A stretch of 64,000 nucleotides of DNA, taken from Termitomyces sp. T153. Lineage: Eukaryota; Basidiomycota; Agaricomycetes; Agaricales; Lyophyllaceae. Location of the stretch: positions 1 to 64,000 of the forward strand of contig JACKQL020000123.1 in assembly GCA_018296165.2 (NCBI GenBank), in the 5' to 3' direction. Each line of letters opens with the position of its first letter. The stretch's first letter is position 1. Below are positions 1-64,000 of this stretch, one piece after another. The translations under genes and the position numbers were made by a program. The notes beneath the pieces are model-generated. The model made no database searches, was not told where the DNA came from, and saw only the letters and a list, made by a program, of their open reading frames with translations.

Positions 1-293
1 ATTCTAGAACCCCAGAGATCTCCAGAGAACTGTGGAGTTCTCTGTATTACCTCAGCAATCATTGCTCTAGGGTTAGAAGCAGCTCTGGTCTTCTGTACAG
101 TAGTTCCCATGCCTCTGCCATCTGCTGATGCACCATGCCAAGCAGTGGGGATCCTTGAACTTGTTCTCTTTGGATTCCCCTCTGCTAGGTGATTAGTCAC
201 TGATTGTATCATTGTCTACTCCACTAATATACTTTGGATTCCCCTCTACTAGCTGTGTGACTCCAACCCACTGCTCTGGAGGATGCCCTTACA
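1..293 (+). repeat. 5' LTR of A1 (partial)
   Basis: This matches the 3' LTR at 5660-6089 almost base for base from its first base and ends in the same CCCTTACA. The start of the LTR is outside the window. No TGG-type tRNA primer site follows; the bases after the LTR are GCAGAACAAGTCTCC, also seen beside the LTR of A4. Confidence 0.88.
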
Positions 294-399
294 GCAGAAC
301 AAGTCTCCTAAAACTGGTCTGGAAGCCCCTCATAGCCACAAGGAACCTCCAAGCCACTATCCATCACTTCCCCACCAGGATTAAACACCATGGAGTTCT

Positions 400-1620
400 A
401 TGCCTCAGCTTGCCAACTCAGACATATCTTTGGAGGCCCCAGCCCTGCAGGACAAAGCCTGGACTTGCCTGCTACACTTAGAAACCCAGGTGCAATTAAT
501 GCAATCATCTCTCACCCACCATACAACCAAACTCTCTACTCTCCATCAAACTACAGATCTCATCTCCCAACTGCTCCAGGTGCTTCTCAAATGCCCAACT
601 CCTACCTCCACACCTTCCCAAACTGCAGAACCAGCCATGACCATGTCTGCACCCATCTCTGCAGCTCTGGTGACCCTACAGCTGCAGATTCTGCAACCTG
701 TGCTACCAAACACATATGATGGTGCCTGCTCTGGTGGGGAGCAATTCCTGCAGTCCTGCCTCACCTATATCCACCTCAGTAGGAATGCCTTTGACTCCAA
801 TGCATTGAAAATAGCCTGGGTGCTGTCATACATGAGGACTGGACATGCTTCTACCTATGTGCTGTGAGTCTTCTGTCACTCCAGAGGTGTTGGAAGTTTT
901 CCAGACTGGGCCACCTTTGAGAAGGACTTCCATGCAGAGTTTTTTCTGTGAGATCCTGCCAAGACTGCAGCCTTGATACTACATAATAGGGAGCAATACA
1001 GGCAAGGAAAGTGTATGCTGAATGAGTACATTAACTCATTCCAGGCTCTGGGTGCACAGGCTACTTACTCTGATGGCCTTCAATTATGCCTCACCTTCAA
1101 GAATGGCTTGCACCCTGCACTGGTGGAATGCATTAACAATCTGGCAGAGGGTCACCCCAACAATGAAAAAATTGTGTTGTGGTATGAGGTGGCCCAGGAC
1201 CAATGGCAACTCATGGAGATCCAGAGGGAGCTCTGCTGTCCACATTCCATGCTGCACCCAGCTCTGACCAGCAATTTCCACCACCCCTTACCTGCTTGCC
1301 CAATGCCAGCCCTTACTTCTGCCATCCCTGCAGCCTGCCTCCTGCCACCAGAGATCCCTATGGATGTGGACACTGCCAGATAGCTCTGTGCTGCCCTGCT
1401 GCTGTGCTAAAGATGCCAGAAGCCCAGGCACTTTGCACAGCACTGCCCCCTGGGCCTGGAGGTATGTTACCTTTCCACAGTGGAGCAGGAGGAACTCCTC
1501 CTACAGCTGCTGGCCACAAAGGATGCTGCTGGAGCTCTGCCATTTGACAAGCCTACATCAGAGTTGACCCCAGAGGAGATCAGCACATGTGCATCCCCAG
1601 AGCTGGAGGAGGATTTTTAG
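400..1620 (+). pseudogene. gag of A1 (stops in one frame)
   Basis: A single frame from the ATG at 400 runs to a stop at 1618-1620, broken by stops near 865, 949, 1381 and 1408 with no frameshift needed. The N-terminal half has the coiled, Gln/Leu-rich start typical of chromovirus Gag. The middle (EQFLQSCLTYIHLSRNAF, then a stretch about 320 bases on with LNEYINSFQALG) is the Retrotrans_gag capsid region. The zinc knuckle near 1410-1455 has lost part of its CCHC pattern, whereas copy A4 keeps it. Gag would form the particle that packages the RNA. This copy cannot be translated in full. Confidence 0.85.
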
Positions 1621-1699
1621 TTGAGTGGTAGATGAGGTGTATACCTCTGTTGCTGGGTGCTAACAGGTTCTCATATCTGTTGATAGAAAATAAAACTGC

Positions 1700-4600
1700 C
1701 TTTTCCAATGCCCTTCATTCTGAGACAGAAGAACCTCAACATCCTCCTTCAGACATACAAATACCAATCCTGGAGCCTCTAACAAGCCCCCCAACATCTC
1801 TGAGGGTCTGCTGGCACAGCCCCACCTAGGCATGTCAAATGCCCCAACAGTATGTGATGGCTTCTAGCCCATTCACTAACTCTCTACATCTCAATGTGGA
1901 GATTGAGATGACAGACACCCAGCAAACCTGTAAAGTCACAGCCCTTCTGGATAGCAGAGTAACAGGGCTGTTCCTGGACTTGTAGTTTGTCAAATGCTAT
2001 GGCCTGACCATGCAGCCCCTCTCCAAACCCCTTCCAGTCTACAACATTGATGGTACACCTAATGAAGCAGGCACCATCAGCTCTGTGGTCAACCTGGTCC
2101 TCTGCTATAAGAATTATGTGGAGTGCACCATCTTTGCTGTCACCAGCTTGGGTGGGCAGAATATGATTCTTGGTTTTACATGGCTCTGTGAGCACAACCC
2201 CAAGGTTGATTGGACTAAAGGAGAGGTAACCATGAGCAGATGCCCCTAGAAGTGCTCCACCTGTGCTGCAGAGAACAGGGAGGAGTGCTGGGCCCAAGCT
2301 TAAGAGCATCCTGCCATCCATACATGTCATGCCAGGCCTCTCCCCTTCACCAATCTAGACCTTGTGGATCTCCCACCTCTGGCATTTCCTGGTAGAGAGG
2401 CCCTCTATGAGGATGACCAGAGCAGTGGCAGAGCCTCAGAAGAGGAGTGCAGAGGGGAGTTTGGTGGCAAACATGAGCTGGAGCTCCCAGATGAAGCAGT
2501 AGAAGTGGGGGATTGGATCTATGCTACTACCATACACCTGCTGCCCTTCATTGTGGAGATCTGGGCTAGCCAGACCATGTTCCAGTGGCTGGCCCAGGTG
2601 TTTATTGCTAATGCCATGCCCCAAGAGTTCTGGGATGTAGTACCCCCCTACCTCCATGCATTTGAGGATGTGATCTCCAAAGCCTCATTTGACTCACTTC
2701 CAGAGTGCAAGAGGTGGGACCATGCCATTGAACTGCTGCCAGATTCCACACTTTCCAGCTGTAAGGTCTACCTGCTTGTGCTCAGGGAGCAGGACAAGCT
2801 CAATGCATTTCTGCAAGAAAACCTGGACTCAGGTCATATCTACCCTTCCAAGTCTCCAATAGCTTCTCTGGTCTTCCTCATCAAGAAGAAGGATGGCTTG
2901 CTCCAACTGGTTCAGGACTGCTGAGTTCTCAGCCATGATGGTGAAGAACCATTACCCCCTTTCCCTCATCTCCAAGCTCATCAACAACCTCTATGGTGTG
3001 CAATACTTCACTAAACTGGATGTCTGGTGGGGTTACAGCAATGTGCACATCCAGGAAGGAGACAAGTGGAAGGCCACCTTCCAGGCCAACCAGGGATTGT
3101 TTGAGCCACTCATTATGTTCTTCAGACTCACCAACAGCCCCACCACCTTCCAGACCATGATGAACAACATCTTCTGAGATCTCATAGCAGAGAGCATAGT
3201 GTGTGTATACCTTGACAACATCCTCATCTATACCAAAATGCAAGAGAAACACTGTTGGATCACCCACCTCATCCTGGAACACCTCTGCCAGCACCAGCTC
3301 TACTTCAAACTAGAGAAGTGCAAGTTTGAACAGACCTGGATGAAGTACCTTGGCCTTATCATCTTGCACAGAGCCATGGAGATGGACCCAGTGGAGGTAG
3401 CAGGTGTGGCAGAGTGGCTGAGGCTCAAGAACAAGAAGGAGGTGCAGGCATTACTTGGTTTTGCAAACTTCTACCAGAGATTCATCCAGAACTTCTCACA
3501 CCACACCCATCCACTATTTGACCTCACTAGATAGGATGTTATGTGGAGTTGGGGACCTCTGGAGCAGCTGGCCTTTGACACTCTCAAGCATGCCATGACC
3601 TCTGGACCCATCCTCCTCTTCCCAGATGACAACTCTCCCTTCTGGATAGAAGTCAACAGCTCCAACTTTGCCACTGGGGCTGTGCTCTCATAGCAACTGC
3701 TGGAGGACAGGAAGTGGCATCTAGTGGCCTTTTACTCCAAGAGCCTAAACACAGTGGAGCAAAACTATGAGATCCATGACAAGGAGATGCTGGCCATCAT
3801 CCAGTCATTTGAGGAGTGGTGGCACTTTCTGGAAGGTGTGCAGCACAAGTTTGAGGTCTGGATAGATCACAAGAACCTTGAATACTTCTAGATGGCCAAG
3901 AAGCTCAGGCACTGACAGGCCCAGTGGTACCTCTACCTTGCCATCTTCAACTTCCCTTTGCACCACAAGCCTGGCCAGAGCATGAGAAAACCAGATGCCC
4001 TGTCCTGGAGAGTGGACCATGGCATGTAGGAGGAGGATAACAGCAACATTGTGCTCCTCCATCCTAAACTGTTCATGATCTGAGCCATGTATGGAGAGTC
4101 TAGCTGTTGAGGGAGCAGAGGTAGACATTCTCCAGGACATATGGTGGGGTAATCAGGATGGTTGGCAGGAGGAACTTGTTGCACAGGCAGCTCAGATGCT
4201 GAAGTTGGGGCATACTACGGGCCCTCCAAGACAGGATCTTGACCTTTAGAGACTGTATCTATGTGCCTAACATTCTGGAGCTCTGTTGGAGGATTATGGA
4301 GCAACACCACAACTCCCACATTGCAGAGCACCCTGGATGGTGGAAGACACTGGAGCTAGTATTGCAGAACCACTAGTGGCCCCAGATGTCCCAGTATATT
4401 GGATTCTACACTTGTAAATGCAATCTCTACCTTCAGACCAAGCCCCAATGCTGACTCTCCTATGGACAGCTACACCCACTGCCCATGCCCACAGAACAAT
4501 GGAGTGTGGCTTCCATGGACTTCATTGTAGAGCTCTCCAATGCCCACAGTTACAATGCAATCATGGTGGTGGTGGACCTGTATAGCAGGCAAGTGCACTT

Positions 4601-5565
4601 CATTCCAACTCACACCACCTGCTCTGCCATGAGCACCATGAATCTGTACTAGAGGAATGTCTGGAAGCTCCACAGCCTCTCCAACACCTACATCTCTGAT
4701 TGGGGACCACAATTTGTGGTGGACTTTACCAAGGAGCTCTACTGACTGCTTGGCATAAAGCTCTATACCTTCACTCCCTACTACCCACAGTCCAATGGCC
4801 AGACTGAACACATAAACCAGGAGTTAGAGCAGTACCTCCACTTCTTCTGCAATGAGCACCAGAACAACTAGGACAAACACCTCTCAGATGCTGAGTTCCA
4901 ATACAACAACCATGTTCACACATCCACCCAATTCTGCCCATTCTTCCTCAATACAGAACAGCATTTATGCATAGGTTTTTTACTCCAGGCCCAACCCTCA
5001 GAGAATGAGGCAGTAAACAAATTTGTGGACTGGATGAAGAGGTCACAAGAGGAGGCCCAGGCAGTGCTGGCAAAGGCAAAGGATGACATGGCATGATACT
5101 ACAACTGCAGGAAGACCCCAGAGCACAAATATCAGCCTGGAGATTGAGTCTACCTGGATGCCTCTGACATTATGACTACATGACCCTCAAAAAAGCTGTT
5201 ACACCATCAGTTGGGACCCTTCACAGTGGAACAACAAGTAGGGCCCTGAGCCTATTGACTCTGGCTCCCTGCAGGGATGCACCAGCTTCATCTGGTGTTC
5301 AATGTGGTCAAACTAACTCCAGCCCCTAAGGATCCTATTCTGGGGCAATATCTGCCACCTCTGCTAACCTCCATGCTGGTCAACAATAGCAAGGAGTATG
5401 AGGTAGAGGAAATCCTGGACAGCTGTTTATTCTAGAGATGACTACAGTGCAAGGTGAAGTGGAAAGGCTATGGGATTGAGGATATCTCCTAGGAGCTATG
5501 GGAGAATGTGCATGCCCCCAGACTCATCAAGGAGTTCCACTAGAGGCATCCAGATGCTCCATGTG
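1700..5565 (+). pseudogene. pol of A1: protease, RT, RNase H, integrase, chromodomain
   Basis: The retropepsin region (about 1930-2249) reads ALLDSRVTG, so the DSG catalytic loop is damaged; the later ILGFTWLCEHNP motif is kept. RT (about 2640-3534) has KLDVWWGYSNVHI and the active site reads YLDN (3208-3219) instead of YxDD. RNase H (about 3540-4080) keeps FYSKSLN and HHKPGQSM. Integrase (about 4250-5130) shows SMDFIVEL, SDWGPQFV and INQELEQ, the D, D and E regions. A chromodomain with VKWKGYGIED lies at about 5395-5560, which places it among the chromoviruses. Stops are frequent and the frame changes near 2900. Chromodomains are known to steer integration toward marked chromatin. Confidence 0.9.
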
Positions 5566-5659
5566 CCATACAAGGAATCTATCCTATCTTGCCAGTGGAC
5601 TGAATAATCAGGGACTTTTCTTACTCCACACATCAAGATGCCATATGCTAGAGGGGGGA

Positions 5660-6089
5660 TGATATCAGGAGACTTCCATTTCCAATCTCTGCAACTTGTT
5701 CCAGCACCTCCACAGCTTGTTCAACATTTCTGGGGCTTATTTTAGAACTCCAGAGATCTCTGGAGAACTGCAGAGTGTTCAATGTCTCTGGGGCTCATTC
5801 TAGAACCCCAGAGATCTCTGGAGAACTGTGGAGTTCTCTGTATTACCTTAGCAATTATTGTCCTAGGGTTAGGAGCAGCTCTGGTTCTCTGTACAGTAGT
5901 TCCCATGCCTCTGCTATCTGCTGATGCACTGCACTGAGCAGCAGGGATTCTTAGACTTGTTATCTTCAGATTTCCCTCTGTTAGGTGATGAGTTACTGAT
6001 TGTATTGTTGTCTACTCTGCTAATATACTTCAGATTCCCTTCTACTAGCTACATGACTCTAATTTGCTGCTCCAGAGGTTGCCCTTATA
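5660..6089 (+). repeat. 3' LTR of A1
   Basis: It starts TGATATCAGG after a GAGGGGGG purine tract and ends CCCTTATA. It is 430 bp, longer than other family A LTRs (353-370 bp), mostly because of a 57-bp tandem duplication (5719-5775 and 5776-5832). The twenty bases to 6110 separate it from the LTR of A3. Confidence 0.88.
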
Positions 6090-6109
6090 GCTCTATGACA
6101 AGTTGAAGT

Positions 6110-6462
6110 TGTAAGGAAACCCTCTGGAGGCTCTGGCTCCATCATACAACTGGCAGAGGGAGATCCAAAGAGAACAAGTCTAAGGGTTTTCAATTCCAGT
6201 GTTCAGAAAATCTACTCTAGAGCTTCTGGAAGCAACACTCAACACCAACTAAATTCAGAATCTGATCCAAAAACAGAGCTGTAAGAGTGACCTTTGGAAG
6301 CTGTGGCTCAGTCACACAACTGATAGAGGGAGATCCAAATATAATAAAAAGATAGTCCTTGGTTGAAAGTACTTGTGACCCAAAGATGGGAGATCAACAA
6401 TGATTGGTAGGCTCAGAATAAGGGCAACCCAAGGGTCTGGTAAGAGCAGTTCCCTGCTATCA
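6110..6462 (-). repeat. 3' LTR of A3
   Basis: On the minus strand it starts TGATAGCAGGG after a run of purines (AGAGGGGGGG at 6463-6472) and ends CCTTACA at 6110. It is 353 bp, exactly the length of the A2 LTR. It is more diverged from the A1 LTR than A2 or A4 are. Confidence 0.75.
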
Positions 6463-6987
6463 CCCCCCCTCTAGCATGTGGTGTCTCACCATACTGGGTA
6501 GAAAAAGTTATAAATTGCCTAGTCAGTTGCTGAGATGAGGTGAATGCCTCAAATTGCCTTTAGTGCCTGCAATAAAAGTTCTAAATCAATGCTGGTGCAA
6601 GTACATTGGCCTGTGATTCTCAAGAGATGTCCTCAATGCCATATCCCTTCCACTTCACCTTGAACTATAACTTCCCTCCAAAACACCCTGCTATTCAAAA
6701 TTTCCTGTGCCTCATACTCTTTCCCATCATTAATACCAGAATTGGTGGTGGCAGTGCCTTAGGGTGGTGGCCAGAAATAGGATCTTCTGGGGCTGGGAAC
6801 AGCTTGACAACATTGAAGACAGGGTGCACTTGACACAGGCCAGCAGGGAGCTTGAGTCAGTATGCTAAAGGCCTTACCTTCCTCTCCACTGTGAAGGGCA
6901 TAGAGTGACAAGGTGACAGCTTCTGTGATGGCCTAGTTGTCTTTGTATCCAAGCTGTTCAAGTACACATGGTTAGGCTTGTATACAG

Positions 6988-8045
6988 TGTCAGGTTCTGC
7001 TGACTATGGGGGCTCAGCTATACTGGGCAAATCCTTACTAGGTGGATGTGATGTCCTACACTGATAACTCAGTGTTTAGAAAAGGTCTAGACATTGGGGA
7101 CTTGTGAGGGTAAGCAAGAAGGAGTGATCTGAACAAGTCTGGGGTAGTCTAGAGAAGTCTAAGACAAGTTGCAGGGGAAGGGTCAGGCTTGATAAAGCAG
7201 CAGGTACAAGTCCAGAAGCAAGTATTGAGGATGTGGGGTTAACAGAGGCTACACAAGTGATGGGAGCAGAGCTGGAGCTTGATGGGGAATCAACAGATAT
7301 TGATGGGTTTTGGGGCTGAGCAAATAGCAAGGTCCAGAGTTGGTTTAAAGAATGTTTGAGGTTTGTAATTGTAAGTGTGGAGTTTGTAAAGGCATTAAGG
7401 TTGAAAGGGCTTGAACACAATAATGGGAATGGAGTCAAACAAGATGAAATGAGATTGACACAAGAACAAAAATAGATTCCAGCAGAGATACAAAACAATA
7501 ATGAGAACGATAATGGAACTGGAGACAAGACAAGACTGAGAGACTGAGATAAGACTGGGAGACTGAGAGAAAGGGAAACATAATACAGAACACAAAACAC
7601 AAGATGGAAACAATCAGAAACACATCAGGTAAGGCAATATCAAGACTAGAGTATGCGGTGGTACTCTACAACTTATATACTGACTACTGGAGAGCTGATT
7701 CTGATATGATCAATTAAGGATGTGGGCTGTCCCAGAGTTGTTGTGATGCTCTGGGGTTGGTCAGGCAAGCTAGGGAGATGAGTTGGTGATGCATGCTGGA
7801 GTCAGAAACAGTGAGGGGAGGGTCCTAGGAGCTCAGGAGAGTCAAGAGAAGCATTGATAGCTATGGAGAAGGCATTGGAGTTAGCCAGGGGGCTGTTGGG
7901 GTTTGCCAGAGAAGTTTTGAAGTTACCTGGAGTGGGCACAGAGGATGGACAAAGGTTGGAGGTGTTTGATGGGGTGTTAGAGGGAGCTCCAGAGAAGCAA
8001 GCAGGTTGAGAACAAGGTCAGGGGTCCAGCAAGCAGGTTGTAACA
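6988..8045 (-). repeat. Solo LTR of family B inside A3
   Basis: It starts TGTCAGGTTCTGC and ends GGTTGTAACA when read on the + strand; its orientation is minus by comparison with the LTRs of copy B. The flanks TACAG (6983-6987) and TACAA (8046-8050) form a 5-bp target duplication with one G-to-A difference. A3 integrase sequence continues on both sides, so this is a solo LTR left by LTR-LTR recombination. Open reading stretches inside it are not considered genes. Confidence 0.85.
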
Positions 8046-8094
8046 TACAAGGGCTAGTGTCCACAAGCAGTTATAGTACCATGCCATATCATTC

Positions 8095-8328
8095 TTTGCC
8101 TTGACCAATGCTGCCTTTACCTCCTCCTACACCTTCTTCATCCTGTCTACAAATTGATTCACTAAGTTGTTTTTTGAGAGATGTGCTTGAGGTTTGAATC
8201 CCATATAGGGCTTTGCCTTGACCAATGCTGCCTTCACCTCCTCCTGCACCTTCTTCATCCTGTCCACAAATTGATTTACCAAGTTGTTTTTTGAGAGATA
8301 TGCTTGAGGTTTGAATTCTATGCAGGGC
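8095..8328 (-). repeat. 117-bp tandem duplication in A3 integrase
   Basis: Bases 8095-8211 and 8212-8328 are near-identical direct copies, giving a doubled LSKNNLVNQFVDRMKKV stretch in frame. A1 and A2 have a single copy at this place, so the duplication arose in A3. Confidence 0.85.
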
Positions 8329-9692
8329 TGTCTGCCAGTGTCCAAGAAGAATGGAGTCATCTGAGTGGAAGAGTGAAAATAATTGTTGTACTGAAACTTG
8401 GCATCTGAAAGGAGCTTGTCCCACTCATTCTGCCTCTCATTACAAAACAGGCAGAGATAATGTTCCAGTCCTCAGTCAACACATTTTGTCTGACTATCTG
8501 GCTGAGGGTGGTAGGCAGTGATGATGTGGAGCTTCACTCCCAGCAGGCAGTACTGCTCCTAGGTGAACTCTGCTACAAACTGAGGACCTTAGTCATAGAC
8601 ATACCTATCAGACAGACCATGGAGCTTTCAAACATTCTTCTGATATAGGCTATTATCCCCTACCCCAGTGCCATGGACAGCATGCCTAGACAACATGTTT
8701 GGTTTGCCCATACTCCATCCAGGTTTGTGATGCAGCAAGAAGTCCAAGTTGGCCAGATACAAGGGCCACCAAGCTTAGCATCAATTGAGCTTCTTTGCTA
8801 TATGGAAGTACTCAATGTTTTTGTAGTCTGTCCAGACTTCAAACTTATACTGTGTGCCCTCAAGGAAATGCCACCACTTTTCAAAGGACTAAATAATGGC
8901 GAGCATTTCCTTGTCATAGATCTTGTAGTTCCATTTCACTGCATTAAGGCTCTTGGAGTAGAAGGCTAAGAAATGCCACTTGCCATCCTCTTTTGACTGC
9001 TGAGAGAGAACTACTCTGATGGCAAAGTCAAAGCTATCCACTTTGACATGGAAGGAAGAGTTATCATTGGGGAATAGGAGGACAGGTTTCAAGGTAATGA
9101 CTTGCTCAAGTGTCAAAGGCAACTTGCTGTAAGAACTCCTACTGCTGTGCTGTGTCTTTAACAGTGAAGTCTGTGTCTTCAACAGTGAAGTCAGAGAGGA
9201 GGTGGGCATGATGGGAAAAATCCTGTATCAACCTCCAGTAGTTAACAAACCCTAAAAAGGCCTGTACTTTCTTTTTTTTTCCTTGGCTGAGGACACTCTG
9301 CTATGCCTGCCATCTTAATAGGGTCCATCTCTGCCACTCCATGTGAGATGATCAAGCCTAGATATTCAACCTTGGTCTGCTCAAACTTACACTTCTTGGG
9401 CCTCAGATAGAGATGGTGTTGACAGAGGCATTTCAAGACAATGCACAGAACCTGGCAATGTTCTTCCAAGGTCTTGATGTAGATGAGGATATAGTTAAGA
9501 TACACACAAACAACACCTTCTACAATCAGATCATGGAAGATGTTGCTCATCATTGACTGAGAAGTGGTGGGGCTGTTTGTGAGACCAAAGAACATTACTA
9601 GGGGTTCAAAGAGTCCATAATTGGTTTGGAATGCTGCCTTCCACTCATCTCCTTCTTTAATGTGCACATTGTTGTAGCCCCAACAGATATCC

Positions 9693-10487
9693 TGTCACAA
9701 CCCATCTCCAAGCCCCCAGACCTCACCTTGAACCACCCCAACAGCTTGCAGTTTAACCAACACCTCCTCAAATCCTCCCTACAATCTTCATCCACCCCCA
9801 GCACCTGCTATGGAAAACCCCAATGCTTCTTCTGTAAACCCTGACACTCCTCCAGCAGGCCCCATTACTTCTCCAACCTCCACCAAACACTTGGATGCCT
9901 CCAGTGCTTTTTCCAGCCCTTGGCACCACCATGCATCATGGATGTGCATTAGGGGATCACTGCAGCCTGTACACAAGATCAGATCCAACACTCATCCAAA
10001 AGTCACATGGTCTCATGAGCCCTGCTCTCAGACCCCAGTCTTGGAGGAGGTTACTTAACCAGTATTTAAGTTGTAGAGTAATATCAGTTGCAGTAGTCTT
10101 GATGTTACTTACATTTGTACCTCATCTCCATCTGGTTGTTCCAATCACTGTCTTGTACTATTTTAATTTTATCTCATTCTTGTCTTATCTTGATCATGTC
10201 TTGTCTCAATTCTCATCTTGTTCCATCTTGTCCATCCCTCTTCTGACTTGTGTGCCTTATTTTAACACTCTATTGCCTTTCATCTCTAGTCTCTGCCTTT
10301 AGTTCCACACCTTCTCCTATAACTCCATCCACATGCTCAAACCTCATTCTACATCTGGACCAAGGACCCATTACTTTGTACCTGATATTTCATCAATCCC
10401 CAGTCCCACTCCCTTCACTATGTGATCTAAGCAGCCCTGCCTTCCTGATAGCTGCTCCTAGAACTTAGTACCTGACACTTCAGTGCT
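9693..10487 (+). repeat. C element 5' LTR, left part
   Basis: It starts TGTCACAACC directly inside A3 RT sequence and follows the family B LTR layout (a shared stretch near GTAGTCTTGATGTTAC). It stops at about 10487 where family A pol begins. Its missing 3' part is found in inverted form at 31857-32028; together the two give about 967 bp, close to the 1030 bp of the copy B LTRs. The joins are explained by an inversion. Confidence 0.75.
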
Positions 10488-13400
10488 CATGAGTAGATGC
10501 CCCAGAAAGTGCTCTGCCTGCACCATGGAGGCTAGAGCAGAGCAATGGACTCAAGTCCAAGAGCATGCAGCCATCTGAGCATGTCATGCCAGACCTCTCC
10601 CCTTTGCTGATTTAGACCTCCTGGACCCCCCACCTCTGGCAATCCCTCATAGGGAGGCCCTCTATGAGGACAATCAGAGCAATGGCAGAGCCCTGGAGGA
10701 GGAGCATGGAGGGGAGTTTAGTGGTATATGCAAACCAGAGCTCCCAGATGAAGCAATAGAGGCAGGGGATTGAATTTATGTTACCACTATCCACCTGTTG
10801 CTCTCCATTGCAGAAATCAGGGCTAGCCAGACTACATCCCAGCAGCTAGCCCAGGCCTTTGCTGCCAACAACATGCCTCAAGAGTTCTGGGATGTAGTAC
10901 CCCTCTACTTGCATGCATTTGAGGATGTGTTCTCCAAGGCCTCCTTTACTCACTTCTAGAGCACAAGAGGTGGTACCACACCATCAAACTGCTGCCTGAC
11001 TCAGCACCCTCCAGCTGTAAGGTCTATCCCCTCATGCCTAGAGAGCAGGACAAGCTTGATGCCTTCCTCCAGGAGAACTTGGACTCTAGTCATATCCATC
11101 CATCCAAATCCCCAATGGCTTCTTTAGTCTTCTTCATCAAAAAGAAGGATGGCTCCCTCTGACTGGTACAGGACTATTGGGTACTCAATGCCATGATGGT
11201 GAAGAATTGCTACCCTCTCCCCCTCATCTCTGAGCTCATTAACAACCTCTGGGGTGTGCAATACTTTACTAAACTGGACATCTGATGGGGTTACAACAAT
11301 GTGCACATTCAGGAGGGAGACAAGTGGAAGGCAGCCTTCTGAACCAACTGGGGATTGTTTGAGCCACTTGTTATGTTCTTTGGTCTTACTAACAGCTCAG
11401 CCACCTTCCAGACTATGATGAACAACATCTTCTGGGACCTCATTGTGGAGGGTGTAGTATGCATATACCTTGACAACATCCTCATTTACACCAAAATGCT
11501 GAAGAAACACCATCAGATCACTTGTCTCATTCTGAAACACCTCTGCCAGCACTAGCTCTACCTCAAGCCAAAGAAGTACAAGTTTGAACAAACCTGGATT
11601 GAGTACCTTGGCCTGATTATCTCCCACAGAACTGCAAAGATGGACCCAGTGAAGGTGGCAGGTGTGGTGGAGTGGCCAGAGCCCCGGAACAAGAAGGAGG
11701 TATAGGCATTTCTTGGTTTTGCAAACTTCTACCAGAGATTCATTTAGGACTTCTCACATCATGCCCACCTGCTGTTTGACCTCATAGGAAAAGTTGTTAC
11801 ATGGAGCTGGGGACCTCTGGAGCAGATGGCCTTCAACACTCTCAAGCATGCCATGATCTCCAGACCTGTTCTCCTCTTCCTGGATGACAGCTCTCCCTTT
11901 GGCATAGAGGCTGACAGCTCTGACTTTGCCACTGGGGCAGTGCTCTCACAGTAATCTCTGGAGGATAGGAAGTGGCACCTAGTGGCCTTTTACTCCAAAA
12001 GCCTGAATGCTGTGGAGTAGAACTATAAGATCCATAACAAGGAGATGTTGGCCATCATCTGGTTATTTGAAGAGTGGCAGCACTTCTTGGAAGGTGTGTG
12101 GCACAAGTTCAAGGTCTGGGCAGATCACAAGAATCTTGAATACTTCTGGACAGCTAAGAAGCTCAATTGCTGGCAGGCCTGATGGTCCCTCTACCTTGCC
12201 AACTTTGACTTCTCCTTGCACCACAAGCCTGGCCAGAGTATGGGAGAACCAGACACCCTATCTTGGAGGGTGGACCACAGAATGGAGGAAGGGGATAATA
12301 ATAACATTGTGCTCCTCCACCCCAAACTGTTTGTGATCCAAGCTATGGAGGGCCTAGTTGTTGACAGAGCAGAGGTGGACATTCTCCAGGACATCCAGCA
12401 GGGTAATAGGGATGGTTGGCAGGAGGAGCTTGTGGCATAGGCCACTTGGTCGCTGAAGTCAAAGCATGCTACTGGTGTTAAGGTGGTCTATGCTGATGAA
12501 TGGGCCCTCTAAGACAGAATCCTGACCTTCTGAGACTGTATCTACATCCTCAACATCCCAGAGCTCCTTTGGAGGATTGTGAAGCAACACCATGACTCCT
12601 GCATTGCAGAGCACTCTGAGTGGTGGAAGACACTGAAGTTAGTATCACAGAACTACTAGTGGCCCCAGATGTCCTGGTACATTGGGTCCTACACCAGTAC
12701 CTGCAACCTCTGCTTCTGGACCAAGCCCCAATGCCAACTCCCCTATGGACAGTTACACCTGCTACTGATGCCTGTAGAATAATGGAGCATAGCATCTATG
12801 GACTTCATTGTAGAGCTTCCTGACACCCATAATTACAATGCAATCATGGTGGTGGTGGACCTGTATGGCAAGAGAGTGCACTTCATTTCAACCCACACCA
12901 CCTGCTCTGCCATGGGTGCTGTGAACCTGTACTGGAGGAATGTCTGGAAGCTCCATGGCCTCTCCAATGCCTATGTCTTGGATTGGGGACCACAATTTGT
13001 AGCAGAGTTCACCCACAAGCTCTACTGACTGCTCAGAGTAAAGCTCCACACCACCACTGCCTACTATCCACAGTCCAACAGCCAGATGGAGTATGTAAAC
13101 CAGGAGTTGGAACAGTATCTCTGCCTTTTCTGCAACAAGTGCCAAGATGACTGGGATGAACTCCTCCCTGATGCTGAATTCCAGTATAACAACTATGTTC
13201 ATGCATCCACCCAATTTTTCCCATTCTTCCTCAATACTGGACAGCACCCATGCATGAGTTTTGAACTCTGGGCCCAACCCTTGGAGAATGAGGCAGTAAA
13301 CAAATTTGTGAACTGAATGAAGAGGTTACAAGAAGAGGCCCAGGCTGCACTGGCGAAGGCAAAAGATGACATGGCACAATACTACAACTGCAGGAGGACC

Positions 13401-14219
13401 CTGGAGCACAGATATCAGCCTGGGGATTGAGTCTACCTGGATGCCTCTGATATTATGACTACCTGTCCCTCAAAGAAGCTGTCACACCACTAGTTAGGGC
13501 CATTTACAGTGGAACAACAGGTAGGACCCTTAGTCTATTGATTCCGACTCCTCATGGGGATGTGCCAGCTTCATCCAGTATTCAATGTGGTCAAGCTTAC
13601 CCTGGCTCCTAGAGATCCTATCCCAGGGCAACATCCACCACCTCTGCTGCCCTCAGCAGTGGTCAATAACAATAAAGAGTACAAAATAGAAGAAATCCTG
13701 GACAGCTGTTTATTCTAGAAATGACTATAGTACAAGGTGAAGTGGAAAGGCTATGGAATCAAGCATATTTCCTGGGAGCTATAGGAGAATGTACATGCCC
13801 CCAGACTTGTTAAGGAGTTCCACTAGAGATATCCAGATGCACTGCATGCCATATAAGGAGGGGGGGTGATGTCAGAGGACTTCCATTTCCAACCTCTGTG
13901 ACTGGTTCCAGCACTTCTGCAGCTTGTTTGACATCTCTGGGGCTCTTTCTAGAACTCTGGAGTTCTTCATATCCCCTCAGCAACCACTGCTCTAGAGTTA
14001 GGAGTAGCTCCAGTCACCTGTACAGTAGTTCCCATGCCTCTGCCACCCACTGATGTGCCATGCCAAGCAGTGGGGATCCTTAGACTTATTCTCTTTGGAT
14101 TTCCCTCTGCTAGGTGATTACTTACTGATTTGTATCATTGTCTACTCTGCTAATATACTTTGGATTCCCCTCTGCTAGCTGCATGACTCCAATTCATTGC
14201 TCCAGAGGTTGCCCTTACA
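10488..14219 (+). mobile_element. Family A chromovirus, half A2 (pol and 3' LTR)
   Basis: The alignment to A1 begins at CATGAGTAGATGCC (A1 about 2231), just after protease, and continues through RT (about 10900-11780, active site YLDN at 11466-11477), RNase H (to about 12340), integrase (about 12540-13330, with SMDFIVEL, DWGPQFVAEF and NQELEQ regions), chromodomain (about 13670-13830, VKWKGYG) and LTR. Several stops interrupt it, but the frame is better kept than in A1. The gag-protease half is not upstream; it lies at 32029-34340 on the other strand, sharing the same break and the same target duplication. Confidence 0.9.
13867..14219 (+). repeat. 3' LTR of the A2/A4 element
   Basis: It starts TGATGTCAGAGG after a GGGGGGG tract and ends CCCTTACA (353 bp). 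The flank AGCAG (14220-14224) is the exact reverse complement of CTGCT at 34341-34345 beside the A4 LTR. Confidence 0.9.
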
Positions 14220-15340
14220 AGCAGGAGTTGGAGGGAGTCACATGGAGAGCCATGGAGTGGTTGTTGGAGGTCCAGGAGTTGTAAGAGCAGCTGGGCCAGT
14301 TGGAGGCATGAGTGGAGCAATGTGGGGCCATGGGGGCAGTGGGGGTCAGGGCAGTGGCAGAGGCAGGGAGGCAGCATGAGCAGTGATTGGCCAATGAGGT
14401 GGCCTCCACACATAGGGGAGTGATGCATAAGTTTATAGAGTCCCATCCTCCTTGAATTGTACTAATGTGAGCTTGGCAGATTGGGTCCAGGAGCACTGCA
14501 TCTTCCTGAATGGGGTGTTGGCAGCACACACATTGATGCAGGATGAGCTAGTATAAGTGTTCAGTGGTTTGCCCTCAGAGTTGGTCCAGAGCTTCAGGCA
14601 GATGGGGAGGTTGCTGGTGGGGCACTAACAGAGGAACATAGTAGCTCCCAGAATTTGGTGGGAAGTAGCTACTGACATTAGGGAGCCTTTGCCTGGGCAG
14701 CTAAAGGTTCTAGTAGTAGTGGTGGCCCAGATAGAGGTAGATTTAGTAGGGAGGATAGTGGAGGCAGCTCAGGAAGAGGAGGGGGAGTAGGGAGGCCCAG
14801 ACTTTGTTCCTCTTATTTGTCTTGTACTTAGCACTAGCTCAACTCTCATAATATAGTGTACCTTGTAGCCTGTCTATACACACTTCTTAGACTTCTAGCC
14901 TAGATGATTAGATTCTCAGATTTTGTAAGGGAGTGAGGAAATGAAAACATGCAGGGGTTACTCATGGGAGTTGAGTCCCTAATGAATCTAGAGGCTGGAA
15001 TTATGCACACTAATGCTATCTGTGTTTGCTAGTCCTAAGTGTTTCAGGGCTTAGTGGGGTGTTGTTAATGAAAGTCCTGGAGTTTGATGAGGGCTCCATT
15101 GAGGTTTTTGCAAGGCTTCCAAGTGTTGTTCTCAAGTCTGTAGCCCTTCCAATGGACCAGGTAGTGGAGTTGACTGTGGACCAAGTAGAAGTCAAGGATT
15201 TAGTCAACTTTGTAGTGATATTTGATCTCAATCTTGACAGAGGGCAGTTGACTGGGGCATTGCTCAGGGAAGGAGTCCAGAGTATATTCTTCAAGGAGGC
15301 AGACATGAAAGATAGGGTGGAGGCCCTTCAGGCCCAGGCA
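14220..15340 (-). mobile_element. C element fragment: chromodomain and start of 3' region
   Basis: On the minus strand 15330-15026 encodes a decayed chromodomain matching that of copy B (23380-23040). Downstream, 14800-14450 matches the B region 22850-22500, which holds the antisense open frame. The family A LTR abuts it at 14219. At about 15340 the match to B stops abruptly and unrelated DNA begins. Confidence 0.75.
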
Positions 15341-15470
15341 CTGCTGGCACTTAATTGTATTTCCTTAGGAAAAAATCAAAAGGAAACCTGTTATGCCATT
15401 TTTTATATGGCAATTTCTGATGGAAAAAGTCTTTGAACAAAGGAAATTTGCCTTTTTTTATAGTAAAAAG

Positions 15471-17543
15471 CTATCCAAGAAACAGATGATAGGTTTTTTT
15501 GACTCTTTTTCCATTAGAAACATTTTCTAGCCCCAGCAATGAGGAGTAGGTGCAGTTGCTAGGCATTGACATCATTGCTGGGTACATTTCCCATCTCCCT
15601 TCCTCCCAGTCCTCTTTGCCAACTCCATTCACCTCCTGCCAAGTCAAGAATGCTTGACAGTTGCTTTGATACCCTGCCACTGTTGCTAATAATTGCTTAG
15701 CAACAGCAAACCTTGCCCTTGCCTCCAACAACTCTTCTCTTGCCCTCTTAAACTCCCTCTGGAACCACCTCTCCATTTCTACCACTCTCTTGTCATACCC
15801 TCTCAGCAAAGTGGCTAACATAAGTAGTGTCAGCAAGGCCAGGTCTTCACCCAGCCACTCCAGCTTATTGTTGCCCACTTGTCACAGCATGGTATGGGTC
15901 CAGGTTTCCTAGCAATACAATTATCAAATGTCAACTCACAAAAAAGAAAGACTTACCCATTGTCAAGTCCCCACTTCCTCATTGCTCTCCTCATCCTTCT
16001 CTACCTCCATTGCCTCTTCCTTAACCTCTTGACCTCCTTCAACCACTCCTCCACTTGTCACCATCTCTACCTTAGCTACTGTTGCCAAGAGAGTTCCCAC
16101 TCTCATCTCCACATCTTCATCTTGCTCCTCCCCTTTCTTATTGCTAGTGACCATCTTCTGTTGCTTAGTTAAAGCAACCAATGCTGGACTTGCTGCTTGC
16201 TTTTGTGCCAAAGGCATGTCATCACTGTTGTTGCTACTGCTGTTGCCCTTCTTGTTACTAGCCTCATCATTACTCTCTACCATCTCCCTACTCTTCTTCT
16301 GTTACTTCTCCTTAGCAACCATGCTCCCTCCCACTACTGTCCCTTCCTGAAATATTGGCAGGTTCAAGCTGGAATGCTTAACCTGGATTAGCTCCTTCTT
16401 TGCCACTAACTCCCATTGTCACTCCATGAAGCTCCTGGCCTGTTGTACAGAGACTGCCCTTGCCACTATCTTCCTGATAAATTTCCTGCCAGTGCTCCTT
16501 GACAACTCACCACCATAAGAATGCCCATTCTGTGTGCTATCACAGCAATAGCATAGCTGGGCCCCAGTGAGGTACTAGCACTCCTTTTAGTTATTTTTTG
16601 AATAGCAGTTGTTGCACTTTTTAAAAGCAGTTAGCAACTAAGATAGCAATGACTACTAAGAACTTACCACTCCTTGGCACTCCCTGAATGCTTGCTTCTC
16701 CACAGGTGATACTGTTGACTTCCTCTTTGCCCTCTGCAGCACTACTCCAGCATTCATGCCCATGTCTACTATTGTTGAGGCCTTCCTCCATCACAAAAGA
16801 TTTGCCAAGCATTTGTTAATAAATGTGCCTTCAATTAGTTTCTGTAACAATATTAGCAATGGAACAAGACTTACCTCAAATTCCTCCTTCTCCTCCTCCT
16901 CCTCTCTGGCCTTGCCTTCCCCCTTACCTTTACCTTTTGGGGTTGTTGCCACTCTTGGCAACATTGCCAACTCCTTAGCAATGCTGCCAGCCACACACTT
17001 GGGAGTGGAGGGCTCAGCCTCCCCAATGTCCCCTCAATTCATGCTAATGTCACCCCTGTAGCCCTTGCTATGCTCAGCCCCTATCATCACCACCAATTTG
17101 TATGGTAGGTGCTGGAAGAAAAACTAGTCATTAGGCAATAAGTCTTTGAAGAGCTGTAATTACCTTAGTGGTGTTGCTAGCCTTGGTGACATTGCTAGCA
17201 CTTACTGTCATCCCAGCCTCCAAATCCTCCAACAAGAACTCCAATGATGACAGAAGGGGAGCCTAGCAAAAATATTAATACTGTCATTAAGAAGAAAAGA
17301 AGAACTTACAAAGTGTTTATCAAACTCCCTGATCCAATCCTCTCCCTTGTACTGCTCATACAGCTGCTGACACTCCTTGTCAACAGCAGTCAACTCAGCC
17401 CACTCCATCCCACTACCTGCCATTTTGAACCAGCAAAGCCAAATCTTGAAAATAGCATTGACCACTAAGTGAGGGTTTGTTTCCAACAAATCACACACTA
17501 CAGCAAGGAGGCAATCAACCCAATCAAGGAATGCCTGGGCCAT
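15471..17543 (-). pseudogene. Hypothetical multi-exon gene remnant in the C segment
   Basis: Minus-strand exons appear at 17543-17208, 16812-16621, 16283-15963 and 15878-15471. The first reads as a helical domain (FLDWVDCLLAVVCDLLETNP, then ELTAVDKECQQLYEQYKGED). The third is low-complexity and acidic (EDEDVEM-type, Lys/Glu/Ser-rich). The last has a long amphipathic helix (MERWFQREFKRAREELLEAR). I do not recognise a family. The coding direction equals that of gag in the same element. Stops and CG loss suggest decay. It could be a captured host gene or part of another transposon. Confidence 0.4.
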
Positions 17544-18594
17544 GGTGCACTTCTCAAGTTATAAGATTCAGATTGCAGAGGAGAGTAAGAGATAAGAGGT
17601 GAGAAGGAAGAACTAATGAAGTCCAGCTGAATTGATAGCTGCTTTTATTCTTACTACTCTAAGTGCACAGACCATGCAAGCAATCATAGGACTTTGGGTT
17701 GACTGATGGCAGTCAAGATTTCAGCATAGAGGAGGATGATAAGACACACTTGTCACTGAGCACTGTTTTTAGCATTTCTGATTGGATAGCAGCTGATTAT
17801 ATTGTACATGATCTGGCACAAGTCATGACACTTAGCATGTGAGGTCTAGCTCCAAGGTCTAGAATAATGTGGCATTTGCATGGGATTTTAGTGACCACAA
17901 GACTTAATGGATCATGAGCCACATCAGGTGGAGTCTGGACTTTGGATCTAGAATGACAAGGCCAAGACCTTTCTTAGTGATGATTGCTAGCAACATTTCC
18001 TAGCAACAACACTGCCTCTGTCCTAAAAAGGGATATATTGACAGTCATGTGATTTCTTACTTATTATTTTTCTTGTCAAGCTTACAAACATACTTAAACA
18101 GCATCTACACTTCAGATATTAACATTGGAAATGCTTGTTTCTTGTGATTGACAGTTTTTATACATTATATTGACATTGCATATGTATACTTGGTTACCAA
18201 ACTGATATTCAGTATGTAGCATAAACACTTTGGCAGATGCTGTTACTAGCAGTGACTAATATTTCCTTTCCAAATACTATACTTACAAACAGCATAAATA
18301 CTGCCTGTATGTAGAGACAAAAACAACAGAGTACTGTTCCTCCTCACTAGCTCTCAGCTTACCAACTTCAGATCTCTTATTACTCTTTCTCTTTACATTG
18401 CCAACAACTTAGTGATAGTCTTGACAACTTCAACCTCAACTTAGTGTGGTGCCAACTGCAGGTACCCTTAGTGTTACTATGACTTAGCAATGCTAGCAAC
18501 TATGGCTCTTCTCTTCAAAAACTACTTCCATCTGGTCAAGGCTCTCAACTGACAATGCTCTGCCATTCTCATACAGATGCACATTGACCACCTC

Positions 18595-19581
18595 TCACTG
18601 AACTGCCACTTCTTCTACATTAGGCATGCCAAATCTCTGGCCTGTCCCTACTTCCAAAGCATAACAGTTGAGACCACCAGGCACTTCCTCCTTGAGTGCT
18701 TCCAGTACAGAAATGAATGACACATACACCTTGTCTGCCTGCTCAAACAAAAAGCTGATTCCATTACAAACCTCCTGTCCTTCCCATCTCACATTACTGT
18801 ATGCTGACACATATCTACTGGTGAAATAGTGCTCACTGTAATACATAACACCTTTTGTCTTATAGTTGTTAGTCATGGATCTATCCATTGTGTAAATAGC
18901 AACAGTCTTGTTGATTGTGACAGACACAGACAATATGTCAAAACAAAATATGTGAGGTGCATGGATAAATTAGAACACCCTGATGAGGAGTTGTTCACAT
19001 ACCCAGGATTGTGATCCAGTCTGCAACTAGAAGTTTTTCATGTGTTCATGTATGGATTGACTATCTGACAACAGTATGACTATGCATGACTTTGTGCTTG
19101 ACTGCTGATGGCTCCTTTTATGCCACTGTAGACATGTTGTATATGAACCCACTATAACTTGTTTGTTTACTGAGAGTTCATCAACTAATGTGTGGATGGA
19201 CATATACTTGCCAAAAGAAAACTCAGTGTGATTTTTAGAATTGAGTTTGATTCACAGCCACTCTCTGCATTCCTCCAAGGCTTTGTGATCTCCAGGTCTA
19301 GCTTTTGTGAATGCTCTTGCAATATGTCTGCACAATTGGGGGCTGATATCTCTCATTTTAACAAGCCACCTGTACAGGTCTTTCCTGCACAAGTTGAACA
19401 ATATCAAAATGACAGAGTCATATATGCAGCTGTTAAGTTTCCAGTTGCAAGAAAAAAGAGTCTGCCAGTCATGGAACACCAACAATGAGTATTCTGCACA
19501 GCTCAACTTCCTCTGTTTATTTGAACATGAAGCCATCTGTCCACTCATCTTCTGTTTTTGTAGATTGTCAAGAGTTTTCAC
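18595..19581 (-). pseudogene. Unrecognised coding remnants, right part of the C segment
   Basis: Two minus-strand open stretches are seen. The one at 19581-19252 includes MRDISPQLCRHIARAFTKA. The one at 18933-18595 includes EVCNGISFLFEQADKVYVSF and continues past a stop as VVNVHLYENGRALSVESL toward 18480. Composition is protein-like, but no family is recognised and the two stretches may not belong together. Confidence 0.3.
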
Positions 19582-19596
19582 AGAGCTTCTTGCTTT

Positions 19597-20342
19597 GTAG
19601 GTATAATGTGGCCAAGGTCATCCATGAGCTCTCAAGTTGGAAAATTATAGGCTTAGCTTGGAATATTGTGAGACATTGTATTATGGAGATCCTCCATTTT
19701 TAGTGGCTGCAGCTTGTAAAGAGTCCTGGTTTCTAAATGGTGAGCTTGCCTTCCCAAGATAATGCATTGCAAGTGTTATTCTAGGTGTTCTGAGTTTGGT
19801 GTGGGGGTTTAGCATTGTAATACTAGTAGTAGTTGTTCCTGCCTCCATACTGAGGAGAAAGATGTTCATGGCCAGGTGCCATCTGCTTGGGAGTCTGCTA
19901 TTAGAAGGTCCACCACCCAGGAATAGGCTAGTGTTGCCTAGGGGGGTCCTAAGGCCCAACAGGAAAGGAGGGGTTCTTCAGGAGTTGGTAGTCCAAAGTT
20001 GCTAGTAGTGATGGGGGGTCAGTTTGGTAGGGGGATTGTGGGAATGGAGGGTCAGAGCTGGCTGATGAGGAAAGGGGGTCTAGATGCTCTGGGGCCTGTG
20101 GATTGATGCAGGCAGGCCAGGATATTTTGGTGGGCAGGAGTGCATTCTGTGGGACATTACTACAAGAGGTGCATGGGTTGACATGGAAGGGCCTATTCCA
20201 GAAGATTCCTGGAGTTCTGTTATAAAGAGCAGTTTCCCTGCTAGGGATCTTTGGCTCATCAATATAGGAAAGAGTGTGGTTGGAAGTGAGATCATTGTTA
20301 GTGGAAATGGATTGAGGGTCTCTGAGTGTGTGGCTTGGATTT
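19597..20342 (-). pseudogene. C element gag region, part next to the B insertion
   Basis: This matches copy B from about 28165 to 28850 (shared ATGAGCTCTCAAGTTGG, then a Pro/Gly/Asn-rich stretch), so it is the middle of the gag region of C. It ends at the target site of B (GATTT, 20338-20342) and resumes beyond B at 30862. The frame is badly broken. Confidence 0.7.
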
Positions 20343-21372
20343 TGTCAGGTTCAGCTGATGACAGGGGCTCAGCTACACTGGTGAATCCTCATTAGGTGGA
20401 TGCAATGTCCTGCACTTATAACCTAGCACTTTGGAAGTGGTGCAGAGGGGTGAGACTTGTGAGGGGAAGCTATGAGAGGTGGTCTGAGCAAGTCCGGAGT
20501 GGTCTAGGAGTCTAAGACCAAGTATATTAATGTTGTGCTTGGATGAGCATCAGGAACAAGTTTGTAGGCATATAAATGGACTGCAGGGTAGATGGGGGCT
20601 TTGTTAGGGTTGGGGGCAGAGCTGGAGTTTGACAGGGGGATCAAGTAAAACTTGATGGGTTTGGGGCCAAGTGAAGAGTGAGGTCCAGAGTTGTTGTAAG
20701 AATGTTTTTGGGGTTCATAGCACATGCATGGAGTTCATATGGTTGTTGGAGATGGGAAGAACTTAGAAAAATAAAAGAAAAGGAGACAATCAAGACAAGA
20801 TGGAAATGAGGCAAGATGAGACAGAGAAGAAGATAGATTCAAGACTAAAAATGGGAATGGAGACAGAATCAAAATGCAAGACACAGAAAACTAGCAAATA
20901 CAAGTAATATTAAGACTAGAGTATGAGGAGCTACTCTATGTCTTATATACTGACTACTGGATAGCTCCAGAGGACAGTGGGTATGGTGGTGGGGCTCAAT
21001 GGAGCTGTGTGGAGCCAACTGGTGTCAGATACAATCAAGGAGTGGGCCACTGTGACATTCTGATGGAATCATCTAGGAATGCAGGCCATTCCAAAGTCAT
21101 TGTGATACTCCAGGGCAGGTCAGGTGAATTAGGGCAATGAGTCAGAGGCATATAATGGGGTTAGGAATAGTGGGGATGGTTCCAGGGGTTTAGAAGAAGT
21201 ATTGATGGCTGTGGAGAAGGCATCATAGTCAGTCAGGGGGCTGTTGGGGTTTGCTGGAGAAGCATTGGAGTTACCCAGTGTGGGCACAGAGAGTGGGTGG
21301 GGGTTGGAGGAGTTGGGCAGGGGTTGAGGAGGGCTGAGAATAATGTCAGGGGCTAGGTTGCAGGTTGTGACA
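20343..21372 (-). repeat. 3' LTR of B
   Basis: On the + strand it starts TGTCAGGTTCAG and ends GGTTGTGACA. A TATATAAG box (minus strand, about 20942-20950) lies in a block also conserved in the C 3' LTR near 37195. The bases beside it, read on the minus strand as AAAGGAGGGGTGA, are the likely polypurine primer site. Confidence 0.9.
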
Positions 21373-21403
21373 TCACCCCTCCTTTAGTATCGAGACCCTC
21401 AAG

Positions 21404-22850
21404 ATGCATGTGCATAGTTTGGGGATTGGCGGGGCATGGGAATCAAAGTCAAGCAATATTGATCAAACTGCAGTGAGTGGTGGCAGCATGAGGAACAAAG
21501 TCGAAGCATGGCCACCATTCATCAGGGGCTCCTTCCAAGCTATTAAAAAGGGTCAGATGTACTCTGCAGTTCTCAAACTCCCTACAATGTCATCTTCCAC
21601 CTACTCCTCAGCAGCATCTAGGTCCTCATCTGTGTCATCCCAACTGTCCTCCTCCAAGGGCTCCAAGAGGCTTCAAGATTGTTGTTGAGTCAAGGCAATA
21701 TACTGCAGTTGTAAGTGCGATTCTCCTTTGGTTATACTCCAGAGTTGCTGATTTAGTCCAATCAGAATTGTCTGCAGCTGTGGCCAGCCTGTTGGGTCTC
21801 CCCTCCCCAGATGGAGTTTTGCCAGGGTCAGTGTCAGAGTGTTGGCAGGGTAGTCCTTGAGGCCCAACTTCAACCTGGAGCAGGTCCAGGTCATCCTGGA
21901 GGTGTTACGGATTCCTCAGGTGGAGGTGACCCCAGAGCAGTTTGTGGAGGCAGTCAGATAGGCATGGGGTCCCCTGACCCTGGAGTGGTGTCAGGCAGAG
22001 GCTCTAATGAGCACCTAGCATCCTTCTTTTTCAAATTCTGATCTAGCTTCACAGTGTGCCCTTTGTACTTGCTACAGAGAGCATTGCAGTTTTAAGGAGC
22101 CAGTGCTGGGGTCCCAATGGGACACCTTAGTGTGCATTCCCTATCATTTGTGATATGAGAAGTGCCCTATTTCATTGAGTTGATGAGTGGTCTATGTGTT
22201 GAAGAAGCAGGAGTGGAACATGGAGTGGGTGGCTGTGCAGTTGCTTGGGGGACACAAGGGGAAGGTGTTGGGTCAAGGGTCTAGGGCAGAGCATGGTGGC
22301 AGTGCAGGGCAGTCAATGAAGGTGGGACCTCTGTAAAGGGGGTGGAGGGAGAGGGTCTCTACAGTGCATGACAAGGGGAAGCAGAGGGCATCCTCTGCTC
22401 CAGAGGCAGGGCCCAGCAAGTGGCTGCAAGGGGAGGAGTTGATGGCAGGCTCCCTGGGGCCACACATCTATTCCTCTGCATTGGAGGCCTTTATGGGGGA
22501 GTCTGGAACACTAAGAATTGTCTAGACTGGGTCCAGCAGCACCACATCCTCCTGGATGGAGCATCAGCTGCTTATGCCTCAATGCAGGATGGGATGGTGT
22601 GGATGCCTGGGGAGCTCCTATTGGAATTGGAGCAGAGGACTTGACAGATAGGGAGATTGCTAGCAGAACATTGGCAGAGGGGCATAGCAGACCTCAGGGC
22701 ATGGTGGGAAGTAGTGACCAATGTCAGGGAGCCATTGCTAGGGCAGCTGGAGGTCCTGGCCATTGTGGTGGCTCAGATGGAAGTGGATTTGATTGGAGGT
22801 GTGGTGTGGAGGGCTCCAGAGGAGGAGGAGTGAAGGGGCCCTTTTTGGAC
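21404..22850 (+). pseudogene. Antisense open frame in the 3' region of B
   Basis: This runs opposite to gag-pol, between chromodomain and 3' LTR. It starts MHVHSLGIGGAWESKSSN, then has a Ser-rich stretch with SSAASRSSSVSSQLSSSKG. Next comes a helical region around 21850-22020 (LEQVQVILEVLRIPQVEV, FVEAVR, AWGPLTLEWCQAEALM). After a frame change near 22480 a second helical region follows (LDWVQQHHILLDGASAAYAS, RLLAEHWQRGIADLRAWW, LAIVVAQMEVDLIGG). Several stops are present. Both helical regions recur in element C, the first at 35269-35030 and the second at 14450-14800. The pattern looks like a real accessory protein. Function unknown. Confidence 0.55.
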
Positions 22851-23034
22851 TCTTGATTTCTTGCTGCCCCATGCTCCTCCCTGTTTTATAATTGTACTTG
22901 TAGTTTGTCTGTACCAAATCTTCTTGCTATCTGTTGATTGTGTGAGGTTTGGGATTGTGTGGAGAGAGAGTAAGTGAAAACACATAGGAAATTACTTATG
23001 GGAGTTGAATCCCTAATGAATCCAGAGGTGGAGG

Positions 23035-25963
23035 TTACGCCCACTGATGCCATCTGTGCTTGCTAGTCCCGGGGGTCCTGGAGCTTGGTGGGGTGCCATT
23101 GATGGAAGTCCTGGAGTTTGTCAGGAGCTCTTTTGAGGTTTTTTTGGGGTTTCCAAGTGTTGTCCTCAGGTTTATAGCCCTTCCAGTGGACCAAGTATTG
23201 GAGTTGGCTGCAGACCACATGGGAGTTGAGGATTTGGTCGACCTTGTAATGATACTTGTCTTCGACTTCAATGGGGGGCAGTTGGCTGGGGTGTTGTCCA
23301 GGGAAGGGGTCCAGAGCATGTTTCTCAAAGAGTCAGATGTGAAATCTGGGGTGGAGGCCCTTCAAGCCCAAAGGTAGATTGAGCTTGTAGGCATGCATGG
23401 AGACCTTCCAGAGGACTTTGAAAGGGCTGAAACATTTATAATCAAGTTTGATGGAAGGCCTCCAGGTCTTGAAATTCTGTTGATTGAGCCAGACCAAAGT
23501 GCCTGGGGGCTAGTCAGAGGTTGGATTGCATTGGGCATCAGTATATTTGGAGTAGGCTTGATTGGCAGTGCAGATTTTGTCCTTTGTTGGCATAGAAGTG
23601 GGAAACTCCATTGGCAGAGTGTGGCATGTTGTTGTAGGTAACTAGTTGTTCTGTAAATAGTTAATGTAGAGGCAGAGATATTGTTCCAATGTCTGGTTTA
23701 CTTGTTCTGTTTGTCTGTTGGTCTCCAGGTGATAGGCAGTAAAGAGATTGGTTTTGATTTCAAGCACCTTGCATAGCAATTGCCAGAAATGGGATACAAA
23801 CAGAGGTCCACAGTCAGAGATGATGTCATCTGGAAGTCTATGCTTGGAGAATATGTATTTGAGAAATAGTTTGGCAAACTCTGGAGCATTGTTAGTAGTG
23901 TGGCAGAGGATGAAGAGGGCTTGTTTGGTGAGGCAGCAGACAACAATGAAGATTGCATCAAAACCTTTGGAGTTAGGGAGTTTAATGATATGATCCATCA
24001 ATATTGAGGACCAGGAGCATTAGCCAATGGGGAGGGGCTTCAATAATCCATGGGGGTGATGGTGGGGTACCTTGGCCCAGAGACAAGGTTCACAGGCCCT
24101 TACATATTGCGTGACATCCTTCTTCATTCCTGGCTAAAAGTAAGTCCAGGAGATGAGCTGAAGGGTCTTATGAATTCCTGGGTGTCCCCAGAGCTTGTGG
24201 TTATGGTGTTGCCAGAGTATGTTGAGGCAGACAGACTTGTGGTCCAGAGCATAAATTTGTCCACTCCGGAGCAAGAGACGGTGGTCCAGAGACAGTGTGA
24301 AGGGGTTTTTGGTGCTTGACTCATTGGCAGAGTTGTGGTGGAGGTTGTGCTGGGTGAAGAAGGAATCTGGAGGTGCATTTCTGATTTGATGGAGGATTTC
24401 TTCTTTATTTAAAATCAGCACAGCATGTAGATGTTTGGGGGGGATTACCACTCAATGGTTGAACGTGTTCCATTTGGCTTCAAATGACTTTTTTGGATAC
24501 ACATTGGACCTTCAAGTGAGGGCATCAGGCTTCGCACTGAGTTGTCCAGGGTGGTAGTAGATGGTAAAATCATACTCCAAGAGGGTTTTGGACCATCAAA
24601 GTTGGTGGCGGCTGAGTTTCTTTGTAGTTGTGAAGTATTGCAGATTGTTGTGGTTGGAGTAGACTTAGATGTGGTGTGGGGATCCCTTGAGGTAGGCCCA
24701 CCACTGATGGAAGGCTTCAATGATTGCAAGGAGCTCCTTATCATAGATGTTATAGTTGAGCTCTGTGAGGATCATCAAGCAGGTGTAGAAGGCAATGGGG
24801 TGGAGATTCTTTCCTCCACAATCCAACTGGGAGAGTATTCTAGTAATGGCATAGTCAGAGGCATTGCACTTGAGCACAATTGGCAGGGAGGGGTTGAAAT
24901 GGTGGAGGACTGGAGCGGAGGTGAATGCCTTTTTCAGGAGGAGGAATACACTATGGCACTTGCTGTTCTAATCCCAAGGGGTGTCCTTCTGCGTGAGTCA
25001 GTTGAGGGGTTTAATGATTCCAGAGTAGTTGTCAATGAATCATCAGTAAAAGTTAGCAAACCCTAGAAATGACTGTACCTCCTTAATGTTCCATGGCAGG
25101 GGCCAGTTGAGTATTGCATCAACCTTGGTGGGATCCATGTGCACACTGTCAGGTGTGACAATGACTCCAAGATATTTGACCTCCATCATGTGGAAGGGAC
25201 ATTTCTCAGGTTTGGCATGAAGGTGGTACTCCCAGAGTCATTCCAAGATGTGGCAGACATGCTCCAGATGCTCTGCCAGTGAATTTGAGTAGATCAGTAT
25301 GTTGTCCACATATACAATGATAAAAATGTCATTCATGTTGTGGAAGATGTCATTCATGAAGTACTGAAAAGTAGCAGGGGAGTTAGTCATTCTGAAGGGC
25401 ATTATGAGGTACTCAAAGAGGCCATAGCAGATGCAGAAGGCAATTTTCCATTCATGTCCCAGGGCAATCCAGACATTGTTGTAGCTGAAGCAGAGGTCTA
25501 CTTTTGTGTAGATCTTGGTGCTGTGGAGATGATTAATAAGATCCTCAATCAGGGGGAGAGGATACCAGTTCTTTTTGGTGACTTTGTTGAGTCCCCAATA
25601 ATCCACACAGAGTCGGAGTGACCCATCCTTCTTCTTGGCAAACAAGACTAGAGCGCTGGTGGCAGAGGTTGATGGGCATATGAATCCCTTGCCAAGCATG
25701 TTGTTGAGGTATTCCTTCAGGGCCCAGAGCTTGACCTTGGACTTGTTGTAGATTTTGCTAAATGGGAGTGAGGCACCTTCTTTAAGGTCAATCTTGTAGT
25801 TGTAGGAGTGGTGCAGGGGAAGTTCTTTGGCACTCCCTTCAGAAAACATATCAGCAAATTCATGATACTCCAGGGGAACTACTTTGGATAGGGTCTGTTC
25901 CTCCATTTTATTCTCCAGTGCAGCAATTTCTGCATGGAGGTGCTCCTCAGGTAGGGCTGGCAT
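23035..25963 (-). pseudogene. pol of B: RT, RNase H, integrase, chromodomain
   Basis: RT is open from 25963 to 25238 (241 residues) with KKKDGSLRLCVDY, YTKVDLCFSYNNVWI and an active site YVDN (about 25301-25312), so the second Asp is lost. A short repeat MNDIFHNMNDIF precedes it. RNase H (about 24877-24665) keeps ECNASDYAI-like and FYT motifs. The integrase zinc region is at 24451-24134 and its core at 24001-23642 (MMDHIIKLPNSKGFDAIFIV, DCGPLFVSHFW). The chromodomain at about 23380-23040 contains [17 protein letters not shown]. Stops and frame changes separate the blocks. Confidence 0.88.
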
Positions 25964-26369
25964 AACTTGCAGCTAGAAGGTGGAGGTGCCATCTTGTAGA
26001 AGGCATGCAAAGGGGACAGTGCCAATGATTTTAATGTTGAGGCTTCCAGAGTTGATGGGGGTGGAAGGTGGGGCAGTAGCGGTCAAGTTCAGGGTAGTAG
26101 TGGAGTCAGTTGGAGGGGTTGAGCGTCACTGGCTAGAGTATCGCAGGCCTTTGTATCAATTCCAAGGTATGTTGGGAAGCAGCCATCATAATTTGATTGA
26201 GGGTGACCAAGGCAGAGTTGTGCTTCCTTCACCATCAGGGTTGCTGTTGGAGGTCAAGAGGCTTTGGATTACTCCAGGAATGCTAGTGCTAGGGTCAGAG
26301 ATGTCAGAGTCCAAGATAGACTGGAGGTGGAGGAGGATGGTGGCTGCTAAACTTGCTTCAGGGCTGGGG

Positions 26370-27358
26370 ATTTGCATAGTGAGGTTCTTTCAGTCAATGT
26401 CAGGGTTAATGTCTTGTAGCTATGGAAGTCCAAGCACTATTGGAGTCAATGGGGGCAGTTGGATAATGAGAAGCCAGGCCTGAAACTGCAGGTCATTGTT
26501 GAGGATGAGGGTGTTGTTATGGTATCGAGTAATACCTGTTGTAGTGGGGCTTCTATCAAAGAGTTGGAGTTTGAGAGGTTTGTTGAGGTCATTATGTCAG
26601 AGGTCAAGTTGACTGCTGATGAAGGTACTGGAGGTGCCACTGTCAACAAGGGTGGGGAGTATCTTGGGCAAGCCGTCAAGTTAGACATTGATGATGAATG
26701 ACTATGTGAACCTGGAGCAGAGCTGTAGAGGAGTCCAGGAGTGGTCGATCATGGTTCCGGAGTTCTTGGAGGAGGGTGAGACATCAAAGGGTACCAGTCC
26801 AGAGTCGGTGGGATTGTTCTGGTCGAGGTGGAGGGTGAGGCTGGGCTAATCAATGCAAGGGTTGATGGAGTGGAGCCATGAGAAGCCTAAGACGATGGGG
26901 GCAGAGGGGTGTAGTTTCATGATGAGCAGCTGGAGTTCTTGTTGTCATTCATTGGCAAAGGTCATGGTCATTTCCAGGCAGTGTGTAATGTCTCCAGTGG
27001 GGGTGGAGTTGCCATCAAAGAGTTTGAGGGGGATTGGAGTGGGAAGGGGTTGGAGGAGGTGGGGAGTGAGCACTACTAGGGATTCATCAATGAAGTTATT
27101 TGTAGTACAACTGTTGACTAGGGCAGAGATGGAGTGGTTGGAGAAGGGGGAGGTGGTGCAGAAGAGGAGGGTGGTGGAGGAGTGGGAGGGGAGGTGTGCT
27201 GGGAGGTTGTTCAGGACAAGTACTATTGCATGGAGAAGTGTGGCCAAGGCAAAGAAGATATCAGAGTCTGGTCTGCAGTCTAGTGCGTCTTCAAGACCTA
27301 AACTGCTGACTTGTTTTCCATAAACTAGTAGTTGCAGTCTTCTCTGTTGATTGTCCAC
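26370..27358 (-). pseudogene. Tandem retropepsin-like domains of B
   Basis: Two copies of a retroviral-type aspartic protease fold are read in order. The first (about 27124-26830) has ALVNSCTTNNFI, LKLFDGNSTPTGDI and IVLGFSWLHSINP. The second (about 26690-26370) has TLVDSGTSSTFI, LQLFDRSPTTTGIT and IVLGLPWLQDINP. Each has the catalytic loop, the flap region and the ILG-type C-terminal motif of family A2 proteases. The first has lost the catalytic Asp and Gly (VNSC), while the second keeps DSG. Retropepsins act as homodimers, so a tandem pair could act as a single chain. Stops are present in both. Confidence 0.65.
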
Positions 27359-27599
27359 ATGGCATGTCCCATCACCTGATGTTTAGGACAACTGCAGATA
27401 AAATGTCCCTGCTCACTACATAGGATGGATATGCCCTCCTTCCATCATTTCTCCTGTGTATCCTCTGGTACATTGATTTATGGCCTATCCCAAATCTTGT
27501 TCATGCACAGGGCTTCCTGATCATTGGCAGAGTCTGGAATATTGTGGTAGTCATTGGGGTCAGCATCCAGGGGCCCCAGAGTCTTGTGGAGGTCAGTGG

Positions 27600-29850
27600 C
27601 ATTGAGCTGGGCAGGTGGGCATTGTTTCAGGGGTCAATTTGCACTGATAGTTCCTTAGCCCAGAGAGAAGTGGAGCATGGAGTTGGCAGGAATTGAAGAT
27701 TGAATGCTGTTGGTTGCTCCAGCCTGCCAGTTGGTGTTACTAGAGGTGTTTCACAGGGTCTGGGGTACTGTGTTTTTGCTGTGATCTTCCCAGTAGTATT
27801 GGTTGACCTGGGTAACAAGGGCCTTGTACCCATTGTAGGTGGTTTGCTTGGGTGCAAGGTGGAGGATGTCCTTGATCCATTGAGGCAGGGTGCAATGGAG
27901 GGCAAAGCAGAGAGCATTGTAGTTTCACCCAGTTTTGTAGGCTTCTTGTTCAAATCATAAGATGAAGGTCATGAAGTGCTTGTTGTCATGCATTTGGAGG
28001 TTGAAGAGATTTTCCTCTGCCTCCACTATGGTATCAAAGATGCCAAACTTACTTGAGAATTCCTGGGTGAAAGTGAGCCAATTGGAGAGTACAGAGTTGT
28101 TGGAGTCAAACTGAAGTAGTGCCATATAATAGTCAAAGGTGATATCCTGCAAATATGCTGCAGTAAAGGCTACTCATGAGCTCTCAAGTTGGAAGATGAT
28201 GGGCTTAGCTTGGAACATAGTTAGACACTGAGTTAGGAAGATATGCCACTTCTGGGGGCCATGGCCAGTGAAGGGTTCAGGCTTCTGGATGTTGAGCTTT
28301 CCTTCCCAAGCCAGTGCATTGTGAATATTGTCTTGTGGGTTTTGAGTTCAGGATGGGAGTCTGGCATTGTAGTAGTAATAATAATTGTTTCTGTTTCTAT
28401 ATTGGGAGAGAAAGTTGTCTATGGCTAGGCCCTATCCTCTAGGTGGTCTGCTGTTGGGAGGTCCACTGCCAGGGGGTTGACCTGCATTGCCCAGGAGAGG
28501 CCCAGGGGCCCATTGAGGAGGAGGGGGTCCTCTGGGGGTGGGGAGTCTGAAGTAGTTGGCATTGGTAGGAGAGTTGGGCATTGGAACAGGTGGGGGGCAA
28601 GGGGAATTAGTGGGAAAAGGGGGTCAGGGTGCCTCAGGGCCTATAGGCTGCCTTGGAGGGGCAGGGATGCTCTGGCAGAGTGGAGGCATGTTGGTATGGG
28701 GGGCACAGAGGTCAAAGTAGGGAGGTCTGTCCTGCAGAGGGCTATTGTGCAGAGCAGGCTCATCAGCAGGATTGCCAGGCTCATCAATGTAGGAAAGTGT
28801 CTGATTATCATTATTGATGCACAGGGGCAGCCATTGGCAATGGAGTTTGGGGATGGTAGGCTGATCCCATGTTTGAAAGGTGCTAGGAATGGAGTTGGCC
28901 TAGGGGCAAGTAGAGAGGGCCAAGATGTAAGTGGTGGGTTGGTCAAACAGTCTCCCTACAGAGTTGAGGTTCTTCAAGATGTTGAAGGCTGCATTGAGTT
29001 CTTCTTGCTGGCAGGGAAGGAGAGGTGGGGCTTCACTTCATGTTCCGATGGATTTCTCACATTGCACATGGAAGGAGCAGGAGGGGTCCAGAGGATCTTT
29101 GAAGGGGCTAGAGTTCAGACTGGTGTGGATTTCTTCAACCAATGTGTAGAGCTCATTCTGCAAACTAGCATCAATGCCCAGGGTGCCTTGCATAGTTTCT
29201 GGGAGGTTTTCTTGCAAGTAGTGTTTGTGAAAATCAAGAAGTCAATCTGCCCAGACTTCTGGAGTTGCAGAGGTGTTGAAGTAGCCTAAGTTGACAAGGA
29301 GAGTGCAAGTGTGTTTTGCAAATTCTGTGGGAGAGAGGCAGAGGGAGCGGAGGACTTTGTTGTGCTGTTGAATGTAGGCTTTAACCCTTTGCTGTCTGGG
29401 AGATGAGGGAACTTGAGCAGAGAGTGGCAGACAAGGGGGAGAATAATTATCTGGGTACTCTGGAGGGACTGGAGCTGCAGTGGGGACCAGGTACACATAG
29501 TAGTGAGTGGGGGGGAGGTAGGTGGGGTTGGAGGGTGCTGTAGAGTATCCTCCAGGGTACAAGCAGGAATTGTTACTATTGGCAGGGAATGTTGGAGGGC
29601 AGTGCCAGCCTAGGGAGATTCCCTGGCTGATGGAAGGTGCATAGAATGCCTGGTTGGGGTCAGGAGTCCAGTGGTGAGGAATATACTGATCTATGAGGAG
29701 GCCTGGATAGAATGGGGCATAGAGATTTTCAGAGACTGGCCAACTATAAATGTTGGTTAGGTAGCTGGCAGGGTTGTACATGGGGTTATATGCAGACATT
29801 GAGAATGGAGTAAGGGGGAGCCTTGATATTATCTCAGGTTCCACTGACAA
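27600..29850 (-). pseudogene. gag region of B
   Basis: From 29850 an open frame of about 200 residues is rich in Pro and Tyr (SMSAYNPMYNPASYLTNIY, PTHYYVYLVPTAAPVP) and ends with a helical part (QQRVKAYIQQHNKVLRSLC). Its first codons lie in the LTR end. After frame changes, 28152-27600 carries the capsid-like region (FDYYMALLQFDSNN, LSNWLTFTQEFSSKFG, AEENLFNLQMHDNKHF), the Retrotrans_gag signature. A clear CCHC knuckle was not found. C carries the same N-terminal part at 30867-31856. Confidence 0.75.
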
Positions 29851-30861
29851 TAAGGGCTCAGCTACACTAGTGAATCCTTACTAGGCAGATGCAATGTCCT
29901 GTGCTTATAATCTAGCACTCCGGACATGGTACAGAGGGGTGAGACTTGTGAGGGGAAGCTATGGGAGGCAGTCTGAGCAAGTCTGGAGTGGTCTGGGAGT
30001 CTGAGACCAAGTATATTAATGTTGTGCTTGGGTAAGCATCAGGAACAAGTTTGTAGGCACATAAATGGACTGCAGGGTAGATGGGGGCTTTGCTAAGGTC
30101 AGGAGCAGAGCTGGAGTTTGACAGGGGGATCAAGTAAGACTTGATGGGTTTGGGGCCAAGTGAAGAGTGAGGTCCAGAATTGTTGTAAGAATGTTTTTGG
30201 GGTTCATAGCACATGCATGGAGTTCATATGGTTGTCAGAGATGGGAAAAACTTAGGAAAATAAAGAAAAAGGAGACAATCAAGACAAGATGGAAATGAGG
30301 CAAGATGAGACAGAGAAGAAGATAGATTCAAGACTAAAAATGGGAATAGAGACAGAATCAAAATGCAAGACACAGAAAACCAGCAAATACAAGTAATATC
30401 AAGACTAGAGTATGAGGAGCTACTCTATGTCTTATATACTGACTACTGGATAGCTCCAGAGGACAGTGGGTATGGTGGTGGGGCTCAATGGAGCTGTGTG
30501 GAGCCAACTGGTGTCAGATACAATCAAGGAGTGGGCCACTGTGACATTCTGATGGAATCATCTAGGAATGCAAGCCATTCCAAAGTCATTGTGATACTCC
30601 AGGGCAGGTCAGGTGAATTAGGGCAATGAGTCAGAGGCATATAATGGGGTTAGGAATAGTGGGGATGGTTCCAGGGGTTTAGAAGAAGTATTGATGGCTG
30701 TGGAGAAGGCATCATAGTCAGTCAGGGGAACATTGGAGTTTGCTGGAGAAGCATCAGAGTTACCCAGTGTGAGCATGGAGGGTGGGTGGAGGTTGGAGGA
30801 GTTGGGTGGGAGTTGGGGAGGGCTGAGAACAGTGTCAGGAGCTAGGGAGCAGATTGTGACA
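29832..30861 (-). repeat. 5' LTR of B
   Basis: It has the same length as the 3' LTR (1030 bp) and high similarity; the differences seen are mostly transitions. It starts TCTCAGG instead of TGTCAGG on the + strand. The adjoining internal bases (minus strand TAATATCAAGGCTCC) are the expected primer site, but I cannot name the tRNA. Confidence 0.88.
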
Positions 30862-31856
30862 GGTTTAGTAGGTTGGTTCCAGGTGTGGAAGTCACTGGGA
30901 ACAGAGTATGCCCTGGGCATGCCAAGAGATCCATAGCATGAGTGGCAGGTTTGTTGAAGAGCCCTCTTATGGGGTTGAGGGACCTTATTCTTCTTGCTGG
31001 CAAGGGATGAGAGCCAGGCCTTTATTTGATCTATGCTCCAATTGATTCCTCTTATTGTACATAGAAGCAGGTCAGATCCAGTGGGTCTACAAATTGTCAG
31101 GGCTTTGAAGTGGTGGGATTTCTTTGACCAGAGTGCATAGTTCATTTCAGAGGTTAGCATCTATTCCCAAAGTGTTTTTTGTGTTCTTGGAGAAGGTGCC
31201 CAGTTGGTAGCATTTGTGGAAGTCAAGGAGTTGGTACACTCACATCTCTGGAGTTCTAGAAATATTGTGAGATCCAAAGCTGATGATGAGGGCATGAGTG
31301 TGTTTGGCAAACTTTGCAGAGGAGATGGGAGGGAGCAGAGAACTTCATTGTGCTGCTAGACACAGGCTTTAACCCATTGCTGTTTACAAGAGGGTGGAGT
31401 TTGAGCAAGGTGTTAGGGCTGAGGGAGGGAGTAATTGTCAGGTTGTTCTGGTGGGACCAGGGCTGCAGCAGGGACTGAGTAGGTGTAGTAGGAACCTGGG
31501 AGAAGAAAGGCTAAATTGGCTAGGATTGCGGGTGCCCACATGGCTGTTTGTATCTCAAGTAGCCCTCTAGATAGTATGTGTGGATTAGGTCCCTTCTATA
31601 AGGTACAACAAAGAGTGTTGCCAGTCTAAAGGCATTTCCTGACTGACAGAGGAGGTGTAGAGTGCCTGGTTCCAATCTGGAACTCAGAATTGAGGAGCTG
31701 GCACAGCATAGCAATCTGTGGATAGGGCTGGATAGAATAGAGCATAGTAAGTTTTTGATACTGGCCTACTATAAACATTGGTTAAGTAGCTGATAAGTGG
31801 ATATGCAGGATTATACATAGACATTAGGAATGGGGTAAGGGAGAGTCTTGATATTA
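30862..31856 (-). pseudogene. C element gag region, 5' part
   Basis: This matches copy B from its LTR end inward (SDIISRLSLTPFLMSMYNPA at about 31866-31800; SSLASKKNKVPQPHKRA near 31000). Its first five bases GGTTT are one half of the B target duplication. It continues on the other side of B at 20342. Frames are broken. Confidence 0.75.
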
Positions 31857-32028
31857 TATCAGATTCCACTGACTATAGGGGCTCAGATCCACTTACTAAG
31901 CAGATACAATGTCCTACACATATATTCTGTATTCTGGCAGATTTCATACACAAGGAACTTACAAGGTTAGATTTGGAGAGTGGTCTGAGTAAGTCCAGAG
32001 AACTCCAGGGAAGTAGTGCAAGTAAGGG
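31857..32028 (-). repeat. C element 5' LTR, right part (inverted)
   Basis: This matches the gag-side end of the B LTR (29832 upward: TTCCACTGAC, GGGGCTCAG, then GTGGTCTGAGTAAGTCCAGAG) but stops after about 172 bp, where family A protease begins. It supplies the part of the LTR missing at 10487. Confidence 0.75.
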
Positions 32029-32640
32029 ATAGTCACCTCTCCTTTGGTCCAATCAACCTTAGGGTTATGCTCTCAGAGCCACATAAACCTGAGGATCATG
32101 TCTTGCCTTCCCAAGCTAATAACAGCAAATACAGTGTGCTTCATGTGGATCTGATAGCAGAGAACCAGGTCAACCATGGAGCTAATTGCACTGGCTTTGT
32201 TGGGTGTTCCATTGATGTTGTAGACAGAAATGGGCTTGGAAAGGGGCTGCATGGGTAGGCCATGGCATTTGACAAACTCTGAGTCCAGAAAAAGTCCTAT
32301 TGCTCTGCTATCTAGGAGAGCTGCAACTCTGCAGTTTTGCTAGGTGTCCATTGTCTCAATCTCCACATCAAGGCACAAGGAATGGGCAGACAAACCAGAG
32401 GCCATCATGTACTGTTGAGGCATTCAGTGCACCCAAGCGGGGCTGTGCTGTTGGACCTTCAAAGGTGTGGGAGAGCTTGGCAAGGGCTCCAGAGTTAGTG
32501 TTTGTACATCTGGAAAGAGGCTTTGAGGTTCTTTTGTCTCAAAAAAAGGGCATTAGAAAAGGCAGTTTCATTTTCTATCATCAGACAAGAGAACCTGTTA
32601 GCACCTAGTGACAGAGGTGTACACCTTATCTGTTGCTTGA

Positions 32641-33861
32641 CTAAAAATCCCCCTCTAGCTCTGGAGGTGAGGTGCTCATGTTGGCTTCCTCCAGAGTCAA
32701 CTCCAATGAGAGCTTGTCTAGTGACGGAGCTCTAGCAGCATCTTTTGCAGCCAGGAGCTGCAGGAGAAGTTCCTCCTGCTCTGCTACAGAAAGGTAGTGG
32801 ACCTCCAGGTCCAGGGGACAGTGCCATGCAAAGTGCCCAGGCTTCTTGCATCTCTGGCATAACAGTGGGGCTATGTGGAGTTGTTGGGCTGCATCCACAT
32901 CCATGAGAATCTCTAGGGGTAGAGGACAAGCAGCAGGAGCAGCTGGAGCAAGAGCCGGTGCTAGGTGAGTAGGCACAGGGTGGTGGAAGTTGCTGACCAG
33001 AACAGGTTACATCATGGAATGGGAGCAGTGGAGCTCCCTCCATATCTCCATGAGCTGCCATTAGTCCTGGACCACCTCATACCATAATACAATCTTTTCA
33101 TCATTGGAGTGACTCTCTGCCAGGTTGTCAATGTGTTCTACCAAGGTGGGGTGCAAGCCATCCCAGAAAGTGAGGCACAGCTGAAGGCCATTGGAGTAGG
33201 TGGCCTATTCAACTAGGGCTCATGATGAGTCAATGTACTTATCCAATGTATGCTTTCCTTGTCCATACTGCTCCCTGTCATGCAGCATCAATTCCATAGT
33301 CTTGGCAGGGTCCAATGGAAAAAACTCCATGTGTAAGTCCTTCTTGAAGGCAGCCCAGTCCAGAAAGCTCCTCACACCTCCAGGATGGTGGAAAACTCAC
33401 AGCGCATAGGTGGAGGCACATCTAATCTTCATGTATAACAGCACCCAGGCTATTTTCAATGCATCGGAGTCAAAAGCATCCCTACTGAGGTAGAGGTAGG
33501 TGAGGCAGGACTGTAGGAATTGCTCCCTGCCAGAGCAAGCACTATTGTATGCATTTGGCAGTGCTGAGTGAGGGATCTGCAGCCACAGGGTCACTGGAGC
33601 CACCAGAGTGGGTGCTGTGGCAGGCAGAGCTAGTACCTCAGCCACAGGAGGGGTGGAGTTAGGGCTTAGGCATTCTAGCAATGCCTGGAGGGACTGGGAG
33701 ATAAGATTCATTGTCTGACGGAGGGTAGAGAGTTTGGTTGTATAGTGGGTGAGAGATGATTGTGTTAATTGCATCTGGGTTTCTAGGTGGAGCAGGCAAG
33801 TCCAGGCTTTGTCTTGTGGGACTGGGGCCTCTGAGGGTGTGTCTGGGTTGGTGAGTTGAGA
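32641..33861 (-). pseudogene. gag of A4 with intact zinc knuckle
   Basis: It starts MSQLTNPDTPSEAPVPQDKA, parallel to A1 gag. The capsid region (EQFLQSCLTYLYLSRDAF) is open to 33397, followed by a frame break around 33000-33390. The last part, open from 32976 to 32641, has CQRCKKPGHFAWHC, a complete CX2CX4HX4C knuckle, and ends in the acidic PPELEGDF tail also seen in A1. It is the best-kept Gag C-terminus in the window. Confidence 0.85.
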
Positions 33862-33970
33862 CATAGAACTCTGCAATGCTTAATCCTGGCAGAGAAGTGA
33901 TGGATAGCAGCTCAGAGGTTTCTGGCAGCTATGCAGGGTTTCTAGGCCAGTTTTAGGAGACTTGTTCTGC

Positions 33971-34340
33971 TGTAAGGGCAACCTCCTGAGCAATGGATCA
34001 GAGTTATGCAGCTAGCAGAGGGGAATCCAAAGTATATTAGCAGAGTAGACAATGATACAAATCAGTAACTAATTACCTAGCAGAGGAGAATCCAAAGAGA
34101 ACAAGTCTAAGGATCTCTGCTGCCTGGCATAGTGCATCAGTGGGCAGTGGAGGCATGGGAACTACTGTACAGGTGACCAGAGCTACTCCTAACTCTAGGG
34201 AAATGGTTGCTGAAGTAATATGGAGAACTCTGCAGTTCTCCAGAGATCTCTGGGGTTCTAGAAAAAGCCTCAGAGATGTTGAACAAGCTGCAGAGGTGCT
34301 GAAACTAGTCATAGAGGTTGGAAATGAAAGTCCCCTAACA
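33971..34340 (-). repeat. 5' LTR of the A2/A4 element
   Basis: On the minus strand it starts TGTTAGGGGAC and ends CCCTTACA (370 bp). It is closely similar to the A2 LTR along its length, including GTACAGTAGTTCCCATGCCT. Confidence 0.9.
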
Positions 34341-35301
34341 CTGCTGTGCTATATCCCTGTCCCTCCATGTCTTATCACATTCCTGCTGGATTCTGTCCCA
34401 GTCCTCCCTCACCCTCTAAAGCTTATTGTTGTAGATCCCTAGTATGCCTGTCAAAGCCTCTACATGCCAGTGCAGAAGAGTCTTGGAGATGGAGGGGGAT
34501 GGCTCAGGGACCTGCTCAGACCCTCTCACTAGAGCCCTCATTCATGGAGAGTACATGTGTGGCCCTGGAGGGCCTGCCATCAACTCTGCACCCTGCAGTC
34601 ATCTACTGGGCCCTGCCTCTAGAGAGAGGGATGCCCTCTACTTACCCTTATCCTGCACCAAGGCCCTCTTCCTCCATCCACCCTGTAGAAGCCCCACCTT
34701 CATCATGAGTTGCCCCCCACTTCCTCCACCCTTCATTCCAGACCTCCAGCCAGACACCCTACCCCTGCACTTCTTGGCCAACTGCTCTGCTACCCATAAC
34801 AGATTCCAACCCTGCTTCTCCAACATGCACACTGCATGCCAACTTAATGAAATTGGGCTTTTCTCATGCCTCATCTGACAGGGGATACAGACTGAGGTAT
34901 CTCAACAGGAACCTGGCATCAGCACATCAAACTTGCACTGCTGGCCCCAACAAGCACAGAGAGCACACTGCAAAATAAAATCAGCCAAATTCTAGTGCAA
35001 TAATGCTAACCACTCACCAGTGCCTCTGCCTAACACCACTTGAGAGTCAGAGGACCCCATGCTTGCCCCATTTCCCCTGCAAACTTCTCTGGAATCATCT
35101 CTGCCTGGGCAACTTGCAATGTTCCTGGAACAATCTGTACTTCCCCCAGGCCAAAATTGGGCCATAAGGAGTGCCCTGCCAACACTGCCATTAACTGCAT
35201 AGGAGCTCTGCTATAAGATGATGTCCCCAATGGGCCTGCCACTGCTGTGGACAACTCTGTCAAGGTCAATCAGCAGCCTCAGAGCATAGAAGAAGCAGAA
35301 C
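34341..35301 (-). pseudogene. C element 3' region with antisense frame, continued
   Basis: This matches the B region from about 22470 down to 21830 in reverse orientation. The minus-strand stretch 35269-35030 (WPNFGLGEVQIVPGTLQVAQ, AWGPLTLKWCQ) parallels the B antisense frame, as does 34874-34638 (KSPISLSWHAVCMLEKQGWN). With 14220-14800 it makes up one C copy of this frame, split by the A insertion. Confidence 0.65.
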
Positions 35302-36410
35302 TGTCAGGTTCTGCTGACCATGGAGGCTCAGCTGCACTGGGCAAATCCTTACTAGGCAGACATGATTTCCACACTGATAACTGGGCACTTGGAGAAATCC
35401 TAAATGTGGGAGACTTAGGAGGATAAGTGATGGGGAGTGATCTGAACAAGTCTGGAGTGGTCTGGAAAAGTCTAGGACAAGTTGCAGAGAAAGGGGCAGA
35501 CTTGATGGGGTGTCAGGTACAAGTCTGGAAGCAAATATTGTAAGTGCAGAGTAAGTGGAGGTTACACAAGTGATGGGAGTGGGGGCTATGCAAGTGATGG
35601 GAGCAGAGGCTATGCAAATGATGGAAGTAGAGGCTATGCAAGTGATGGGAGTGGAGGCTACACAAGTGATGGGAGCAGAGCCAGAGCTTGATAGGGGATC
35701 AACAGAGGTTGATAGCTCTCAGGACCAAGCAAATAGTGAGGTCTGGAGTTGGTTTAAAGAATGTTTGAGGTTTGTAATTGTAAGTGCAGAGTTTGTAAAG
35801 GTGTTAAAGTTGAAAGGACTTGAGCATGATGAAGGAAACAGATCAAACAAGATGAGATGGAGCTGAACAGAACAAGGCAGAGTCAAGACAAGATTGAGAT
35901 GAGAACAAAAATAGATTTAGGTGGAGATATGAAATGATAATGAGAACAATAACAGAGACAGAGACAAGACAAGACTAAGAGACTGAGAGAAGAGAAAAGT
36001 AGCACAGAACACAAAACAAGAGATAGAAACAATTAGAAACACATCAGGTAAGGCAATATCAAGACTAAGTATGAGGAGCTACTCTATGGCTTATATACTA
36101 ACTACTGTAGAGCTCTGAGGGGCAGTGGGGGTAGCAGCAGGATTTGGCTGAGCTGGTGACATTTGACAGAGTCAGGAACAGAGGGTTCTTGGGGCTTAGA
36201 ACAGTTAGGGGAAGTGTTGATAACTGCAGAGAAGGTGTTGGAGTGGGCCAGGGGGCCATTGGGGTTTGCTAAAGAAGTGTCAGAGTTACTTGGAGTGGGC
36301 ACAGAGAATGTACAGTGGTTGGGGGATTTGACAGGGCATTGGGGGGGGGAACTCTGGGGGAGCAAGCAGGCTGGGAATGAGGTCAGAGGTCCAGGGAGCA
36401 GGTCATGACA
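35302..36410 (-). repeat. Solo LTR of family B inside C
   Basis: It starts TGTCAGGTTCTGC and ends GGTCATGACA on the + strand (1109 bp). Flanks AGAAC (35297-35301) and AAAAT (36411-36415) are a 5-bp duplication with two transitions. C 3'-region sequence continues on both sides. It contains a 24-bp tandem array at 35557-35677. Confidence 0.78.
35557..35677. repeat. 24-bp tandem array in the solo LTR
   Basis: There are about five units of GGCTATGCAAGTGATGGG plus six variable bases. The homologous place in the other solo LTR (about 7245-7275) has a single unit. Read on + it gives an eight-residue period, but this is not thought to be a gene. Confidence 0.85.
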
Positions 36411-36760
36411 AAAATTGCATGCATGACTACAATACATGGCCTCTACCTACTTACAGCTATGATGGGAATCAGACTCCTCAGAATGAGAGAAAGCAGGGAA
36501 CTCTGATGGGGGTGCTGGCGATGCTGAGTATAAAGAGGAAGACATGACAAGGGTTTGGGAAACTCTGGAATACATCTGGCCCTCTTTATTTAATTAGGAA
36601 AAACTGCTGACAAATAGCAGCCGTGCTTTGACTTTGCTCCCTATGCCACCACTGCTTGCTGCAGTTTGATCAATATTGCTTATGCTTTGATTCCCATGCC
36701 CCTGCCAATCCCCAACTCATGCCTCATGTCTCAAAGGTCTTGACACTAAAAGGGGGGTAA
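36411..36760 (+). other. C element 3' end with polypurine tract
   Basis: This matches the B sequence from about 21700 down to 21373 in reverse (shared CAGTTTGATCAATATTGCTT) and ends in AAAAGGGGGGTAA directly before the LTR. It fixes the direction of C as + outside the inverted part. Confidence 0.75.
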
Positions 36761-37827
36761 TGTTATGACCCACTCCTGCACCTTTGGACCCTCTCCCAGG
36801 ACACCCTGCCTCTCCAGAGCCCTCTACAACATTCCCCCCAGCTTACTCCAACCTTTGTGACCCACAGCACCCACCCCAGCTAACTCTAATACTTTTTTGG
36901 CAAACTCTAGTAACCTCCTACCAAACCCCAGCATATCCCCTGTGAGCCTCCTCAGCTCCCCCTCTTGCTTACAAGACCTCCAAGCCTCTCCAACACTTCC
37001 TCTGGCACAGACATACATCACTTGACCATTCTACAACCTACACAACCCCTCTAAAGTTCTCCAATGACTACAGGATGGACTGCATTCCCATCAGAGTATC
37101 ACCATAGCCTGCCCTCTGATCAGAGCCAACACCTGCGCAGCTCCAACAAGCCCTGCCATTGCACTCTTAACCTCCAGAGAAGGTCCAGTAGTTAGTATAT
37201 AAGGATGTAGAGTAGCACTCATTACCTTAGTCTTGATATTACATTAACTGGTTACTTGTGTCTTATGTTTCTTTCTGTTTTGTCTCTATTCCTACTTTTA
37301 GTCTCAAATCTATCTCTTTTCTCAGTTCCATCTCATCTTTCCTTTGTCTCATCTTGACTGTCTCTGTTTCCTTTATCAATCCTAAGTCCCTTTCATCTCT
37401 GACATCATTACAAACTCTGTGCATATGCTATGAACCTTCAAACATTCTTACAACAACTCCAGACCTTGCTCTATGCTTGGCTCCAGAACCCATCAGTCTT
37501 GATTGATCCCCTGTCAAACTTCTTGATCCCCTATCAAACTCCAGCTCCACTCCCATCACTTGCAAAGCCTCTGCTTACCCTGCAATCCATATACATGCCT
37601 ATGAAACTGTCTCTGATGCCTGCCCAAGCCCAATATCTAATATACTTGGTTTTAGACTTTCCTGGACCACTCTGGACTTGCTTGGATTGCTTCCCTTGGC
37701 TTCCCCTTGCAAGTTCCCATAGTCCACACCAACTCTAGAGTGCTAGGTTATAAGCACAGAACATTGTGTCCACCTAGTAAGGACTTATCCAGTGTAGCTG
37801 AGCCCCTGTGGTCAGTGGACCCTGACA
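36761..37827 (+). repeat. 3' LTR of element C
   Basis: It starts TGTTATGACCC and ends CCCTGACA (1067 bp). A TATATAAGG box at about 37195 sits in the same conserved block as in B. It is strongly diverged from 9693-10487, so the two may be an old pair or come from different copies. The flanks TATCC (left of 9693) and ATGAC (right of 37827) do not match. Confidence 0.75.
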
Positions 37828-37968
37828 ATGACCAAACATATGCATACCTTGCCATGTGGCTTCTGCACAGAATGCACATGGCAACTGATCATGTGACCAA
37901 TCACATGACCAATCATGTGCATTGGCAGTTCCCTGACAAGTTTGCTGGTGTCTGGAGAGTGGAAATCC

Positions 37969-38570
37969 CTAGGGAAGTGCCAAAACCATATCATAGTCAG
38001 ATAGGAGGTCCAAGAGGGGTTGGACAAAGTCTCTGGGCAGGAAGAGGTGACAGTTATCTATGGGCTCCCAAAGGGGGTGGTGGCAATTAAAGTTGCCAAG
38101 CCACACTATATGATCAGTGAGCAATGGACAGGCAAAATGGAAAGAAGAGAAAAGAAAAAATGAGAGAGAGGACAACACCTCATTATAGGTGCAGTTATTG
38201 TAAACATTGATGACCAAAAAGTGCTCAAATTTGCCTGCAAATCTGACCACCATGATATTTATGGACTTCACAGGGAGTTGAGTGTATGTATCTGTAGAGA
38301 TGTTAGTGTTCATAAGGAGTATAGCATGTGTACAGGAGCTTTCATTATGCCAGTGGTCTGTCAGGTAGAGGACTCTCCAATACCTGTTTGCTTTTGTATC
38401 GCCTAGGCAGTCAAGGAATGGCTCTTGAATAGTGAGCATGTCCCAATCCTCAGAGCTGGCTGACACAAGGACCTCTGCTTGTGCAGTGTCTGATTTGAAA
38501 GTGTTTTGTTACTAAATGCATAGTTTACTGGGGGCTCTGGGGGTATGGATTCATTAGGTCAAACAGAAGG
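37969..38570 (-). pseudogene. LINE ORF2 start: APE endonuclease
   Basis: It is open from 38466 to 37969. MLTIQEPFLDCLGDTKANRY is the QEP motif region of the exonuclease-endonuclease-phosphatase fold; VVRFAGKFEHFLVINVYNNC and HIVWLGNFNCHHPLW are the later blocks, with the catalytic Asp of the GDFN motif changed to Asn. In LINEs this domain nicks the target. It is cut off near YDMVLALP. Confidence 0.8.
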
Positions 38571-38654
38571 GGGGAATGTCACTTCACTTGGATTTCTGGC
38601 TGCTCAGTTTGGAAGTAAATCCAAAGTCATCCAGGTTGCTCATCTGGCTAGAGC

Positions 38655-40450
38655 TTATGACCCCACCAGTGTGTGCTGAGTTGGTGGCTGGGACCTAGGG
38701 GTTGAGTTTGACAGAGGAGGTGATGGCTGGGATATAGAAAGGTCAAGGAGGAAGGAGGCAAGTGGGTGGGTGAGCTCAGAGGTGGGCTTGGAAGTGCACT
38801 TTAGGAGTGTGGTGATCCAAGTCAGTAGGTTGTCCATGGGGAAGTATGGCAGGCAAGTATCCAATTTGGAGCAGCATTTGAGGAACTTGGGGCAATTGAG
38901 GTCCATACTTGCATGAGTAGAGTCAGGCCCACAGAACACATATCTGTGCTTCACTGCTCTGCAGGTGGTGGCAGAGTGGTCCTTGCTTGAGCACTGGGCA
39001 CAGCATTCCTTGTCCTTGCAATCTCATCAGATGTGGCTATACCTGTGGCAGTTACTGCATTGGATGAGTTTGCAGATATCCTTCCTGATGGGCACTTGTC
39101 AACTGCTAATGAAGATTTGTTTTTCAATGAGGGCATTGGCAGTGCCAAGTTGTTACAGGTGATTTTCAGGAAAGCAATGGACTGTTTGGGCAAGCAGAGG
39201 TTGAGTTTCTTAAGCCACAGGGCAGATGTGATAGTGTCAGATTCCAGTCCATTTTCAAGTTCAATAGTGCAAAGGTAGTCATGATTGCTGGGTTTGAAGA
39301 AGCCAGAACATGGGACAAAGCAGGCAATGAGACTGAAGGATTTCTCTACCACTTCCATATTTTTTCTAAAGAGGATGGAGAAGAGGACCAGGTCTTTATT
39401 TGATGTAGCATTGGAACCTGGAAGCAGAGTCAGCAGTATCAAATTCAGCAAGGTACACACTGCTGCTTAGGACCTTCACTCCAATTGCATGTGTGGGGGG
39501 TCACAACTTCTAGCTTGCCATCCTCAAGTTTGTATACAGTCCTGGCTCCATTGTCAAGTTGTTGCAGGAGTTTGTTGAGGTTGTTCTAGAGCTGAGATGA
39601 ACCCAAAGCTGTGAAATTGTGGAGTGCCTCATCATCCAGAGGGTTGAACTGAATAAGGATAGTGTGGGCATCACAAAGGATGTGCTGCTGGATGTGAGAG
39701 ACCTCCTCTAGGGATAGATTGCTAGAGGAGGGCTTGAGGGTCAAAGACAGCAAGGGTGTGGTGGGGGGGGACAGCCTTGGCAATTGCTGCCCATGTGAGG
39801 GGGCCAGCAGATAGGGAGGTTGGGGGAGGGCTCACAGAGTTGGGTGCCAATGTGCCTAGCAAAGAAGTCACTTTCTCCAGAGCCTCTGCAGTTGCTTTCA
39901 GTGCCAGTGTTGTCTCAGCTTGCTTGGCATTGTTCATGGAGAGAAAGTTGGCAGTCAAGAAAAGGCATCCTACCAGATTTTTGATGCAGCCAACAGATTT
40001 TGCAGCTACCACCTCTGTGAGGTTCCACTGCCAGTATCCAGCCACAAGACTCCAGCCACTTGCATGCATTGTGAGCATGTTGGAGGCATGATCTACAATG
40101 TTAGCATCCAGTAAGAAGGCCATGGCCAGGGGTGCCAACTTGAGTTCAGGAAGCTTGGAGGACAGTGCCACAGTTGCCAGAATGTTGGTGAGCCTGGTTC
40201 TGTCATAGGGTTCCACTGCCAGTATCCAGCCACAAGACTCCAGCCACTTGCATGCATTGTGAACTGATCTGATCATGCCAGAGTCAACTGCTATAGGGGT
40301 TTTAAGGTCAGAATGTGTTGGAAGTGGGACCAAGCAATCCAGGGTCCTGCCTGGGCCAGGACTGCTGGTGGGGGAGGAGGGGGGGGCCTGGACAATAACC
40401 TTGAGTTGGAAGTCATTGTGTGGCCCATTGAGAGAAGGAGAGAGAAGCAA
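38655..40450 (-). pseudogene. LINE ORF1 (gag-like, zinc knuckles)
   Basis: The N-terminal part is open from 40450 to 39722 (242 residues; helical EALEKVTSLLGTLAPN, then LTWAAIAKAVPPHHTL). The C-terminal part (about 39030-38655) has a row of Cys/His motifs (CAQCSSKDHSATTCRA, then VFCGPDSTHASMDLNCPKF) typical of nucleic-acid-binding ORF1 proteins of fungal LINEs. The frame changes in between. A 54-bp direct repeat (40021-40074 and 40209-40262) is read in two different frames. Confidence 0.75.
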
Positions 40451-40500
40451 GAGTGTTCTAGTAGTGCCTAGGAACTCAGAAGGTTGCAGAGCACAGGAGT

Positions 40501-41042
40501 GAAAAGTTTATATGCTTACTACAACCTAAATTATACCAGGACCCTATAAGGGATGATGGTGGTTCTAGATCAAGGAGCATCCATAATCATTGTTACATCA
40601 ACATTGTTCACTTACATGGTAACTCTGGTGGGACTTATAGCTGGAGGGCACATCAAATCATCATCTGACATGCCATTCCAAATCAAATGATGAACAAACA
40701 CATTTTCAATCCTCATTCTAGATACATTGTGAGTTTTGCTTTCCTTTTGTCTTTTCTACTGATTTTTTTCATGTTTTTTTTTTATTTCTTCATTTCATCT
40801 TTTGTTCTATACAATGCAATTCCACTACCCTATTGCATTTCAGTGTGGCTTGGCTGCCAGCAACCTTTTTTTGTATCATATTGTCCTGGATCCTTTTACC
40901 AAATTAGTGTATGAAAAATGTTTTTATTAAGTCGAATGTATTTTTTACATATATGATTGTTATACTGCTCTCCTCCATATGTAGACATTGGACCTGCCAT
41001 GTGCTGCAACAGCCCATCCTCAACAGTCAATGTTTGCGTGGT
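40501..41042. other. AT-rich spacer at the transposon/gene border
   Basis: No gene or repeat is recognised. A T-rich tract lies around 40735-40830. CG begins to appear from about 41030. Confidence 0.6.
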
Positions 41043-42800
41043 TCAAGCTTGAGAACAGAAAATGAGGTTATCCCCTGAGTGAATTTTGTCCTCAATGCAC
41101 TCATTCAACAAGATCTTAAAATAAGGAGGTAACACAATTTCAAGCAAGACAGCAGTGTACAGACAATTAAATTTGATGTTCAAAAATATATGCTTGTCAA
41201 TCTCAACCGCAGGATTACTAATGTCCTCAGCAGCACTCATAAATTCTTGCTCCTATGAATTGGCAAAGATCGTGGTGAGATTCTTGGATGTAGCCTTGAA
41301 TAAAGTGTTATGTTCTTCAGGTCAGGAACTGTCAGTTCTGCCCGTGCATCTAATAATATATTTATCACATTTGCCGCAGATTGATCATGGGTTTTGGCCA
41401 TGATCTCAACGTACTGAAGCTCCATGCGGGTCACCATTGGTGAGGAGGCTCTCAAGTCCATAACTTTGTCAACCTACCAGGTGAGGTATTTGAGGTTAGG
41501 AAAGAATTAGAGAACTTTGTTGAGTTCCAAGCCATCATAAGGTATGAAGAGAGCTTTGATAGTGTTGGGGAATCTTCTGAACAAACTGCTGGTCAGAGGA
41601 GGCTTTGGATAATGCTTAGTTTTCACTCTGAATGTGCCCTTTCGGCAGTTAACCACAATGTGATGAGTGTCAGGAGAATCATTATCAGATGCAGAAGGGT
41701 CAGAATGACATCCAGAGATAGGTTGTAAATTGCCATACACAAAGTAGGTGGGCTTTGCATTAATTTTGAAGAGAGGTCCAGCATTTTCAATGTGAATGGT
41801 GCTGAATGATTTAAGTGCAGGTAGGCTAAACTGGAAGAACCATTTGTCAAAAGTACCGAGGTACAGGAGATGAAGTTTTGGCAGAATATAAGGTGGACCA
41901 CCTTGAAACGGGGGCCATTCCATGCTAGTCAGAGCTTCATCAAATTCTGCTCAGATTGTTCAATCGAACCATCCACTGAATTCTCTCCTTGCCTTCTGCA
42001 ATTGTCGAACAGAAACTGTGATTCCGGAACCAGAACTCTCCTGTGCCACACTGATCCTCCTAATCTCTGGTTCTTCGTCATCATAGACATCTGGTTTCCA
42101 CTGACCACATTTATGACTACCCAAAGTATCGGGGTTGAAGGGTTGGGTGTGGGCAATATAGCACACCTTGAGGTTGGACATGTATCAAAGCATCATCTCA
42201 ACGTGATCCATGCGTATGTGGAACCTGAAGAGGTCAAGGTGGCAAAGCATGCCTGCACAATAAGTACTGATTGTTTTCTATAAAGCATTGTGTGTAAGGT
42301 GCGGGATGCCAACACGCAGTATTCTCGCTTCCTTATTGTTCACTTGGGCCACTAAGACCTCTAGTCGCGGACAAGCAGGGATTAGACCCCAGAGCGTGTG
42401 TCCACCTTCATACCACGCCTCATCTAGATAACTTGACTGTTGCGTGATGCCCAAGTATAAATCGAGACGGTGGCAGGTATGCCCTCTTGGCCTGGGATGG
42501 CCGCGCAGAATTGTTCAAAGTCGATCAAGGAGGATGGGGATGAAGTCAAATCGCTTGATGATGATGATCTCGTAGAGCAAAAACTCCATTATGGAATGAA
42601 ATTTCTTGCAGATGTGGGAGAGGGAAGTTTTGATGAGCATGGCAGCATGAATGACTTGAAGTTTGGCGCGGCAATTCTTCCATCTCACAATTATTGAACG
42701 AGGTATCACAGGCTTCAGGAACGTTGGTAGTGAAGCGAAAGATTGATAAACAAACGTTTGTTGGTAAATGGAGCATTATGCAAAGTAAGAGACTGCTCAT
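41043..42800 (-). pseudogene. F-box/LRR-like protein gene, probably decayed
   Basis: Minus-strand pieces join into one plausible protein. LPTNVCLSIFRFTTNVPEAC (42765-42705) is the start of a basidiomycete F-box. After a frame change near 42640, LSHICKKFHSIMEFLLYEII continues the F-box, as in proteins where Cys-Lys-x-Trp/Phe-His is followed by a leucine-rich end. Near 42370 CPRLEVLVAQVNNKEAR resembles a leucine-rich repeat unit. From 41923 to 41507 comes a 138-residue stretch (LPKLHLLYLGTFDKWFFQFS, FPNTIKALFIPYDGLEL), and weaker pieces continue to 41043. F-box proteins link substrates to SCF ubiquitin ligases. The frame breaks may be introns in part, but at least one looks like a true shift. 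Confidence 0.55.
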
Positions 42801-43766
42801 ATAGAGGAGAAGGAAAGAGAGTCTGAAACAAATGGCACTTGAACTAAGACAGAGCTTAGGTCCACGTGAACTTGAAATCTCCCGACAAATTCACAGGTAA
42901 TTCATTTCGTGCCAGCTTGCCATGTGTTTGGTAGAACCCCAGAATAGTCTATAGTACCAATATACACTCTTGTTCTACACACGATGTCCTAATAATGGGT
43001 GTCGGTCTGATAGTGACTCGGGAGAGCCAAAATCGACTGTGGGGTCATTGCCCTAGCCGAGGAACGTAACCTCACGTCACGCTCAGTCACAGTCTCAAAA
43101 TTACGTCCCCCCTTCCTTCCGTTCCTCCCTCCAGCAGGACGCTACATTCACAGTAGTTCACCCCGTGGTAGTTCACCCTGTAAACCTGAATAAGCGCTTA
43201 TATTCCATCAATAGCCATATCAATACATATCCGCCATGTCTTCTCTTGCTCCTCTGTCCTTGAACCTGCCTTGAAAACGATTTTGGTTCTGTCAAGTATA
43301 TCTCGTCACGATTTCGATTTTGATTATCTTCATCGGAGTAGTTTGCTGCAAAAGAAGGGCAAAGGATGGGAAAAGTAAGGGAAGGTGTTGGGGAGATGAA
43401 CGTGATCGCATAACGAGGGGTCTACTTACGTAATAGAAAGGGGCTGTAATAAATAACTGGTCAACCTAAATAAACTGGTCAAAACTACTGTTTGTAGCTC
43501 AATCTTCGATCGCTCGTCGATATTTTCCTCGAACGTGACGCATTAAAGTCACATTACCTTCTGGTTAAGGCTCGAATTTTCCCCGAAGACGCGCTCTAAT
43601 ATCGTCTGTTTCTATTGTGCATAGGTCAGTATTCATCGATTCATCCGGAAAGGCCAAGCCGCGTAATACTTACTGGGACTCCACCTTTTTGCACTGTGAC
43701 AATCCTCTCGTTGCAATGCAAGAAGTGTGACGTGTTCAAAATGCGACCCCAACCTTGCCGAAGCTA
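42801..43766. other. Intergenic stretch
   Basis: No convincing coding region, tRNA or repeat was seen. A short direct repeat of TAGTTCACCC occurs near 43153-43178. Confidence 0.5.
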
Positions 43767-44371
43767 TCAAGGTGCTTCACGACCACGACCGGTGAGCGGC
43801 GCCATGTGATCGAGTACACTGCTGAGGAGCTCGGCTTCGAATCGATAGCCGGCCTCGCTTGTGTTGTCGTCGTCGCCGATGTTCTTACTCTGCCAATTCC
43901 CATAAGGGGTGACTTTCCCAGAAGTCCATCCTGGGTTTGCTTTTCGGCCAATCCAGTGTATACATCCGTGGGCGAGTGCCGTCCAAAGAAGGAAAGACAA
44001 CAAGCACTCGGTGTCGGACCCTTCTGAACAGAACTGTTCATGATCTAAGGTGTAATCTGGCATTAAAATAACTCACCGGCTACTTCCTCGAGGGCTCGGG
44101 CTAGGTGCAATGACACGAAGAGAAGGGGTGTTTCTAGGCTTTTGAGGGTAGTAGTAAGGGCATTCCGGATGTGGATCTCCGATTCGTCCAAAAACTTTCT
44201 TCGAACCATTCTCCAAATCCTCAAAGTTCTTGGAGATGCGGTCTTTTCCGGTGTCGCCTTGATGTAGTAATCGTTGGATCCTTCATACATCCATATGCGG
44301 AGTTCCTGTTCCTGAAGAGGGGCACTGGGATCCAGGGACGCCATAGCCTTCGCTCGGTTCAACTTGCGCAT
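43767..44371 (-). CDS. Hypothetical small gene, structure uncertain
   Basis: Two minus-strand open stretches adjoin: 44371-44063 (includes LQEQELRIWMYEGSNDYYIK and RIWRMVRRKFLDESEIHIRN) and 44063-43767 (includes TECLLSFLLWTALAHGCIHW). They are in different frames. A GTGAGT donor at about 44077 and a CAG acceptor at about 44035 would remove 40-odd bases but do not join the frames well. No family is recognised. It may be a decayed gene next to the LINE fragment. Confidence 0.3.
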
Positions 44372-44409
44372 TAAGCTCGCGGCAGTTCGTAGCCCGGAGG
44401 ATAAGTTTT

Positions 44410-45546
44410 ATGGTCGGTAGGGAGGACCTGGTGCCCCCCACCCAGTTCGGGGGAAGACCATGTAGCTCAACGAACGATGCACTAATGACTCACATAGCAG
44501 ACATACAGGCAGCAAGGAACCATGGGAAAGTCATGTCGGTACTGACGTTTGACATCTCAGGCTTCTTTGATAATGTCAATCACGCAAGGCTACTCCGAGA
44601 ACTACGAAGAAAAGGTATCCCACTACCCATGGTCAAATGGGTAGCATCTTTCTTGGAAGACCGACAAGCAGCAGTATGTCTCGATGGTACCCGGAGTGAC
44701 ATGAAGCCGGTTAGAAATGGAATACCACAGGGGTCGCCGGTATCGCCCATATTGTCAATAATATATGGCAGCGAACTTCTTGAACTAATGGAAGCACGAC
44801 GATCGCGACATAGATCAGTCCCGAGAGGTAACAAACCGACTGACACAACGCTGTACATGTACATAGATGATGGTACGCTGATGACATCGTCAAACTCACT
44901 AGACGTCAACATCATCCAGCTTCGCAAAGAATTCATCTTCGTGAACACATGGATGAACAAAGTCGGCTTGTCAACGGTGCCAGAGAAAATGGAACTTATG
45001 CACCACTCATGGCGTCAGGATCGCGGCTACTCACCACCCATCAAGATACCGAAGCCAGACGGCACAGACGCTACAATTAGAGCAGGAGAAACAATCCGGA
45101 TACTAGGTCTGCACTTAGATAGGAAACTAACGTTCAACCAACACGTCCAGAAGACGGCACACAAAGCGAAGAGTGCGGTGGCAGGTACACGAATACTCGC
45201 AAACACAATACGCGAGATCAGCCAGACGCAACTCCGCACAATGTACAGGACTTGCGTGGTCCCGATCATGACCTACGCCAGCCCTATATGGTGGACAGGG
45301 AAGAAAACGCACGGCACGAAACTAGGTAAAGTACAAAACGACGCACTCAGACACATGGCTGGGGCGTTCAGAACCACGCCAACACACGCACTGGAGATTG
45401 ACATGGCAGTACCGCCCATTGAACTGACGATGGAGATGACAGCTGAAGGCTACGCAAACAGATTACACAGGCTCAGACACACTAACCCTGTCATAGATCG
45501 TCTTCTGGTGGAGTACTACGTCCGTGGAAAGTTGCAGGCTCTGTAA
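44410..45546 (+). pseudogene. LINE reverse transcriptase fragment
   Basis: It is open for 378 codons. It starts inside the RT domain (LVPPTQFGGRPCSSTNDAL) and contains VLTFDISGFFDNVNHARLL with the first catalytic Asp, GIPQGSPVSPILSIIYGSEL and the active site YIDD near 44865, followed by the thumb region (LGLHLDRKLTFNQHVQ, YASPIWWTG). Upstream endonuclease and ORF1 are missing, and no RNase H follows the stop. Unlike the transposons before 41 kb it is rich in CG, has no internal stop and keeps the catalytic Asp pair. It is probably a young or protected 5'-truncated insertion, though transcription as part of a host gene cannot be excluded. Confidence 0.85.
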
Positions 45547-47600
45547 TTGTAGTCAATCCTTGCAATAGGGTATAATCAAGGCTCGTACTAGAATCCGAAT
45601 CGTCTAAAGCTGTCTAGTATCATATTTTCCAGAACTAAAGCGTATTTAAAGCTCGAAACTGTCCATTAAACAATCAAAAATACTTTGTATCCTCGACTCT
45701 CCTCTACAAATGTACTATAGTTGGAAAGCTTGTATGTCTTGCGGGGAAGGAGTCACATCGACGTCCTTGAACGTGAAATCGTCAACACCTTGAATCCGAT
45801 TTAGAACATCGTCATCTTAGCACCAAGGGTCGATGCGCGACTCACCTGTAAAGGCCGAAGTCATCTAGTTCTGTAATTGTAAAAGAATCAGAGCGTCAAG
45901 ATCTCATTTGACCAAGATTATGTATGCAGTGAATCCAACTGTATCCTCAGTCGATTTCTCTGTCAAAGGCGCATCGCATCACATTTGAAAATCAGGAGTC
46001 AGAGCCATGTGTGAGATAATTAATAGTACACTATTGCATGAAGAGGTGGGCCAACTACCCGGCGATTGTGATTGTGACTGAAATCTAGACCGACAAAAAT
46101 CAAGATCAAATAACATGAAAATTGTAGACGTCGACACGTACTAGCGTCTTGGGGTGCTCCCGTTTTGAAGAATCGGCAAGGTTTTGTCTCCAACGGCGCG
46201 GAAGACGTATGCGCATATATGCAGTTCGGAGACCATCAACTTTGAATCACTTAGCTCGAATGTCATGAGTTCTCGTCGTCGATTGACTAGGTCTACTCAC
46301 CGCATTATACGCCGATGGGGTGGGATTCGCTCGGTAACATGGCGGCTGTCTCAAGGGAGGGTGAGCAATGAGGGAGGCAAAAGGGGGAGATTATATGTAC
46401 GGTGTTTGTGATGCACAGCGGCGATGAGGCACGGCAGTGCGAAGACAACAAGCGCGATCGTAGCAGGGTCTCATGGCAGTGGTGAACAGAAAGGTAAGAA
46501 ACGCGAGGGACAACGTGCTGCTGGGTACTTATACATAACAATCAGAATATTCATAATATGACATGACGTATACGCGTCCGACATGCATTGGACTTGCGCA
46601 TTGTCTAACTTAAGCCATCTGAAAGATCATAAACTCGAGGCGCCAACAGACGTCCTTTTGTACTGCGAGGGACGAACAGAGCGCGTGAGAATCCGCTAGA
46701 GTTCCTTCTTCATATGGACCACGAGTTGTCTGGAAGATACGTATGTCAGTCGCACTATGTAGCCTCGGATGAGAGAGGTTCCAAAAATGCAGGCTAATGA
46801 CTCGAAACAAATATATTATATATAGCCTCGGAATTTGAATTTTCAGTGTCTTCGACCAACGATCATCGATCATCTATGATTCTGCTGCGCGGCGTTATCC
46901 CGATTCCTGATATTTTTCTTCGCAGCCCGGTCTAATGGTTTATCATCGTTGAACTGGTTGTTTTCACGGGAGAATGAATGGATTTTGATGCTTTGACTCT
47001 TGTGCTCGAGATAGACTCTGATCTTGCTTTGATCAATGGGCAGTTGCCAGTTCTGTGGATCGACCTCAACCTCTGCTGGATCTTCACGTTGACCGGGATG
47101 GAATTATCGCCGTCTATTCTGAAGTTCAAGTTCCTTCTATGTCCAGGTGACATCAAGTTATTTCTACGAGTATTTGTCTCTTCGGTGGCAGGCTGGTAGC
47201 ATCATCCATTCGTAAGTGATTGATTTCACGGACGCGAAATTTGAATAGTACACCAATTTTGAGCCGCGATCATGTCTGTAGTCCTGCATCAGCTGTCTCG
47301 ACAATACTTCGCCGCACCAACGCTCCCATCAAGTACTCCGCTCCCATCAAATACTCAGTACTCAATCAGAGCGACGTCACTCGGCGTTTTCTGCCCTCCA
47401 CGTGTTTACTATATTGCTAACGTTAAACCTTTGACGTCGCATGATAATCATTTTTGATCACAGTTAGGGACTTACCTCTTCGATGATCTTTTATTCCCAC
47501 ACAAATTTCCGTGCTTAGGCAGCGGTCTCGGATCCTGCCTCTTGTCCTTACCGATGATCCTTCTCATAACACATTTCTCGCCTAGCGCAGCAAGTATTGA
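45547..47600. other. Intergenic stretch before the kinase gene
   Basis: Small open stretches exist (46184-46411 and 46978-47199 on +, 46873-46610 on -) but none has a domain or good coding character. A short run repeated as CCATCAA(G/A)TACTC lies near 47327-47355. The promoter of the kinase gene should be in the right part. Confidence 0.5.
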
Positions 47601-50600
47601 ATGAATTCCCTTCACCGGTCTTCCCATGCTCATTCCTCTTCATACCCATCGGTCTTTCTGTCGGGGGCCACGAGATCCCTCGCTCGTGCGCCTTCTCGGG
47701 GAACGAAGAGCGAATCAGGGGGGAGCATTCCGACTTCAACACATTCAACTCCGCTCATACAAAGCCCAGCGTCATCTCCCGGTCGTCCTAGTGAATCGTG
47801 GAAGTTCCCTTCTCCTTCTCGCAATCCGTCTGTAGAACGTATTTCAGGACCATTACTCAGATCCAAGTCTACATCAAAAGGCGATACCTCCCACTTTCTC
47901 TTTGACAGGATAACATCACCTCAGTCGTGGAATATCTCTCCTAAGAACGATGTAGTTCAGGATGAGCAAACAGAACGGTATCAACGCACCCATATGGTAT
48001 GTTCAACGTTGTCCACTCGGCGTTATCGTAGGACCTAATATGTCTAAAGCGTGTTATGCGCGCTGTCGGTTCAACGACTTCGAGCCTTGCGAGTGACATG
48101 ACGCACGAAGTACTTGTTCATGGAACGGATCTGCTGAAATTTGCTCCGATCCCTGGATTAGAGGGTGCTGCCAGAGTACTGTTGGGAATATGGGATGCCC
48201 TACAACAAGTTGAAGTCAGCTTGTCTTGTTTCTTGACAGTTGCTATGATAGTGAACTTCTGTTCAGACCAACCGGCTGGCATGCCTTCGCCTAACGGAAC
48301 GCTGTGCTGACATCTTGATTGCTATTCAAGAAGAAATTTCAGGTCTCGATAAGCGCGTTGCTGATACATTGCATGAGCCTATGGAGAGGCTGGAAGAGTT
48401 TGTAACATTGTGCAGAATGACAAATTTTTTCGTTACTCACCATTCGCCAAGTGCCTTTCAAGAAATCAAAAGCATGATGCTGGATAAATTATGTCAATCA
48501 CCTTTCAGACGTTATTTTAAACGTGATGAAGTCCTCGGGGAAATTGTACCATGCAATACCAAGCTTCAGGACTGCTTGGGGCACTTCGATGTGCGTCAAA
48601 TTTTCGATTATGATCAGATATAATGATTAGACTCCTACTCAAGCGATCAATAAATCTGAGAGTGCTAGAATACGGTTTAGCCTCGAGGAATTCTCCGTCC
48701 GCAAGGACTGACATGTCTTTTCACAGTACGGAAGAGATTCACGAGAGAATTCGACAGATTCAAGAACGACAGAATGAACTCGACAGGTCCAGAGATCTCG
48801 TAGATCAGCCTCCACCGTCTGACCAAGAAGAAATTCTAGAAAAGCTCGGTATTCAAAAAAAGGATATTCCCGATGCCATTAAGACGTTACTTCGAGCTCT
48901 AGAGTCGCTTCGGTCCACTAAGGTCTTTGATAAAGTATCTGCCTCGCTTTCTTCTCGACGCAGATCGTCAACATGGCCAATCTCTCACTCGGACGAAAAT
49001 GACCTACGTCTGCAAGACAGGGAGTCCATTGAAAGAGATATTCGAGCTCTCAAGTCTGCTTATGTAAGCCAATCCCAACACTCCCGAGTTGGACTATCAC
49101 AAAGTACGCTATGTTACCTTTCCTTCGACATATCTCAACTGATCTCGGGTTTGTCTCAGATTTGAGATTGATCTCGGCGAAATTATCGGAAAGGGTTTTT
49201 TCTCGACGGTGTATAAGGGAAAATGGGGCACGCGAATTGTCGCGGTCAAAGTCCTCGAGGTTCACACTTCTAAGGAGACTTTCGTGGACGAAGTCAATCT
49301 TTGGAAGGAGCTCGATCACCCAAATGTTCTGCAGCTATATGGTGCTAGCAGTGTAGAGGGTAATATGCCCTGGTTCCTCGTCAGCACACTCATGGCACAC
49401 GGAAGTATAGGAGATTATCTCAAACGGGTACGTTGGGAATCGCAAAGGCGCAAAGAGTCGGTGAATAAAGTTCCGTATGTGGCATACCGAAGAGTAGACT
49501 ACCTTCAGATGATGCACGACATCGCAAAGGGGATGAGATATCTCCACGATCACGGTGTATACCATGGGGATTTGAAGGTCTGCTTTTTGTCGTGATGAGT
49601 TGATAGAATCCATTTCTGAACCCTGGTTTAGGCTGCTAATGTATTATTAGCAGAAGATCTGCACTGTGTCGTCTCTGACTTCGGACTAAGCAAGTGGATA
49701 CATCAACTGGAGGAGAAGAACTTTCCATTAAATAGTTCATTATTTTTCTAGTGTTGTATCATATCTGACCTCGAAAAACAGATGCGCTTAGATGGCAGGC
49801 GCCAGAACTTATGTCGGGCGGCTCGGTACCCACAAAAAAGGCTGACGTTTATGCATTTGCAATGTGCTGTATTGAAATACTCACAATGGGGAGTATACCA
49901 TGGCCAACAATGAAGGACGATGATGTCAAGCAACATGTTCTATGTAAACACTTATTGAATTTGAACTTGTTCATGCACTGAATGATATTTATAGACGAAG
50001 AAGGCCGACCCCCTTATCCAGAAGATCTTGTCCGCGATCTAAAGGTCGAGAATCTCCTCCACATATCATGGCACCAATCACCTTCCAATCGGCCATCCTT
50101 CAAGCTATTGGTGCAGAAGTTGCTAGTCCTTCGAGACGAAGTCATGACTCCCGATGTTGTTCTGTCTTCCCCTCGAGTCATCGTCTCTGCGCCTCCTGAA
50201 TTACAGGATCAAGATTCCTCTCCGTATCACAAGTTCGTAAGTCCTGGTACGTCGAACATTCTGGGAGAGATCCTTTGATTTATCCTATATGTATCAGTCA
50301 GTCATGAATTCGATGATCCAATATCCTTGTCACCTCGAGGAGAATACTCTACTCCATTGGTTGCCACTTTCAGCAAGCTGCAGTCCGAGGTTCCTCTTAA
50401 AGATGAGAGCGAGGAGGAAATACCGCTAGAAGACAGCCTTTTGCTCAACTTCGATCCTTCTCCGCCCAAGCCTCCGAGCACTCTCAAAGAGGATGACATG
50501 GCAATGAAAGATTCCTATGATGGCCAATTTGAAATCACGTATAGCATGTTCCTCTCGCACGAATTCCCTCGTCAACGTAAGTTAATCGATACCATCCTTC

Positions 50601-51468
50601 ACTTATATTTTTGAACGTTTTGAGTATAGTCAATTTCCCACTTTGGACTCCCGGAGACATACAGCTTGGGGACATAGGATTCCTCTCGAGTAGTGGCCAA
50701 TTCATCAGATTGTTCAACTCATTTGACCCCTGGCGGTCGTCTGGTAACCGCATGAACATTCCTGGAATAGGAAATGTCTCTATCGCTGTCAGACATCAGA
50801 AGGATCATTTTGTGCGGAAAGGCATCAAGGCCATATCAGAATTAGTGTCTACGGGAGAATCAGGACCGAAGTATGTCTTGCGTTGGAGTGAGGCAAAATG
50901 TCTGACAAGGCTACAGTGATCGTATCAAACGTCGACATACTTTCTCGCTATCTGGACGTCGTACCGCTTTTCTGTGTGCTGATAAAACGCACCATCGATA
51001 CATTCAAGACTCTCGGCCATGCAAACAATGGTTTCGTAACTATTGGCACGCAATAATTCATGAATATGGCCCACAACATATATTAATGAAGGAGGATCTG
51101 ATGTTCAGTTCGTCAACCATCCTATCTCTAATCCAGCTATTTACAGCTGATGTCTATAGTAATCGAGACCCTCAGCGCACGAAATCATGCATTATTCGTA
51201 AATCATGGACATCTAGACGATAAAGTTTGTCCTAACTCGAAAAACTTTCCATGTGCTCACTCTTTCACAGGCACATTTTGAAGTTTTCACGTCTCCTGCA
51301 AGTGGCGAGTCGTGGGGTACATTCACCCTCCCTCCGGACCTCAAACATAATGCTCCGCAGTCCTTCTTTGAAAAGGTTTCGGTAGTCGGCAGCCCAAGTC
51401 AAACTATACTGATAGCCAGACTTCGCTTTCTGACCGACGTAGAAGAGCCTACCTTGCTGAATATTTAG
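47601..51468 (+). CDS. MLKL-like four-helix domain plus TKL-type protein kinase
   Basis: Thirteen exons: 47601-47996, 48050-48214, 48267-48590, 48644-49063, 49167-49577, 49632-49734, 49782-49943, 49995-50246, 50298-50576, 50630-50870, 50917-51107, 51160-51224, 51271-51468; 1068 residues. Residues 1-132 are Ser/Pro-rich. Residues about 150-310 (LLKFAPIPGLEGAARVLLGI, NRLACLRLTERCADILIAIQ, PFRRYFKRDEVLGEI) match the four-helix MLKL N-terminal type common in agaricomycetes. A short coiled coil follows. The kinase (about 436-690) has GKGFFSTVYKG, VAVK, HGDLKAANVL (HGD for HRD), DFGLSKW and RWQAPEL. The C-terminus (GDIGFLSSSGQFIRL, WFRNYWHAIIHEYG, TLSARNHALFV) is a domain often seen in basidiomycete signalling proteins. 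The 49064-49166 intron uses an unusual GAG acceptor, so that join is the weakest. Role: signalling, perhaps membrane-directed. Confidence 0.85.
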
Positions 51469-53064
51469 TGACTTGCCATCGTGTTCAATTGTCATGACGA
51501 TGAGGAAGAGTTCCCAGGCTCTCGAGAGAATGAGTCGGCGAAGATGAATGGAAACCGGAGTTCAAGGTGTAACGTATTACTAACACAACAGACGAATTCT
51601 CGTTGTATACTACCGAGAGCACGATGACACGTCACGCAGAAAGGAATCAGAGAGAAGCCTAATCCAGATGCAGCAGTTGATAACCCGCGGGAAAACGCTC
51701 GAGTACAAAAGGATACCACCGAAACCTGATCAAACACACGAGACGATGAGTGAGACCACTCGCTCAGAAGAAAATCTGGGGGTCAAAATCGATGTATTCG
51801 TTTTGTTGATGCGTCGTATATGTACAAGTTACAAGCTGACATGAAAGAATGAACTCTAATTCGCTTCCTCGGAATGCGGTCCGTCTTCCGCGTTATGCTC
51901 ACAGTGTCGCGCGTTTAAGAATGGACACTATTACAGCTTGTCCGACTTTGAGGGGAGGGAACCATGATATAAGAAGTATGCTGCAATAGCATTACTCAAG
52001 TGTCTCTGAAGGCTCAAGTATTGTGTCGGCGTTATTCATGCCTTGCTTGTCGTAGCACACATCTATATACAAAACTTTGACTGTCATCATCATGCTCTAA
52101 TAACTAAATCCGGTGAATATACATAAGTCACGTGAAGTCACGCTGAAGAAAGTGTGGCGCGTTGATGCACTCAGTGATTCGAGGACCCCAGAAAAGCTCT
52201 AAACCCGTATATCTCTTGCGCTAGGAGAGCCCTCCTATAATAAATATTATTGCAGTATCTCAAGCACCAACGGGATGGGTGATTCCATCAGAAACTTGGC
52301 CTAGTGAAGTTGATCAGACTTGTGGCGTAGGTCACACAGGTTATTTCATGATCAGCAAAACATTGTGCTCACCAGGGCTTCCATTTTTGATCAATTACCA
52401 TAACTTCCCATGCCAGCTCTTCCGGTCTTCGAAAGTTTTGATCGCGTCGAGCTTCTTGCGGCCGGTATTTTCATAATTCTAGACCTGTATCCAGTTTCCC
52501 CCCTTCGCCTACTTTCAGTAGTTCAACGGGCTGGTATTGAACTTCCGAAGACTAATATTAGTTGCACACCTCTACCTGCTAGCTTTCTTGGTGAATACGC
52601 CATATGATTCTTTCGTTCTTCACAAGATAATGCACCCTGAATCTAGTGACAGGGAATCTCCGGAATTTTATGCGGGTGATACCGCACATTGAGAAATCAC
52701 GCACAGCAGTAGACGAAAACTGGAAATGGAGTTCTTACATTATACTATATGGTAGACGGTCCTTCCTCATCATTCAATGAATCCCAATGTGAGGATCTTC
52801 TATCAACGAGGATGAATCTGCGGTCTCATACGATTGATACAAGTCAAAAGTCGGAAACTTGCCACGACGATGGTGCAGTCTTATGCGAACATCCAGACCT
52901 CTACCGAACAGTGGCCTCAGGCTTGCCGATGCATAGATGATACATACCATCTTGAAATTTATGATGAACTACATGACTCACGAGCAATCGAATACAGAAA
53001 TCCTAGACGAGCAGTGATATGTGTACAATGTTCAGCCATATAGCGAGGAAGACGTCGACAACTT
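51469..53064. other. Intergenic stretch, tail of two convergent genes
   Basis: The kinase (+) and beta-prism (-) genes converge here. Short open stretches (52279-52607 and 52749-53043 on +) lack domains. No repeat or RNA gene was recognised. Confidence 0.5.
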
Positions 53065-54223
53065 TCAGACTACGTAAACTTTCTGCAGCTTCCACACCAG
53101 ATACAAATATTCTCCGCCTCTTTCCATGTTAATGTCAGTGGTGAATCCTTTGGGGAGATGGGGATAGAACATAGTGGACAACAAGAGGTGGACGTCGGAC
53201 GAAAAGCGAGCCAAGGTAAGCTCCGTCATCAATAGGTCCGTGGTGGTCTTTTTGACGGGAATGAGGTAGCGGTAGGCTCCCCCTGCGCCTTTCGCGAGAT
53301 CGTCATGGTGGGGGTCGGCGTTCGACGTAATGACGAGATCAAAATGGTTGATCGCTTCGGAAACCATAGTCGTCATCATAGGCACGAGCCATACATACCT
53401 GGATTAGGTTGCTGTCAATTTCCATGTCCTTTATCAGTGCGTCATGATCACTTACTTCCCACCGTACATATAGTTGATTTCGTCGCTGCCTCCGAACACG
53501 TCTCGGATACGATCAGTAGGCGCATCGAGATGGCTGTCCGAGTAGACTACCTGATTCAGCGAGTGAATACCACGAAAAATTTGACGTGCGGATCTCGTTA
53601 CCTTCAATCCCTTGACGAACATCATCGGCTTCATCATCATTTGCATAGGGATCTTTTCGACCACCTCCTCTTTGGTAAGGGGTATTGTCACCATTTTGGT
53701 AGTTCGCTCATGTATGACCATTCCGGGAGCTTCGAAAACGCGCTGGTAGAGCAGCACCCTGGTCTTAGGGGCAATCACGTCTGGAAAAGACATAATAATT
53801 ACGAAGTTCCTCTGTGAGACAATTTACTTACGCTTGAGTACTTCCGTCCTTGTGTAGGTCGTGATCTCTTCTTTCTGATCCATCGTCATGTGATGGAGGA
53901 AGCCAAAGACCTCCTTGCTCATTTGCTCGGTGTTCGTGAAAGTAACGGAGACAGGGTGGTACGCCACGCCGGATACGAACTTGCCTTGCCCGACAAGTTT
54001 CCTGGCTTCAGTCGCGACATACTCATTGAAGATCGTGGGTGTGTACGTCCCAGTCATGGTAAGTGCGTAGGTATGGTCATGGGAAACTGAACGAATGGCT
54101 GAGCATAAACGATTTTCAAAAAGATCCGCACGTACCTGTATTCACAGTATTGTCATAATCGAACACAAGCTTCCACATGAACTTGGCCATCATAGTCATG
54201 GGGATGGTTGTAGTGGTCGACAT
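53065..54223 (-). CDS. Protein with C-terminal MABP-like beta-prism
   Basis: Four minus-strand exons join in phase: 54223-54136, 54086-53832, 53780-53456, 53398-53065, with introns of 49-57 bp; 333 residues, no signal peptide. The first half is predicted to be beta-rich (FVSGVAYHPVSVTFTNTEQM, ITTYTRTEVLKRK, TRVLLYQRVFEAPGMVIHER). The C-terminal 110 residues carry two copies of a D-[LI]-x-x-x-x-G-G-x-Y-x-Y-L motif: DDLAKGAGGAYRYLIPV and TDINMERGGEYLYLVWK. This pattern is typical of MABP-type beta-prisms, known from MVB12 and some pore-forming and insecticidal proteins, where the prism binds acidic lipid. A membrane-binding or pore-forming role is inference; the N-terminal half matches no family I can name. 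Confidence 0.72.
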
Positions 54224-55812
54224 GTTGAATCAATATAATGCAGTAGCTAGTGAAAATGCGAAGGACTTGTTCGTCTGGGTCCTAGTCGTCTGTCCACCGC
54301 TTAATATATGCCACTGGATTAAGATCCGTGTTATTTCTAGAAACCAGTACCTTTTCGTGTGCAATATGACTCATACACTCGTCCAATTGAACTCGATTCG
54401 ACTGCGACTGTGACATAGAAGAGAATTCTCTAGTCGAAGTTAGTAAGTGTTGTTGTCATAATCATTGTCAAATGTACGACACATGACGCGTAGAACGCTC
54501 GTACAGTTATCGATGTTCACTCGATGATCTTCTTTGACTTCCTATGCGTGGAGCGATGATGATTTTGTTGAGCAAACAGATTCACAAGCGGCATGTGGAG
54601 TTTCGAAGATCGCGATAACGTAGCACTTTGATAGGAGTCGATGTATGTCTTTGCGCTAGCGTGGCGCTGTACAAGTGCGGCATGACGATACAGAGTAATC
54701 TATAATGTGTCAAACATTACCTACATTCTATTTTATGAGTTAAAATGCTTAATCTGCGCCGATGATGGGTACAAATAGGTCGATACTTTCACCAAGCTGG
54801 CGGTACTCATCTAGATAGCACAAATTTCGCATGAGAGAATCATCGGAAATCGATCGTAGGCGTGAGCCAGGTAGTAACACGCCCAGCTAGTTCTCAAGGC
54901 ACTTATGTGAATCCTATGGGCGGGAAATAGCCGCCAAATATCGATAAGGACATCGATTCCAAAAGTTGTTTTTAAAATCTCTGGATAAGGTCCCAAGTCA
55001 AGGTCATTTGACTAATGAATGAATGCAAGGAACGCGAAGACACGGCATGAGAACTACGTGCCGATTGAGAGATTGTAATCCACAATCAGGTGTCCGGGGC
55101 AGATTCTCGCCTCTCACGATCGTAGCCGTCCTCGTACTGTGCGGTCGCCCGTTGGAGTCAAAGACAAGACCTTAGATAGATCATCATTGAGGTACTCTTT
55201 CCGCAGCCAGAACGGAAGGGTCTAGTTCGGAGACACAGGAGAAGTTTGAGTAGAGAGCTCAAGGCTATTATTATCCATAGTCAAATGACAAATCATCGCC
55301 AAACACAAAAAAAACGCGATTACATCACATCACCTGACGTGACTGTGTGGCAAGCGAGGGCACTGAAGCGGGCATTGCATACACCACTGGCTGTTGACGC
55401 TCGGACGGCTGCAAGATTTTTCCCTTTCTTTTGATACCGTGTCATTTTGAGCTCGCTCACCAGCTACGGCCTTGCGTGATTACTCAGGTTCATCAGCCCA
55501 CCTGAGTCGATAACCGATTGTTCTTCAATCGACTCGAAGCTCTTGTCAAGAAATTATTGCAATTCCGTTACTTCTCTACCCTCACATAAACCGAAAAGGA
55601 CGAGCACAGAACCACCATACTACCTGTTCCATAAGTAATGATCAACTCCTAAGGCTGACACGCTACAAGCTATGTCATATTCAAGTAAAAAGTGTCCGCC
55701 TCTTCGCTTTCCCTTTCCTTTCGAGTTGACCGACCACCAACTGTCCCTCTTGAACTTTCTACAGAACTGAGAGCACTTTCAGCGAAATCGCCGAGAAGTA
55801 TCCTCGAAAATT
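54224..55812. other. Intergenic stretch between divergent genes
   Basis: The beta-prism (-) and DUF6534 (+) genes diverge here, so it should contain both promoters. A minus-strand stretch at 54996-54811 (ETTFGIDVLIDIWRL-like, 61 residues) is protein-like but isolated. Nothing else is recognised. Confidence 0.45.
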
Positions 55813-57532
55813 ATGGATACAACTTCTCAGACTAGCGCACTGTCCACAATACCACCTGATATTGCTTCCATGTGAGTTCTAAATTACGATCTTGTCAGCA
55901 CAATTTATTTCTCTGGGTAGAGCAGGTCCGCCGGTATGATTTTTATTGAACTTTCGATGATCGATTGGTCACCGTCTTCCACGCAGCTTATCGGAATCAT
56001 GCTCAACTGGTTCCTATACGGTATTCTCGTAATGCAAGTTTGTGGGTAGTTGATATCTTGGATACTGTTTTGGGATTCAACGACTTTTCAGATGTTTATT
56101 ATCAATGCTTTCCTACAGACAGTAGGAAAATAAAAGCGTTGGGTAAGGCTTCATTTGATCAAGGCCATCCAATCTCATTCGCCAAACTCTCCGTGTCAGT
56201 ATACGGAACATTCTTTTTGGATACAATCCAGTCGGTGCTTGCCACGGCAGACGCATTTCATTGGTTCGCGAAGGGCTATGGGAACCTCATAATGCTTTCC
56301 GACCCTTTTATCTCTGCTTTCGATGCCCCCATGTTAGACGGGATCATCGCTTTCGTTGCGCAGACCTTTTTCTGCTGGCGCATGTGGGTTCTGCAGAGAT
56401 CGTGGTGGTTGCCGTTCTCGGTGTTTTTTGTTAGCCACTTACTCATATTGACTTGATCATTGCTTAATATTATACTCTTCTGCAGATCGCGATCGCCAGT
56501 CTTTCAGGGGCAATAGCTAGTGGTATTGGTGTACGTGCTCATACCTATCTTCCCGTTTAGTAGATACCCACCGTGCCTTCTCAGACCTTCCAGGCTAATA
56601 CTTTGGCTCATCTCGACACTCTCAAATGGCAACTATCTGTAAGTCTTCATTAAATCTCTAGGCGACGTTGACAATACTATCTAGCTCTGGCTTGCTGGGA
56701 GTGCCTTGACGGATACGTTGATTGCAGTGATTATGACTGTCCTGGTACACTTGTTTCCTTCCTTCTGCGTCACTTTCTTACTTTGAAAAATAGCTTCTGC
56801 GTTCAAGAACGCGGGAGTTTGAACAGACCGACAATATTTTGGTCCGGATCGTGCGCATGACAGTGGAGACAAACACAGCGACTGGTACGGTTACCATTCA
56901 AACGAAGCCGTCACGTGTATAACTCATCAATTTAGCCTCTGTCGCTATTGTTGTTCTCGTTTGTCTCTTCGCTCTCCCAGTAAGCTGTATTTTTCTGATC
57001 CAATCTTCAGTTTATTCAGAGATCTTTGTAGCACAATCCTAGCATTGCCATGGCACCGTAAGTCTTCGCTCGTCCCTTGGTTAAATTTACTTCTACTCTG
57101 CGATCCTTAGAGCATACGCACTCGGCAAGTTGTATGTCCTATTGTGCCCATCATATGTATGCCATTCAATATATTTGAAGATACTCGAATACTCTTCTGG
57201 CGGTATTCAACAATCGCATCTATATGTCGTCAAAGGGCGTGTTCCTACGAAGTCGCGCGTTATCTACGAGTGAGATCGAAGTCAAATTATGTCAGCCATC
57301 TTCAGAATCATCACAGGTCCAGATGACCGAGGCACAGCAAGAGAATCAAAGGGAGCCATACAGAATAAAGGTCGTCCGCGAGACCAAGATCACGAAGGAG
57401 GATCCGTTTACAACTTCCGCGGTGTGTACTAATCTCGACCAATATGATCGAGCAATTTTATTGACCCCACATATTTTTTCTTTGTAGAATGAGGCATCAA
57501 CTTCAGGTCGAGTTTCATATCAAGAACCGTGA
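55813..57532 (+). CDS. Seven-helix membrane protein, DUF6534 family
   Basis: Fourteen exons join in phase: 55813-55871, 55921-55933, 55987-56041, 56092-56142, 56200-56429, 56486-56530, 56585-56638, 56685-56744, 56794-56884, 56936-56979, 57032-57057, 57111-57131, 57181-57421, 57488-57532; 344 residues. The order of hydrophobic segments fits seven helices: LIGIMLNWFLYGILVMQVYV, GTFFLDTIQSVLATADAF, DGIIAFVAQTFFCWRMWVL, VFFIAIASLSGAIASGIG, LWLAGSALTDTLIAVIMTVL, SVAIVVLVCLFAL, with LGKLYSNTLLAVFNNR at the end, the family hallmark. A hydrophilic tail of about 90 residues is cytosolic. Exon 2 is only 13 nt. The 56531-56584 intron could also end at 56593, dropping three residues. This family is greatly expanded in agaricomycetes; its function is not established. 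Confidence 0.9.
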
Positions 57533-58184
57533 AAGAAGCGTAATAATAGTTCCGTTAAAGTTTATGTATAAACTTTATTCCTATAATATAACAAGCATAC
57601 CTATTTTGCGAGGACAGAGTGGCATTTCTTCTCTTTCTCTGATCTCAACAATAAGAAGATTAGTTTGACCGTGGAGTTTAATCTGTCCAGATGATAAGAT
57701 AAGATCCTGCCCCCCGTCATCATTTTTCTTTTGCTTTTTTGTCCCACCGAATATGGTGTGTACCTCCGAAACCTTTGTACTGAGTGTACACTATTCTGCT
57801 AAGTACTCACTGTGATCGACACAAGAAACAACCTTCTTGCATTTTTGTAACACATTCCGAATTCACGGGGCTGTTTCTGTTTCGACCTCCATGTACACAG
57901 TGTGTCAACGCTCAACTTTAATTTGCTCTCTTGGTAATGTGACCTGCCATCTCAACTTGAATATTTCTTCTCTTAGCGATGTGACCGGCCATTCCTCTCC
58001 GAACAGACATGGAGGAGTTGTTGTAAATTAGTTTCGCGATCATAACGAACTCCACGCTCGCATTATAGACTTTCTCGCCGTAGACGGTCAAGATAACGCC
58101 TGCTTCACATAGATTGGTGTCAAGCTTCGGCATGTTCAAGCTATTGTACCTATATGATACAAATTCTTAGCTTCTCTATCTCAG
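57533..58184. other. Intergenic stretch with ambiguous coding signal
   Basis: A minus-strand stretch at 58139-57990 (LCEAGVILTVYGEKVYNASV) is protein-like but cannot be tied to a gene. A near-repeat of GATGTGACCGGCCAT / AATGTGACCTGCCAT occurs at 57934-57993. Confidence 0.4.
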
Positions 58185-58476
58185 ATACTTCCCTCAAGTC
58201 CACTCCACCTGGCACCCTTTTCAACACGACGCCGACGTCGAGGGTTTCAATCCGATTTCTTCTCCGTTTGCAAAGGGAGACAAAGCGTATCTTTCGACCC
58301 ATGTGCCTGTTGCTGCCCTTGGTCGCGAAGTAGGACTGGACCTCGCAGTGGTGATGCACGGACTGCTATCAGCGTTGGAGCATGGGATGAAAGACATCGA
58401 ACTAGCGCTCAAGGGACATTTAGAGAACGCACGGCTTGTACTATCATTGACAGCAGTGGATACTCCGGCGATCTGA
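58185..58476 (+). CDS. Possible terminal exon of an unrecognised + strand gene
   Basis: After a TCTCAG acceptor-like site at 58184, 97 codons run to a stop at 58474-58476, with protein-like helical content (LGREVGLDLAVVMHGLLSAL, MKDIELALKGHLENARLVLS). No upstream exons could be joined. The opposite strand could instead hold a third exon of the neighbouring gene (58499-58221, after a GTATGT...GATAG intron at 58500-58555). I could not decide between them. Confidence 0.3.
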
Positions 58477-58513
58477 GTATCATCTTCGCCTGGAAGGACC
58501 TATCGAAAATGCA

Positions 58514-61500
58514 TCAGGAACATAAAGAGAAACAGAGGAAGGAGAGAAGACATACCGGCTGCTGCTTTACCTGGCGTTCTCTTCGTGCCTCACGTCTACT
58601 ACGCTCTGCAGCCTCCCGGGCCTCCTGCCGCGCCTTCCTTTCCTCCTGGATGCGCTTCCACCCCTCGTCCCTTACCCTCTGCCTTTCGATCTTCGCCGCT
58701 TCCCTCTCTTCACGTATTCGTTGTGCTTCCCTCTCCGTCTCGATACGATGGCGCTCCTCGAAGGACGGGGATGGTCGGATGATAGCAATAGGCCTAGGAG
58801 GACTCTCGGATCTAACTGCGGGCCTAGGTCGCGACATCTGAGTCATTCTGCCAGGTCGTTGCTGCCTCGGGGGACAAGGCGTTACAGCGCCTGCATTAGG
58901 GTTGTGATGCTGACGTGTGGGTATATTGGGGTTGAAGTTAGTATATGGAGAGAAATGGAGAGGCTGATGACCACCCATTGATGGGATAGGCGAAGCAGGG
59001 GGTGCAGGAACTGCGGGTAATCTCATGGTCGATCTTTGTAGGCCAGCAGATGGACTCAGAAAGACCATTACGCCATGAGGCTGCTGTACCGGTTCCATAT
59101 ATCGCTGGAAACTGGTGCTGGCATGAGGGGTAAAAGGTGTGCTGATTGGAATAGGTTGGCGCGGTCGTTGTAGTGGACGTGGTGTAAAGAGTGGAGAAGA
59201 CTGATGGCTGGGCTGCGGAATATGGGTGCGGGGCTCAAAGACTGGAGCGTATGGTGCCATGCCCATATTGCGCTGTCTCGGCGTTGTTGCAAGAGCGACG
59301 CCTGGAGTGGGCTCGACAGGTGTTGGCACGTTGAAGACATCGTTCGTCATGCTGGCGCTGAATTTTGCCACAACTGGAGCACACTCTACAGTTGTTGGCA
59401 GATCGAAAGCATCACCATCGTCACTAGGGAGCGGAGTCCAGTACGCCATATCGAAGTCATGTTCATCATCCTCAGGTAGCGCGGTCAAAAGAGAAAGGTC
59501 GAACTCGCAGCTCTTCACATCGGGCAGTGGAACACAGAGAGCCATATTGAAGTCGTCTTCGTCATCCTCAGGAAGTGGTACATGCAGAGAAAGGTCAAAC
59601 TCGGACTCATCGATGGCAGGGAGTGGGACCCATAGTGCCATGTTAAAATCGTTTTCGCCATCTTCAGGAAGGGGCACGCCGAGGGATAAGTCGAACTCGT
59701 GGTCCTCAACCTCGGGGAGCGGTGTCCAAAGCGCCATTTCGAAGTCGTTCTCGTGGTCCTCGGGTAGAGGAATCCAAAGGGAAGGATCGAACTCGCGCTC
59801 GTCAACGTCAGGAAGCGGGGTCCAAAGCGCCATATCAAAGTCATTTTCGTGGTCATCGGGTAGAGGAATGCAAAGAGGGAGGTCGAACTCGCGTTCGTCG
59901 ATGTCAGGAAGTGGTGTCCAAAGCGCCTTATCGAAGTTATTTTCGTGGTCCTCGGGTATAGGAATGCAAAGAGAGGGGTCAAGTTCATGCTCGTCAACCT
60001 CCGGAAGCGGGACCCAGAGAGCCAGGTCGAAATCGTCGTGGTCTTGTGGCAGCGGAACGCAAAGTGAGAGGTCAAACTCACGCTCGTCGACGTTTGGGAG
60101 TGGTACCCAGAGAGCTGGATTGAAGTCGTCGTGATTGTCTGGCAGCAGAACACAGAGTGGTAGATCGAACTCGCGCTCGTCGACGTTAGGGACTGGTACA
60201 TAGAGAGCTGGATTGAAGTCATTTTCGTGGTCTTCCGGGAGCGGGATAGCCGCAGGACAGACGACAGCTCCATGTGCCAGTTGAGAGGTATCGACAGTCA
60301 AGTTCTGCCCTTCGTCCTCGCTGTCATCTACCAGAACAATTTCGTCGGTCGTCGCGGGCACTTCTTCCGTCTTATTCCACCGGAGTCTATACCTAAGCGT
60401 TATTGCAACAGACCAGCCATTGATGACCATGAAAGCGAGGACTTTAATCAAAGAATTCGTATTGATCCCAGAAGTTTCCAGACCTGTTTTCGGAGGAAGA
60501 ACCCGGGGTGAGTGACTACAGGAAGATGATCCGAGGCTCTTCGGCGTCTCAGTAATCATGCGGCGTACAAGAACCTGGGGCGCACGATGGAACGATCTTT
60601 TGACCTTGTGTAGTCCATTCAGAAGTCCCACGAGAACTCTTCTGCACAGTGATTCTGTAAGGTGGCAAGCCACCGACTTCGCGAAGACGTGGCAGAAGTC
60701 GAAGAACCAGTTAAAAAACGGATGGAGCCGAGAAACGCGAGAGGGCAGAATGTCGTCAGGAGTGTCGATGCCGGATGATGGGGGCGGAGGATCGTCAGGC
60801 GGGTCATCGCCACCATCGTCATCTTCGTGTAGGAAGCTTTCGATTTCGCCCATGTCCTCATCATCATCGTCGTCGTCTTGGTTAAGAAAGCTTTCAACTT
60901 CGTCAATGTCCTCATCGTCACCACTGTCGTCGTCGTTGAGGAGGTCTTCAACTTCGTTGACATCCTCATCATCATTGTCATTGGGGCTATCATCGCCTTT
61001 GTCGTCATCCTTGTCGCCGGTGCCATCGCTGTTGTCCTTGCTGCCTGTATTATCCTTGTCGTCGCCTGGAGGAGAGTTGGAGTCCGGATCGTCATCATGA
61101 GAACCGGTGGTTTTGCTGGCGCTGTGGTTGGCGTCTTTACAAGTGCCATCACCATCTCCTAAGCTGTTGCTTCTCTTGTTACCAGGGTTGGTGCGCGTCG
61201 TTACAACGGCAACACTTCCTGGAATGCGAGAATCGTTATTCCCGCTATAAAGCTCTTAGTATGAATCAATAGTAACGTACCGACGAGTGAAAGAATGAGA
61301 ATGATTCCGCAACCAATCAATACGAACGAGGGGTCATTCTCAACGATTGATAAAGGGGGGATGGTTTTGGAAGGTGGGAGAGTCGAAGTGCGTGTTGCAG
61401 GGATAGCGGGAAGGGTTTTCTGAGTTGTAGGACTGGGGATGCACGCAGAGGGTCGATACAGAATTGCTTGATATGCGAATGTTGCCAAGACCGCAGCTGC

Positions 61501-61587
61501 GCCAGAAATGACATCCGGGTTCATACCAAAAAAGCCTGCTTTAGAGGTCTGCCTTGATTGCTTTGAAACGAAGGATAGTAGTCTCAT
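58514..61587 (-). CDS. Acidic membrane protein with nine 32-residue repeats
   Basis: Exon 1 is 61587-61281; an intron (61280-61219, GTACGT...TTCCAG) joins in phase to exon 2 (61218-58514), giving about 1003 residues. Hydrophobic segments are at residues about 26-44 (VISGAAAVLATFAYQAILY), 86-106 (FVLIGCGIILILSLVG, crossing the splice) and 358-379 (LIKVLAFMVINGWSVAITLR). A very acidic Asp/Glu run (120-245) includes repeated EVESFL-type steps. Residues about 430-700 are nine repeats of about 32, each two half-units of the form DFxxALWxPLP and EFDLSLCxPLP. A Pro-rich part follows, then a Glu/Arg-rich helix (about 925-990). The C-terminus could continue past a 56-bp intron (58555-58500) to 58221. 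No family is recognised. The repeat suggests a regular beta or short-helix scaffold. Confidence 0.75.
59430..60240 (-). repeat. Nine coding tandem repeats of 93-96 bp
   Basis: The unit encodes about 32 residues with two related halves. The best conserved units are in the middle (PDDHENDFDMALWTPLP, DVDEREFDPSLWIPLP). Copy-to-copy changes keep the frame and the acidic and Pro-Leu-Pro positions, which points to selection on protein. Confidence 0.88.
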
Positions 61588-62060
61588 CTTTAGAATGGGG
61601 TTCTGAATAACGGAATCACTGGACTATTTCAATACCATTCGAGGATGCGGCAAACATGATATCTGTCATGGTCAGCCACTCGTGGCCCCTTGGGCCGTTG
61701 ATTGATATTTCTTGCAGGGAATCAGTTTTACCTCATATTTTGGGACTCTCCTTCTTATTTGAATGAGACTTTTGCAGCAGCACGGCAAGAATCTTGGGTA
61801 GCATGGATCAGAGGAAACCTCGCACTTGGAATTGTCCTTTTTTGGAAAGCTGATAAGATCGCACGATTAGATGCGATAGTTCGATTAAACACCAACCTGT
61901 GCTTCTTTTGCCATGAGATTTCATGTCTTCGTATGTCCCACAATACATCCAATTATCCCATAATTTGAGCACACGCAGCTCGATACATGTGAAAATCACT
62001 AACTACTTAATGTGCTCCACATGTGTAGTCCATCTCTACTCCATCCTGGATTTGCACCAT
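61588..62060. other. Short divergent intergenic region
   Basis: This lies between the acidic repeat gene (-) and the dehydrogenase (+) and should contain both promoters. A + strand open stretch (61702-61968) has no recognisable domain. Confidence 0.5.
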
Positions 62061-64000
62061 CATGGCTACTATGCGCGCAGTCGTCTATGAGAAACCTTTC
62101 AAAGTATCCGTCCAACGGGTACAGAGACCAGCTATTGTTCATCCCGACGACGTAATTGTTAAAGGCCCGTTCATTTCTTTCTCCTCGTTTTTGATAATCT
62201 GAAGTCACTGATATATCTTAGTGACTACGACTTGCATCTGCGGAAGGTTTCGTCCATGAACTCGCATGTTCTTCAGATTCTCAAAACAACCCATTTGCTC
62301 TACAGTGACCTGCACATGTATGAAGGTCGCGTAGCCGCCCAAACAGGTATCATCTTTGGACATGAAAAGTATGTATCGCTCTCTTGTTAGTCACAGTGTA
62401 CGATTTTGACTTCGGGATCAGCATGGGAATTGTTGATGCAAGCTGAACGTCCTGAGTCATCTTCGTTCGTTGACAAATCTATCTTCAGGAGGTTGGCAAT
62501 GCCGTAACTGTGAGTCTGATCTCCATGAAGAAAAAATATCAGTGATTGACAATGGAACAAGCTTTTGAATAAGGGTGATCGCGTGGTCATGCCTTTTAAT
62601 GTCGCTTGTGGACGTTGCCTCAATTGCGAAGAGGGAAAGTCAGCTTTCTGTACTCATGTCAACCCTGGATATGTGAGTCTGTGTAAAATCATGTTGTCAC
62701 ATGCTGGATGTATTGACAGGTCGGAGGGTGAGCCGGAATCTGTACTTGTGACCAGTGGCTTAACTAATAAATAAAATTCTCATCGTACTTAGTGCTTATG
62801 GGTTAGTTGATCTATCCACTCATAGGATTTTGCTCAACTACTCCTTTTCGATATGTCGCGATGGGACCCTATCCTGGCGGACAAGCTGTATAACTTTGCC
62901 TTACTATCTTCTCCATTGTGATCTGAAATCGTCATTCAGGAATACGTTCGGGTGCCTTTCGCCGATTACAATGCTCTGAAGCTGCCCCCTGGAAAAGAGC
63001 ACGAGGAAGATTTTGCTTTGCTAGCGGATATCTTCCCAACCGTGAGCATCTGTATCTCAACTTGATTGCTCGACCCTCAGATCTCTTTTTTGTGCTAAGG
63101 GTTGGCATGGCGTACAACTCTCTGTATGTTCCACTCCCACTCCTGTATGGCTGAAGATATGAATTAATCTAATACGCAGGGCTTCCGCCCGGGAGAGTCT
63201 GTTGCTGTCTTCGGAGGAGGGCCAGTCGGGCTCATGGCGGCTTACTCTGCCATACTTTGCGGTGCATCCGAGGTTTATGTCGTGGATAGAGTCCCAGAGA
63301 GACTTGCCAAGGCAAAGGAGATCGGATGTACTCCCATCGATTTCTCCAAAGGTGATCCTGCTGAACAGATTATAAAATTAAGAGGAGGGTGAGCACTCTG
63401 CTTTGTTTCGACTCTGTTTTCAAGCTCAAGATCTGTAGCCATGAAGTTGATCGCGGCATAGATGGTGAGTACTTCTGCATTTTCGTCTTCTCCGTCTTTT
63501 CACGATAAACTTGGAATTATTCAGCCGTCGGGTACCGGGCCATTGCTGCTGATGGAAAGACCGAGCAGCCCAATGTCGTTCTCGAAGGTCTTATCAAGGT
63601 TGTACGTCCTACTGGTGGGCTAGGTGTCCCGGGGCTCTATGTTCCCAAGGACCCTGGAGCATCTGACTCTGCGTCTGCAAAGTGGGTACTTGATTATCTA
63701 TCATCTGTCTTGGCTTGTCTGACACTGCGCATTTTCTAGTGGCTATATTTCATTCCCTTTTGGAAAGCTGTTTGCAAAGGGGTTGACTCTGGGTACCGGC
63801 CCGTGCAACGTCAAAGTCTGCATTCACGCCTCACTTTTTCATTCCATATACAATCTCAACCCTCGTTTACAGACTGACAACCGTTACCTACGAGATCTCA
63901 TCATCGCGGGCAAAGCGAAACCTTCTTTCGTCGTCGTGTCACATAATCTCTCGCTCAATGACGCCGCCGATGCCTACGACAAATTTGACAAACGTATTGA
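62061..64000 (+). CDS. Zinc medium-chain dehydrogenase, glutathione-independent formaldehyde dehydrogenase type (partial)
   Basis: It starts MATMRAVVYEKPFKVSVQRV at 62061. Exons read: 62061-62164, 62222-62246, 62306-62368, 62422-62437, 62489-62509, 62562-62672, 62720-62727, 62793-62801, about 62850-62886, then from 62941 on. The joined protein shows the GroES-like domain with ICGSDLHMYEGR and FGHEN (catalytic zinc), GRCLNCEEGKSAFC (structural-zinc region, fewer Cys than the classical four), then VAVFGGGPVGLMAAYSA (NAD-binding glycine motif), EVYVVDRVPERLAKAKEIG, GIDAVGYRA and FPFGKLFAKGLTLGTG. It runs off the window at DAYDKFDKRI, close to the family C-terminus. Family members oxidise small aldehydes or alcohols with NAD. 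Two introns (starting 62165 and 62438) appear to use GC donors. Joins between 62728 and 62860 are unsure. Confidence 0.88.

What the first reader, a model, noticed from the sequence alone, without database searches (positions are those of the whole stretch)
10488..32028. A 21.5-kb inversion that cut one retrotransposon and one LTR can be reconstructed
Seen directly: the family A half A2 (+) begins at the same codon where half A4 (-) ends. The outer flanks are AGCAG (14220-14224) and CTGCT (34341-34345), exact reverse complements, as expected for one target duplication turned around. At the same two junctions a family B LTR is cut: its left part is 9693-10487 and its right part, inverted, is 31857-32028 (about 967 bp together, full LTR about 1030). 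Reversing 10488-32028 restores both the A element and the LTR. Two independent sequences being mended by one move makes chance unlikely.
Basis: partly seen in the sequence, partly recalled or inferred. Interest (0 to 1): 0.8.

Follow-up and report, generated by a model that had tools for sequence, protein, structure and literature searches.

The report
Inversion through nested dead retrotransposons
A 21.5-kb piece of a Termitomyces-like fungal genome appears to have been flipped end for end inside a pile of dead, nested retrotransposons, cutting two of them at near base-exact points; the reconstruction is solid, but this is an ordinary kind of chromosome scar.

Summary
Observation confirmed; inversion reading supported. 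All pieces were compared apart. (1) A4 (32029-34340, -) and A2 (10488-14219, +) meet with a 3-bp overlap in 7 of 7 fetched family A copies plus A1, and in 20 of 20 copies pairable from hit coordinates. (2) The LTR parts 31857-32028 and 9693-10487 are neighbours elsewhere in the genome: 10 of 24 usable rows (8 places) have exactly 3 bp between them. Bases balance: no net gain or loss. (3) New: A sits inside a larger B-like element. A's two outer flanks are contiguous in other copies with exactly 5 bp between them in 10 of 19 loci, the length of A's target duplication AGCAG. One inversion explains all three. Against: A's two LTRs differ by a 20-bp unit and are no closer to each other than to other copies; the 20-bp mismatch also occurs in 5 of 9 unbroken copies. 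No long homology was found at the breakpoints, and no scored match crosses either junction by more than 6 bp. Two breaks plus end joining fit best. Misassembly is unlikely but cannot be excluded without reads. Correction: the cut LTR is a distant relative of B's LTR, not a B LTR. Ordinary; low interest.

The parts
10488..32028 (.). inverted segment, 21,541 bp
   Evidence: both ends join unrelated sequences whose partners lie at the other end
10484..10491 (.). junction 1: LTR part L | A2; 3-nt uncertainty at 10488-10490
   Evidence: the 39 other scored matches of a 200-bp probe cover the A side and reach at most 6 bp across (40 of 246 candidates scored)
32025..32032 (.). junction 2: LTR part R | A4; 3-nt uncertainty at 32029-32031
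   Evidence: the 39 other scored matches of a 200-bp probe cover the A side only (40 of 442 candidates scored)
1..6091 (+). A1, nearly complete family A LTR retrotransposon (the contig begins inside its 5' LTR), used as reference
10488..14219 (+). A2, 3' part of the split A element; 3' LTR 13870-14219
14220..14224 (+). target duplication AGCAG of the A insertion, one copy
32029..34340 (-). A4, 5' part of the split A element; 5' LTR 34340-33971
34341..34345 (-). target duplication AGCAG (CTGCT on +), other copy
9693..10487 (+). LTR part L (outer part of the cut LTR); strand in the sense of the B-like element, inferred from the reverse transcriptase of B
31857..32028 (-). LTR part R (inner part of the cut LTR), next to the internal sequence 30862-31856; strand inferred likewise
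14225..20338 (-). body of the B-like host element of the A insertion (Q flank at 14225); holds a further genome-wide repeat at about 16000-18500
20343..30861 (-). element B, nested in the B-like element inside the inverted segment; LTRs 93.4% identical; flanks GATTT/GGTTT (4 of 5)
30862..31856 (-). B-like body next to the cut LTR, collinear with B 28856-29831
34346..35300 (+). B-like body on the other side of the A insertion (P flank)
35302..36410 (-). separate B-type LTR inserted in the body
36790..37827 (+). outer LTR of the B-like block; not a matching partner of the cut LTR; inner limit approximate

Best explanation
In a Termitomyces-like fungus, retrotransposon A inserted into the body of a B-like LTR retrotransposon. 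Later two double-strand breaks, one inside A and one inside the B-like element's LTR (172 bp from its inner end), released a 21.5-kb segment (10488-32028) that was rejoined the other way round by end joining, with at most 2-3 bp of microhomology and no net gain or loss of bases. This left two halves of A and two parts of the LTR at opposite ends and in opposite orientation. Shown: the three broken adjacencies and their near-exact fit. Inferred: that chromosome breaks and end joining did it, and that A was in place first.
For: A adjacency: 3-bp overlap in 7 of 7 fetched copies plus A1 and in 20 of 20 copies paired within 50 bp from hit coordinates (39 A2-side places against 63 A4-side places; 19 of the 39 found no partner in these capped lists; at least 3 of the 20 are also). 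LTR adjacency: exactly 3 bp between R and L in 10 of 24 rows, 8 places. Base accounting: the LTR core is GTG, GCA or ACA in the 8 places, the A core is CAT in A1 and 6 of 7 copies and TAT in 1, and the junctions hold ATG and ATA, so 6 nt before and 6 after. Empty site: the two outer flanks of A are contiguous with exactly 5 bp between them in 10 of 19 loci; in the best copy, L026, the sides are 75% and 79% identical (site printed). AGCAG stands at both outer ends of A. No other scored match crosses either junction by more than 6 bp (40 of 246 and 40 of 442 candidates scored).
Against: No reads or second strain were available; the junctions rest on one assembly, in which contigs C104 and C163 share an identical tested stretch and C135 holds an identical inverted pair. 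A's own two LTRs differ by a 20-bp unit, are 86.9% identical against a mean of 87.8% with other copies, and show 5 transversions, the most of the ten pairs compared (0-4 in the nine controls); 5 of the 9 controls share the 20-bp mismatch, and 2 of 9 also have an own pair below their mean with others. Nine of 19 loci did not give 5 bp at the empty site (3, -1, -1, -13, -16, 35, -31, 1157, none), and the gap nearest to 5 was taken where several alignments existed. The outer ends of the B-like block do not match each other, so at least one other rearrangement happened there.
Confidence: 0.91

Rival explanations
1. Assembly error: the segment lies the other way round in the real chromosome.
For: The region is repeat-rich; the contig begins inside an LTR; other contigs share identical stretches.
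Against: By general knowledge assemblers flip segments at shared inverted repeats, but the 172-200-bp neighbourhoods of the two breakpoints share no exact word longer than 10 bp (no shuffle control) and the junctions join unrelated sequence. Two false joins at exactly reciprocal points would be needed. The full-length A copies listed are 78-87% identical to A4, which reads should tell apart (inference).
Confidence: 0.06
2. Ectopic homologous recombination between inverted repeats flipped the segment.
For: Inverted A and B-type copies are plentiful in the block.
Against: Such exchange leaves whole or chimeric repeats at both ends. Here an LTR is joined to an unrelated internal region with 2-3 bp in common at most.
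Confidence: 0.01
3. A2 and A4 are halves of two different A elements, truncated independently.
For: Their LTRs differ by a 20-bp unit, are no closer to each other than to other copies, and have the most transversions of ten pairs compared.
Against: The 20-bp mismatch in 5 of 9 unbroken copies; base-exact fit; AGCAG at both outer ends; the outer flanks are contiguous in other copies with exactly 5 bp between them in 10 of 19 loci.
Confidence: 0.02

Closest known systems
Simple two-break chromosomal inversion repaired by end joining (general knowledge)
   Same: two breakpoints in unrelated sequence, reciprocal junctions, tiny or no microhomology, bases conserved
   Different: nothing clearly different; both breakpoints happen to lie in transposons, which makes the former order readable
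Ty3/Gypsy LTR retrotransposons (families A and B)
   Same: TG...CA LTRs; 5-bp target duplications (AGCAG for the split A; CAATC in copy L022; GATTT/GGTTT, 4 of 5, for B); reverse transcriptase before integrase in B
   Different: decayed, CpG-poor copies without long open frames
CpG-biased C-to-T hypermutation of repeats in Tricholoma matsutake (PMC6980582; abstract and passages seen)
   Same: CpG-directed loss in transposons, excess of transitions
   Different: not compared quantitatively; here 52 CpG where 2113 are expected in 1-37828

Membership tests
Two-break inversion with end joining | both broken sequences are contiguous in unrearranged copies | tested here: met
Two-break inversion with end joining | little or no homology between the two breakpoints | tested here: met
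   2-3 bp at the junction; longest exact word shared by the 172-200-bp neighbourhoods is 10 bp
Two-break inversion with end joining | junctions present in the living chromosome (reads) | not testable with these tools
   no reads held
Inversion by recombination between inverted repeats | long inverted repeat across both junctions | tested here: not met
   probes across the junctions match other copies on the A side only, at most 6 bp beyond
Ty3/Gypsy (element B) | reverse transcriptase upstream of integrase in the element's sense | tested here: met
   RVT_1 at 25241-25972 (-) above cut-off; Integrase_H2C2 at 24137-24451 (-) above and rve at 23645-24019 (-) below cut-off
Ty3/Gypsy (element A) | reverse transcriptase upstream of integrase | tested here: inconclusive
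   RVT_1 at 3178-3531 above and at 2863-3174 just below cut-off; rve at 4455-4649 weak (E 0.01) and below cut-off
LTR retrotransposon (element A) | two LTRs with TG...CA ends and a short target duplication | tested here: met
   LTRs beginning TGT and ending TTACA, AGCAG on both sides
LTR retrotransposon (element A) | tRNA primer site and polypurine tract | not tested
   not looked for

The most novel reading that the evidence does not exclude
The exchange was not random breakage but a recombinase- or transposase-like reciprocal exchange at a 3-bp core, and such base-conserving flips recur in the CpG-stripped repeat blocks of this fungus.
Probability: 0.05. Interest if true: 0.45.

Novelty: new member of a known kind. 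Interest (0 to 1): 0.22.

Why it matters
It is a clean example of how nested transposons record a past rearrangement nearly to the base: two breaks, no bases gained or lost, and an order of events that can be read (B-like element, then A, then the flip). Its junctions would make easy markers for comparing strains. It does not point to a new mechanism.

Tried and rejected
Rejected: recombination between inverted repeats; independent truncation of two A elements (one search is partly against this rejection, see the Against line). Looked for and not found: an allelic, uninverted copy in the same assembly. The best other match was 91% over half of a flank probe and 87% for the A4 half, and no scored match crossed a junction by more than 6 bp; the lists are capped at 40 scored candidates, so this is not proof of absence. 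Led nowhere: tRNA scan, 0 genes; paper search for Lyophyllaceae LTR elements, 0 papers; Termitomyces repeat searches, 3 papers each, judged unrelated from the listings; inversion-breakpoint searches, 7 papers and 1 paper, listings only; two passages of PMC12543289 seen, with no mention of CpG or Termitomyces in its main text. The first LTR alignment had the parts on the wrong strand and was redone. One search failed on a gap-cost setting and was redone.

Full report
Setting. The window is the first 64 kb of contig C123 (131,431 bp) of a 72.4-Mb, 307-contig genome. A 913-aa open frame at 58517-61255 is 98% identical over 97% of its length to a Termitomyces sp. J132 protein. A reverse transcriptase frame at 44347-45543 has unnamed proteins as its top hits; the best hits with a species name are Tricholomella, Hypsizygus and Termitomyces, which I recall as Lyophyllaceae (Termitomyces checked). 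The host is therefore Termitomyces or a close relative. Positions 1 to about 37.8 kb are nested, decayed LTR retrotransposons with almost no CpG (52 found against 2113 expected in 1-37828); CpG stays rare to about 41 kb.

The A element. A1 (1-6091) is the local reference. A2 aligns with A1 from base 2231 and A4, on the other strand, up to base 2233. With the two halves searched separately, 7 of 7 fetched genomic copies and A1 have them contiguous with the same 3-bp overlap. From hit coordinates alone, 20 of 39 A2-side places could be paired with one of 63 A4-side places, and 20 of 20 pairs overlap by 3 bp. The lists hold only the best 40 scored candidates, which is why 19 stayed unpaired; at least 3 of the 20 are copies already.

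The cut LTR. R (31857-32028) and L (9693-10487) were searched apart. Of 36 loci, 24 hold R and the first 300 nt of L on one strand. In 10 of the 24 rows (8 places) the gap is exactly 3 bp; the other 14 range from -55 to 48 bp where alignments stop short or indels lie; 12 loci show R only. Read from R to L, copy L003 has AAGTAAGGG, then GTG, then AGCACTGG; R ends in AAGTAAGGG and L begins AGCACTG. So the two sides were once neighbours. The LTR belongs to a B-like subtype, not to family B itself.

Third adjacency. The sequence outside A4 (from 34346) and outside A2 (from 14225) aligns with one B-type body, collinear with B 21721-22505 and 22524-23370. In 10 of 19 fetched relatives these flanks are contiguous with exactly 5 bp between them; nine are not. 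Five base pairs is the length of the AGCAG duplication at both outer ends of A. This is an occupied-versus-empty site comparison, made with the flanks apart: A inserted once, into this B-like element, and the inversion then carried one flank away.

Base accounting and mechanism. Before the event, judged by other copies, 3 nt lay between R and L and 3 nt at the A breakpoint; now 3 nt lie at each junction (ATG at junction 1, ATA at junction 2, read from R to L). Either CAT of A was doubled by fill-in and 3 nt of the LTR lost, or a 2-3 bp match was shared; the data do not separate these. No longer homology was found there: 10 bp is the longest exact word in the 172-200-bp neighbourhoods. End joining after two breaks is the simplest account (inference).

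An objection tested. A's own LTRs are 86.9% identical, differ by a 20-bp unit and are no closer to each other than to other copies (mean 87.8%). Of 12 other copies tried, 9 gave both LTRs; 5 of these 9 show the same 20-bp mismatch, and own-pair identity runs from 86.6 to 94.6%, below the mean with other copies in 2 of 9. A's pair has 5 transversions against 0-4 in the nine, which is mildly against one element. The mismatch in length is a family habit; the empty site and AGCAG weigh more in my judgement.

What does not fit. The outer LTRs of the B-like block are only 51-66% identical, their flanking 5-mers on the plus strand are TATCC and ATGAC, and the A-like sequence left of 9693 has no partner found right of 37828. 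The block has had at least one other exchange or deletion. This does not touch the three adjacencies.

Order of events. The B-like element came first, A went into it, the inversion followed (inference from nesting). Element B, nested at 20343-30861 with LTRs 93.4% identical, may have come before or after the inversion.

Verdict. A well reconstructed, ordinary inversion; the main remaining doubt is assembly, which needs reads.

Noticed in passing
window 1-43000: CpG is almost absent in the repeat block (observed/expected near 0) and returns to about 1 between about 41 and 43 kb; LTR pairs differ mostly by transitions (41:4 in A, 62:6 in B). Fits CpG-directed hypermutation of repeats.
   Followed up: partly
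window 9693-10487 with 31857-32028 versus 36790-37827: The end LTRs of the B-like block are too different (51-66% identical) to be a pair, and their flanking 5-mers differ: the block looks chimeric.
   Followed up: partly
window 6438-9692: 3' part of a further A-like element (A3), cut off where the LTR begins at 9693; no 5' part was found in the window.
   Followed up: partly
A-family LTRs in L018-L023 and L075-L091: A 20-bp unit is present in one LTR and absent in the other of the same element in 5 of 9 copies: frequent slippage, perhaps during reverse transcription.
   Followed up: partly
G000 contigs C104, C163 and C135 (L092-L099): C104 and C163 are identical at 10000-10300 but not alike at 50000-50300; C135 holds an identical inverted 301-bp pair at 44900 and 88160, while a mirrored pair nearer its middle does not match. 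Possibly duplicated or alternative-haplotype sequence.
   Followed up: partly
window 58517-61255: 913-aa open frame with internal repeats (offset about 96 bp), 98% identical to a Termitomyces protein that its source names Halomucin.
   Followed up: no
window 44347-45543: 399-aa open frame with a reverse transcriptase domain, relatives named jockey or transposon BS by their sources, normal CpG content, outside the decayed block.
   Followed up: no
window 40021-40074 and 40209-40262: An exact 54-bp direct repeat near the edge of the CpG-poor block.
   Followed up: no
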